A stretch of 45,433 bases of DNA from Gemmatimonadota bacterium (GTDB taxonomy: Bacteria > Gemmatimonadota > Gemmatimonadetes > Palauibacterales > Palauibacteraceae). The notes under the pieces were generated by a model that made no database searches, was not told the DNA's origin, and was given only the letters and a program-made list of their open reading frames with translations. Position numbers and translations under genes: made by a program. The stretch covers positions 1-45,433 of the forward strand of contig JAOTZH010000005.1 of the NCBI GenBank assembly GCA_029861425.1. The letters are read 5' to 3'. Positions 1 through 45,433 of this stretch are shown piece after piece; the stretch's first letter is position 1, and the number at the start of each line of letters is the position of its first letter.

Positions 1-128
1 GGCGAGAGCTCCTGGTCGGGGGCGCTCATTTCGGCGGTCGAGGCTTCTTCCCCGTTCCCGGCACAGCCGAGGAACGGCAGAAGAACGAGAGTCGGCAGCG
101 TGCCGCGGCGGATCAGGGAGTGACGCAT
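1..128 (-). CDS. Lipoprotein, N-terminal part only
   Basis: The minus strand opens with ATG at 128 and stays open to the window edge, giving 42 complete codons. A good Shine-Dalgarno (GGAGG) lies just upstream. The N-terminus has Arg residues, a short hydrophobic stretch and the sequence PFLGCAG, a plausible lipobox with Cys21 as the lipidated residue. The following residues (NGEEASTAEM) look like an acidic linker typical of an exported lipoprotein. It lies downstream of the S9 peptidase on the same strand, 65 bp after that stop, so the two could be co-transcribed. No domain is visible because the rest lies outside the window; function unknown. Confidence 0.7.
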   Translation of the reverse strand, partial: MRHSLIRRGTLPTLVLLPFLGCAGNGEEASTAEMSAPDQELS

Positions 129-193
129 GTAGACCTCCGGGTCGGTAGTCGCGGGTGCTGAACGTGCGAACGGACGGATAACACGACAAGCGC

Positions 194-2551
194 TCAGTTC
201 GGCGGCTCGATCTCGTACCCCTCCGGCGGCTTCGCACCCATGAGGTGCTCCACGAAGTAGTCCATGGTCCGGCGGATCAGATACGGCTCGCGCGCATAGC
301 CGTGATTTCGGTTTGGGAACACGAGCATGTCGAAGTCCCGGTTGTGTTTGATGAGCTCCTGCGCGACGAGGATGGTCATGTTCGGGTGTACGTTGTCGTC
401 GAGCGTCCCGTAGTGGAGAAGCAGCTTGCCCTTCAGGTTCGCGGCCAGGTTCTGGTTCGCCTGCGAATCGAAACTGTCGGTGCCGTCCGGGTTTTCGGTC
501 AGGAGCCCCTGGTATTTCTCTCCCCATGGGAAGTGGTAGCCGCGGTTGTCGTGATTCCCGGCTCCGGAGACCGCGACCTTGAAGAAATCCGGGTGCCGGA
601 GGATCGCGTCCGTCGACGCGAACCCGCCTCCCGAGTGGCCGAAGATCCCCACGCGATCGATGTCGATCGGGTAGCTGAGTGCCAGCTCTTTCAGGGCGGA
701 GATGTGATCGGGAATCCCGTTGTCGCCCATGTTCGCGTAATAGCCGTCGTGGAACGCCTTTGACCGGAACGGCGTCCCGATCGCGTCGACGACGAAGCCG
801 ATGAACCCGAGTTCGGCGTAGGAGTGCCCCTGCCCGCGCGGACCGGCCGTGAAGCCGGGCGTACGGATCGGGCCGATCTGCGGGCCCGGATACACGTAGT
901 CGACCACGGGGTAGATGACTCCCTCCTGCCTGTCGGGCGGGAGGAAGAGGTATCCGTAGACGTCGGTGATTCCGTCACGACCCTTGGCCTTGAAGCGCAC
1001 CGGTGGCTGCCAGCCTGCCTCGAGCAGGGGCGAGATGTCGCCCTCCTCCACCGTCATCAGGGGCTGCCCGCCGGTGCTCCTGACGACGGTCACGGGTGCG
1101 GTCGACCGTGTGCCGTAGGTGTCCACGAAGTACCGCCCATCCGGGGACACGGAGACGTCGTGATTGGCATCCTCGGGTGTCAGGCGTGTGACGCCACCAC
1201 CGTCGAGTGACGCGCGGTACAGGTGTCGGAAATACGGGTCGGTGCCGGGCTCGCGACCCAGGCCCGTGAAGTAGACCAGCCTCGCCGCCTCATCCACTTC
1301 CAGCAGCTGAAGCACGAGCCACGACCCGCTCGTGATCCGGTTCTTCAACTGGCCCGTCGCGAGGTCATGGAGGTAGAGGTGCCCCCAGCCGTCGCGCTCG
1401 GAGAACCAGATCGCTTCGTTCCCGTTGTCCAGCACGCGCCAGTTGGGCGGGAGCCCGGTGAGCTGGTTCGTCTCGACGTAGGTCGGCCCGGTCTCGACGA
1501 TCACCTCTCGAATGGCGCCCGTGCCCGCGTCCATCTCGTAGAGCGTCTGCGTCTTGAAATCACGCGAGTGATTGCTGAAGTAGACGCGATCGCCGGCCGC
1601 GCCCCACTGGGCGTTGGCCCAGGCCGTATCTGCCCCCGCAAAGTATCCGACCTCCGGATCCATGTCCGCGGCGAGCCCCCCGGCGCCGGTCGCGTCGAAC
1701 ACGTGCATCGTCCAGGTGGGGACGACGCTGTCACCCGGCAGGGCATATTTGTAGGAGTGCAGGATCGCCCGCCCGGTCGCGGCCTCGAGCAGGTGGAAGT
1801 CCTTCACCTCACGTTCGTCATACCGGTGCGTAGCGATCCGCGACCCGTCGGGAGACCATTCCACCACGGGCGGCGGATCGAGCCCCTGTCGACGCATCGT
1901 GACCTCGCTGCAGCACCCCTCGGGCAGCACCCCATATCCGAAATGGGCCTCGCCGTCGGTGCTGAGTTGACGCTCGTCGTCCGTCGACGTGTCCCGCACC
2001 CACAGGTTCTCGTCACGTGAGAACGCGGCGAGCGATCCATCGGGGGACTCGATCTCGTTCGTAACCTTCGGGATCGAGTCGGGACCCGAGCACGTGTAGG
2101 CCTGAATGTCGCAGTCCCACCGGCGATGGGTCACTGTGTGGAAGCGGATGGTGCTCGTCCCCACGAACTCGAACTCGTCGAAGGGGAGTCGGTCGGCCTC
2201 GTAGCTGGTATCCGCAGCGACGGAGAGCGTCGCAGCCAGGCGATCGTGGTCGAAGACCGGGGCCCGCCTCCTCGCCCCGGGGTCCACCATGACGAACTCG
2301 TGCCCGCCGAACACCTGGTTTCGATACCAGAACCGGTCTCCGGAAACCCAGCGCGGACTCACGACGGTCCCCGAGGTCAGACGCGGCGCGTTGAAGAACA
2401 GGAACTGTTCGGCGCGCGCGTAGTCCGACGAAGAGAGGGTGGCAGGGGCATAGGGCACGGCGGTTTGAGCAGCCGCGTCGGACACCCCGACCCCCGTGAA
2501 GATCAGGGCGAAGAGCGAGAGCGCTGGGCCTACCGTGGCGCTGCGGGTCAT
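194..2551 (-). CDS. Secreted S9 family dipeptidyl-peptidase (DPP IV-like)
   Basis: A 785-aa serine peptidase of the prolyl oligopeptidase clan that should remove dipeptides from peptide N-termini outside the cytoplasm. I chose ATG 2551 over an in-frame ATG at 2584 because it has an AAGGAG ribosome site and is followed directly by a signal peptide ending near AAAQT. The N-terminal two thirds are the DPP IV propeller (SPDGS-type blades). The C-terminal alpha/beta hydrolase has GHSGGG with nucleophile Ser640, Asp718 in TLDDNVH and His750 in NRNHGY. The spacings of 78 and 32 residues equal those of human DPP4 (630/708/740), supporting an intact triad. The length is normal for the family. It is divergent from the MFS operon. 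Confidence 0.93.
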   Translation of the reverse strand: MTRSATVGPALSLFALIFTGVGVSDAAAQTAVPYAPATLSSSDYARAEQFLFFNAPRLTSGTVVSPRWVSGDRFWYRNQVFGGHEFVMVDPGARRRAPVFDHDRLAATLSVAADTSYEADRLPFDEFEFVGTSTIRFHTVTHRRWDCDIQAYTCSGPDSIPKVTNEIESPDGSLAAFSRDENLWVRDTSTDDERQLSTDGEAHFGYGVLPEGCCSEVTMRRQGLDPPPVVEWSPDGSRIATHRYDEREVKDFHLLEAATGRAILHSYKYALPGDSVVPTWTMHVFDATGAGGLAADMDPEVGYFAGADTAWANAQWGAAGDRVYFSNHSRDFKTQTLYEMDAGTGAIREVIVETGPTYVETNQLTGLPPNWRVLDNGNEAIWFSERDGWGHLYLHDLATGQLKNRITSGSWLVLQLLEVDEAARLVYFTGLGREPGTDPYFRHLYRASLDGGGVTRLTPEDANHDVSVSPDGRYFVDTYGTRSTAPVTVVRSTGGQPLMTVEEGDISPLLEAGWQPPVRFKAKGRDGITDVYGYLFLPPDRQEGVIYPVVDYVYPGPQIGPIRTPGFTAGPRGQGHSYAELGFIGFVVDAIGTPFRSKAFHDGYYANMGDNGIPDHISALKELALSYPIDIDRVGIFGHSGGGFASTDAILRHPDFFKVAVSGAGNHDNRGYHFPWGEKYQGLLTENPDGTDSFDSQANQNLAANLKGKLLLHYGTLDDNVHPNMTILVAQELIKHNRDFDMLVFPNRNHGYAREPYLIRRTMDYFVEHLMGAKPPEGYEIEPPN

Positions 2552-2691
2552 GAGTGTCTCCTTGGAACGGTTCGAGACGAACATACGGACCGCCGTTGCG
2601 GACCGTCACGACCCCGGCTTAGCGTGATGCCGCCGCCCCGGCACCCCGCCGCGGACGGCCCGAAGCACGTCACGAGACCAGGAGCCGCCGC

Positions 2692-4185
2692 GTGAGCAGA
2701 CCCGATCACGGTGACGGATCGGCCGCCTCCATCAACCCCGACAAGCTGTTCCTGGCGAGTTGCATGGCGCTGATCGCGACGTCCGTCGCCTTCGCCGTCG
2801 TCGGCGCGATCATGCTCGATCTGAAGAGCGAGTTCCTGTTGACCAACCAACACGTCGGCTGGATCGGTGGGGCGGCGCTCTGGGGCTTCGCGGTCTCGCA
2901 GCTGATCTTCGCCCCGTTCTGCGATACGCTCGGCATGCGCCTCCTGTTGCGGCTGGCGTTTCTTTGCCACCTGGCCGGAGCCCTGATGCTGATCTTCGCG
3001 AACGGATTCGCGATGCTCTTCACCGGTGCGCTCACCATCGCGTTCGGCAACGGGCTCGTCGAGGCCGCGTGCAACCCGCTCGTGGCGAGTCTTTATCCGG
3101 ACGACAAGACGGTGAAGCTGAATCGATTCCACGTGTGGTTCCCAGGGGGGATCGTCATCGGGTCGGTCCTGGCATACGGGCTCGATCAGGTCGGACTGAC
3201 CGCTTGGCAGCTCAAGGTCTGCCTGATCATCGTCCCGACCCTGATCTACGGAGCGATGATGCTGCGGGAGGCGTTTCCCCCGACCGAGGGTGTTCGGGCG
3301 GGCGTCGGGATGGGCGAGATGTTCAGGGTAACGCTCACAACGCCACTGATGCTCCTGATGCTCGCGTGCATGGCGATCACGGCGTCGACCGAGCTCGGTC
3401 CGAACCGCTGGGTACCGGCCGTGCTCGAGGCCGGCGGGATCCCGGGCATCCTCGTGCTCGCGTGGATAAACGGCCTCATGGCGGTCCTTCGCTACAAGGC
3501 CGGCTTCGCGGTCGAGCGCTGGTCGCCGACGGGGGTCCTTCTGGGTAGCGCCGTCATCTCGTTCGCCGGTCTGCTGTGGCTCAGCTACGCGCAGACGCTC
3601 ACGATCGCTTTTGCCTCCGCCACCGTGTTCGCGGTCGGCGTGTGCTACTTCTGGCCGACGATGCTGGGTTTCGTCTCTGAACGGATTCCAAAGTCCGGGG
3701 CGCTCGGCCTCGGACTCATGGGCGCTACGGGCATGGCGGTCGTAGGGCTCTTCACCACTCCGTGGATGGGACGGATCGCGGACGAGATCGGGCACGAACA
3801 GATCCCCGTCGCCGAGACGACCGAGCTGTTCCGATCGGCCGTGGTGGAGCTGCCCGCCATGGCCGACGTGGCGGCCCCGGAACGCCGTGGGGATCTCGAG
3901 ACCGCGGCCGCGGTCGTGCAGGAAGCCCTCGACGTATCCGCCGAAGGGCTGCCCCCGTTGCTGACGGCGAATGCCTTGCGAGCGATCATGGACTCCGGGG
4001 CCGAATCGGCTCTGGTGGACGCGGCGGCGGCGATCCTGGGGCCGGCGGACAACTACGGCGGGCGTGCCTCGTTCAGGTACATCCTCCCGTTTACCGGCGC
4101 CCTCATCATCGTGTTCGGGTTGCTCTACGGGAGCGATCGTCGGGCCGGGGGATACCGCGTGACCCGGATCGACGAGGCCGCGTGA
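2692..4185 (+). CDS. MFS transporter, probable sugar/cyclitol permease, with large TM11-12 loop
   Basis: A 497-aa membrane protein with about twelve hydrophobic segments, beginning around residue 19 (LFLASCMALIATSVAF). It resembles the sugar-porter/fucose-permease branch of the Major Facilitator Superfamily. GTG 2692 is preceded by a GGAG site. Residues about 357-460 form a long hydrophilic Ala/Glu-rich segment between the penultimate and last membrane spans, where most MFS proteins have a short loop. The stop overlaps the GTG start of the oxidoreductase by four bases (GTGA). That coupling, plus the downstream isomerase, suggests import of a sugar or polyol that the next two enzymes process. 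The substrate cannot be read from sequence. Confidence 0.85.
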   Translation: MSRPDHGDGSAASINPDKLFLASCMALIATSVAFAVVGAIMLDLKSEFLLTNQHVGWIGGAALWGFAVSQLIFAPFCDTLGMRLLLRLAFLCHLAGALMLIFANGFAMLFTGALTIAFGNGLVEAACNPLVASLYPDDKTVKLNRFHVWFPGGIVIGSVLAYGLDQVGLTAWQLKVCLIIVPTLIYGAMMLREAFPPTEGVRAGVGMGEMFRVTLTTPLMLLMLACMAITASTELGPNRWVPAVLEAGGIPGILVLAWINGLMAVLRYKAGFAVERWSPTGVLLGSAVISFAGLLWLSYAQTLTIAFASATVFAVGVCYFWPTMLGFVSERIPKSGALGLGLMGATGMAVVGLFTTPWMGRIADEIGHEQIPVAETTELFRSAVVELPAMADVAAPERRGDLETAAAVVQEALDVSAEGLPPLLTANALRAIMDSGAESALVDAAAAILGPADNYGGRASFRYILPFTGALIIVFGLLYGSDRRAGGYRVTRIDEAA

Positions 4186-5348
4186 TCCGCTACGGGATGG
4201 TGGGCGGAGGCCCGGGCGCCTTCATCGGCGAGGTCCACCGCATGGCGGCCGAGCTGGACGGCGCGTGCGAACTCGTCGCGGGGGCGTTCTCGTCCGATCC
4301 CGGACGATCGGCGGAGCGCGGACGCGAGCTGGGACTCGACGCCTCCCGCGTCTACGGGAGCTTCGCCGAGATGGCTGCGGCCGAGGCCGACCTCCCTGCC
4401 GAGCGCCGGATCCAGTTCGTCTCGATCGTCACCCCGAACCACCTGCACTTCGAGCCGGCGTGTGTGTTTCTCGAGGCGGGATTCGACGTGGTGTGCGACA
4501 AGCCGCTGACGACTTCGATCGACGACGCGTATGAGCTCTGTCGGCTCGTAGGCGACAGGGACGCCGTGTTCGCCGTCACGCACAACTACACGGGCTATCC
4601 GATGGTCAAGGAGGCCCGAAGCCAGATTGGGTCGGGCCGGATCGGCACAGTCCGCAAGATCCTCGTGGAGTACCTGCAGGGCTGGCTTTCGACCGCGCTC
4701 GAGAGCACCGGGCAGAAACAGGCGGACTGGAGGACCGACCCGGCGCGTGCGGGGGTCGCGGGAGCGCTCGGCGACATCGGATCGCACGCGCACAACCTCG
4801 TCCAATACGTCACGGGACTCGAGGTCGAATCGATCTGCGGCGACCTTACGACGTTCGTCGAAGGCCGGAAGCTCGAGGACGACGCGAGCCTGCTCCTTCG
4901 GTTCACGGGAGGGGCACGAGGCACCCTGTCCGCTTCCCAGGTGTGCGTGGGAGAGGAAAACGGTCTCTCTCTCCGCGTCTATGGGACGGACGGAGCCCTG
5001 TCGTGGCGACAGGAGGAACCGGAAACCCTGGTCTTCACGCCCGTAGACGGACCGAGCGAGGTCCTCCGGCGGGGTCACTCCTACCTTTCTCCAGCTGCCG
5101 CAGGTGCGTCTCGACTACCTCCAGGACACCCCGAAGGCTTCATCGAGGGGTTCGCGAACGTCTATCGTGCCGTGGCAGGAGCGATCGGGGCGCGACTCGA
5201 GGGTCGTGCACCTTCTGCGGCAGATATGGATTATCCGACGGTGTTCGACGGTGCGCGTGGCGTTCACTTCCTCCATCGAGCGGTCGAGGCCGGCCGGACA
5301 GACGGGTGGGTCGCGGCGCGCTACGACGGACCGACTTCGACGACATGA
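4182..5348 (+). CDS. Gfo/Idh/MocA family NAD(P)-dependent oxidoreductase
   Basis: A 388-aa cytosolic oxidoreductase. The N-terminal Rossmann fold starts at once (MVGGGPGAF, a variant of GxGxxG). The family's substrate-side Lys motif is seen as CDKP near residue 106, followed by the C-terminal alpha/beta domain with GDIGSHAHN near residue 198, the GxxxDxxxH signature. The length is typical. The true start is GTG 4182, inside the MFS stop; the frame stays open further upstream but that part lies within the MFS gene. Members oxidise or reduce sugars and cyclitols (for example myo-inositol or 3-keto sugars). With the neighbouring transporter and isomerase it probably performs the first oxidation of the imported compound. 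Confidence 0.92.
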   Translation: MIRYGMVGGGPGAFIGEVHRMAAELDGACELVAGAFSSDPGRSAERGRELGLDASRVYGSFAEMAAAEADLPAERRIQFVSIVTPNHLHFEPACVFLEAGFDVVCDKPLTTSIDDAYELCRLVGDRDAVFAVTHNYTGYPMVKEARSQIGSGRIGTVRKILVEYLQGWLSTALESTGQKQADWRTDPARAGVAGALGDIGSHAHNLVQYVTGLEVESICGDLTTFVEGRKLEDDASLLLRFTGGARGTLSASQVCVGEENGLSLRVYGTDGALSWRQEEPETLVFTPVDGPSEVLRRGHSYLSPAAAGASRLPPGHPEGFIEGFANVYRAVAGAIGARLEGRAPSAADMDYPTVFDGARGVHFLHRAVEAGRTDGWVAARYDGPTSTT

Positions 5349-5402
5349 AGCTGGGACCGACCCGGTGAATGCCCGCCGGCCCGTCCCGGGAGCGAGGCAT
5401 TC

Positions 5403-6407
5403 GTGACAGACCGACCGATCACGCTGTTCACCGGCCAGTGGGCGGATCTCCCGCTCGAGATCCTGGCCGAAAAGGCCGCCGCCTGGGGCTACGACGGCCT
5501 CGAGCTCGCATGCTGGGGCGACCACTTCGACGTGGAGCGCGCCGCGGGCGAGGATGGGTACTGCGACGTGGTCAAGGCAATCCTCGCCCGACACGGCCTG
5601 TCTGTCTTCGCGATCTCGAATCACCTCGTCGGTCAGGCCGTCTGCGACCCGATCGACGAGCGCCACAGCCTCATCCTGCCTCCGCGCGTCTGGGGCAACG
5701 GGAAGCCGGAGAAGGTCCGACGGCGAGCCGCCTCCGAGATGGTGACGACCGCTCAGGCCGCCGCGGCGCTCGGCGTGACGGTGGTGAACGGGTTCACAGG
5801 AAGCCCCATCTGGGGTGCCGCCTACGCGTTTCCTCCCCACCCCGCCGGCTTCGTCGACGCGGGCTTTCGTGAGTTCGCCGATCGCTGGGGGCCGATCCTG
5901 GATGCTTTCGACGAGGCCGACGTGCGCTTTGCGCTCGAAGTCCACCCCACCGAGATCGCGTTCGACATCTCCTCCGCTACCCGCGCGCTGGATGCCGTCG
6001 CGCATCGCGAGGCGTTCGGGTTCAACTACGACCCGAGCCACCTCGCCTATCAGGGGGTCGACTACGTCGGATTCATCCTCGAGTTCGCGGACCGGATCTA
6101 CCACGCGCACATGAAGGACGTTTGGTGGGCGGATCAGCCCATGAGAGCAGGCGTCTTCGGCGGCCACCTGGAGTTCGGTGATGCGGACCGGGCCTGGGAC
6201 TTCCGGTCGATCGGACACGGCCGGGTCGATTTCGGCGAGGTGATTCGAGCCCTCAACCGGATCGGTTACGGTGGCCCACTATCGGTGGAGTGGGAGGACA
6301 GCGGCATGGACCGGGAGCACGGCGCTCGCGAGGCGTGCGAGAGGGTCCGCGACCTCGCGTTTCCGCCAGCGGATGGCGCGTTCGACCAGGCGTTCTCCGA
6401 CTCGTAG
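5403..6407 (+). CDS. Sugar phosphate isomerase/epimerase family protein (AP-endonuclease-2 TIM barrel)
   Basis: A 334-aa TIM-barrel protein of the xylose-isomerase-like family. Putative metal-binding positions of the fold are visible along the chain: Glu in YDGLELACW, Glu and His in ALEVHPTE, Asp and His in NYDPSHLAY, His in HAHMKD and Glu in [11 protein letters not shown] 5403 follows a GGGAGCGAGG stretch. It sits 54 bp after the oxidoreductase and is the last gene of this operon; the next gene converges on it 34 bp downstream. Relatives act as inosose dehydratases, tagatose/allulose epimerases or 3-keto-sugar enzymes. The reaction is likely isomerisation, epimerisation or dehydration of the oxidised product, but the exact substrate is not decided. 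Confidence 0.9.
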
Positions 6408-6441
6408 TCGTCGACCCCTCGGCGTGGGTCGGGCCGGAGAC

Positions 6442-8514
6442 CTATCCGCCCGGCCGCCGAGGCGGCCAGACAGTATTCACGCCCTGCTGGTATGGGACCA
6501 CGTCCCACCCGCCAGCCCCGTTCGGCAGGAGGAAGAGCGGGGTCCGGTCCGGGTGCCCGTTTAGGACGCGGGCGTTCGCCTCCGGCCCCAGGTCTCTGAC
6601 CCACAGGACTCCTTCGGCCGGCAGCCCGGGGAGGTCGTCCAGCCACAGGAGCCCGGTGAGCCCCATGCCACCGAAGCGCTCGAGGAGGGCATCCGAAGCC
6701 TGCTCGCGCTGGCAAACGGGGTTGGCGTCCGCCTGCGTCAGGCCGCGCAGCCCTGCCTCGAGCTGGCATGGGTGATACTGAGTGAGCAACGTCCGCACGC
6801 TGTCGAGCCTGAGCCCTCGGCCGGCCAACCTGCCACCCAGCCGATCACCCCATGCCTCGTGAACGAAGACGAGCGACGGCTGTTCTTCGTCGACCTCGGG
6901 GTAGCCGCCGAGCGCCGCGCCCCGCGCCTGTAGCCGCTCCGGCCCGCCGAAAGCCGCTCCGAAGGAAAGCGCGACGAGTGCGATCACGGCGATCGCGTCG
7001 GCGGCCGAGGCGCGCAGCACGCTGTGCGGAGCCCCGGGGCCAACCGCCGCCACCCGGTCGTCCCCGTCTTCCGACGCTTCCGCCGATTGGCCACGTACGC
7101 GCATCGTGAGCCAGACCGCGGCCATGACCGCCAGAGCAGCCCACGCCGGGATGGCTTCCCCGAGCATCCGGGGCCCGAACACCAGGTCGTGGTGCCAGTA
7201 GAGGGCGCTCACCACCAGCGGGAGAAGCGCCCACGCCAGGACGATCCGCTGACCCCGGCTGAACCGGGGGGCGAGCAGCAGAAACATGCCGATGATCGCT
7301 ACCAGGGGCAGCGGCGTACCGAGAAGCTCTCGGCTCAGGGAGACCAGCTCCGAGGAAGAGTGGCCGATCGCGGCCGTGGGCGTGTACATGCGCCCCCACG
7401 GGTCTTCATGGAAGCCCAACCCGTGATTCGGGCCGGAGGCCGCCACGTAGCCGAGAGTGAGCGGCCCACCGAAGAACCGCGCATTGAACCAGGCGAACCC
7501 GATGGCGAACGGGACACCGCCGGCCACCCAGCCACCGAGTTTGCCGAGCAGCCCTTTGCGCTGCCCGGGATCGCGGAGGTCGGTCCCCGGAGCGGTGAGC
7601 CAGATCACGGCCGTCAGCAGCGTCCCCAGCACGAGGCCGGTGACCGGACGAATGGTGACCATGAGACCGACCGCAGCTCCCGCGGCCACGGCCCAGCCGT
7701 TGCCCCCCTCCTCGGCGCGCAGTCCCAGATAGAGAGCGGCCGTGGCGATGGCGGCGAGCGTCACATGGCTCATGTACGCGCCCGCGAGCCCAAGGAAGAA
7801 TGGGCTCGACACGGCGAGCACCGCCGCGAGCCGCCCGGCGGCTCGCTGGTCCGGCAGCAGGCGGTCGAAGGACAAAACGAGCATGACTCCCATGACCGCC
7901 GATGCCGCCACCATCGTCAGCCAGGGCGCCCCGAGACCGAAGCCGCCGGCCAGAAGAAGCGCGTGGCCCGGCGGGTACTGCGACACCCAACCCGCCGCCG
8001 TCTGGATCATGAACTGAATCGACCAGAACTCGGGGAAGGCGAGCGGCGGACCCGCCAGAAGACCGGCGGCGAAGTACCTGGCCTGGATGAGCTGCACGCT
8101 CGCGTCGTTCAGGATCGTCCGTTGCTCGAAGACCGCGAACACCACGAGGGCCGTGAGGCTCACCCCCAGACCACCGGCCACGAGCGCGGCCGCCCACCCG
8201 GGTGCTCTTCCGAGCGCCGTCCCGAGTCGCGCGACGGCCGCGACCAGACGGCCCCTCGTGACGAGCCCGAGAGCCCCTGCGGCGAGGACCGCGATCCCGG
8301 CCCGCCATCCAAGCTCGAGCCCCCAGACGTAGCGCCAGTTCGCGGCACCCGTCAGCGCCATCCGCCCCTCCATGAAATCCGAGGGGTCGAGCAGCCGAAA
8401 CGCTGGGAACGCCACTAGTGCCAGAAGCACGAGCCCCAGGGACCGGCGGCCCGCATCGGCCAGCGCCGTGCGCGTCGGTACGCGGTCCTGATCGGGGGAT
8501 GGGGTCGGCGACAT
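6442..8514 (-). CDS. GT-C fold membrane glycosyltransferase (PMT/ArnT-like)
   Basis: A 690-aa polytopic membrane protein with roughly ten hydrophobic helices between residues 25 and 480. A first extracytoplasmic loop carries the acidic motif ILNDASVQLIQARYF, the position of the catalytic Asp in GT39/GT83/GT87 polyprenyl-phosphate-sugar transferases. The C-terminal 200 residues are largely soluble. By family, such proteins move a sugar from a lipid-phosphate donor to protein, lipid A or a cell-wall glycan on the outer face of the inner membrane. The ribosome site before ATG 8514 is weak. It stands alone, convergent with the sugar operon and divergent from the ABC operon, so context does not reveal the acceptor. 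A general uncharacterised membrane protein is the alternative call. Confidence 0.72.
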   Translation of the reverse strand: MSPTPSPDQDRVPTRTALADAGRRSLGLVLLALVAFPAFRLLDPSDFMEGRMALTGAANWRYVWGLELGWRAGIAVLAAGALGLVTRGRLVAAVARLGTALGRAPGWAAALVAGGLGVSLTALVVFAVFEQRTILNDASVQLIQARYFAAGLLAGPPLAFPEFWSIQFMIQTAAGWVSQYPPGHALLLAGGFGLGAPWLTMVAASAVMGVMLVLSFDRLLPDQRAAGRLAAVLAVSSPFFLGLAGAYMSHVTLAAIATAALYLGLRAEEGGNGWAVAAGAAVGLMVTIRPVTGLVLGTLLTAVIWLTAPGTDLRDPGQRKGLLGKLGGWVAGGVPFAIGFAWFNARFFGGPLTLGYVAASGPNHGLGFHEDPWGRMYTPTAAIGHSSSELVSLSRELLGTPLPLVAIIGMFLLLAPRFSRGQRIVLAWALLPLVVSALYWHHDLVFGPRMLGEAIPAWAALAVMAAVWLTMRVRGQSAEASEDGDDRVAAVGPGAPHSVLRASAADAIAVIALVALSFGAAFGGPERLQARGAALGGYPEVDEEQPSLVFVHEAWGDRLGGRLAGRGLRLDSVRTLLTQYHPCQLEAGLRGLTQADANPVCQREQASDALLERFGGMGLTGLLWLDDLPGLPAEGVLWVRDLGPEANARVLNGHPDRTPLFLLPNGAGGWDVVPYQQGVNTVWPPRRPGG

Positions 8515-8638
8515 CGACTCGTCGGGTTAGGGTGTCCGCGTGGACGCCGCTAGCGCGTTGACCGCCGGGCAACGCCTCCGGGCGCTGGAAACGTCCAACG
8601 GTCCCGAATGTAGGGGGTTTTCGTTCCGCGTGAAGAAC

Positions 8639-8666
8639 TTGACTGAGGTGCCCCCCCTCCTAACTT
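8639..8666 (+). promoter_or_regulatory. Candidate sigma-70 type promoter of the ABC operon
   Basis: TTGACT (8639-8644) and TAACTT (8661-8666) are separated by 16 bp, upstream of the ABC ATPase start at 8695. The -35 box matches the consensus at five of six positions; the -10 box matches at three. It lies in the 180-bp divergent gap between the glycosyltransferase and the ABC genes. The match is by eye only. Confidence 0.35.
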
Positions 8667-8694
8667 CGCTCGCACTTCGTAACAGGCGGGATTC

Positions 8695-9717
8695 ATGTCT
8701 CTGGTCGCACTTACAGATGTAGTCAAGACCTTCGATGGCGTTCGCGCCGTCGACGGAGTGTCCTTCGACATCGACCGCGGTGAGGTCGTCGGGTTTCTGG
8801 GGCCGAACGGTGCTGGCAAGACGACGACGATGCGGCTGCTAACGCAGTATCTCGAAGCGGACTCGGGGTCGATCGTGATCGATGGTCAGGCACTCGGCGA
8901 TCATCCTGCCGAGTTTCGCCGTCGCATCGGCTATCTGCCGGAGACCAATCCCCTCTACACGGACATGCTCGCGGGCGAGTACATCACCTTCATGGGGCGG
9001 CTGCGAGGCATGTCGACGGACGAGATCACTCGACGAACGGATGACGTCGTCGCCCAGACCGCGATCGAGGACGTCTATTACCGGCCGATCGACGAGCTGT
9101 CGAAGGGGTACCGGCAGCGTGTCGGACTCGCCCAGGCGATCCTGTCCGAGCCGGAGATTCTGATTCTCGACGAGCCCACCGAGGGGCTCGACCCGAATCA
9201 GCGCGTGGAGATTCGTTCGCTGATCACCCAGCTGGGTGAGGACCGAACGGTGCTGCTCAGCACGCACGTCATGCAGGAGGTTCGGAGGACCTGTTCACGG
9301 GTCGTCATCATCAACCGGGGCGAAATCGTCGCCGATGGCGAGGTCGACGAGCTGGTCGACGCGAGCCGTGGCGGCAGCCGGGTCACAGTCGAGCTCGAGG
9401 GCCGGGCAGAGGACGTCCGCGGCGCATTGGAATCGCTCGAATCGGTTCGACGGGTGAACGGAGAAGAAAGCCCGGCGGGCCGAGCCCGGTTCTCGCTGAT
9501 CGGTGATGGCGACCCGCGGCGTGAGATCTACGATCTGGCGGTCGGACGGAATTGGCCGCTCTGGGAGCTCCATATGGAGCGCGCGAGCCTCGAGGACCTG
9601 TTCCGCAAGCTGACGGTCGAGCGCGATGAGACGGCGACGGCGGATCCGACCGCACTCGACCCGGCGCCGATCGACGACAACGCGACCGACGAGATGGAAG
9701 GCGAGGTGGAAGGATGA
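8695..9717 (+). CDS. ABC transporter ATP-binding protein, GldA/CcmA type
   Basis: A 340-aa cytosolic ATPase. Walker A is GPNGAGKTT at residues 36-44, the signature is a variant LSKGYRQRV, and Walker B is ILILDEPTEGLDP followed by the H-loop STHVMQEV. The C-terminal 100 residues are the extended regulatory tail seen in ABC-2/GldA-type ATPases. It pairs with the next gene, with which it overlaps by four bases (ATGA at 9714-9717). In Bacteroidota the GldA-GldF-GldG complex is needed for gliding, but in most other phyla the same set occurs without gliding genes. The transported substrate is therefore unknown, perhaps a lipid or surface polymer. Confidence 0.92.
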   Translation: MSLVALTDVVKTFDGVRAVDGVSFDIDRGEVVGFLGPNGAGKTTTMRLLTQYLEADSGSIVIDGQALGDHPAEFRRRIGYLPETNPLYTDMLAGEYITFMGRLRGMSTDEITRRTDDVVAQTAIEDVYYRPIDELSKGYRQRVGLAQAILSEPEILILDEPTEGLDPNQRVEIRSLITQLGEDRTVLLSTHVMQEVRRTCSRVVIINRGEIVADGEVDELVDASRGGSRVTVELEGRAEDVRGALESLESVRRVNGEESPAGRARFSLIGDGDPRREIYDLAVGRNWPLWELHMERASLEDLFRKLTVERDETATADPTALDPAPIDDNATDEMEGEVEG

Positions 9718-11951
9718 TCCGGCGTATCGGGACCATCGTCCGCCGGGAGCTGACCGGCTACTTCGATCACGCGACCGCCTACATCCTGTTGGTTGTCTTC
9801 CTCGGCGTGAACTTCTTCTTCTTCTTCCAGAGCGCCTACGAGATCGGCGAGGCATCGCTTCGCCCGATGCTCGGGTTGCTGCCGTGGCTCCTCCTGTTCT
9901 TCGTCCCCGCGGTATGCATGAGATCCCTGGCGGAGGAGCGACACGCCGGCACGCTCGAGTTGGTGCTGGCGCAGCCCATTTCCGTCGGCGAATTCCTCGT
10001 CGGAAAATATCTGGGCGTCTACGCCTTTCTGATGATCGCGCTGCTCGCCACGGTAGGCGTCCCGCTCGGCCTGTCGAGAGGCGCGGACCTTCAGGCCGGG
10101 GTCATCTTTGCCCAGTACGTCGGAGCGTCGTTTCTCATCGCCGCGATGGTCGCGATCGGTCTCTGGGCGTCGTCGATGACCAAGAACCAGGTGACGGCCT
10201 TCATTCTCGGCGTGACGGTCTCGTTCACGCTCTACGTCGTCGGGCTCGAGGTGGTCGTCCTCAGCCTTCCGGCGTCACTCTCCGTGCTTGCTGGCAGACT
10301 GGGGATTCTCGGGCACTTCCAGAACGTCGCGCGTGGCGTGATCGACCTGAGGGACGTGCTGTACTTCGCCTCGGTCACCGCCGCGTTCCTGTCGCTCACG
10401 TACTTCTCGCTGATGCGCGAACGGTTGAGCAAGGAGAGGGCGTCGTACAACCGACTCCGCCTCGGCGTCGCCGGGATGCTCGCGTTCTCGATCGTCGCGG
10501 CGCTGGCCGGTGGCCAGATCCGAGGCCGGATCGATCTGACGCCCGGCAAGCTCTACACCCTCTCCCAGCCGACCCGGGACCTGGTCGCCGGACTCGACGA
10601 CCTCGTGACGATCAAGTTCTTCCGTTCTGACGAGTTGCCGCCCGAGATCGCGCCGATCCGTCGGGACATCGATGACCTGCTGCGGGATTTCGACTCGGCG
10701 GGCGGCACGAACCTCAATCTGGTCCAACTCGATCCGGACGGTGATCCCGACGCCCTCGCCGAAGCGCAGACGCTCGGAGTGCCCGCGGCCGAATTCAACG
10801 TGATCGGGGATCAGGAGCGGTCGACCCGGCAGGGCTACCTCGGCGTCGCCATACAGTATGCGGGCCAGACGGACGTGATCCCGCTCGTGCGCCGGACGCA
10901 GGACCTCGAATACCGGCTCGCGTCGATGATCCGGACGATGACGGAACAGGACCGCCCCGTCGTCGCCATCCTGGAGGGTCACGGCGAGTTCAGCGGCACG
11001 AACAACATGACCATCGGCGTCGGTCGGCTGGCGGAGGAGTACAGTGTCCAGCGGCTCACGCTGGACACCACGCTGACCGCGGTTCCCGACTCGATCGACG
11101 TCATCGTGGTCGCTGGACCGGCCACGCCGTTCAGCTCCGAAGAGGGGCGGCTCGTGGGCCAGTTCCTCGACCGGGGCGGCAGCGTGTTGCTGATGCTCGG
11201 GGGGACTCGAGTGGACCCGCGCTCGCGCATGGCGGCGCCGGCATTTTACCCAGTCCTCGATTCGCTGCTGACGAGCCGGGGGCTCGGTGTGCTCCCGGCC
11301 GTCGCATATGACGTGAGCTCGAACGATCCGATCCCGATGCAGACGGCCGGCGGCTACGTGATCCAGCAGTACCCGCTCTTCCCCATGGCCTGGCCGGCGT
11401 CGGACCACCCGATCCTCGAGGGGGACAACACGGTCAGCATGAGGTGGGTGAGCCCGCTCTTCATGGAAAACGCGGACTCGACCCGAGTCACGCCGCTCCT
11501 CGTCACGACGGAGTATGGCGGGAGGTTCCAGGCTCCGGCCTCCGTGGAACCGGATCTCGACTGGAACGCGATCATCGACCCCGACGTGCTCGAGCCCCAG
11601 GTCCTCGCGGCCGCCTATCAGGACGACGTCGGGGGCAGGCTGGTGGTCGTCGGTACCCAGGCCATCGTCGAGGATGGTGTGATCCAGTCGACTGCCAACG
11701 GTCTCGCGGGTCTCATCTTCTTCCAGAACGCGGTGGACTGGCTGGCCCAGGATGAGGCTCTCATCTCGATTCGGTCGAAGGACCGGGCGCCTCCACAGCT
11801 GCTGTTCCAGAGCGCGTTCATGCGTGACGCGGCAAAGTGGGGGAATCTCGCGGGCGTTCCGCTTCTCTTCGTTCTGCTCGGCATTGTCCGGCTGGCGCGC
11901 CGCCGCGGGCAACAGCGACGTGCATACGAGCCGGGAGGAGCCATCCTGTGA
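9714..11951 (+). CDS. ABC-2 permease fused to GldG-like domain (GldF-GldG fusion)
   Basis: A 745-aa protein joining two modules that are separate in gliding bacteria. Residues 1 to about 240 are an ABC-2 permease (GldF-like) with six hydrophobic helices. After a further helix near residue 245 comes a large extracytoplasmic GldG/ABC_transp_aux domain, beginning around IDLTPGKLYTLSQPT. It ends with one more helix (GVPLLFVLLGIVRL) and a basic tail. The permease start overlaps the ATPase stop by four bases, and its own stop overlaps the DUF4340 start by four bases, so the three products are probably made together. By family it is the membrane part of an ABC exporter or a machine acting on the periplasm. 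Confidence 0.9.
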   Translation: MIRRIGTIVRRELTGYFDHATAYILLVVFLGVNFFFFFQSAYEIGEASLRPMLGLLPWLLLFFVPAVCMRSLAEERHAGTLELVLAQPISVGEFLVGKYLGVYAFLMIALLATVGVPLGLSRGADLQAGVIFAQYVGASFLIAAMVAIGLWASSMTKNQVTAFILGVTVSFTLYVVGLEVVVLSLPASLSVLAGRLGILGHFQNVARGVIDLRDVLYFASVTAAFLSLTYFSLMRERLSKERASYNRLRLGVAGMLAFSIVAALAGGQIRGRIDLTPGKLYTLSQPTRDLVAGLDDLVTIKFFRSDELPPEIAPIRRDIDDLLRDFDSAGGTNLNLVQLDPDGDPDALAEAQTLGVPAAEFNVIGDQERSTRQGYLGVAIQYAGQTDVIPLVRRTQDLEYRLASMIRTMTEQDRPVVAILEGHGEFSGTNNMTIGVGRLAEEYSVQRLTLDTTLTAVPDSIDVIVVAGPATPFSSEEGRLVGQFLDRGGSVLLMLGGTRVDPRSRMAAPAFYPVLDSLLTSRGLGVLPAVAYDVSSNDPIPMQTAGGYVIQQYPLFPMAWPASDHPILEGDNTVSMRWVSPLFMENADSTRVTPLLVTTEYGGRFQAPASVEPDLDWNAIIDPDVLEPQVLAAAYQDDVGGRLVVVGTQAIVEDGVIQSTANGLAGLIFFQNAVDWLAQDEALISIRSKDRAPPQLLFQSAFMRDAAKWGNLAGVPLLFVLLGIVRLARRRGQQRRAYEPGGAIL

Positions 11952-12883
11952 AGCGGCGCCAGCTCGTGTTGATCGGCGTTCTCCTGGCGGGCGCCGTTCT
12001 TCTCTACCTGCCACGCCTTCTGAGCGATTCCGAAGGACGCGGCTCGCTGTCCATTCCCGACGGGTTTTCGTTCCAGGTCTCCGAGCCCGTTACGCGGGTC
12101 GATGTGGTCGAGCTCGCGAACGGTCGGACGTTCCGGCTCGAGCGCGCCGCTCCTGAGTGGACGGTCGACGGGCACCGCGCGGACATGCCGAAGATCGAGA
12201 CGATGCTCACGGCGATCGGGGATCTGAGCTCGGACGCTATCGTCGCTCGGAATCCGACGAATCACGAAGCCCTCGGTGTCGGCGACTCGAACGGCCGCAG
12301 GATCGACGTCTACACGGAAGGCGGCGGCCCCTACTCGTTCCATCTCGGCGACCGCGACCTGGGCGCCGGCGGGTATTTCGTTCGGGTCCCGGACTCGGCC
12401 GAGGTCTTTCGTCTGGATGGCCCCGTGGGTGGCTTCCTCAGTCGCGACCGGGATGGCTGGCGTCAGCGCGTGATCGCTCGGGTGAACGTCGATGCGGTAC
12501 GGGACATCATGATCCGTCGGAGTGCTGGGGAGATCGTGATCCGACGCGAAGACGACGGGTGGAGCATCGACGGTCGGGCGGCCGATTCGTCCACCGTGCA
12601 GGGAATCCTGGCGCTTCTCCCGGCGGTATCCGCTTCGGACTTCCCCACCGATGAAGAAGCCGCCGCCGTCGACTTCTCCACGCCGGACGCGGAGCTCGAT
12701 GTGTTCGCGGAAGGCGGGACGGACGTGACGGACCGGGAGCTGGTCCTGGGTCTCCGATTCGTTCAGGACACGGCGGCGGGCGACTGGCTCGTCCGCACCG
12801 TCGACGGCTCGGAGGTCTACCGTCTCGCCCCGTTCACGGCGAGACGCCTCATCCCCGAGCGGACGGAGCTCCTGCCGGAGTAG
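11948..12883 (+). CDS. DUF4340 domain protein of the Gld-type ABC operon
   Basis: A 311-aa protein with an N-terminal membrane anchor (residues 4-22) and the remainder outside the cytoplasm. The body contains two similar beta-rich segments with the pattern 'W-x-(V/I)-D-G-x-x-A-D' (TVDGHRAD, SIDGRAAD), characteristic of DUF4340. GTG 11948 overlaps the stop of the GldFG gene (GTGA), so it belongs to the same operon. DUF4340 proteins are regularly found third in such operons; their biochemical role is not established. Its stop lies 15 bp from that of the convergent fumC with no obvious terminator between them. Confidence 0.88.
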   Translation: MKRRQLVLIGVLLAGAVLLYLPRLLSDSEGRGSLSIPDGFSFQVSEPVTRVDVVELANGRTFRLERAAPEWTVDGHRADMPKIETMLTAIGDLSSDAIVARNPTNHEALGVGDSNGRRIDVYTEGGGPYSFHLGDRDLGAGGYFVRVPDSAEVFRLDGPVGGFLSRDRDGWRQRVIARVNVDAVRDIMIRRSAGEIVIRREDDGWSIDGRAADSSTVQGILALLPAVSASDFPTDEEAAAVDFSTPDAELDVFAEGGTDVTDRELVLGLRFVQDTAAGDWLVRTVDGSEVYRLAPFTARRLIPERTELLPE

Positions 12884-12898
12884 GTCCCGGAACGGAGG

Positions 12899-14323
12899 TC
12901 AAACCAGCCCTGGCTCCGTCATCGCACGAAAATCGAGGATCTTGTCGAGCTCGTCAGCCTCCACGAGGCCTTCCTCGAGGATGAGCTCGCGCAGGGTCCG
13001 ATCCTCCTTGAGCGACCGTTTCGCGATTTCGGCAGACTTGTCGTATCCGATCACCGGCACCAGAGCCGTCGCGAGAGCCGCCGTCGACTCCACGTTGCGT
13101 CGACAACGCTCTTCGTTCGCGGTGATCCCGTCGACACATCGCTCGGCGAATTCCACCGACGCAGTCGCGAGAATCTGAATGCTCTCGAGGACGTTATGCG
13201 CCATCACCGGGATCATCACGTTGAGCTCGAAGACTCCTGACTGGCCGCCGACTACGATGGCGGCGTCGTTTCCGATCACCTGCGCACATACCTGAAGGAC
13301 CGACTCGGCCATCACCGGATTCACCTTCCCCGGCATGATCGAAGACCCGGGCTGCACGGCGGGCAAGTCGAGCTCTCCGAGCCCCGTCCGCGGCCCGGAG
13401 GAAAGCCAGCGGAGGTCGTTGGCTACCTTCGTGAGGCTGACGGCGACTGTCCGTAGCGCTCCACTCGTCTCGACGACCGCATCGCGTGCGGACTGCGCCT
13501 CGAAGTGGTTCGAAGCCTCCCGGAATTCGGTGTCGAGCAGAGACGAAAGACCGTCGGCCATTCGACTTCCGAACTCTTCGTGCGTGTTGATGCCGGTACC
13601 GACCGCGGTGCCGCCGATCGCCAGCTCCGCCAGCGCACCGCGTGCGCCCTCGACCCGCCGGATCCCGTTCGCGACCTGGGCCGCATACCCTGCGAACTCC
13701 TGCCCGAGGCGCACGGGCGTCGCATCCTGCAAGTGCGTGCGACCGGCCTTGGCGATGTGGTCGAACTCGTCGGCCTTCGCGGCGAGCGAATCCCGGAGCT
13801 TCGCGAGGGCCGGCAGCAGCTCGCGGTCGATCGCGACCAGTGTCGAAACGTGCGTCGCGGTCGGAATCACGTCGTTGGACGATTGACCCATATTCACGTG
13901 ATCGTTCGGGTGCACCGGGTCGCGGGACCCGACCTCGCCGCCGAGCCGCTGGATCGCCCGGTTCGCGATCACCTCGTTCGCGTTCATGTTGGTGGAGGTG
14001 CCCGACCCTGTCTGGAAGATGTCGAGGACGAAGTGGTCGTCGAGCTCTCCTTCCATGACCTCGGTGGCGGCCGCACGGATAGCCTCGGCCCGCTCCGCGT
14101 CGAGGAGACCGAGATCCTCGTTGACCGAGGCAGCCGTCCGCTTGATCGCGCCGAGCGCCTCGATGAACCGTCGACCGAATCGAAGCTTCGAGATCGGGAA
14201 ATTCTGCCGGGCCCGCTCCGTCTGCGCGCCGTACAGTCGATCGCCGGGTATGTGCATCTCGCCCATCGAATCGCGCTCGACGCGCACCTCCGGGGCGTGG
14301 TCGATGTCGGTGGCTCCCGTCAC
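12899..14323 (-). CDS. fumC: Class II fumarate hydratase
   Basis: A 474-aa soluble enzyme of the fumarase/aspartase superfamily, catalysing fumarate plus water to malate in the TCA cycle. Visible are the N-terminal substrate region GDRLYGAQTERARQNF, the AGRTHLQDATP segment containing the conserved His, and the flexible signature loop GSSIMPGKVNPV near residues 325-335. GTG 14323 has an AGGAG site about ten bases upstream. The length matches the 460-475 aa norm. Aspartate ammonia-lyase is the main alternative, but the KVNPVMAE context and overall pattern favour fumarase. It is followed upstream on the same strand by the DUF192 gene, 49 bp away. Confidence 0.93.
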   Translation of the reverse strand: MTGATDIDHAPEVRVERDSMGEMHIPGDRLYGAQTERARQNFPISKLRFGRRFIEALGAIKRTAASVNEDLGLLDAERAEAIRAAATEVMEGELDDHFVLDIFQTGSGTSTNMNANEVIANRAIQRLGGEVGSRDPVHPNDHVNMGQSSNDVIPTATHVSTLVAIDRELLPALAKLRDSLAAKADEFDHIAKAGRTHLQDATPVRLGQEFAGYAAQVANGIRRVEGARGALAELAIGGTAVGTGINTHEEFGSRMADGLSSLLDTEFREASNHFEAQSARDAVVETSGALRTVAVSLTKVANDLRWLSSGPRTGLGELDLPAVQPGSSIMPGKVNPVMAESVLQVCAQVIGNDAAIVVGGQSGVFELNVMIPVMAHNVLESIQILATASVEFAERCVDGITANEERCRRNVESTAALATALVPVIGYDKSAEIAKRSLKEDRTLRELILEEGLVEADELDKILDFRAMTEPGLV

Positions 14324-14372
14324 GTGGGTGTCGCTCCTGCTCGGGTTCGGGGTCGTGAAGGCTGGTCGCGGG

Positions 14373-14858
14373 TCAGAACTCGATGAGATCGCCCACGGTC
14401 ACGCTATTGGCAGCGAACCAGCCGACGTTCATCTCGAGGGCGTACATGGCGTCGGCCTTGGACCAGCGGGTCGTCTCGTCACGGGGCTCCATCTGCTGGA
14501 TGTCGACGATTCTGCCCTGTTCGTCGATATACGCGATGTCGAGGGGAATGAGCGTGTTTCGCATCCAGAACCCGAGCGGCCGCGCCGACTCGTAGACGAA
14601 GAGCATTCCCTCGTCTTCCGGCAGGGACTCGCGGAACATCAGCCCCTTCGAGCGTTCCGCCTCATCATCGGCGATCTCGACCTGGATCTCGATGCCGGCG
14701 ACTCGAATCGGGACCTTGTCGCCTTCGAGTCGATAGTCCTGCTGGACCGGCTCGCCCTGAGCGGCGTTGTCCTGTCCGCCCGCGACCCCGCATGCGGCGA
14801 ACGCCACCGCGAAACACAGGACCTGCCCGGACTTCCGGGCCGAACGACCGAATATCAT
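14373..14858 (-). CDS. DUF192 family lipoprotein
   Basis: A 161-aa exported protein. ATG 14858 has a strong AAGGAG site. The N-terminus is a signal sequence ending in FAACG, so Cys23 is probably lipidated. Residues 50-160 are a complete DUF192 domain, with the typical EAERSKGLMFRESLPEDEGM and the FWMRNTLIPLDIAYID core. The DUF192 fold is a small beta-barrel of undetermined biochemical role; it is often secreted. It is upstream of fumC on the same strand and may share a transcript with it, but there is no functional link I can name. Confidence 0.88.
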   Translation of the reverse strand: MIFGRSARKSGQVLCFAVAFAACGVAGGQDNAAQGEPVQQDYRLEGDKVPIRVAGIEIQVEIADDEAERSKGLMFRESLPEDEGMLFVYESARPLGFWMRNTLIPLDIAYIDEQGRIVDIQQMEPRDETTRWSKADAMYALEMNVGWFAANSVTVGDLIEF

Positions 14859-14901
14859 CCCTGCAACTCCTTCTGAACCGTCAAACCGGGCCTTTCCGAC
14901 T

Positions 14902-14916
14902 GATTGGACCCCAATC
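14902..14916. repeat. 15-bp palindrome between divergent genes
   Basis: GATTGG (14902-14907) and CCAATC (14911-14916) are perfect inverted arms around the triplet ACC. It lies 44 bp upstream of the DUF192 start, in the 156-bp divergent gap shared with the unknown gene at 15015. A dyad of this size in a divergent promoter region could be a regulator site, but there is only one copy here and no identified regulator. Confidence 0.3.
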
Positions 14917-15014
14917 TAGCCCTTCATGTTTCGCCGGGGAACGAACGGCACGCGAGGTGCACATGGCGGTATTATCCAATTGCCCGGTGGTTTGTGGGCA
15001 GAAGGGAGGCGGGG

Positions 15015-15749
15015 ATGATACTGCCGGACGTCAGAGCCTCGTTCGGAAGGGATGAAGGCGCGTTGCTGGTCCACCTGCTGGAAGAACGCGGGGAGGACGG
15101 CGACGCGATGCGTGATGCTCTCGCGGAACGCGGGATCGACCCTCTCCTCGACCATCCGGTCCTCGCCCGGGCCGTGCTGGAAGGCCGCGCGATCTCGCCG
15201 CTCCCGCTCGAGATCGTCTCTTACGTGCTGCTGCGGCGCTGTCTGCTGGAAGCCGGCGTGGACGACCGGGTCCTGGCCGACTACCTCACCTCGCTGTTCC
15301 TGCAGTTCGGGGAGAGCGGCCGCGCGAATCGGATCGCCCCGCACGACGAACAGGAATACGGGTACCTCGTGGACCTCCTCGAGGAGATCTCGGGTGCGAA
15401 GGGACAACGATCTCTTCTTCTCCGCGCACACCTCGGTAACCTTTCGCTCTGGCTCTCGGGTCTGTTCCCGGACTGGATCGACAACAGGGTGAATCGGCGC
15501 GGGGGACCGGGGCTCGACTACTACGAGGAGATGGGGCAGACGGGGTTCGCCCTCGCCGCCGACGAGCCTCTGGCCCGCGAGACGGAGCTCGACTCGGTCT
15601 TCCGTGCGGCGTCAAACGCGTTCGTCCCCATGCGCCGAGCCTTGAACGGGTTCTCGGATCGCTTTCTCACACCGCGACCGACCTCTCCGGTCGACCGCCT
15701 GCTCCGTGAAGTTCGCGACCGGTTCGAAGCCGGTTGGTTGCAGGCATGA
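15015..15749 (+). CDS. Conserved-looking hypothetical protein
   Basis: A 244-aa soluble, mostly helical protein I do not recognise. ATG 15015 is chosen because a GGGAGG sequence lies eight bases upstream; the frame is open further 5' but without a ribosome site. There is no signal peptide or membrane helix. The middle is Leu/Arg/Glu-rich (LEIVSYVLLRRCLLEAG), suggesting helical bundles. A motif-like stretch GRANRIAPHDEQEYGYL precedes a hydrophobic helix with LWLSGLFPDW, then a tail from LDYYEEMGQTGF to the C-terminus. Codon use and GC resemble its neighbours. It lies 101 bp upstream of the Fur-family gene on the same strand. Confidence 0.72.
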   Translation: MILPDVRASFGRDEGALLVHLLEERGEDGDAMRDALAERGIDPLLDHPVLARAVLEGRAISPLPLEIVSYVLLRRCLLEAGVDDRVLADYLTSLFLQFGESGRANRIAPHDEQEYGYLVDLLEEISGAKGQRSLLLRAHLGNLSLWLSGLFPDWIDNRVNRRGGPGLDYYEEMGQTGFALAADEPLARETELDSVFRAASNAFVPMRRALNGFSDRFLTPRPTSPVDRLLREVRDRFEAGWLQA

Positions 15750-15850
15750 CGACCGGCGATATGTTCTCAACCGATTGATAACGGATCTCCGAGTCCACGA
15801 GATGCGAGCGGCCTCGAGGATCACGCCGAAGCTGCGAGTCAAAGAGTCGA

Positions 15851-16348
15851 ATGAGCGAAGTCGTCACCCCCCGTCCACCTCTCGGGTGTGCCGCGGTGAT
15901 GTTGGGATTGTTCCGCGCCGCCCTGCAGGAGCGACATCTGCCCGTTACACACCAGCGGGAGGCTGTTGCGCAGGTCCTGTTTGAATCCGGCGGACACCTC
16001 TCGGCGGATGATGTGGCCGAACGACTGCGGGGCGGGAACGGCCACGTGGGCAAAGCCACCATTTATCGGACCCTGGGCCTTCTGGTCGAGGTGGGCCTCG
16101 CCGCGGAACACGACTTCGACGAAGGGTTCAAGCGGTACGAAACACGCATCGGACCAGCACACAACGATCACCTCGTCTGTACCTCGTGTGGCGAGGTGGT
16201 CGAATTCCACCGCGATGAACTCGATTCACTCCAGGAGCAGGTTGCGCGCGATCGTGGATTCCACGTGTTGACGCGGCAACTCAAGCTCTACGGGCTGTGC
16301 GCGCTATGCGACTCCGAGAGCGGCGACGCTCTCCGACCGGCGATCTGA
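15851..16348 (+). CDS. Fur family metalloregulator
   Basis: A 165-aa transcription regulator. Residues 18-85 form the winged helix, with VTHQREAVAQVLF and the recognition-helix region KATIYRTLGLL. The metal and dimerisation part has His104/His107 in the HNDHLVC motif and two zinc CxxC pairs at Cys110/Cys113 and Cys150/Cys153. By family it represses iron, zinc or peroxide-response genes with a bound metal; the subtype (Fur, Zur or PerR) cannot be fixed by eye. The start is uncertain: ATG 15851 has no clear ribosome site and ATG 15899 begins right at the domain. The next gene (pyrE) starts 20 bp downstream. Confidence 0.9.
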   Translation: MSEVVTPRPPLGCAAVMLGLFRAALQERHLPVTHQREAVAQVLFESGGHLSADDVAERLRGGNGHVGKATIYRTLGLLVEVGLAAEHDFDEGFKRYETRIGPAHNDHLVCTSCGEVVEFHRDELDSLQEQVARDRGFHVLTRQLKLYGLCALCDSESGDALRPAI

Positions 16349-16368
16349 TATGTACTCATCTTCGAAGA

Positions 16369-16962
16369 GTGGAGGACGTCCTGACTCCTCAGGCACAGTT
16401 GGGCCGCCTGTTGGCGGAGCGATCGATGAGGTTGGGGGATTTTGAGCTAGCTTCCGGAAGACGCAGCGATTACTACATCGACTGCAGAACGACCACCATG
16501 CATGCACAGGGCCAGGTCCTGATCGGGCGCGTGGGTCTGGAGGCGATTCAAACCGCGGGTCTGAGACCCGACGCGGTCGGCGGACTGACCATGGGGGCGG
16601 ACCCCATCGCGTACGCCATTGCGGCCGAGAGCTGGCGGGAATCCATGCCCATCCACGCGTTCTCCGTTCGCAAACGCGCCAAGCGACACGGCCGTGGACA
16701 GCTGATTGAAGGCTGCTTCGAACCGGGGGCTCGGGTCGTCATTGTCGAGGACGTGATCACGACTGGCGGCTCGGCGCTCAAGGCGTGCGAGGCAGTCAAC
16801 CAGGCGCGGGGCGAGGTCATCGGCGTCCTCGGTCTCGTCGATCGCGAGGAAGGCGGCTGCGGGACCATCGAGGGGGCCGGCCTGCCGACGATCGTCCTCT
16901 ACACGGCGACTGAGCTGAAGGCGATTCTCAAGCCCGAGCTCGAAGGGGCGGATGCTCCGTAA
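16369..16962 (+). CDS. pyrE: Orotate phosphoribosyltransferase
   Basis: A roughly 197-aa enzyme making orotidine 5'-phosphate from orotate and PRPP, in pyrimidine synthesis. It has the LASGRRSDYYIDCR entry motif, a Lys/Arg-rich flexible loop (RKRAKRHGRGQL) and the 13-residue PRPP site VVIVEDVITTGGS. The start is a best guess. GTG 16369 gives the usual N-terminal length, but a GGAGG at 16371-16375 lies just inside the gene and would better serve a start a few codons later, where only CTG 16381 is near. Its last 11 bp overlap the start of the proline dehydrogenase gene. Confidence 0.88.
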   Translation: MEDVLTPQAQLGRLLAERSMRLGDFELASGRRSDYYIDCRTTTMHAQGQVLIGRVGLEAIQTAGLRPDAVGGLTMGADPIAYAIAAESWRESMPIHAFSVRKRAKRHGRGQLIEGCFEPGARVVIVEDVITTGGSALKACEAVNQARGEVIGVLGLVDREEGGCGTIEGAGLPTIVLYTATELKAILKPELEGADAP

Positions 16963-17890
16963 GTCACTTCTCTTTCTCAGCGAACGGGAAGGTCTGAAAG
17001 ACAGGCTCCTCTCGGTGCCTGCGGCCCGCCGCACGGCAGAGCGATTCGTGGCCGGCGAGGATCTGTCGGCCGCGATCGAGGTGGCGCGAAGGCTCGAAGC
17101 GGACGGGTTTCGCGTCACCCTCGACTATCTGGGCGAGAGTGTGCATGACGAATCCGAGGCTCGTCGCGTCGCCGAGTCCTACGAACGGTGCTTCGCGCCG
17201 ATCGCGGACGCCGGCAGCGGCGCGACGATCAGTCTGAAGCTCACCCAGCTCGGGCTCGACACCTCCTTCGATCTGTGCGTGGACAACCTCAGCGGCATCC
17301 TCGCGGCGGCCGCCGACAGGGCTTCCTTCGTGCGGATCGATATGGAGGGCTCGTCTCACACGCAGCTGACGCTCGACGCTTTCAAGGCGGTGAGCGCCGC
17401 GCAATCGAACACCGGCGTCGTGATTCAGTCGTACCTGCATCGCAGCGAGGCGGACGTCGAGGAGATGATCGGGCGGGGCGCACACGTTCGACTCTGCAAG
17501 GGAGCGTATCAGGAACCGTCATCGATCGCGTACCATCGCAGGCCCGACATCGACGCCAACTTCGTGCATCTGGCGCGTCATCTGCTCGATGCGGGCCGGG
17601 AGCGGCCGTCCGTGGGTGGAGTTCCGGCGGTGGCGATCGCGACGCACGACGATGAGATGATCGAGGCGGCCCGGAGTTTCGTCGAGTCGCGGGCGGTGCC
17701 GATCGACTCGTTCGAGTTCCAGATGCTGTACGGCGTGCGCAGGGACGTTCAGAAACAGTTGCTGGATGAGGGGTATCACGTCAGGATCTACGTCCCGTAT
17801 GGGACCGAGTGGTATCCGTACTTCATGAGAAGGATGGCGGAGCGTCCCGCGAACCTCCTCTTTGTTACCCGTGCGGTGCTGGGGCGCTGA
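16952..17890 (+). CDS. Monofunctional proline dehydrogenase
   Basis: A 312-aa FAD enzyme oxidising proline to pyrroline-5-carboxylate and passing electrons to the membrane quinone pool. The TIM-barrel fold shows LCKGAYQEPSSIAY, IATHDDEMIE, FQMLYGVRRDVQ and the substrate/flavin signature YVPYGTEWYPYFMRRMAERPAN near the C-terminus. The size matches the Deinococcus-Thermus/Gram-positive PRODH type, not the long PutA fusion. ATG 16952 lies inside the end of pyrE, so translation is probably coupled. No P5C dehydrogenase is in the window, so the second step of proline catabolism must be encoded elsewhere. Confidence 0.92.
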   Translation: MLRKSLLFLSEREGLKDRLLSVPAARRTAERFVAGEDLSAAIEVARRLEADGFRVTLDYLGESVHDESEARRVAESYERCFAPIADAGSGATISLKLTQLGLDTSFDLCVDNLSGILAAAADRASFVRIDMEGSSHTQLTLDAFKAVSAAQSNTGVVIQSYLHRSEADVEEMIGRGAHVRLCKGAYQEPSSIAYHRRPDIDANFVHLARHLLDAGRERPSVGGVPAVAIATHDDEMIEAARSFVESRAVPIDSFEFQMLYGVRRDVQKQLLDEGYHVRIYVPYGTEWYPYFMRRMAERPANLLFVTRAVLGR

Positions 17891-17941
17891 AGCGCACCGA
17901 AGGACGTGTCGGCCGACCGACGCATTGAACAGGAAGACCAA

Positions 17942-18538
17942 ATGTCAGACGGCGTGAGCATCACGTTTTCGGAGACTGCCGGCGAGCGAATCCGAACCTA
18001 TATCGAAGAAGACGACACCACCGATCTCGCGGTCCGCGTGAGCGTTCAGAATGCGAGCCCGGTGGCTCCGGCGTACGAGATGGCTCTCATCGAGCCCGAC
18101 GAACGCGAGGACTCGGACGTCGCCCTCGACGGAGGCGGGTTCGACGTGGTCGTCGACCCGGAGAGCGCGCGAATCCTCGATGGCACGAGCATCGATTGGG
18201 TCGAGTCGATGCACGGCTCGGGGTTCAAGTTCGAGAACCCGAACATCAAGCCGCTGGGAGCGGAGCCGCTCGAAGGCCCGCTGGCCGAGCGTATTCAGCG
18301 AGTGATCGATGAGCGGGTGAACCCCGGAGTGGCGATGCACGGCGGGCAGATTCGGCTCGTGGATATCCGCGAGAACATCGTGTACGTGCAGATGGGCGGT
18401 GGGTGCCAGGGGTGCGGAATGGCCGGCGTCACGCTGACCCAGGGCATCAAGGAGATGATCAAGGAAGCGGCTCCGGAGGTCGTTGACGTTCAGGACGTCA
18501 CCGACCACGCGGCCGGGTCGAATCCTTACTACGAGTAG
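17942..18538 (+). CDS. nfuA: NfuA-type Fe-S cluster carrier (A-type domain plus NifU C-terminal domain)
   Basis: A 198-aa protein that would carry 4Fe-4S clusters to apo-enzymes. ATG 17942 has an AGGAAG site. Residues 5-100 are a HesB/IscA-like domain that has lost the usual Cys ligands, as in E. coli NfuA. Residues 112-190 are a NifU C-terminal domain with the cluster motif GGGCQGCGMAG, Cys155 and Cys158. It follows proline dehydrogenase by 51 bp on the same strand and its stop lies 9 bp from that of the convergent holin-like gene. The architecture and length are standard for NfuA. Confidence 0.92.
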   Translation: MSDGVSITFSETAGERIRTYIEEDDTTDLAVRVSVQNASPVAPAYEMALIEPDEREDSDVALDGGGFDVVVDPESARILDGTSIDWVESMHGSGFKFENPNIKPLGAEPLEGPLAERIQRVIDERVNPGVAMHGGQIRLVDIRENIVYVQMGGGCQGCGMAGVTLTQGIKEMIKEAAPEVVDVQDVTDHAAGSNPYYE

Positions 18539-18547
18539 GCCCGCCGG

Positions 18548-18901
18548 TCAGTCCCGCTTCTTCCTGCCCTTCACGAAGAGGTGGAGGATGGTAGCCACCA
18601 CCGACATGACGATCGCGGCGAGGATGGCGCTCCACATGCTCTCGAGCGCGAACCCGGGAGCGAGCGAGGCCGCGAGGTAGAGCATCGCGCCGTTCAGAAC
18701 GAAGTAGAACAGCCCGAGCGTGATCACGGTGATGGGGAGCGTGACGAACGCGAGAATTGGTCGGATGATCGCGTTCACGAGCCCGATGATCAGCGCCGCG
18801 ATGAAGAGCGAATCGGTGTCCTCGACGAACACGCCCGGGACGATCTTTGCGGCGACCCAGAGAGCGACCGCGTTGACCAGCCAGTTCAATACGAATTTCA
18901 C
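18548..18901 (-). CDS. Phage-holin-superfamily (YvlD/DUF360-like) membrane protein
   Basis: A 117-aa integral membrane protein with four hydrophobic helices and a basic tail (KGRKKRD). Typical family features are the N-terminal LNWLVNAVALWVAAKIVPG, the loop GLVNAIIRPIL and the TLGLFYFVLNG helix. Such proteins are grouped with phage holin superfamily IV by topology, but in chromosomes they are generally housekeeping or envelope-stress proteins, not lysis proteins. GTG 18901 has only a weak GGGGA site. There is no phage context here, so the holin name should not be taken as evidence of a prophage. Confidence 0.85.
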   Translation of the reverse strand: MKFVLNWLVNAVALWVAAKIVPGVFVEDTDSLFIAALIIGLVNAIIRPILAFVTLPITVITLGLFYFVLNGAMLYLAASLAPGFALESMWSAILAAIVMSVVATILHLFVKGRKKRD

Positions 18902-19025
18902 GCGGCGAATCCCCGTGTTGACGGAATAGCTGCTTTGCTCGCTGGATGAGAAACGGCCCCCTCGACCTCGGGAGCCGCTTCTCCGTACGCGAGTCCGGCG
19001 CTTCGGGATTCCACCCTTGCGGCGA

Positions 19026-22000
19026 TCAGAAGCCCGGCGTCAGGTGGAACTGCCACATCCACCCTCTGCCGTCGCGATCGAGCGGGCGTACGAAGTCGAG
19101 TTCCACGATCATGAACCCGAAGAGGTTGAGACGCGAGAGAAAACCGGCGCTCCGCTGCCAGCCCCGCGTCGAGAACGAGCAATTCTCCTTGACGGTGCAG
19201 TTCGGGTCGCCGTCCGTCGTCCACGCCTTTCCGATGTCGAAGAACGCTCCGATCTCGATCGGCGGCACGCCCGGAGCCGGGACCACGCCGATTCCACCGA
19301 TCAATGGGAGCCGCAGCTCGAAGTTGGCCACGGCGATCCGGCTGCCGATGAGCTCCTCGAACTCGGGGCACGTGAAGAACCCCGTCGCCCCCGCGACCGA
19401 GGTGCACTCGCGGATGTCGAACGAAGAATCCTGATATCCGCGCACGAGCGATGGGACGCCGAGGTAGAGCCTCCCGAGCCTCACGTCCGAGGAGCCCGAT
19501 CCGTAGCGGCCGAAGTGTACGCCGCGCCCCGCCAGGGTGAACGGCGCGAAGCGCAGGTATCTGCGCGCATCGACCGTCGCGGTCCAGTAGTCGAGCGTCC
19601 CCAACGTAGGCTCGACCTCGAGACGGATCCTCTGCCCGAGAATCGGACTCGTGCCGCCGAAGATCGAACTGTCGTAGACGTATGCGGCGCTCCCGCTCGC
19701 CAGATACATGGGCTCCGGCGCGCAGTTCAGAAAGAGCACCTCGTTCGACTCGCAGCGCGGCAGGTCTGTCTGGTCGTCGATCAGCAGCTCGCCGGTGAAC
19801 GAGTCGAATCCGAAATCCTGTGTCTCCGCGGCGAAGTCGATCTGCCTCGCCGACCCCGAGAACTCGATTCGCGCCGCCCGGTTGAGGGGATAAGAGAGGA
19901 TCCCCTGGACTTCCCTGTTGATCTCGAAGTAGGTGAGCTCGCGGAACACGTCGACCCGACGGCCCTCGAAGTCGCCCGAGAAGAATTGGAACTGGCGGGT
20001 GATGAAGGGCACCTGACCCGCGACTATTGCCCAGTTCCAGCGCGACGAAAGGTCCTCGTACCCCCCCACGAGTGCCGTGCTCTTGAAGAGGTCTCCGAAC
20101 GCCGTGTTGACCGATAGGATCGTGTTGAGCGTGCGGTCCCCGAGCATGTCCGAGAAGAAGAGGCTGGCCCCCCCCGCGAAGAACACGCCGAAGTCCGACG
20201 CCCCGAACGCGAGCGTCGGCTGGGAGACGTAGTCCAGCGTCAGGCTGGGGCTATACGAAGTCCGATCGAACGTGATCGGATCGGCGAGCCCGAGGCGCGA
20301 GTTCTCGAGAAGCGCGAGGTGGTCCGTCGACACGCGCTCCCGCGGCGGAATGATCGACGCATCGACATCCACGAGCATGTCGGGGGCGGGCTCCCCGGCG
20401 AGCACCTCCGGATCGTCGGCAACGTAGATCTCGAAGTTGAACGGGCCGCCCTTGTTGACGCTGAAGGCGACTTCCCCCGTCTCGGTCGCGACACTCAGCG
20501 CGGGGCTCGTCGCCGTCAGTCCGCTCACGCCCGTCCACAGGTTCGTGACCAGGTAGGGCTCCCGCGTCTCCATATCGAGCCGGTAGACGTTCGAGATCCC
20601 GTCATGGTTGGAGATGAAGTAGAGATCGCTACCGTCGGGGGACCACTGTGGGTTGAGGTTGTGTTTCTGGTCCTCGAAGCTCGGCAGCTGCTCGATCTCC
20701 CCGGTTTCGAGGTCGTAGAGCGCGAGCTGGTACCCGCCCGGGACCAGTTGCGTCAGATCCGTGTCGAAACGGTCGGTCGTGAAGGCGATGTAGCGGCCGT
20801 CCGGCGACCAGGACGGCTGCATTTCCGCATATGCGTCCGCGGTGAGCCGCACCTGGGTCTCGGATTCGAGGTCGAGGATGAAGAGATCGAGGAACCCCGC
20901 CACGATCGCGGTGAACGCCACGCGGTTGCCGTCCGGCGACCACGTCGGAGTGAAGGCGTCCCCGACGTTGCGAAGCCGGACCTCACGAACGATGTCACCG
21001 CTCTGCGTGTCCATCACGCTGATGATCGATGAACCGCGGTTCACCCCGGTCAACACGAAATGGCGACTGTCGGGGTGCCAGTCTCCGGTCGAGTTGATCC
21101 ACTGGAGGCTCTCGAAGTGGGGGTCGATCGCGTTCTTCGTGAGCCTCCTGATCACCTCGCCGGTCTTCGCGTCCGCCAGGAACATCTCGATGGCGAAGAG
21201 GCTGCGCTCCGACGTGTAGATCATCTTCGTCCCGTCCGGGCTGATCGCGGGACCGAGGTTGAGGGCGCCCTCGCCCTCTTCGGCCTCGTAGATCACCCGT
21301 CGCCCGAACTCGTCCGGCTGCTGCGTCTGCTCCCGTGCGCTGGCGAAGTACGCTTCCATGTCGCCCGCCCAGCGGGCGGACAGGTCCATGATCGGGACCT
21401 CCAGCACTGCCTCGATCGCGCCCAACGCGCTGCCCGTCTGAGCGGCGAGATTCAGGATCCGCCCGATCTTGTCGTCGCCGAAGTTCCCGCCGATGTAGGA
21501 CCACATCGCGTGGCCGTACCGGTACGGGAAGAACCGGGGGTTCCTGAGATCCGGGATCGTCGGGAATCCCTCCTCGAGATCGAGTGCGTCCCTCATCCAC
21601 ATGGTGGTGAATGGATCGATCGGCCCGATCGACAGGTACTCGGCCATCCCCTCGATGAACCAGAGAGGCAGGCGAATGGCCCCGGGGATATTGAGTCCGG
21701 TGGCCCCGGGACCCTGCCCCGTCATGTCGAACTGGAAGGCATGCACCAGCTCATGACCGATGACGTGATCGGACGCGGCCAGCGTACCCGCGAGCGGAAG
21801 TACGACCCGTCGTTTGAGGATCTCGGTGAACCCACCGGTCGACTCGTCAATCTGCTGAGGAGTCGCGTTCGTCTGCTCGAAGTCCGAGTGATCCGCGTAG
21901 AGGATGATCGGCTGCCGGATGCGGAACTCATGATTCAGCACGCGTGACAGACGAGCGTACCACCGCTCGGACATCCGACCGGCCATTTCGGCCGCCTCGG

Positions 22001-22184
22001 CCATCTCCGGGTAGTAGTAGATATCGAAGTGTTCGGTATTCAGGACCTGAAAATCGAACGAGCGGTACACGACCTTGTTCTGTCCGAAATAGCGACCGGC
22101 CTGCGCGTCAGCCGTCTGGGCCGCCGGGCCGAACAGCGCGCCGAAAGCGAGGAGCGCGCCGAAGATCAGCCTTCTACGAAACAT
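19026..22184 (-). CDS. Peptidase MA-like / PD40 beta-propeller / outer-membrane barrel fusion protein
   Basis: A 1052-aa exported protein. ATG 22184 follows a GGAGG site and starts a signal peptide ending at TADAQ. Residues 45-300 are a gluzincin-type metallopeptidase: HELVH at 144-148 and WFIEGMAEY at 175-183, with Glu178 the likely third zinc ligand. Residues about 320-680 form a TolB-like propeller with repeated WSPDG blades (PAISPDGTK, PTWSPDGNR, PSWSPDGRY, PQWSPDGSD). Residues about 730-1052 alternate polar and hydrophobic residues and end in Phe, as in BamA/Omp85-type barrels. The domain order suggests a surface-anchored protease with a propeller facing one side of the outer membrane; this is inference. 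Confidence 0.85.
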   Translation of the reverse strand: MFRRRLIFGALLAFGALFGPAAQTADAQAGRYFGQNKVVYRSFDFQVLNTEHFDIYYYPEMAEAAEMAGRMSERWYARLSRVLNHEFRIRQPIILYADHSDFEQTNATPQQIDESTGGFTEILKRRVVLPLAGTLAASDHVIGHELVHAFQFDMTGQGPGATGLNIPGAIRLPLWFIEGMAEYLSIGPIDPFTTMWMRDALDLEEGFPTIPDLRNPRFFPYRYGHAMWSYIGGNFGDDKIGRILNLAAQTGSALGAIEAVLEVPIMDLSARWAGDMEAYFASAREQTQQPDEFGRRVIYEAEEGEGALNLGPAISPDGTKMIYTSERSLFAIEMFLADAKTGEVIRRLTKNAIDPHFESLQWINSTGDWHPDSRHFVLTGVNRGSSIISVMDTQSGDIVREVRLRNVGDAFTPTWSPDGNRVAFTAIVAGFLDLFILDLESETQVRLTADAYAEMQPSWSPDGRYIAFTTDRFDTDLTQLVPGGYQLALYDLETGEIEQLPSFEDQKHNLNPQWSPDGSDLYFISNHDGISNVYRLDMETREPYLVTNLWTGVSGLTATSPALSVATETGEVAFSVNKGGPFNFEIYVADDPEVLAGEPAPDMLVDVDASIIPPRERVSTDHLALLENSRLGLADPITFDRTSYSPSLTLDYVSQPTLAFGASDFGVFFAGGASLFFSDMLGDRTLNTILSVNTAFGDLFKSTALVGGYEDLSSRWNWAIVAGQVPFITRQFQFFSGDFEGRRVDVFRELTYFEINREVQGILSYPLNRAARIEFSGSARQIDFAAETQDFGFDSFTGELLIDDQTDLPRCESNEVLFLNCAPEPMYLASGSAAYVYDSSIFGGTSPILGQRIRLEVEPTLGTLDYWTATVDARRYLRFAPFTLAGRGVHFGRYGSGSSDVRLGRLYLGVPSLVRGYQDSSFDIRECTSVAGATGFFTCPEFEELIGSRIAVANFELRLPLIGGIGVVPAPGVPPIEIGAFFDIGKAWTTDGDPNCTVKENCSFSTRGWQRSAGFLSRLNLFGFMIVELDFVRPLDRDGRGWMWQFHLTPGF

Positions 22185-22243
22185 GTGTCCTCCAAGAGAC
22201 CTCACCGTGCAAAACGGGCCTGCCGGCGTGGGCTGCACATCGG

Positions 22244-22262
22244 GCGAACGACGGCCGTTCGC
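22244..22262. repeat. Inverted repeat in the leader of the large barrel protein gene
   Basis: GCGAACG (22244-22250) and CGTTCGC (22256-22262) form a perfect seven-bp dyad with a five-base spacer. It is 60-78 bases upstream of the ATG at 22184, so it lies in the probable leader or promoter of that minus-strand gene. A run of six A (T on the minus strand) flanks it at 22267-22272. On the minus strand the T-run precedes the hairpin, so it does not fit an intrinsic terminator. The surrounding 22185-22427 gap holds no other gene I can support. Confidence 0.3.
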
Positions 22263-22427
22263 GGGGAAAAAAGCTACCCGTGGCGCCATGCCGCCGCTAC
22301 CAACCGCCTCTGTAACAGATCGTGCTTCCCACCCGGTTCCTGACCGGTTTCTCAGGATGAACGTGCCGCGCGCCCTTCCTGAGACCACGAGCCGAGAGGG
22401 ACGGACGTCACATGGGCTCGCCACCGG

Positions 22428-23138
22428 TTAACCCCCCGGGGGGGGCGGTGTGCCCTCGGGGCACCTTCGAGCGAAGCCGTCGAGCGCCCGGATGGCGTCG
22501 CGCACGTCCGATTCGCGGGCGAAGGGGCCGACGATCGTCCGATACCAGTCGTCGGACTCCTCGATCGTCGCCCGAAAGCCCATCGCCCCTGCCTCCCGCG
22601 CCTTCGCTTCGGCAGATTCCCGATCGCGATACGCCGCGATCTGGACGACGACACACCCGCCACGAAGCGACACCACGTCGCCCCCCGGCTTCATGATCGT
22701 GATCCGGACGTTCGCGGTGCCCGGACCGATCATGTCGAGCGCCCTCGCTCCGGCGCGCGAGACATCGAGGATCCGGTTCTTGGCGAAGGGACCCCGGTCG
22801 GTTACCCGAAGCTCCACTCGCATGCCGTTGTCGAGGTTGAGCACATCGACCACGGTCCCGAACGGCAGCGTCTGATGGGCGGCGGTCAGCTCGTCCATGT
22901 CGTAGACTTCGCCGGAAGCGGTCCGTCGGCCGTGAAACGGGTCTCCGTACCACGATGCGACCCCCGTCTGCGTCCAGCCAGCGGCCGGGTCTTCCGGCGT
23001 ACCGGGGTCCGTCGCCGACGCCGGGTCCCCGACTTCCCGGGCCTCGGTCGTCGGGGGCTCGAACGGGGGCGGCGGACCAGCCGACGCACAGGCCGTCAGG
23101 GTAAGCGCCAAGAGGAGCGTGACACGGGCGTGGAACAG
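22428..23138 (-). CDS. rlpA: RlpA-like septal ring lytic transglycosylase lipoprotein with SPOR domain
   Basis: A roughly 236-aa envelope protein. It has a lipoprotein signal (LLALTLTACAS), a Pro-rich linker and a double-psi beta-barrel RlpA domain with GVASWYGDPFHGRRTASGE and RVTDRGPFAKNRILDVSR. A C-terminal SPOR domain (VVQIAAYRDRESAEA onwards) binds denuded glycan. By family it cleaves peptidoglycan glycan strands at the septum. The start is unusual: no ATG, GTG or TTG gives a proper signal peptide, and CTG 23138 is the only nearby codon that does, with a GAGGT six bases upstream. That codon lies inside the first codons of the divergent ndh gene. Confidence 0.85.
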   Translation of the reverse strand: MFHARVTLLLALTLTACASAGPPPPFEPPTTEAREVGDPASATDPGTPEDPAAGWTQTGVASWYGDPFHGRRTASGEVYDMDELTAAHQTLPFGTVVDVLNLDNGMRVELRVTDRGPFAKNRILDVSRAGARALDMIGPGTANVRITIMKPGGDVVSLRGGCVVVQIAAYRDRESAEAKAREAGAMGFRATIEESDDWYRTIVGPFARESDVRDAIRALDGFARRCPEGTPPPPGG

Positions 23139-24422
23139 AACCGACCTCGGGTGGTCATCCTCGGAGCGGGATTCGGGGGGCTGTGGACCGCACGGGCGCT
23201 GAAACGCGCGTCCGTGGACGTCACCCTGATCGACCGCAACAACTTCCACACCTTCCTCCCTCTCCTCTACCAGGTCGGCGCCGCCGAGCTGGAGCCCTTC
23301 GCCATCGCGCGTCCGGTCAGAACGATTCTGCGAGGTCAGAAGAACGCCCGTTTCGTGCAGGCGACGGTCCTCGGAATCGACCTCGCCAGCAAACTCGTGC
23401 GGTGCGACCGGGGTGTCCACGGGTACGACTACCTCGTCGTCGCGCTCGGCACGGTTGCATACGACTTCGGCGTCCCCGGCGTCCGCGAACACGCCTTCCC
23501 ACTGAAGACGCTCGAGGACGGCATCACGCTTCGCTCCAGCGTTCTCGCGAAATTCGAGCGCGCCTCGGGCGAGTCCGATGCCGCGCGAAGACACGCGACG
23601 CTCGGGTTTCTGGTGATCGGAGGTGGCCCGACCGGCGTGGAGTACGCGGGCGCCCTGGCGGAGCTCATCCGCGGCCCGATGGCCGAGGACTACCCCGACG
23701 TCGTGGACGATGCGTCGATCACGTTGATCGAGGCGTCCGACCGCCTGCTTGGGGCGATGCCGGAGCGTCTATCCGCCTACGCTTTGCGGCGACTGGACCG
23801 GATGGGCGTCGCGACTCGGGTGGGGTCGACCGTCCGCCGGGTAACGCCCGAGGGCGTGATGGTCCAGACCACAGGTGGAGAGGAGGAGCTCGTCGTCGGA
23901 AACACCGTCGCGTGGACCGGCGGAGTGAGGGGCGCGCCGGAGATCGCGGGTTCGGGTCTCCCGCTGACAGCTGACGGGAGGATCGACGTCGGGCCGACAC
24001 TTCAGGTAGACCGGCACCCTGAAGTGTTCGTCGTCGGCGATCTCGTCCGGCTCGCGGACACGGACAGACAGCTGCCGCAGCTCTGCCAGCCCGCCATGCA
24101 GGGAGGCGAGCACGCGGCCCGGGCCATCCTCTCGCTGGAGCGGGGCTCGGCGCCCGCCCGCTTCCGGTATCGGGACAAGGGCATAATGGCTGTAATCGGT
24201 CGAAACGCCGCGGCGGCGAGCGTGGCGGGGCGCTCGTTCACGGGGTTCTTCGCGTGGTGTCTCTGGCTCGGCATCCACATCGCGTATTTGATCGGTTTCA
24301 GGAACCGGTTCGCGGTCCTCCTGAACTGGGCCTGGGATTATCTCTTCTTCGAACGCAGCGCCCGCATCCTCATCCCGCTCCGGGTGCGCGCTCCGCTCTG
24401 GCCCGACCGACCCGGGGATTAG
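23130..24422 (+). CDS. ndh: Type II NADH:quinone oxidoreductase (NDH-2 family)
   Basis: A 430-aa FAD enzyme passing electrons from NADH to quinone without proton pumping. The FAD-binding Rossmann motif is VVILGAGFGG at the N-terminus, and a second GGGPTGVEYAG near residue 170 binds NADH. The later segment VGDLVRLADTDRQLPQLCQPA and the C-terminal hydrophobic/amphipathic membrane-binding region (FFAWCLWLGIHIAYLIGF) match NDH-2. GTG 23130 begins the fold directly; an AGGAG lies 13 bases upstream. The 5' end overlaps that of rlpA. The stop overlaps the convergent phoX stop by four bases. Confidence 0.92.
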   Translation: MEQNRPRVVILGAGFGGLWTARALKRASVDVTLIDRNNFHTFLPLLYQVGAAELEPFAIARPVRTILRGQKNARFVQATVLGIDLASKLVRCDRGVHGYDYLVVALGTVAYDFGVPGVREHAFPLKTLEDGITLRSSVLAKFERASGESDAARRHATLGFLVIGGGPTGVEYAGALAELIRGPMAEDYPDVVDDASITLIEASDRLLGAMPERLSAYALRRLDRMGVATRVGSTVRRVTPEGVMVQTTGGEEELVVGNTVAWTGGVRGAPEIAGSGLPLTADGRIDVGPTLQVDRHPEVFVVGDLVRLADTDRQLPQLCQPAMQGGEHAARAILSLERGSAPARFRYRDKGIMAVIGRNAAAASVAGRSFTGFFAWCLWLGIHIAYLIGFRNRFAVLLNWAWDYLFFERSARILIPLRVRAPLWPDRPGD

Positions 24423-25771
24423 AGCGCTCCGTCCTCCCATGGGCCCCAGATCGCGAACGACATTCCCGGGTTCCCGGGGCCGAACGAGTCGAGATCGCCC
24501 TGGATGTTCGCGAACAGCACCCGCCCGTCGGGGCTGAACGTGGCGCCCGCGAACTCTCGTCGATTCATGATGTTCCGCGCGAAGTCGAAGATCTCGCCGG
24601 CGGGCGTGAGACCGCGCATGTGACTGGTCCCGGTCGCGTCCTCGCACATCAGCAGTCCGCCACGCGGGCTGACCGTGAGGTTGTCCGGGCTGTCGAGGAC
24701 TTCCCTGCCCGGTGACTCGAACACGAGGGCCAGCCCCTCCTGCTCGGGGATGTAGCGCCAGACCTGACCGGCGTGGGCTTCACCTCCGTTCGTCGAATGG
24801 AAGTAGATGCTTCCGTCGGCGTGCCAGCACCCCTCGAGGCGGGTGAACCGAGCCCCTCCGTTCTCGTCCCCTTCCAGAAACACCGTGCTCGGATTCCGTT
24901 CGGCGTCCGCCGGGTCCGGGTCGTCGATCGGCACCCATTCGACCGGCAGCCACTCTCCGACCCTCTGGCCCTGGCGCAGGTCGGCCTGCGGCTGTCCCGA
25001 GATGGCGAGCATCTCCAGGGCGCCTCCGTCGACCAGGCGGCCCGGCGTGCGCGGCACGAGGCGATAGAACCCGCAGCGACGATTGTAGTCCTCGGTCTCG
25101 TAGACGATACCAGTCAACGGATCGACGGCGACCGCTTCGTGCCAGAACCGACCCATCTCGGGAAGCGGCACCGCTTGCACGGGTCCGTCAGCGGCCGCGG
25201 GCACCTCGAAAATGTAGCCATGTGGCAGGGAGAACCCCTTCACGCTCCCCCAGGTGATCTCCTCGCAGGACAGCCAGCTGCCCCAGGGCGTCGGCCCCCC
25301 CGCGCAGTTCACCGTGGTGCCGCCAAGGCTCACGAAGTCCCGAATCAGCTCGGGCCGACCGTCGGCGCCGATTCGGAGCTCGATCGTCGTGGTGCCGCCC
25401 CCCGCACTTCGGTCGTATGCCAGACGTGGGTCGCCCAGGACTGCCGCGACACCCGGGAGATCCTTGTCCTCGTGGTTCCTCACGAGCCTGATCGTGCCGT
25501 CCGGCATGCCGAACGCCGCCATGCCGTCGTGTGCCCGCGGGGTGGGTGCGCCGTCCGACATCGGGCTTCCTTCGACCCCCAGCTTCATGTACCCGAACCC
25601 CTCCGGGAGAGCCAGCTCGGGGCCCGCGGGGCGCAGGTCGCCATACCCGCGATGCAGACGCACGCGGCCGCTACCTCCCCACGCGATCAGACCGGGGAGT
25701 GAGGGCGCCAGGGCTGCAAGCCCGGCATAGGCCCCAGCGGCCTTCAGGAACGCCCGGCGCCCCAACGGCAC
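24419..25771 (-). CDS. phoX: PhoX/DUF839-like alkaline phosphatase, Tat-exported
   Basis: A 450-aa protein with a twin-arginine signal, GRRAFLKAAGAYAGLAALAP, indicating export of a folded cofactor-bound enzyme. The body is the DUF839/PhoX six-bladed propeller, with GDENGGARFTRLEGCWHADG and RGGLLMCEDATGTSHMRG, which in PhoX hold Ca and Fe ligands. PhoX enzymes hydrolyse phosphate monoesters in the periplasm. This is the shorter form of the family, so other DUF839 activities remain possible. GTG 25771 has no clear ribosome site. The gene is divergent from the structured leader at 25856 and convergent with ndh, sharing stop bases 24419-24422. Confidence 0.83.
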   Translation of the reverse strand: MPLGRRAFLKAAGAYAGLAALAPSLPGLIAWGGSGRVRLHRGYGDLRPAGPELALPEGFGYMKLGVEGSPMSDGAPTPRAHDGMAAFGMPDGTIRLVRNHEDKDLPGVAAVLGDPRLAYDRSAGGGTTTIELRIGADGRPELIRDFVSLGGTTVNCAGGPTPWGSWLSCEEITWGSVKGFSLPHGYIFEVPAAADGPVQAVPLPEMGRFWHEAVAVDPLTGIVYETEDYNRRCGFYRLVPRTPGRLVDGGALEMLAISGQPQADLRQGQRVGEWLPVEWVPIDDPDPADAERNPSTVFLEGDENGGARFTRLEGCWHADGSIYFHSTNGGEAHAGQVWRYIPEQEGLALVFESPGREVLDSPDNLTVSPRGGLLMCEDATGTSHMRGLTPAGEIFDFARNIMNRREFAGATFSPDGRVLFANIQGDLDSFGPGNPGMSFAIWGPWEDGAL

Positions 25772-25855
25772 TCTGTCGGATTCGTAGCGTATCAGTCGTG
25801 ACTCCTCGGGAGGGCAACCCGTCTTGTAATGTCAGCCCATGCCGGATAGGTCCCG

Positions 25856-25925
25856 CGACAGGTAGAACATTGTGGGTCGCGGCCCCGGCAGGGGCCAGTG
25901 AACGAGATCGTTTCACTACCTGTCG
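25856..25925 (+). ncRNA. Candidate structured 5' leader (closed multi-stem)
   Basis: Perfect 10-bp arms CGACAGGTAG (25856-25865) and CTACCTGTCG (25916-25925) enclose 50 bases. Inside are a GC hairpin, GGCCCC (25881-25886) with GGGGCC (25891-25896) and loop GGCA, and an imperfect stem GTGAACG/CGTTTCAC (25898-25916) that shares its last base with the outer arm. The element ends 16 bases before the ATG of the plug-like protein and after the divergent phoX start. As RNA it could fold as a closing stem with two internal hairpins, a layout common to cis-regulatory RNAs. I cannot match it to a known riboswitch. A protein operator dyad is the alternative. Confidence 0.4.
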
Positions 25926-25941
25926 ACCATACGGAGGAAGC

Positions 25942-26739
25942 ATGTTCTACCCCGCCAATCGAGGATCGCTCCTCGCGATCCTTGGTTTACTGTGGATCCC
26001 GACGACGGCCGCGGGGCAGTCGCTCACGGACTTTTGTCCAGGTGGGGACGACTCCGTGGAAGCCGCGGTCATCGGTCTGGTGTCCGACGCCGAATCCGGG
26101 ATCATCCTGCCCGGCTCCGAGGTCGTGGTTTCCTGGCTGGCGGACGGGACCCGACAGCGCGTCACGGTCGCCGTGGGTCTGGACGGCGTCTACACCATCT
26201 GCGGCCTCCCGCAAGGTCAGGACATGCAGGTCCGCGCCATATTCGGCGACCGCATGGGGCAGTGGGTCGACTTCTCGACCTCAGTGGTTCTTCAGCAGCA
26301 TGACCTCGGCGTCTCTCTGACGGGCGAGCCGGACGCCGAGCCCGAGTTGAGCGAGGAGGTCCGATCGAGCACGGCCTTCAACGCCACAACGATCCGGACC
26401 GAAGACCTCGCGGCCCTCCCCAAAATGACCCTCTATCAGCTGCTGCGGCAGCACCAGCGGCTCCGTTTCGAGCGGGTGCAGCAGGGCGAGGCCATCGTGT
26501 TCGCGGGTCGGGGAGTGACCGGGACCACGAATCTATCGGGCGCGGTGGGGCGTTTCCGAGCGGTCGAGGTGTTCATCGATGAACGGCGTGAGGCGGATCC
26601 GGTCTCGGCGCTCCGGGACATGTGGATCCACGACGTCATTCAGATCGACATCCTGAGCGCGGGTGAGGCCTCGGCCAGGTACGGTGGAGATGGCTGGCTG
26701 GGCGCCATCTCGATCCGGACGCGCGAACGCGGCCGGTAG
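25942..26739 (+). CDS. Carboxypeptidase-regulatory and TonB-plug-like domain protein without a barrel
   Basis: A 265-aa exported protein. ATG 25942 has a GGAGGAAG site and the signal peptide ends near TTAAGQ. Residues 40-120 resemble a carboxypeptidase regulatory-like beta-sandwich (VIGLVSDAESGIILPGSEV onwards), the usual N-terminal extension of TonB receptors in this kind of genome. Residues 150-265 resemble a receptor plug, ending in EASARYGGDGWLGAISIRT, the place where a barrel would normally begin. The chain stops there, so the 22-strand barrel is missing. The next gene overlaps by 50 bp. It is probably periplasmic and its role is unknown. Confidence 0.75.
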   Translation: MFYPANRGSLLAILGLLWIPTTAAGQSLTDFCPGGDDSVEAAVIGLVSDAESGIILPGSEVVVSWLADGTRQRVTVAVGLDGVYTICGLPQGQDMQVRAIFGDRMGQWVDFSTSVVLQQHDLGVSLTGEPDAEPELSEEVRSSTAFNATTIRTEDLAALPKMTLYQLLRQHQRLRFERVQQGEAIVFAGRGVTGTTNLSGAVGRFRAVEVFIDERREADPVSALRDMWIHDVIQIDILSAGEASARYGGDGWLGAISIRTRERGR

Positions 26740-27205
26740 GCGGGGGCGTCCGCGGACGTCATCCGTCGCGCCGGCGGTGCCGCTCCTCCTCTCAGTTCTC
26801 GTCGGGTGCAACCCGTTCGCGGGCCCCGACGAGGAGGTCGTTCTCATCGTCGGCTCGGCGCACTTCGACGCCGGCGAGGACATCTCGTTCGAGGTCATGA
26901 ACCACTGGCCTGAAGCGGTCATGGTTCCCGTGTGCTCGGACGGGACCCCGAAGATCGTTCTCCTTCGGCGGGTGTCGGGCAGGTGGTTCAGTGCCGGGGC
27001 GCAGTGTGGATTCGCACCGAGCATCGAGCTGGCGGCGGGCGGACGGATCCGGGGACGCCGGCCTGGCCCGGTCGGAGCCGGAGCCGAGGGGCTCTACGCG
27101 CTCGCGTTGCACCACGAGGTGCCAGCGAGCTTTTTCGACGACGCGTTCGGATTTGCCGGGGTCCCCCAAATCGCGAACTCGAAGGCGTTCCAGATCACGG
27201 ACTAG
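26690..27205 (+). CDS. Small lipoprotein of unknown function
   Basis: A roughly 171-aa protein. ATG 26690, inside the end of the preceding plug-like gene, follows a GGTGGAG sequence; an ATG at 26663 lacks one. An unusually long Arg/Gly-rich n-region of about 27 residues precedes the hydrophobic core PLLLSVLVGC, so the Cys in VGCNPF is likely lipidated. The mature part is a beta-rich domain (FDAGEDISFEVMNHWPEAV, then CSDGTPKIVLLRRV and CGFAP) with two Cys that could pair. It resembles small immunoglobulin-like exported domains but I do not recognise the family. It converges with copD, 26 bp away. Confidence 0.65.
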   Translation: MAGWAPSRSGRANAAGRRGRPRTSSVAPAVPLLLSVLVGCNPFAGPDEEVVLIVGSAHFDAGEDISFEVMNHWPEAVMVPVCSDGTPKIVLLRRVSGRWFSAGAQCGFAPSIELAAGGRIRGRRPGPVGAGAEGLYALALHHEVPASFFDDAFGFAGVPQIANSKAFQITD

Positions 27206-27231
27206 AGTCGCGGAAGCCTGAGTCGGACGGC

Positions 27232-28176
27232 CTATTCGCCCGGAGGCGGGGTCGTCACCAGCATCGCCGTGACCAGCAGGATCGCCAGCCCGGCGGCCAG
27301 CTCGGACGCGACCGACGAGGGCAGCCGCCCCGGCTCGCCGCTCACCGCGATCTTGCCTCGCGACTGCTTCCAGTTGTACGCCCCGAACCCGACGATCACG
27401 GACAGCACCCCGACCTTGATGAGAAGCCTCTGGCCGTAGGCCGACTGCCAGAGCGAGGCGACCGCGTCGAGGTGCAGCCAGGACGCGAACGCGCCGGTCA
27501 CGGCGAGAGCCGTCGCCGACAGGAGCGCAACGGGCGAGAATCGCGCGACCCATTCCACCAGTCGCTCGCGCGCGATCGGAAAACCGGTCGCCCGGGACCG
27601 GGCGGCAACCCACGTGATTACCGCCAGCGTGCCGAGCCACGTGCCGCCGGCCAGCACGTGAAGCACGTCCGACGTGATCGCCAGGCTCCGCAGGTGCTGG
27701 GAGCCCGCCGCGTGTCCGGAGAAGGCCGGAGTGAACGCGAGCCCGACCGTCACGAGGATCGCGAGCCCCCAGCTCGCCGTCGCCCTACCCCGCCGGCTCG
27801 ATCGAGCCGCGATAGCGAATGCCAAACAGGCCGCCAGCCCGAGGACGAGCTGGGCGGTCCAGGAGGACCCGAAGCTCGTCCCGGTGACGAGGAGGCTCAG
27901 CTCGGCCGCCCACGGTTCGAATGGGTCGCGGAAGACGGCCAGCTCGGTGGCCAACCGGCCGAGAGCCCCCAGTACGAGCAGGACCGAGCCGAGCGCCGCG
28001 AAACGGCCCGCCAGGCTGGCGGGCGCTGCGGCCGACGGGTCCGGGCTCTCGTCACCGGCCTCGACCGACGGCGAATCTCCCGTCCGCAGGACCCACATTC
28101 GAAAGACGACCGCGCCCACTGCCACGAGCAGGCCGGTGAAGACCGCCCAGCGCGAGACGATGCCGAGAAGCCCCAC
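27232..28176 (-). CDS. copD: CopD family copper-resistance membrane protein
   Basis: A 314-aa integral membrane protein with about eight hydrophobic helices. Helix-embedded His residues are typical of CopD/PcoD (SGHAAGSQHLRSLAITSDVLHVLAGGTWLG, split here as GHAAGSQHLRS and LHVLAGGTW). CopD is thought to move copper across the inner membrane or bind heme-like cofactors, normally with the periplasmic CopC. No CopC is nearby. GTG 28176 lies two bases after the BNR gene stop, so the two are probably translated from one transcript. Copper supply to secreted or respiratory cuproenzymes is a reasonable guess. Confidence 0.85.
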   Translation of the reverse strand: MGLLGIVSRWAVFTGLLVAVGAVVFRMWVLRTGDSPSVEAGDESPDPSAAAPASLAGRFAALGSVLLVLGALGRLATELAVFRDPFEPWAAELSLLVTGTSFGSSWTAQLVLGLAACLAFAIAARSSRRGRATASWGLAILVTVGLAFTPAFSGHAAGSQHLRSLAITSDVLHVLAGGTWLGTLAVITWVAARSRATGFPIARERLVEWVARFSPVALLSATALAVTGAFASWLHLDAVASLWQSAYGQRLLIKVGVLSVIVGFGAYNWKQSRGKIAVSGEPGRLPSSVASELAAGLAILLVTAMLVTTPPPGE

Positions 28177-28178
28177 GT

Positions 28179-31100
28179 TCAGGGCACCAGCGCCGTCGCC
28201 CGGCGGATCAGCTGCGCATACGCGCCGGCCTCGAGCTCGGCGAGAGCCTGCGCGCGTTCCTCGATCCCGACGATGAGCCGCCCCAGTAGCTCCTGCTGAC
28301 CCTGCGTGGGTCGGCCATCGCCCATCGACGCGAACCCCATGAGCCGCGCGAGCTTGCTGTCGATCGCCGTCGGCTGTGCGATCAGATCCTGTCCGGCCCG
28401 AGCGCGGTATTGAACGAGTCGTTCTTCGATCGTATACAGTTCGGCGTTCACGTCTTCGAACTCCCGACGGAGCGCCGCTTTCACCTCGTCGCCGCCGCGC
28501 GCGCCTTCGACGGCCCGGTCGGCCGTCTCGCGCAGCTCCCGGACGCGGCCCACGAGCGCCATCGTCTCGCTCAGGCGGTCTCGCGCTTCGACCAGGAAAT
28601 CGAACTGCTCGGCAAGATCCGTCACTGGCACGTCACTCCGCGGGTCGGGGAGGATGTCGAACGACCAGCGGTAGATCTCGCCGTCCACGTCCAGCTCGAC
28701 CCGATACTCCCCGGGAGGCACCTCTGGCCCGCGTGAGCTGCCCTGGAACACGGCATCGTCGAGCACGACGGCGGGGGCGACCCGCATGTCCCACGTGAAG
28801 GTGTTGGCGCCCTGACGCCTCGAGACCCTGCGGTCCCCTCCTCCGCCGCCGAAGAACCCGCCCACGGCCGCGGCCTCCGCGCCGCCGCTCGTGAACGTCC
28901 GGATCACTTCGTCGTTCTCGACGCGCAGGATGCGAAGGATGACTTCGTCTGGCTCATCCTCGAAGAAGTACGGGATCACCACGCCCGAGGGCGGGTTCGC
29001 ACCGGCCGGATCGCCCGCTCCGGGTCGGCCCATCGCGGAGAAGAGCGCCGCCGGGGACGCACCCGACCGGTATCGGACGGTCGGCCGGGGCTGGAAGAGC
29101 GAAACACCGGTTTCCCCCACCCCATCCGCCACCTGGGTGAGAAGGTCGACGTTGTCGAGGATCCAGAACGACCGGCCATGCGTGGCGGCGACGAGGTCGC
29201 CCTGACGAACCGCGAGGTCGTGGATCGGGACGACGGGCAAGTCGAGCTGAAGAGACTGCCAGCTGTCGCCCGCATCGAACGACACGTAGACGCCGCGTTC
29301 GGTCCCGGCGTAGAGAATGCCCGCGCGATCGGGGTTCTCCCGGATGACCCGCGTAAAGTCATCCCCCCGAACCCCGGACGTAATCAGGGTCCACGACTCG
29401 CCGTAATCGGTCGTCCGGTACAGATAAGGCGTGTGGTCCGAGAGCTTGTAGCGAGTCGCCGCCACGTACGCGGTCGCCGGGTCGTGCGCCGACGGCTCGA
29501 TGATCGAGATCATCGCGAAGTCGGGAAGATCCGGGATCGTGACGTTGTCCCACGTCTCCCCGTTGTCGCGCGACACGTGGATGTAGCCATCGTCCGACCC
29601 TGCCCACAGCAGGCCGGGGGTCACGGGCGACTCGGCGAACGCGAACACCGTCGCGTACCACTCCGGTCCGTACGCCTCCCGAGTGATCGGCCCCCAGTAC
29701 TCGCCGGGCTCGTCGCTGATGTACGACGGGGTCCGCTCCAGGGTGGCGGGGTCGGCTCGACTCAGGTCGGGCGAGATGATCTCCCACGTCTGTCCTTCGT
29801 CGCGGCTCCGGTGTACGTGCTGCGAGGTGACGTAGAGAACATCGGGATCGTGCGGCGACGTCATCACGGGGTACGTCCACCAGAACCTGTAGTTGATGTC
29901 CGCCGAACCCCAGCCGTAGTGCGTCTCCGGGTTGGGCGAGATGTCACGCACCTGCTTCGAGCGGTGGTCGTATCGGTAGACCCAGTGGTGATCGCCCGCG
30001 TAGACGATGTTCGGGTCGGCCGTGTTCACGGCGACATAGCCATCCTCACCGCCACCCACGGTGAACCAGTCCTCGATCGAGATCCGTCCCAGGTCCGATC
30101 GGCTCGGCACGGAGATCGACGTGTTGTCCTGCTGGGAGGCATACAGCCGGTACGGCGTCTGGTTGTCCGTTACGACGTGGTAGAGCTGCGCGGTCGACTG
30201 GTTCAGGAGGCCCGACCAGGAGTTGCCACCGTCGAAGCTGATGCTACCGCCGCCATCGCTTCCATTGATCATCCGGTTCGGATCGTTCGGATCGATCCAG
30301 AGGTCGTGATGATCCGGGTGTGGCGTCAGCACCATCTCGAACGTCTCGCCGCCGTCCGTCGACTTCCACAACCGAACGTTGAGTACGAACACGGTGTTCT
30401 CGTCGGCGGGGTCGGCCGTTACGTGGTGGTAGTACCACGGTCGCTGGAGCAGGTCGGCATTCTCGTTCACGCGATTCCAGGTCGCGCCCGCGTCATCCGA
30501 GCGGAAGAGGCCCTTCTCGCCCAGCGTCGCGTCGATGATCGCCCATACGCGATCCGGGTTCGCCGGCGACACGGCGATCCCGATCCGACCCTTCAGGCCC
30601 TCCGGCAGACCCGGGTTGTCCGTGAGCTCGGTCCATGTGTCCCCACCGTCGGTGCTCTTGAAGAGCCCCGTCCCGGGCCCGGCGCTCCTGAACCCCCAGG
30701 GGAACCGGCGGAGCTCGAGGAGCGAGGCGTAGATCGTGTTCGGGTCACTCGGGTCGAGCACGAGGTCGATCGCGCCTGTGTCCTCGTCGCGGTACAGAAC
30801 CTTCTCCCAGGTCCGACCGCCGTCGCGTGTGCGAAAGACGCCACGGTCTTCACTCGGGCCCCACGCGTCCCCCAGGGCGGCTACGAACGCGACATCCGGG
30901 TTCGTCGGATGAACGGCAACGCGTCCGATCTGACGCGTCTCTTCCAGGCCGAGATGGGTCCAGGTACGACCGCCGTCATCGGTTCGGTAGACGCCGTCCC
31001 CATGGGAAGCGTTCCCGCGTATGCAGGCCTCTCCCATCCCGACATACACGATGTTGCCGTCCGTTCGCGCGACGGCGACCGCGCCGACCGAGCCGGTGTC

Positions 31101-31412
31101 GAAGAAGCCGTCCGATACGTTCCTCCAGTTCAGACCACCGTCGACCGTCTTCCACACCCCACCTCCGGCGGACCCCTGATAGAAGGTCAGGTTGTCCGTG
31201 GGGTGCCCCACGACGCCGAGCACCCGCCCCCCACGCGACGGTCCGACCGAGCGCCACGACACGAGGTCGAGGTATCGGGAGTCGACGGACTGCGCGGCGG
31301 CGCGTTCGGGAGCGACGAACGCGACCGCGGCGATCAATGTCAGGGCGATCAGTACACCCGTCATTGCGGCTGCGGACAGTGGGCGACAGAACTCGGCACG
31401 GTGCGAAATCAC
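28179..31412 (-). CDS. Secreted BNR/sortilin-like (VPS10) beta-propeller protein
   Basis: A 1077-aa exported protein. GTG 31412 is preceded by GAGGA at five-base spacing and gives a signal peptide ending at ERAAAQS. The protein holds many Asp-box repeats (S/T-x-D-x-G-x-T-W), for example RTDDGGRTW, RTRDGGRTW, KSTDGGDTW, RSDDAGATW, SRDEGQTW and SRDNGETW, which fold as sialidase/sortilin propellers. The last 250 residues contain a beta-sandwich-like part (EVPPGEYRVELDVDG) and helices. Such proteins are abundant in protein-degrading Gram-negatives and are often annotated as glycosyl hydrolases without proof; no catalytic site is evident. It is second in the operon with the LACTB-like hydrolase and copD. 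Confidence 0.88.
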   Translation of the reverse strand: MISHRAEFCRPLSAAAMTGVLIALTLIAAVAFVAPERAAAQSVDSRYLDLVSWRSVGPSRGGRVLGVVGHPTDNLTFYQGSAGGGVWKTVDGGLNWRNVSDGFFDTGSVGAVAVARTDGNIVYVGMGEACIRGNASHGDGVYRTDDGGRTWTHLGLEETRQIGRVAVHPTNPDVAFVAALGDAWGPSEDRGVFRTRDGGRTWEKVLYRDEDTGAIDLVLDPSDPNTIYASLLELRRFPWGFRSAGPGTGLFKSTDGGDTWTELTDNPGLPEGLKGRIGIAVSPANPDRVWAIIDATLGEKGLFRSDDAGATWNRVNENADLLQRPWYYHHVTADPADENTVFVLNVRLWKSTDGGETFEMVLTPHPDHHDLWIDPNDPNRMINGSDGGGSISFDGGNSWSGLLNQSTAQLYHVVTDNQTPYRLYASQQDNTSISVPSRSDLGRISIEDWFTVGGGEDGYVAVNTADPNIVYAGDHHWVYRYDHRSKQVRDISPNPETHYGWGSADINYRFWWTYPVMTSPHDPDVLYVTSQHVHRSRDEGQTWEIISPDLSRADPATLERTPSYISDEPGEYWGPITREAYGPEWYATVFAFAESPVTPGLLWAGSDDGYIHVSRDNGETWDNVTIPDLPDFAMISIIEPSAHDPATAYVAATRYKLSDHTPYLYRTTDYGESWTLITSGVRGDDFTRVIRENPDRAGILYAGTERGVYVSFDAGDSWQSLQLDLPVVPIHDLAVRQGDLVAATHGRSFWILDNVDLLTQVADGVGETGVSLFQPRPTVRYRSGASPAALFSAMGRPGAGDPAGANPPSGVVIPYFFEDEPDEVILRILRVENDEVIRTFTSGGAEAAAVGGFFGGGGGDRRVSRRQGANTFTWDMRVAPAVVLDDAVFQGSSRGPEVPPGEYRVELDVDGEIYRWSFDILPDPRSDVPVTDLAEQFDFLVEARDRLSETMALVGRVRELRETADRAVEGARGGDEVKAALRREFEDVNAELYTIEERLVQYRARAGQDLIAQPTAIDSKLARLMGFASMGDGRPTQGQQELLGRLIVGIEERAQALAELEAGAYAQLIRRATALVP

Positions 31413-31441
31413 GAGAGTCCTCGATGTCGGGGGGTCGGGCG

Positions 31442-32644
31442 TCAGGATGATTCGAGAAGGTTGAGGATCGGCCAGATGATCTCGAGCATCAAGGGGACGT
31501 CCTCGTCGTTGGAGAGCGTGCTGATCGCGATTCCGGCGTCCGGCCGGAGGACAAGCCAGGTTCGCGTCTCGTTCTGGCTCCCGGAATGGAAGAGCACTCG
31601 CTTCCCGCCGAGGTCGTCGACCGTCGCGACCGACACCCCAAACCCGTAGTAGCTCTCCTGGACGGCCCCCGCGGGAACCTCGATCTGAGCCGTCTTCGAC
31701 GCCTCGCCGATCAGCTCTCCCCGGTTCCATGCGAGGGCGAATCGCACGAGGTCGCTCGCGCTGGACAGGTGCCCGCCCGCAGGCAGGTTCTCGCTGACGT
31801 CGCGAAACCGTGAGCGTCGGAGCTCGCCACCCGGAGACCTGACGTACCCCCGGACCCGCCCCGGTATGATCGCGTACGTATCGTCGTTCCGGGTGAGCGT
31901 CATCGCGGCGGGATCGAGGACGTGGGTCTGCATCAGCTCGTTGTACGTGGTGCCGGCCGCCCGCCGCAGGACGCAGCCGACCAGCCGGTACCCGAACGAG
32001 GTGTACTGAAAGTCCGTCCCCGGTTCGAAGAGAAGCGGGTCGTCCGCGAACCGCGCGATCGGCGCGACCGTGTTGTCGTAGCGCACGGTGGTCCACCGCT
32101 GCGCCTCCGCCTGTTTGTGCGCGAGCTCCCGGCGGGCGGCCGGCGTTTGCGGGTCCTCTCCGTTCGTGCCCCAGTAGTGCCGGACTCCGCCGCGGTGTCT
32201 CAGCAAATCACGCATGGTCAGTGGCCAGCGTTTCTCGGGATACGCGCGGCAGTAGTCCTGCACCGGGGCATCCAGATCGAGCTGCCCGATCTCGACGAGC
32301 CGCAGGGCCGCCGTCGCCGTCATCCACTTCGAGATCGAGGCAGTGCGGAAGAGCGACTCGTCCGTGACGGGGCGGTCGTGCTCGAGGTCGGCCATGCCGT
32401 ACGCCCCGGTCCAGGCCACGTCGTCCCCCATGCCGATCGCCACCTGGAGACCGATCACGTCGTTCTCCTCGACCCAGGTGCGAACCAGCTCGTCGATCGC
32501 GGTCGCCTGCTCGGAGGTGACCTGGGCGTACAGCGCGGACGGTGCGACGATCGCGAGGGCAGGGAGCGCGAGGACGGCGACCCGAGCCGCGGCTCGACGC
32601 CCGCGGCTCAGCGGTTCAGGGGCGCGTCGCTTTCGAACTCCCAT
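31442..32644 (-). CDS. Secreted LACTB-like serine hydrolase (beta-lactamase/PBP fold)
   Basis: A 400-aa exported enzyme with a GGAG site before ATG 32644 and a signal peptide ending at SALYAQ. SISK at residues 103-106 holds the nucleophile Ser103 and base Lys106. A second element, YTSFGYRLVG, takes the place of the YxN motif and, with LLRHRGGVRHYWG, is closer to mitochondrial LACTB than to class C beta-lactamases. The C-terminal third motif would be HSGSQNETRTW. LACTB relatives are peptidases or esterases, so resistance should not be assumed. It is the first gene of the operon with the BNR protein and copD; the gap to the next gene is 29 bp. Confidence 0.9.
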   Translation of the reverse strand: MGVRKRRAPEPLSRGRRAAARVAVLALPALAIVAPSALYAQVTSEQATAIDELVRTWVEENDVIGLQVAIGMGDDVAWTGAYGMADLEHDRPVTDESLFRTASISKWMTATAALRLVEIGQLDLDAPVQDYCRAYPEKRWPLTMRDLLRHRGGVRHYWGTNGEDPQTPAARRELAHKQAEAQRWTTVRYDNTVAPIARFADDPLLFEPGTDFQYTSFGYRLVGCVLRRAAGTTYNELMQTHVLDPAAMTLTRNDDTYAIIPGRVRGYVRSPGGELRRSRFRDVSENLPAGGHLSSASDLVRFALAWNRGELIGEASKTAQIEVPAGAVQESYYGFGVSVATVDDLGGKRVLFHSGSQNETRTWLVLRPDAGIAISTLSNDEDVPLMLEIIWPILNLLESS

Positions 32645-32803
32645 CGCGGTTCTCCATTTCGCTTCGACCGGCTCTGGCGACCGGAGTGGAACCTATGCTG
32701 CAGCGGTGTGACGCGGACCTGCTTCCGTTCGTCTGAGGAATGAGGAGGCGCGTCGATCGATCCTGGCGCGCAAGCCCTCGCGACCCCGAAAGACGGATCT
32801 GGA

Positions 32804-33514
32804 ATGGCTCGCACTCCAGGCACACGGACCCCGATCGCGATCGGCCTGCTGGTTTCGCTGGCGGCTCACCTGGCCGTCCTCGCGATGGTCGCGATCGACA
32901 TTCCGGAGACCCCGGTCACATCGCCCATGCTGACATGGATCGAGGTCGCGCCCGCGGAACCCGCGAGCGAGCTCGAACCCGCCATTCAGGTGATTGAGAT
33001 CAGACCGCCGGGGATGAGCCTGCCGTCAGGCGGGTCTTCTGGCGCCACCGGACGGAGCGCTCCGGACGATGGAGGCGGCGCGATGGCGGTCGCCAACCTC
33101 GTGACTGCGGGGACGCGTCATCTCGACGCCCCCGGCCGGTCGTCGGCGGAGCTGGCCCCGAAGGCGCCAGCGGTGGACGTGACGCCGGTCGTGCTCGCGT
33201 CGGCCTCGGCCGGTGGCGCGGACGACGAAGACGAACCCTCCGCCCGGCGCCCGGGACGCGGCGTCGTGCTTCGCGAGGGCGGTGCGAGCGGCGGCTCGGG
33301 GTTCTCCGGGAACGGTCGGTTCGGCCGCGGCTTCGGCGGATCGACCGGTGGGGTCACGGTGATCGGTCCGGGCGGAGACTGCATCACGCCGGGGTCGGGG
33401 ACGCCTGTCGGCCTGAGCATCCCCAACGGCCCTACACCCTTCAGCGGGAACGGCGGTCGGGCTACACGCGGACGGACCGGCGGCGGCTACTCCGGGATTC
33501 GCCGGCCGCGCTAG
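32804..33514 (+). CDS. TonB-like N-terminally anchored Gly-rich protein
   Basis: A 236-aa protein with one N-terminal helix (IAIGLLVSLAAHLAVLAMVAI), including the mid-helix His of TonB (SLAAHLA). A Pro/Glu linker and a long Gly/Ser/Ala-rich periplasmic part follow. The C-terminal 60 residues (GGVTVIGPGGDCITPGSG, then VGLSIPNG) do not resemble the TonB receptor-binding domain. This looks like a TonB/TolA-type anchor with a different end, perhaps interacting with ExbBD-like motors. ATG 32804 has only a weak GGA site. Its TAG is the reverse complement of the convergent gene's stop, sharing the palindrome CTAG at 33511-33514. Confidence 0.65.
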   Translation: MARTPGTRTPIAIGLLVSLAAHLAVLAMVAIDIPETPVTSPMLTWIEVAPAEPASELEPAIQVIEIRPPGMSLPSGGSSGATGRSAPDDGGGAMAVANLVTAGTRHLDAPGRSSAELAPKAPAVDVTPVVLASASAGGADDEDEPSARRPGRGVVLREGGASGGSGFSGNGRFGRGFGGSTGGVTVIGPGGDCITPGSGTPVGLSIPNGPTPFSGNGGRATRGRTGGGYSGIRRPR

Positions 33515-33771
33515 CGGTCGATCTCCTCGTCGATCGGCGTGTGCGTCCGTGGGACGTACGGCCGTCCGGTCACGACGACACCGCCGTAGGGGGAGCCGCC
33601 CCAGCCGCCCCAGCCGCCGTACCCGTAGCCGCCGTAACTCGGGTAGCCGTAGCCACCGACGACTCCGACGGTGACCGAGGACCCGCTGCCGTAGCACCCG
33701 GCGAAGACGCCGCAGGCGAGGAGGAACATGCCGGCGTGAACGCCGGATCGAAGCATCGTAGCGACCCTCAT
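33511..33771 (-). CDS. Gly/Tyr-rich small lipoprotein
   Basis: An 86-aa protein. ATG 33771 has a GAGGAGG site, preferred over a longer upstream frame. The signal ends in FAGCYGSG, so the Cys is a likely lipidation site. The mature part is dominated by Gly, Tyr, Ser and Trp repeats (GYPSYGGYGYGGWGGW), then RPYVPRTHTPIDEEIDR. It probably forms a flexible surface or periplasmic segment. Its start overlaps the stop of the VOC lipoprotein by four bases (ATGA at 33768-33771), so the two are translationally coupled. No family is recognised. Confidence 0.7.
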   Translation of the reverse strand: MRVATMLRSGVHAGMFLLACGVFAGCYGSGSSVTVGVVGGYGYPSYGGYGYGGWGGWGGSPYGGVVVTGRPYVPRTHTPIDEEIDR

Positions 33772-34697
33772 CGCGAGCCTCCTCTCGTCTCGTCGTCGCT
33801 GCCCTCGTCGGGCAGCGGCCACTCCTGGACAGCCAGGATTCCTCCGTTTGGATCCACGATCACGGCCGTACTGCCACGCACGGTGGCCTCCGGCCGAATC
33901 AGCACCTCTCCGCCGAGCTCGACCACGCGATCGACCGTCCCTTCGGCGTCCGCGACCGCGACGTACGGCAGCCAGGCCGGGTCCGCCTCGAAGGGCAGCT
34001 GGCCGATCCCTGCCCGCGGCTCGCCAGCGCGGCTCATGAGCCAGTACTGGCGGCGATCGTCCCCGGTGAAGTCGGACTCGTAGTCGAGAAGCGACTCGTA
34101 CCAGGACACGGCCTCACGCGCATCGCTGGTCCAGAGCTCTGTCCACAGAAACTCGCCCGACCCGATTTCGTCATGCTCGACCGGATCGCCGCCGGTCGCC
34201 CGCAGCAGCACCAGCAACGCGCCGTGCGGGTCCTCGATCACCGAGTATCGTCCACGATTCGGCGCATCCGTCGGCTGGACGTTGAGCGTTCCGCCCCGGC
34301 TCGCCTCGGCCGCCGCAGCGTCCACGTCGAGGACGGACACCGAGCTGAACCATGCCGCGCCCTCGATTTCCTGTACGGTATCCTCCAGATCGATGATCGA
34401 TGCGATGTCACGACCGTTTACCGTCACGATGTGGAGGCGATCGCCGTCGACCTCGGTGAACTCCCAGCCGAAGAGGGCGCCATAGAAGCGCCGGGCGGCG
34501 TCCACGTCCTCGGTCACGAGGTCGTACCAGACGAATCGTCCGGGCTCGATCTCGTTGGTCGGCGGGGACGCCAGCGGTGGGATCGCTGCTGGCTCGGCAC
34601 CACCCCCGCTTGCGCACCCCGACACGGTCAGAGCAGCGGCGAGAAGCCCCCCGGTCGCGCGGAGCGCGCGATGGGGCCTTCGAGCACGTGTGGACAT
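33768..34697 (-). CDS. Lipoprotein with two VOC (glyoxalase-like) domains
   Basis: A 309-aa protein. ATG 34697 follows an AGGAG site; an ATG at 34712 lies five codons earlier without one. The N-terminus has Arg residues, then GGLLAAALTVSGCASGG, a clear lipobox. Residues 50-165 and 185-295 are two vicinal-oxygen-chelate repeats (FVWYDLVTEDVDAARRFYG and FLWTELWTSDAREAVSWYE, the paired domain starts). Each ends in the usual DP(H/N)G motif, EDPHGALL and VDPNGGIL. VOC enzymes are normally cytosolic; here the domains are predicted to be outside the inner membrane. The reaction is unknown. Confidence 0.83.
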   Translation of the reverse strand: MSTRARRPHRALRATGGLLAAALTVSGCASGGGAEPAAIPPLASPPTNEIEPGRFVWYDLVTEDVDAARRFYGALFGWEFTEVDGDRLHIVTVNGRDIASIIDLEDTVQEIEGAAWFSSVSVLDVDAAAAEASRGGTLNVQPTDAPNRGRYSVIEDPHGALLVLLRATGGDPVEHDEIGSGEFLWTELWTSDAREAVSWYESLLDYESDFTGDDRRQYWLMSRAGEPRAGIGQLPFEADPAWLPYVAVADAEGTVDRVVELGGEVLIRPEATVRGSTAVIVDPNGGILAVQEWPLPDEGSDDETRGGSR

Positions 34698-34788
34698 TCG
34701 TTCTCCTGCCATATGGGACGCCTGAGCGCCCGGGAATCACGGGCGACATGGTCGTGGCCGCCCAGTATAGCGGGAGGTGGGGTCCGGG

Positions 34789-36828
34789 TCAGGCCGTGGC
34801 GGCGACCGACTCCTCGACGAGGACGGATCGGCGCAGATCCGTCGCGAACATCGTCCGCGTGAACTTGCCGAGCCCGGCCGCGTGGTCCCCGAACGTCTCG
34901 ACCCGGCGCTCGAGCGCGACCCGCCGGTCCTCGAGCAGCGTCGTCTCGAATGTCAGCGCAGTCTCGAACCGGTGCTCGACGAGATCCGTCGTGTAGCCGC
35001 GAGCCTTCCAGCCCTCGACGTCGAACTCCGTCGTCCAATCCGGACTCGCGGCCAGGCTCTCGGTGAACGGTGACGAGAGCATCACCGCGCGCAGGTAGTC
35101 CATCACGGCGGTGAGCGCGTTCTGCGTCTCCTCGTCATCGGCATCGACCGATGCGAGCTGCCGGGAGATGCCGAGGTGCAGGAAGTCGAGCGCCTCGTCG
35201 GTCACCATGAACCGGCCGATCATCGAGTAGTTACTAAGCAGGTTGCCACCGACGGTCCCCTCGACGAGCTCGTCATAGTGCTCCTTCGACCAGGCGACGC
35301 ACTCCTCCCGCGTGTCGAACAGCTCGTCCTGAGTCTCCTGGACGTAGTCCGCGATCATCTCGCGAAATGCCTCGGGCGCATCGTCGAGCATTGCCTGGAG
35401 CGCGAGGATCTGGTCGAACGCCTCGATTCCCCGGCGGCGGGCGAACGCGAAGGCCTCCTCGAAGTTGCCCTCGTAGAAGAAGATCGTGAGCAGGAGGTGG
35501 AAGACGCGGCACTCGAGGTAGTCCTCGAACGGGAGAGTCGGCGTTTCGACGACCACCTCTTCGGTCTCGATCACCTTGGAGCCCGTGTAGTCGCCGATAT
35601 TCCGGGCGACGACGCGGTGACGCGTCTGGAAGCCGAACTTCTCGCGCGTCTCCGGATCCGACAGCGGCGCGCCGTGGAGCAGCATGAGCTGGTGAGCCGA
35701 GACCCGCTTCACGCCCGTCGCGAGGAGCTGCTTCACCGAGGTGAGGAACGACTCCTTCGTCTCGCCGGGCAGCCCGAGGATCAGCTCGCCGTACGCCTGC
35801 ATACCCTGGGCGAGGACCTCGTCCTGGATCTCGGCGTACGCGTCGAGGCTGATGTTCGATCGCTGGATGTTCTCGAGTACCACCGGGTTCAGGGACTGCA
35901 CGGCCGACGTCATGGGGAGCACCCCCCGCGCCTTCCGCATCACCTTGATGATTCGGTCGCTGCGGTTCTTGCCCGTTGTCGTGCGGATGTAGTGCGGCCA
36001 GCCGAACTCGTCCTGGAGGTGCGCGACGTAGTCGGCGATCTCCTCGTCCCAGGGGTACATGCCGAAGTTGTCGTCAGCGAAGCAGAGCGGGGTCTCCGGC
36101 TTCACGCGCTCGGCGATGTAGCGCAGATCGGCGATCACGTTCTCGACCGAGTGCCGGTAGGCCTTGCTGTTCGTTCGAACGGACGAATTGCAGAACTGGC
36201 AGGTGAACGGACAGCCGCGCGTGATCTGCATCAGAGGGAAGTAGCCCGTATCGAAGTACGGGTCCATCAGGCCCGCCGCGTACGGCGACGGGATGTCGTC
36301 GAGCTCGGTGATCCGGTCGACCCACCCGCCGTCGACGAAATCGCCCCCGTTCGGATCGATCCAGACACTGCCGGAGAGCGGCTCGTCGAACAGGCCGCCC
36401 TTCCCCGTCTCGGCGAACCTCTCGAGGAAGTTCAGGAACGCCCGCTCGCCCTCGTACGTCGGCCCACGAACGTGCAGATCAATCGACGGTATCGTTCGGA
36501 TCCAGCTCTCCTGCTCGTCCCTCGTGAGCGGGAAGTTCGGTCCGCCCATGAGCGTGATCGTCTCCGTGGAGCGCGCCTTCACGTACTGGGCGAAGTGGAC
36601 GGACAGGTTGTGGTTCCAGGCGTAGGTGCTGAACCCGACCACGTCCGGCGGCGAGGCGTCGATCGCCGCCTTGAACTCGTCCGGCTCGCGGAAGATGCGG
36701 ATGTCGAGATCGTCCACGTCGGCGAGATGCGCCTTCGCGTACGTCGCCAGGTTCGCCACGCCCAGCGGATACGTATCCGAGCTGATCGTGAGGAGATTAT
36801 GTCCGAGGTCCGCGAGGAATACTTGCAC
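34789..36828 (-). CDS. Cobalamin-binding-domain radical SAM enzyme
   Basis: A 679-aa cytosolic enzyme. Residues 1-125 have the B12-binding fold layout of class B radical SAM proteins (PPDVVGFSTYAWN, then LMGGPNFP). The 4Fe-4S site is GCPFTCQFCNSS, with Cys206, Cys210 and Cys213, and the remainder includes GELILGLPGETKESFL. About 200 C-terminal residues beyond the barrel are helical and acidic and unlike the core. Class B enzymes often methylate unactivated carbons or phosphinates, but other chemistry occurs. It is transcribed away from the QHNDH locus across a 119-bp gap. Its GTG 36828 has a weak AGGG site. Confidence 0.85.
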   Translation of the reverse strand: MQVFLADLGHNLLTISSDTYPLGVANLATYAKAHLADVDDLDIRIFREPDEFKAAIDASPPDVVGFSTYAWNHNLSVHFAQYVKARSTETITLMGGPNFPLTRDEQESWIRTIPSIDLHVRGPTYEGERAFLNFLERFAETGKGGLFDEPLSGSVWIDPNGGDFVDGGWVDRITELDDIPSPYAAGLMDPYFDTGYFPLMQITRGCPFTCQFCNSSVRTNSKAYRHSVENVIADLRYIAERVKPETPLCFADDNFGMYPWDEEIADYVAHLQDEFGWPHYIRTTTGKNRSDRIIKVMRKARGVLPMTSAVQSLNPVVLENIQRSNISLDAYAEIQDEVLAQGMQAYGELILGLPGETKESFLTSVKQLLATGVKRVSAHQLMLLHGAPLSDPETREKFGFQTRHRVVARNIGDYTGSKVIETEEVVVETPTLPFEDYLECRVFHLLLTIFFYEGNFEEAFAFARRRGIEAFDQILALQAMLDDAPEAFREMIADYVQETQDELFDTREECVAWSKEHYDELVEGTVGGNLLSNYSMIGRFMVTDEALDFLHLGISRQLASVDADDEETQNALTAVMDYLRAVMLSSPFTESLAASPDWTTEFDVEGWKARGYTTDLVEHRFETALTFETTLLEDRRVALERRVETFGDHAAGLGKFTRTMFATDLRRSVLVEESVAATA

Positions 36829-36947
36829 TGACCCTGCCCTGTTTGATTGCTTGAGTGATCTCGCAGGAGGCGTGCAAGATTCCTGCCCCCCGCCGACCGG
36901 GGGCCCCGACGGACCTATGTCGCCGACTGACAGGCGTTTAGAGGCCG

Positions 36948-37277
36948 ATGGACTTCACCGATCTGGACGAGTGGAAAGCGTACTGTCAGCAGGCGGCTAC
37001 AGCCACGGGCGACAGCGGCGTCCTGTCGGTCGACTGGGCGGGCGCGGGGATCACCCCTCCGCCGGCGCGCGGAGACCTGGTGGCGAGGGTGCCGCTCGAT
37101 CGGGCGCTCGAGCTGGCGGACGAAGCGGAGGGGCTCGAGGGGGACGAGCGCCGCGCGAAGCTGGAGGAGGCGATCGCGTGGTTGGAGTGCCCGTTCCCTC
37201 GCACCCCGCCTGAGCTCCTGACCGCGATTCTCCGGCGTCGAACCGCGCTCGTGACACGCGCGAGCGGGGACTCCTAG
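36948..37277 (+). CDS. Unknown 109-aa protein at the head of the QHNDH operon
   Basis: A soluble acidic protein with no signal peptide or membrane helix. It begins MDFTDLDEWKAYCQQAA and has a Glu-rich helical centre (ALELADEAEGLEGDERRAKL) and a Pro-rich turn (CPFPRTPPELL), with Cys at 13 and 80. ATG 36948 has a GAGG only three bases upstream, and no other start in the frame works. The stop TAG (37275-37277) touches the TTG start of qhpG, so it is translated with that gene. I do not recognise it. Its position suggests a cytosolic helper of CTQ cofactor maturation, such as a chaperone or scaffold for QhpC; this is inference. Confidence 0.68.
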   Translation: MDFTDLDEWKAYCQQAATATGDSGVLSVDWAGAGITPPPARGDLVARVPLDRALELADEAEGLEGDERRAKLEEAIAWLECPFPRTPPELLTAILRRRTALVTRASGDS

Positions 37278-38819
37278 TTGTTCGATGTAGTGGTGGTGGG
37301 GGGCGGTCCCGCCGGCGCCTCGACCGCCGCTCTTCTCGCATCCTGGGGACACGCTGTCACTCTCCGGAGTCGCTCGGACCCGCCCGCCGGATGGCTGGCC
37401 GAGTCGGTTCCGGCCTCCGCGATGCGTCTGTTCGGGATGGTCGGCGCCGACGACTCCCTCGCTCGATCCGTCCTCTTCCCCAATGGGGGCAACACGGTCT
37501 GGTGGGCAGGTCGCCCGGAGCGATCCGAGTCGTTCGATGACCCCGGCTTTCACGCGGAACGATCGGCGCTCGAGAACGCCCTGATCCCGCAAGCCGAAGC
37601 GCACGGGGCCGCGGTCGGACGCACCGCCCCGATCCGGGCCGCGTCCCGCGATGAACGGGGGTGGACCCTCGAATGGGCCGACGGCGAGACGCGCGGCTCC
37701 TGGCTCGTCGACGCATCCGGTCGGGCCGGCGTGCTTGCCCGACGAACGCGAATCGAGGACCGGCCGACGGGTACGCTGGCCCTCGTGGGCCGCTGGCGGC
37801 GTGCGGGCGGCTGGGACGAGGCCGACCGCACACACACACTCATCGAGAGCTACGCCGATGGATGGGCCTGGTCTGTGCCGATCTCGGACGAGGTGCGCTG
37901 CGTCACGGCGATGGTGGACCCGCGCGAGACCGAACTCGACCGGGGGGACCTCGACGCGATGCTCAGGCGTGAGCTCGCCAAAGCGCCGAACCTCGGGGCC
38001 CGGCTCGAGGGCGCCGTCACCCAGGACGACGCGAAGGCGTGTCCGGCCTCGCTCTACACGAACGAAGCGTTCGCCGGCGATGGGTATCTGCTCGTCGGTG
38101 ACGCGGGGTCGTTCATCGATCCGTTGTCATCCTACGGAGTGAAGAAGGCGCTGGCCTCGGGATGGCTCGCGGCGGTGACGCTGAACACGATCCTCACCGA
38201 CGAATCGATGAAGTCGACCGCGCTCGAGTTCTTCGACGCGCGGGAGAAAGAGGTCTACCGGCGGTATCGGGAGCTCTCGATTCCCTTCTTCGAGGAGGCG
38301 ACGGGCGAGTACGGGACGCCGTTCTGGGAGCTTCGAGCCGAGGCTGCGCGGCGCGCGTCGGGGGTCGACAAGGGCGCCACGTTCGAGGGCGCCCCGGTCG
38401 ACCCGGCGGATCGGGTCGACCCCTCGGGCGACGCGGATGCGCTCACGACCCACCGGGACGTCCGGGAGGCCTACGAGGAGCTCCGCAACAGGCCCGACAT
38501 CTCGCTGTCACCTGGCGACTCGCTCGAACGCGTGGATCTCCCGCTGATAAGCGACAACCGAATCGTCCTCGACACCCATCTCAGAAGCGCGACCGCGGGC
38601 GACGGCGCACGCTTCGTCCGAAACGTCGACCTCTTGAGGCTGATCGACGCGGCAGAGGGCAAGGACCAGGTTCCGGACGTCTACGAGGCGTACAACCGGG
38701 GCGGTCCGGCCGCCGAGCTGCCGGATTTCCTGGCGGCGCTCGCCGTCGCCGTCGGTAAAGGGTTTCTGGAGCTTCCAGACTGGCGTCCGACCTCGTGGAG
38801 TCGCACCATTTACGGATAG
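37278..38819 (+). CDS. qhpG: QhpG, FAD-dependent monooxygenase of CTQ biogenesis
   Basis: A 513-aa flavoprotein of the p-hydroxybenzoate hydroxylase class. It opens with the FAD motif FDVVVVGGGPAGASTA, has a mid-chain DASGRAG, and a second FAD segment YLLVGDAGSFIDPLSSYGVKKAL. The C-terminal 150 residues form an extra region. In proteobacterial QHNDH systems, QhpG adds two oxygens to the tryptophan of crosslinked QhpC, on the way to the quinone. The assignment rests on the fold plus position between this operon's small gene and qhpA. TTG 37278 is an unusual start, abutting the previous stop; no other start fits the FAD motif. The gap to qhpA is 58 bp. Confidence 0.87.
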   Translation: MFDVVVVGGGPAGASTAALLASWGHAVTLRSRSDPPAGWLAESVPASAMRLFGMVGADDSLARSVLFPNGGNTVWWAGRPERSESFDDPGFHAERSALENALIPQAEAHGAAVGRTAPIRAASRDERGWTLEWADGETRGSWLVDASGRAGVLARRTRIEDRPTGTLALVGRWRRAGGWDEADRTHTLIESYADGWAWSVPISDEVRCVTAMVDPRETELDRGDLDAMLRRELAKAPNLGARLEGAVTQDDAKACPASLYTNEAFAGDGYLLVGDAGSFIDPLSSYGVKKALASGWLAAVTLNTILTDESMKSTALEFFDAREKEVYRRYRELSIPFFEEATGEYGTPFWELRAEAARRASGVDKGATFEGAPVDPADRVDPSGDADALTTHRDVREAYEELRNRPDISLSPGDSLERVDLPLISDNRIVLDTHLRSATAGDGARFVRNVDLLRLIDAAEGKDQVPDVYEAYNRGGPAAELPDFLAALAVAVGKGFLELPDWRPTSWSRTIYG

Positions 38820-38877
38820 GGTCGCGCCGAAGTGGTCCAACCCACGGGCGTTCTTCGACTCGCGAATCGGAGGATCG

Positions 38878-40614
38878 ATGCACCGTCGTGTTCGTCTCCT
38901 CGGCCTGGCCGCCGTCGCCGCTACAGGCGCGGTCGCCATGACCGCGGCCTCTGGCCCGGATCCCGTCCGGGGCGGGACGCCGATCGCTCTCGCCGACCTG
39001 CCTCAGGCCGACGAGGGCTATCCAATCGAGAACGAGACGATCGTCGCCCGCTGTGAGCGGTGCCACGAGCAGGACGACGAGGGGCGCCTGACCCGCATCT
39101 CCTACGAGCGGAAGACGCCGGAGGGGTGGCAGACGTCGCTCCGGCGCATGGTCGCGCTCAACGGTCTCGAGATCACGCCCGAGGAAGCCCGCGAGGTCGT
39201 CCGGTATCTCGCGAACAACCAGGGCCTTGCCCCCGAGGAGCTCGAGCCCGGCCGTTTCGAGGTCGAGAAGCGACTGATCGATCACACCTACGAGGCCGAT
39301 CCGCAGGTCGAGTGGACCTGTATCCAGTGCCACAGCATGGGCCGGGTGATCACGCAACGCCGCACGCGCGAGGAATGGGAGCTTCTGCTTGCGACTCACC
39401 GCGGTCTCTACCCGCTCGTCGACTTTCAGGCTTTCCGGCGAAGCGGCCCGGCCGAACCGGGCGAGGACGGCGCGCCCGCAGATTCTCGTCACCCGATGGA
39501 CAGGGCCGTCGACCACCTGTCCGCTGTCTTCCCGCTCGACACACCGGAGTGGTCGGCGTGGCGGGCGACGATGCGTCCGCCGCGCCTGGCCGGGTCCTGG
39601 ACGCTCCGGGGCTACGAGCCGGGCAAGGGTCCGCTCTACGGTACCGTGACGATCACTGGCGGCGCGGCGGATGACGAGTTCGACACGACGGCCGATTATA
39701 CCTACGCCGAGACCGGTGAGCGGGTCACCCGCGCCGGATCGGCGCTCGTCTACACCGGCTACCAGTGGCGCGGCCGCACGAACCCGGGCCAGGCCGACGA
39801 ACTCCGCGAGGTCATGGCCGTCGAGCGCGGCTGGAACGAGATGACGGGGCGCTGGTTCACCGGTGCCTACGACGAGCACGGCCCCGACGTCACGCTCACC
39901 CGCGCGATGGGCGCGACGCTGATTTCGGGTGTCTACCCCGCCGTCCTGGAGCGGGGCTCGAGCATGTCACCGGTCACGGTCTACGGCTCGAACCTGCCGG
40001 CCCTTGCGTCCGATTACGACTTCGGTCCGCTCGTGATGGTCGTCTCCGCGAGCCCCGCCGGTGACGGCAACTCCATCCAGCTCGAGGTCAGCGTCGCGAC
40101 CGACGCGCCGATCGGCGCGCACGACCTGTTCGCGAACGGCGCGAACGGCGAGGGCGCGCTCACGGTCTACGAAGGCGTCGACCGGCTCGAGGTCACACCG
40201 GCCACCGGCATGGCCCGCGTGGGGGGGGCGAACTTCCCGAAGGGGTATCAGACGTACGAGGCGATCGGCTGGAGCGACGGCGCCGACGGCGAATCCGAGA
40301 CTGACGATGACATCAGGCTCGGCCGCGTCCCGGTCACGTGGAGCATGGAGGAGTACTCGGCTACGTTCGAGGACACCGATATCCAGTTCGTGGGGACGCT
40401 CGACCAGACCGGCGTGTTCACCCCGAACGACGACGGCCCCAACCCCGCGCGGGAGGGCGATCGCAACAACGTGGGTGACGTGTGGGTCGTGGCGTCCTAC
40501 GACCGAGGTGCGGAGCGTGCGCTTCGTGCTCGCGCCCACCTGCTGGTGACGGTTCCGCTCTACATGCGGTTCGACCCATGGCAGGAAGCGCCGCCGACGA
40601 GGCTCGTGCCATGA
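38878..40614 (+). CDS. qhpA: QhpA, quinohemoprotein amine dehydrogenase alpha subunit (diheme cytochrome c)
   Basis: A 578-aa periplasmic subunit. ATG 38878 has a GGAGG site and a signal peptide runs to about residue 25. Two c-type heme sites are present: CERCH at 59-63 and CIQCH at 148-152, together with the QHNDH-specific stretches WQTSLRRMVALNG and FEVEKRLIDHTYEADP. The rest is made of beta-sandwich domains that surround the gamma subunit. It passes electrons from CTQ to an external acceptor such as a cytochrome or cupredoxin. The protein is somewhat longer than the roughly 500-aa proteobacterial forms. Its stop overlaps the qhpD start by four bases (ATGA). Confidence 0.95.
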   Translation: MHRRVRLLGLAAVAATGAVAMTAASGPDPVRGGTPIALADLPQADEGYPIENETIVARCERCHEQDDEGRLTRISYERKTPEGWQTSLRRMVALNGLEITPEEAREVVRYLANNQGLAPEELEPGRFEVEKRLIDHTYEADPQVEWTCIQCHSMGRVITQRRTREEWELLLATHRGLYPLVDFQAFRRSGPAEPGEDGAPADSRHPMDRAVDHLSAVFPLDTPEWSAWRATMRPPRLAGSWTLRGYEPGKGPLYGTVTITGGAADDEFDTTADYTYAETGERVTRAGSALVYTGYQWRGRTNPGQADELREVMAVERGWNEMTGRWFTGAYDEHGPDVTLTRAMGATLISGVYPAVLERGSSMSPVTVYGSNLPALASDYDFGPLVMVVSASPAGDGNSIQLEVSVATDAPIGAHDLFANGANGEGALTVYEGVDRLEVTPATGMARVGGANFPKGYQTYEAIGWSDGADGESETDDDIRLGRVPVTWSMEEYSATFEDTDIQFVGTLDQTGVFTPNDDGPNPAREGDRNNVGDVWVVASYDRGAERALRARAHLLVTVPLYMRFDPWQEAPPTRLVP

Positions 40615-42068
40615 CCCCTGCGGTCGCCGAGCCGGGCGCGATGGCGCCCATCGCCCTCCGCGAGTTCCACCCGTTCGAGGCGGCCGGAGAGCGCTACGTC
40701 TACATGGTGCCGTCCGCAGGCGTCTTCAAGCTCGACGACCCGTCGGCGGCCGTGATCGACGCCTTGTCGACCGGGCCGCGGATGCCGGACGACATCGTGG
40801 GCGAGCTCTCGGGCCGCTTCCCCGAAGAACGCCTCCGAGAGACGCTCCAGGAATTGGCCGGGATCAAGGCGGTCGGCACCGCGGACGCGCCACGCGAAGA
40901 GGTCGTGAACGACCTGCCGCCGGAGGGGTTCCCTCTCACCACGATGGTCCTGAACGTCACGAACAAGTGCAATCTCGCCTGCACGTACTGCTACGAGTAC
41001 GGCGAGGACAAGATCGTCGATACGACGTTTGGCGATCAGCCGAAGTTCATGCTCGACGAGACCGCGCGGGACAGCGTCGAGTTCCTCCTGAAGGAATCCG
41101 GCGATCTTCCCGTCGCGCACCTGACCTTCTTCGGCGGCGAAACGCTGCTCAACTTCCCTGTCCTCCAGGACACGGTCGCGTACGCGCGGAGGCGCGGCGC
41201 CGAGGTCGGGAAACGCATCGAGTTCAGCCTCACCACGAACGCCACGCTTCTCCGTCCGGACATCATCGAGTGGCTCGCCGAGAACGAGATCGGCGTCACC
41301 GTCTCGATCGACGGCCCGAAGGAGATGCAGGACCGCATGCGGGTCTTCCACAGCGGCCGCGGCTCATACGAGACGGTGCAGCCGAAGATCAAGGAGCTTC
41401 TGAGGAAGCACCGCACAAGGCCGATTGGCGCACGGGTCACGCTGACGCGCGAGAACCTCGACATCCGCCGGATCTACGAACACCTGAGGGAAGACATGGG
41501 GTTCTGGGAGATCGGGTTCGCGCCGGTCACGACCGACTCAGCGCGAGACTATGCGCTCGAGGACGAAGGGCTCGACGACATGCTCGGCCAGTTCGAGGAG
41601 CTGGCGTTCGAGTGGCTCGAGGCGGCGGTCGAGAACGAGCACCACGGGTTCTCGAACGTGAAGGACACGCTCGAGGAGATCCACAAAGGCGTAAGCAAGG
41701 CATACCCGTGCGGGGCCGGACTGGGCTTGCTGGGCGTGTCGACGGCCGGCGAGGTGAGCCTTTGCCACCGGTTCGCGGGATCGGACGATCACGGATTCGG
41801 CACGGTGACCGATGGGATCGATCGCGAGCAGCAGCGCGAGTTCCTCGAGGACCATCACATCAAGAACAAGACCGACTGCCACACGTGCTGGGCGCGCCCG
41901 ATCTGCTCGGGTGGCTGCTATCACGAGTCGCAGGTTCGGAACGGCTCGACGACCGGCCCGAACCTGCATTTCTGTACGTGGGTTCGGAGCTGGACGCATA
42001 CCTGTCTCGAGATCTACGGAGAGCTCGCAGAGCGGAATCCGGAGTTCCTCGCCAGGTTCGACGCCTAG
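40611..42068 (+). CDS. qhpD: QhpD, radical SAM/SPASM thioether-forming maturase
   Basis: A 485-aa cytosolic enzyme. Residues 28-90 resemble the PqqD-like peptide-recognition domain. The radical SAM cluster is TNKCNLACTYCYEYGE, with Cys120, Cys124 and Cys127, followed by FFGGETLLN. The C-terminal SPASM part has Cys in SLCHRF, TDCHTCWARPICSGGCYHE and HFCTW. In known QHNDH systems, QhpD makes the three Cys-to-Asp/Glu thioether bonds in the gamma subunit. ATG 40611 overlaps the qhpA stop; the long open frame upstream is antisense-like noise inside qhpA. qhpC lies 40 bp downstream with its own strong ribosome site. Confidence 0.95.
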   Translation: MTPAVAEPGAMAPIALREFHPFEAAGERYVYMVPSAGVFKLDDPSAAVIDALSTGPRMPDDIVGELSGRFPEERLRETLQELAGIKAVGTADAPREEVVNDLPPEGFPLTTMVLNVTNKCNLACTYCYEYGEDKIVDTTFGDQPKFMLDETARDSVEFLLKESGDLPVAHLTFFGGETLLNFPVLQDTVAYARRRGAEVGKRIEFSLTTNATLLRPDIIEWLAENEIGVTVSIDGPKEMQDRMRVFHSGRGSYETVQPKIKELLRKHRTRPIGARVTLTRENLDIRRIYEHLREDMGFWEIGFAPVTTDSARDYALEDEGLDDMLGQFEELAFEWLEAAVENEHHGFSNVKDTLEEIHKGVSKAYPCGAGLGLLGVSTAGEVSLCHRFAGSDDHGFGTVTDGIDREQQREFLEDHHIKNKTDCHTCWARPICSGGCYHESQVRNGSTTGPNLHFCTWVRSWTHTCLEIYGELAERNPEFLARFDA

Positions 42069-42108
42069 GACACGCGCCCGGGCGACTGACACGCAGGAGG
42101 AGAGTGTC

Positions 42109-42456
42109 GTGAAGCACTTGAAACCGATCAATCAGAAGGCGGGACGGATCGAGGCCCAGATCCAACGAGAGCTGGCAGCCGATGAGCTCGACGTAGTCGG
42201 GCTGGAGAGTCGTCCACCGGACGGGCCGCACATTCCGCTCGGATGCTCGCTCGTGTTCTTCCCGGGCTGGGAGGCCGACAGCCAGGGCGGCACCGCCGGC
42301 CTCTGCCAGCCGGTCGAGCGCGACTTGTTCGACTGCCACCTCGCGTGCTTCTGGCCCGCTCACGTGCCGGATCAACTGAACCACTCGGTCGACTGGACTG
42401 GCAAGTGCGCCTCGGCCCAGAAGGACTGGCGGAAGCTCGATCTGGTGTTCCCGTGA
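42109..42456 (+). CDS. qhpC: QhpC, quinohemoprotein amine dehydrogenase gamma subunit precursor (CTQ peptide)
   Basis: A 115-aa precursor of the catalytic subunit, too small to stand out without its motif. GTG 42109 has an AGGAGG site. Residues 1 to about 39 are a charged leader that QhpE would remove. The mature part carries the exact Cys/acid spacing of the crystallised gamma subunits: Cys46-Glu55, Cys66-Asp72 and Cys80-Asp88 as thioether pairs, and Cys76 with Trp82 as the cysteine tryptophylquinone. These equal Cys7/Glu16, Cys27/Asp33, Cys41/Asp49 and Cys37/Trp43 of Paracoccus. Differences are Phe81 where proteobacteria have a second Trp, and an extra Cys100. The stop overlaps the qhpB start by four bases. 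Confidence 0.95.
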   Translation: MKHLKPINQKAGRIEAQIQRELAADELDVVGLESRPPDGPHIPLGCSLVFFPGWEADSQGGTAGLCQPVERDLFDCHLACFWPAHVPDQLNHSVDWTGKCASAQKDWRKLDLVFP

Positions 42457-43568
42457 TCCGAAGCCGCCGTGCAGGAGTCTTCGCTGCCGCACTGATCGTC
42501 GCGGGGGTCCTCCTCCCCTCCACCGCGACGGCGCAGACGCCCGACTCGAACGCGCACTGGTACATCGCTACCTACACGAACGACGTGCTCGTGTGGGACG
42601 AGGCGAGCGAGCAGGTCGTCGACCGCATCTCGCTCCAGAACCGAATTCCGGTCTCGCTCACGATGTCGAAGGACGGCGAGCGGATGTACGCCTTGGATCC
42701 CTTCTTCGAGCGCATCGAGGTCGTCGATCTGGCGAGCGAAGAGACAATCGACGAGATCCGTCTCTCGCAGGCTCGCCGTACCGTTCGTCTGAATGGGTTT
42801 GCCCTCGATCCCGACGAGGAGTGGGCCATCCTCTTCGTGAAGTCGTACACGAAGGAGTCGGACCGCTGGATCGTCGAGGGGCCGTTCATGCTCAGGTACG
42901 ACCTCGCGAGGAAGGCCGTCACGGACACGATCCCCTACCCCGGCGATGAGATGCCCGACCGGGCGGGGTTCCGTCTCTCTCCCGACGGCGACGCCCTCTA
43001 CATCTTCGACGAGGCGCTCATCGCGCTCGACACCGAGACGTTCGAGGAGATCGATCGTTGGGAGATCTCCGAGCCCTTCGAGCCCGGCCTCGGCCCCATG
43101 TCGATCCCGTTCTCACGGAGCCCGTATCAGGAGGACAACGGCGTCTACACCGGGCTTTTCCGTGTGACGGACCCCGCACAGAACCGGCGCATGATGGGAA
43201 TCGCGACGGTCGACCTGAACAACCGCGAGGTCGACTTCGAGACGTTCGGTCCGAGCGAGGGCGTGAGCTTCGTGCTGTCGCCGGATGGAAAGACGGGATA
43301 CGGCCTCCGGTCCCGCATCGGGAGCTACGAGTTCTGGAAGTTCGACGTCGAAGGCAACCGGGTCGAGGCGCGCGTGCCGTTCGAGGGCCGTCCTCGGATG
43401 GGGCTCATGCCGAGCGCCGACGGTACGCGGCTGTTCATCTTCGTCGCCGGAAACACGATCGACGTGTACGACTCGCAGACGTTCGAGTATCTACGGACGG
43501 TCGAGCTGGATGAAGACATGACCGATGTAGTCGTGGTGCCTCAGGGAACGAGAGCCGGCGGGCAGTAA
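42453..43568 (+). CDS. qhpB: QhpB, quinohemoprotein amine dehydrogenase beta subunit (seven-bladed propeller)
   Basis: A 371-aa exported subunit. GTG 42453 overlaps the qhpC stop, and a signal peptide ends at STATAQT. The mature part is a YVTN-type propeller: HWYIATYTNDVLVWD, VSLTMSKDGERMYALDPF, FRLSPDGDALYIFDEAL, FVLSPDGKTGYGL and MPSADGTRLFIFVAG are blade-start strands. In QHNDH the beta subunit flanks the gamma subunit and contributes to the substrate pocket for primary amines. Its order right after qhpC is as in proteobacterial clusters. It ends 44-47 bp before qhpF, with an inverted repeat in the gap. Confidence 0.93.
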   Translation: MIRSRRAGVFAAALIVAGVLLPSTATAQTPDSNAHWYIATYTNDVLVWDEASEQVVDRISLQNRIPVSLTMSKDGERMYALDPFFERIEVVDLASEETIDEIRLSQARRTVRLNGFALDPDEEWAILFVKSYTKESDRWIVEGPFMLRYDLARKAVTDTIPYPGDEMPDRAGFRLSPDGDALYIFDEALIALDTETFEEIDRWEISEPFEPGLGPMSIPFSRSPYQEDNGVYTGLFRVTDPAQNRRMMGIATVDLNNREVDFETFGPSEGVSFVLSPDGKTGYGLRSRIGSYEFWKFDVEGNRVEARVPFEGRPRMGLMPSADGTRLFIFVAGNTIDVYDSQTFEYLRTVELDEDMTDVVVVPQGTRAGGQ

Positions 43569-43587
43569 CCGGGCCTGAGGGGCCCGG
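43569..43587 (+). repeat. GC-rich hairpin between qhpB and qhpF
   Basis: CCGGGCC (43569-43575) and GGCCCGG (43581-43587) form a perfect 7-bp stem with loop TGAGG, starting at the base after the qhpB stop. No T-run follows, so it is not a canonical terminator. It might protect the 3' end of the structural-subunit message or lower translation of qhpF, whose start 29 bp further on has no good ribosome site. Confidence 0.45.
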
Positions 43588-43615
43588 CCCCGAAAGTCCG
43601 GGCTCCCCGCCCGTG

Positions 43616-45361
43616 ATGGCAAATCCCAATCCCCTGAGAGACCCGCACCTTCGTCGGGCCCTGGCGTACGTCCGACCCTACGCGGGCGCGCTCGTCCCCG
43701 TCGTCCTGCTCTCGCTGGTCGGGACGGCGCTTTCGCTCATTCTGCCCTATCTGTCGAAGTCGATCGTCGACGATGCGATCCTGGCCGGGGACTTCGGGGC
43801 GCTGCTTCGAATCATCGGGCTATTCGTCCTGATCACGGCTCTGAGCTTCGGCGCGAACGTGGCGAGCGGGATGCGCTACACGAAGGTCTCCGCGGACATC
43901 CTGTTCGACATGCGGCTCGCCCTGTACCGACACCTGCAGAGGCTCTCTCCGCGCTTTTACGCCGGCCGGCCGCTCGGAGACATCGTCTCGCGGATCAACA
44001 ACGACATCGGCGAGATCCAGCGGGTGACGGCCGAGACCGCGCTTGCCTGGTTCGGGAACGTGCTGTTCCTGGTCGGGACCGTCGTGATGCTCGTCATCCT
44101 CGATTGGCGGCTCTTTCTCGTCGGCCTGCTGGCGCTTCCGCCCAGCCTGTGGGCGCTGGTCAGATACCGTCGGCAGCTCGAGAACCGCGTCCGCGATCTG
44201 CGGGAGCGCAGTGCCGACATAGGCACGTTTCTGATCGAGACCCTCCAGGGCATGAAGCTCGTCGTGGGCTCGAACGCGCAGGAGCGGGAGGTCGAGAGGT
44301 TCAGCGAACGAAACGACCGATTCGTGCGGGCGCTCCTCTCGATGCGCTGGTTCACCTATCTGGCCGGCGGACTGCCGGGGCTGCTCTTGCAGGCGGGGAC
44401 GGCGGCAGTCTTCCTGTTCGGCGGCTACCAGGTGATCCAGGGGCAGATGACGCTCGGGACGTTCGTGGCGTTCATGGCGTATCAGATGCGGCTGATGTCA
44501 CCCGTGCAGGCGCTGATGGGGCTGTACGCGAACCTGGCGAGCGCCCGGGCGTCGCTGGTCCGGGTCCACGAGCTACTCGACACACCACCGGAGGTGGTCG
44601 AGACGGCGGAGCCGCTGCGGCTCGGGGGAGCCGAGGGAATACTCGCGCTCGAGGACGTGCGATTCGGATTCGGACGCGGCGGCGCGGTGCTCGACGGCGT
44701 GTCGCTGACGATCCCCGCCGGCCAGGTGATCGCCGTCGTCGGGGCAAGCGGGAGCGGCAAGTCGACGATCGCCGATCTGCTGGTCCGCCAGCTCGACCCC
44801 GACGAGGGGATGGTCTCGCTCGACGGTCACGACCTTCGCCGCGTCTCGCTGTCGGACCTCCGGCGGCTGGTCGCGGTCGTCGATCAGGCGCCGTTCGTCT
44901 TCTACACCACGATCGGCGAAAACGTACGATACGCCCGCCCGGACGCGGACGACACGACGGTCGCCGCGGCCGTCTCCGCCGCCGCGCTCGACTCACTGGT
45001 GGACCGGCTCCCGAAGGGACTCGACACGACCGTCGGCGAGCGCGGCCAGCAGCTCTCGGCCGGTGAGCGTCAGCGGGTTGCCGTCGCCCGCGCGTTTCTG
45101 GCAGACCCGGCGGTGCTCGTCCTCGACGAGGCGACGGGGGCCCTCGATCCCGCCTCGGAGGGCGAGCTGCTCGCGGGATTCGAGCGGCTGATGCGCGGTC
45201 GAACCACGGTCTTGATCACCCACCGGCTCGACCTCGCCCGCCGGGCCGATCGCGTGGTGGTCATCCGCGACGGCCGGATCGCCCAGGATGGACCTCCCGA
45301 AGAACTCGGCGCGAAGCCCGGCGCGTTCCGCGACCTGTTCGCATCCGCGGGGTCGGCATGA
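43616..45361 (+). CDS. qhpF: QhpF, ABC exporter (fused permease and ATPase)
   Basis: A 581-aa protein: six membrane helices in residues 15-310, then an ATPase with Walker A GASGSGKST, signature LSAGERQRVAVARA, Walker B AVLVLDEATGALDP and the H-loop LITHRLDLA. This is the MsbA/peptide-exporter layout. In QHNDH systems QhpF is thought to export the matured gamma subunit, which lacks a standard signal peptide, into the periplasm. ATG 43616 (or GTG 43613 directly before it) lacks a clear ribosome site. Its TGA is at 45359-45361; an AGGAGG beginning at 45361 serves the next gene. Confidence 0.9.
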   Translation: MANPNPLRDPHLRRALAYVRPYAGALVPVVLLSLVGTALSLILPYLSKSIVDDAILAGDFGALLRIIGLFVLITALSFGANVASGMRYTKVSADILFDMRLALYRHLQRLSPRFYAGRPLGDIVSRINNDIGEIQRVTAETALAWFGNVLFLVGTVVMLVILDWRLFLVGLLALPPSLWALVRYRRQLENRVRDLRERSADIGTFLIETLQGMKLVVGSNAQEREVERFSERNDRFVRALLSMRWFTYLAGGLPGLLLQAGTAAVFLFGGYQVIQGQMTLGTFVAFMAYQMRLMSPVQALMGLYANLASARASLVRVHELLDTPPEVVETAEPLRLGGAEGILALEDVRFGFGRGGAVLDGVSLTIPAGQVIAVVGASGSGKSTIADLLVRQLDPDEGMVSLDGHDLRRVSLSDLRRLVAVVDQAPFVFYTTIGENVRYARPDADDTTVAAAVSAAALDSLVDRLPKGLDTTVGERGQQLSAGERQRVAVARAFLADPAVLVLDEATGALDPASEGELLAGFERLMRGRTTVLITHRLDLARRADRVVVIRDGRIAQDGPPEELGAKPGAFRDLFASAGSA

Positions 45362-45377
45362 GGAGGTCGAGGCCGAC

Positions 45378-45433
45378 GTGCGCCTGATTCCCATCGACCA
45401 CCCGGCGCTGCGTGAGCGCACCGGAAAGGGAGT
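45378..45433 (+). CDS. qhpE: Probable QhpE, subtilisin-like protease, N-terminal fragment
   Basis: Only the first 19 codons lie in the window. GTG 45378 follows an AGGAGG (45361-45366) by 11 bases. The translation VRLIPIDHPALRERTGKGV ends with the TGKGV stretch that precedes the catalytic Asp strand in subtilisins. By position after qhpF it would be QhpE, which cleaves the QhpC leader in the cytosol. The fragment is too short to be sure, and no catalytic residue is in view. Confidence 0.55.
   Translation, partial: MRLIPIDHPALRERTGKG

Follow-up and report, generated by a model that had tools for sequence, protein, structure and literature searches.

The window, by which we mean the whole 45,433-nucleotide stretch of Gemmatimonadota DNA that was analysed, ends in a run of qhp genes. 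The genes qhpG, A, D, C, B and F and the first codons of qhpE all lie on the + strand at positions 37278-45433 (Table 1), and the ends of neighbouring genes overlap or lie close. An earlier note on this DNA described a near-complete quinohemoprotein amine dehydrogenase (QHNDH) locus at 36948-45433 and inferred a host in Gemmatimonadota. Each gene that it named is present with the strand and spacing just given, and the host does belong to this phylum. The host genome gave no SSU rRNA match; its placement follows from identical stretches of 600 to 800 bases that contigs of three genomes of its class share with Gemmatimonadetes records (L086, L091 and L094), and a fourth such match, to a record labelled Gammaproteobacteria (L089), is probably due to a wrong label. 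The span itself holds only in part: the qhp genes extend from 37278, and 36948-37277 is a 109-aa orphan ORF directly before qhpG. This ORF has no Pfam or NCBIfam family. We rejected it as a new operon member, since a comparison with 86 further regions that precede qhpG, a number of near copies among them, gave no relative (best E-value 0.056).

Table 1. Features of the qhp operon in the window
Feature	Position	Strand	Details
qhpG, homologue of FAD-dependent tryptophan dihydroxylase	37278..38819	+	513 aa, TTG start; NF049967, PF04820/PF01494
qhpA, diheme alpha subunit	38878..40614	+	TIGR03908; four Pfam QHNDH alpha domains; PDB 1jmx_A
heme c motif 1 (CERCH) in qhpA	39052..39066	+	
heme c motif 2 (CIQCH) in qhpA	39319..39333	+	
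qhpD, radical SAM/SPASM thioether-forming maturase	40611..42068	+	TIGR03906
qhpC, gamma subunit precursor with leader	42109..42456	+	GTG start, 115 aa; NF037958, PF08992
extra gamma cysteine	42406..42408	+	QhpC residue 100 = 1JMX gamma position 61
gamma Asp	42424..42426	+	QhpC residue 106 = position 67; proposed Cys61 partner
qhpB, beta-propeller subunit	42453..43568	+	GTG start; TIGR03907 below cut-off; AF2 model closest in fold to 1jju_B and 1jmx_B
qhpF, ABC exporter (permease-ATPase)	43613..45361	+	PF00664, PF00005
qhpE start, subtilisin-like leader peptidase	45378..45433	+	18 codons from GTG; cut by contig end

The end of the window is also the end of the contig (45,433), so qhpE is readable for 18 codons only. 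Its start (...LRERTGKG) aligns with that of QhpE (...LRSRTGRG), a subtilase (PF00082), from a locus of the same genus (L035), and longer QhpE proteins are present in same-genus loci. No qhpR was seen within the window, which stops at this contig end.

The alpha subunit is readily identified. A TIGR03908 score of 464.8 bits (cut-off 274.35) bears out the assignment of QhpA to QHNDH alpha; the protein also contains PF09098, PF14930, PF09099 and PF09100, and matches PDB 1jmx_A with an E-value of 3e-78. The CERCH and CIQCH motifs previously noticed in the diheme subunit are in place. Of 116 aligned rows (one locus, L141, counted twice), 115 have the cysteines of both motifs, the exception being a Planctomycetota row with a gap. 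QhpD reaches 556 bits against TIGR03906 (cut-off 453), with rSAM_PapB as its second NCBIfam family; 10 of its cysteines are invariant across 119 aligned rows, in which L141 again counts twice. QhpC scores 122.6 bits against NF037958 (cut-off 50) and matches 1JMX chain G with an E-value of 7e-21. It has every known cross-link and CTQ residue, namely C7, E16, C27, D33, C37, C41, W43 and D49.

Two other proteins fall below their family cut-offs, as do those of their relatives that were tested in what we call clade II (Gemmatimonadota, Acidobacteriota, Planctomycetota, sphingomonads and kin), as opposed to clade I, the characterised Pseudomonas/Paracoccus type. QhpB scores 63.3 bits against TIGR03907 (cut-off 223.2), a score that all five other clade-II QhpB proteins tested also fall short of; the clade-I protein of L155 scores 440 bits. 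By sequence, the top PDB match of QhpB is an S-layer propeller, not QHNDH. For its AF2 model (pLDDT 88.8), however, the two best Foldseek matches are the beta chains of QHNDH, 1jju_B first and 1jmx_B second (E-values 1.5e-21 and 7e-21, TM 0.72-0.79). QhpG scores 209 bits against NF049967, below the cut-off of 240, yet this is its best NCBIfam family. Three of three other clade-II QhpG proteins tested also miss that cut-off, and the one of L155 scores 403 bits. In the PDB, the halogenases 3e1t, 3i3l and 8zop outscore QhpG itself (7ctq, E-value 1e-20). For QhpF, matches with 53-80% identity occur at the same place in Gemmatimonadota loci, where one was found.

We compared the operon with the qhp/pea operon of Pseudomonas putida QHNDH (1JMX) and of the Paracoccus enzyme in 1JJU. 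All of them have qhpA-D, qhpF, qhpG and the start of qhpE, and they also share the beta fold, both heme c motifs and every residue of CTQ and of the thioethers. The window QhpD is about 37-42% identical to QhpD of this type among the matches listed. Unlike that type, the window has QhpB and QhpG proteins below the NCBIfam cut-offs, and its gamma subunit has Cys61, Arg32 and Asp36 and lacks Asp12 and Asp39, which are general in clade I.

With its genes, their families or folds, its heme motifs, its cross-link and CTQ residues and its clade as observed here, the operon very probably specifies a QHNDH with the CTQ cofactor from a second deep clade, matured as in the characterised enzymes. By analogy with those enzymes (steps from PMC7876137 and PMC8172795), QhpD would act in the cytoplasm as a radical SAM enzyme, joining Cys7-Glu16, Cys27-Asp33 and Cys41-Asp49 in the QhpC precursor. 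Trp43 would be dihydroxylated by QhpG, the leader removed by QhpE and the product exported by QhpF. In the periplasm, within a complex that also contains the diheme alpha subunit (QhpA) and the beta-propeller (QhpB), Cys37 and Trp43 would form CTQ. The substrates would be primary amines, whose electrons would travel via both hemes c to an external acceptor. A scan of the genes around qhp loci gave no lead on the substrate (25 clusters listed, none annotated); the widest of these look like shadow ORFs of qhp genes, and the others are genus-shared or occur in 4 to 9 loci.

The idea that the system had reached an unexpected lineage, with a gene order differing from proteobacteria, where G was thought to be distal, is almost certainly wrong. 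QHNDH has been characterised in Pseudomonadota (PMC7876137), and our literature searches brought up nothing on this enzyme from Gemmatimonadota. However, QhpA exceeds the curated cut-off in 75 of 395 Gemmatimonadota genomes and in 14 of 16 genomes of the host genus (the host's own genome counted in both), and trees of QhpA and QhpD each give a single Gemmatimonadota clade. For a rough comparison, the queries being different, QhpC was found in 7 of 398 Pseudomonadota genomes. The Gemmatimonadota count shifts the view of where QHNDH lives.

Among Gemmatimonadota loci, G-A-D-C-B-F-E is the most frequent arrangement, complete in 27 of 48. Many of the other 21 are cut by contig ends, and in L055, L057, L084 and L085 one gene is missing or elsewhere. 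The same order is annotated on a Leisingera plasmid and occurs in Azospirillum melinis (Pseudomonadota), and in Pseudomonas nitroreducens qhpA has qhpG immediately ahead of it. According to PMC7876137, the operon occurs in more than 1300 species, and the arrangement, order and strands of its genes vary.

Two deep clades are recovered with both proteins. The loci that came from our scan of genome contigs are the best 80 of 492 confirmed places, a sample in which more distant phyla are unrepresented. A 53-row QhpA tree gives 100/100 support to clade I (14 rows) and likewise to clade II (39 rows), and the 19 Gemmatimonadota rows form one clade (100/97) beside Acidobacteriota. In another QhpA tree, a 91-residue piece of L205 upset the rooting, so that no single branch of the drawn tree set clade II apart; after this piece was dropped, support was 86/89 for clade II and 100/100 for clade I. 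The QhpA trees omit rows of up to 420 aa (350 aa in one tree) and many similar rows. A quick QhpD tree of 109 rows supports clade I at 100, clade II at 85 and Gemmatimonadota (33 rows) at 99, and a careful one of 37 rows supports clades I and II at 100/100 and 100/98. QhpD rows of up to 350 aa, most same-genus rows, L086, L089 and L091 were left out.

The kind of operon is already known; what appears to be new, judging from the sequences, is a change in clade II, a fifth cysteine in the gamma subunit. Cys61 is present in 77 of 77 aligned clade-II loci and 0 of 42 clade-I loci (43 in the per-group list, which holds L141 twice). It also occurs in an intermediate Bryobacterales copy. Rows added later, L159 excepted, were assigned to clades by phylum and sequence rather than by tree. 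In the pooled counts, made by distinct row with the 1JMX row included and the weak L187 (internal stop) excluded, 106 of the 164 gamma rows have Cys at position 61, and 58 have Ala or Val there. Because some rows are near copies, we also counted distinct cores: 81 of 127 have Cys61 and 46 do not. All 81 keep the eight cross-link and CTQ residues, except for the Cys27 column in one odd row (L186). The remaining gamma cysteines all coincide with positions of known cross-links or of CTQ. In L144, Cys7 is missing because its reading began at a shifted start.

It is about an even bet that Cys61 bears a fourth QhpD-made Cys-Asp thioether, most likely to Asp67. Asp67 is present in every core with Cys61 (81/81), and the two are six residues apart, as are Cys27 and Asp33 of a known cross-link. 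Three such bonds are already ascribed to QhpD, and its homologue PapB forms six in one peptide (PMC8172795). PapB, the ranthipeptide maturase that acts on PapA to give freyrasin, is likewise a radical SAM protein making several Cys-Asp thioethers per peptide, but its product is a short peptide, not an enzyme subunit. Tempering this reading, the rows share ancestry, such that one change on the QhpA tree suffices, and Asp67 is also frequent without Cys61 (34/46 cores). Asp/Glu72 offers an alternative partner, being present in 80 of 81 Cys61 cores and 9 of 46 others.

Asp36 can be set aside as the partner, because L159 and L186 carry Cys61 without it. The QhpA of L159 branches between the two clades, and its gamma subunit keeps Cys61, Asp67 and Asp72, yet resembles clade I in having Gly36, Ala32, Asp12 and Asp39. 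The AF2 model of the gamma subunit (mean pLDDT 52.5) is too poor for distances and gave no fold match.

Alternatively, Cys61 could be a free buried thiol that serves packing or tuning of the quinone site, with no cross-link, a reading that we hold tentatively, at somewhat under even chance. The support for a bond is co-occurrence, and the clades also differ at gamma Thr23, Arg32, Asp36 and Asp72, which resembles general repacking. However, a strictly kept free periplasmic thiol near an ortho-quinone would be unusual. It also counts against this reading that in Gemmatimonadota the mature beta subunit has no cysteine at all (45/45 rows). Alpha in this phylum has only the four heme cysteines in 44 of 45 (the first 30 residues of each matched stretch were dropped).

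These counts provide no thiol partner for Cys61 within the Gemmatimonadota complex, where this residue is nonetheless invariant, and exclude a disulfide inside the enzyme of that phylum, a point in favour of the thioether. Elsewhere, cysteines do occur in beta: in all 15 sphingomonad rows (two conserved), 5 of 13 Acidobacteriota rows and 3 of 4 Planctomycetota rows (one to three in some rows of the latter two phyla), and the alpha subunit of L204 has six, which weakens the argument for the thioether outside Gemmatimonadota. We make no claim from three Planctomycetota alpha rows that gave 3, 1 and 4 cysteines after trimming. An inter-subunit or intermolecular disulfide at Cys61, which the beta cysteines outside Gemmatimonadota would favour, is improbable.

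Returning to the thioether, chances are roughly equal for and against a picture in which clade II and the intermediate lineage share a QhpD-made Cys61-Asp67 bond, which would bring the internal thioethers of gamma to five with that of CTQ, and in which the Pseudomonas and Paracoccus enzymes represent the branch without it. Neither a fourth Cys-Asp bond nor clade II was the subject of any paper listed in our literature searches, whose incomplete coverage of the primary papers leaves absence from print unproven.

Natural enzymes with one extra, strictly kept cysteine allow site choice and site counting by QhpD to be tested directly. The Gemmatimonadota copies add to such a test an extra cysteine that has no thiol partner, and Sphingobium and Novosphingobium offer strains that grow in culture. 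Acidobacteriota and sphingomonad loci (L081, Sphingobium scionense L099 and Novosphingobium RL4 L073) fall into the same QhpA and QhpD tree clade as the window, and share Cys61, Asp67 and the core order A-D-C-B with it. The sphingomonad loci differ from the window in their beta cysteines, in having no QhpG over the threshold, and in carrying a divergent FAD protein between B and F.

The qhp operon in the window, which encodes a quinohemoprotein amine dehydrogenase (QHNDH), is an ordinary case of a known system that is common in its phylum. The host was correctly placed in Gemmatimonadota by the earlier note, as exact 600- to 800-base stretches are shared between class-mate genomes and three records titled Gemmatimonadetes; a search of the window's genome found no SSU rRNA gene. 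The note's view that this lineage is unexpected does not hold, since 75 of the 395 phylum genomes sampled, and 14 of 16 in the genus, have a QhpA that scores over the cut-off. The gamma-subunit model exceeds its cut-off in 11/199 Acidobacteriota, 15/294 Planctomycetota, 7/398 Pseudomonadota and 7/337 Alphaproteobacteria genomes, a rough comparison only, given that the query was alpha for Gemmatimonadota and gamma for the other four counts, and that all five include a centre genome picked for having the gene. PMC7876137 describes qhp in more than 1300 species, with variable gene order and strands. One record titled Gammaproteobacteria (L089) shares exact stretches with a genome of the host's class (G086), and its title looks wrong.

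Features of the window and of one plasmid
Record	Position	Strand	Feature
Window	194-2584	-	S9 peptidase with DPPIV-like part
Window	8695-11951	+	ABC transporter pair, ATPase and membrane protein
Window	12899-14323	-	fumarase-type lyase
Window	34789-36828	-	B12-binding radical SAM protein, divergent from the qhp operon
Window	36948 (start)		109-aa ORF
Window	37278 to contig end	+	qhpG, qhpA, qhpD, qhpC, qhpB, qhpF, first 18 codons of qhpE
L077 (Bradyrhizobium barranii plasmid)	7112-9780		QhpD-like radical SAM gene adjoining QhpG-like FAD gene

The window is an entire contig of 45,433 bases. Within the operon, qhpA/qhpD and qhpC/qhpB each overlap by four bases, and qhpG starts at the base directly after the stop of the preceding ORF. 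QhpA, QhpD and QhpC are well above the curated NCBIfam cut-offs, and QhpB and QhpG are below them. By sequence, an S-layer propeller heads the PDB matches of QhpB, and QhpG resembles halogenases more closely than it does the solved QhpG. An AlphaFold2 model of QhpB (41-sequence alignment, pLDDT 88.8) has the two QHNDH beta chains as its first and second PDB matches, so the low QhpB score reflects divergence rather than misnaming. The 109-aa ORF belongs to no Pfam or NCBIfam family, and 86 other regions upstream of qhpG contain no relative. The B12-binding protein is closest to KedN5-type methyltransferases, far under that cut-off, and is unmatched around qhp in 40 loci of the phylum.

Gene order was tallied in 127 loci. 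The full order G-A-D-C-B-F-E occurs in 27/48 Gemmatimonadota and 4/13 Acidobacteriota loci; many of those without it end at a contig or locus edge, and four (L055, L057, L084, L085) have one gene absent within the stretch examined or placed elsewhere. The same order is found in Azospirillum melinis (L155) and is annotated on a Leisingera caerulea plasmid, and so does not mark this lineage. With G also directly preceding A in Pseudomonas nitroreducens, the suggestion that the order is unlike that of proteobacteria, where G would be distal, has to be dropped. Four Planctomycetota loci (L116-L119, one titled Candidatus Kuenenia stuttgartiensis) have the order D-C-B-E, plus A where the stretch extends so far; no qhpF is over threshold within the stretch, and G, where detected, is on the opposite strand. 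Among the loci of sphingomonads and kin (L073, L099, L101-L113), the two examined (L073, L099) have a divergent FAD protein, under the QhpG threshold, between qhpB and qhpF.

Trees of QhpD (109 rows, quick) and QhpA (53 rows) separate clade I, the Pseudomonas/Paracoccus/Azospirillum type, from a clade II of Gemmatimonadota, Acidobacteriota, Planctomycetota and some alphaproteobacteria (sphingomonads, Acetobacter, Phenylobacterium). For the named rows the 80 best of 492 matches were kept, and phyla with more distant QhpD lie outside this sample. Support for clade II is 100/100 with QhpA (86/89 when an intermediate locus, L204, is added) and 85 with QhpD (100/98 in a further tree). Gemmatimonadota are monophyletic (99 with QhpD, 100/97 with QhpA), and Acidobacteriota are not. 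The alphaproteobacterial group adjoins Acidobacteriota rows, which would fit transfer from Acidobacteriota. L077 and an Embleya plasmid (L078) form their own deep branch in the QhpD tree. Both have the radical SAM and FAD gene pair, the FAD gene of L077 being annotated “tryptophan 7-halogenase”, and no qhpA, B or C was found in these stretches. The two genes may encode a further protein-modifying pair that acts on another substrate.

When gamma subunits are aligned on the 1JMX chain, the residues of the known modifications prove conserved across the two clades. Cys occupies position 61 in 77/77 clade-II loci, and the 42 clade-I loci have Ala or Val there; in these alignments this is a clade-wide change in the cross-linked subunit. 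With later rows included, Cys61 occurs in 106/164 rows, or 81/127 distinct cores. It is accompanied by Asp67 (81/81 cores with Cys61 versus 34/46 without), Asp36 (79/81 versus 0/46) and Asp or Glu72 (80/81 versus 9/46).

Cys61 could be tied to an acidic residue in a fourth thioether, a reading to which we give even chances. The known cross-links span 9, 6 and 8 residues, and Cys61-Asp67 spans 6. The remaining choice is a free thiol; the gamma model is too poor to bear on the bonding. Cysteine counts in Gemmatimonadota are exactly five for the gamma core (45/45 rows), zero for mature beta (45/45) and four, at heme positions, for alpha (44/45), leaving Cys61 without a thiol partner inside the enzyme and ruling out a disulfide there. 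This argument is clean in Gemmatimonadota only, because beta has cysteines in 15/15 sphingomonad, 5/13 Acidobacteriota and 3/4 Planctomycetota rows.

One Bryobacterales genome (G402) has three qhpC copies (L159/L204, L170, L171). One of them, L159, combines Cys61, Asp67 and Asp72 with clade-I-like Ala32, Gly36, Asp12 and Asp39. Asp36 is thus parted from Cys61, which is independent of the other clade-II changes. In the larger stretch, L204, QhpA branches between the two clades; A, C and B are present, and D, E, F and G were not found in 14 kb. In this tree without a good outgroup, the Cys61 pattern would need only one change, placed on the branch leading to clade I or before it, and clade I may have lost the cysteine. 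A divergent planctomycete (L186, genome G646) also has Cys at position 61, a hint of loss in clade I, albeit with an unsure alignment. By QhpD its locus (L205) is outside both clades, on a long branch. This very divergent gamma-like protein keeps the CTQ region, and its aligned core contains seven cysteines; its gene stands beside two others, one QhpD-like and the other long and QhpA-like.

Two further residues differ between the groups: Asp12 occurs in 2/81 cores with Cys61 versus 45/46 without, and Asp39 in 1/81 versus 46/46. Both are among the acidic surface residues that PMC7876137 assumes to face QhpG; they are rare in clade II, whose QhpG is correspondingly distant. Asp33, for which a suggested catalytic role is mentioned there, is Asp in 127/127 cores.
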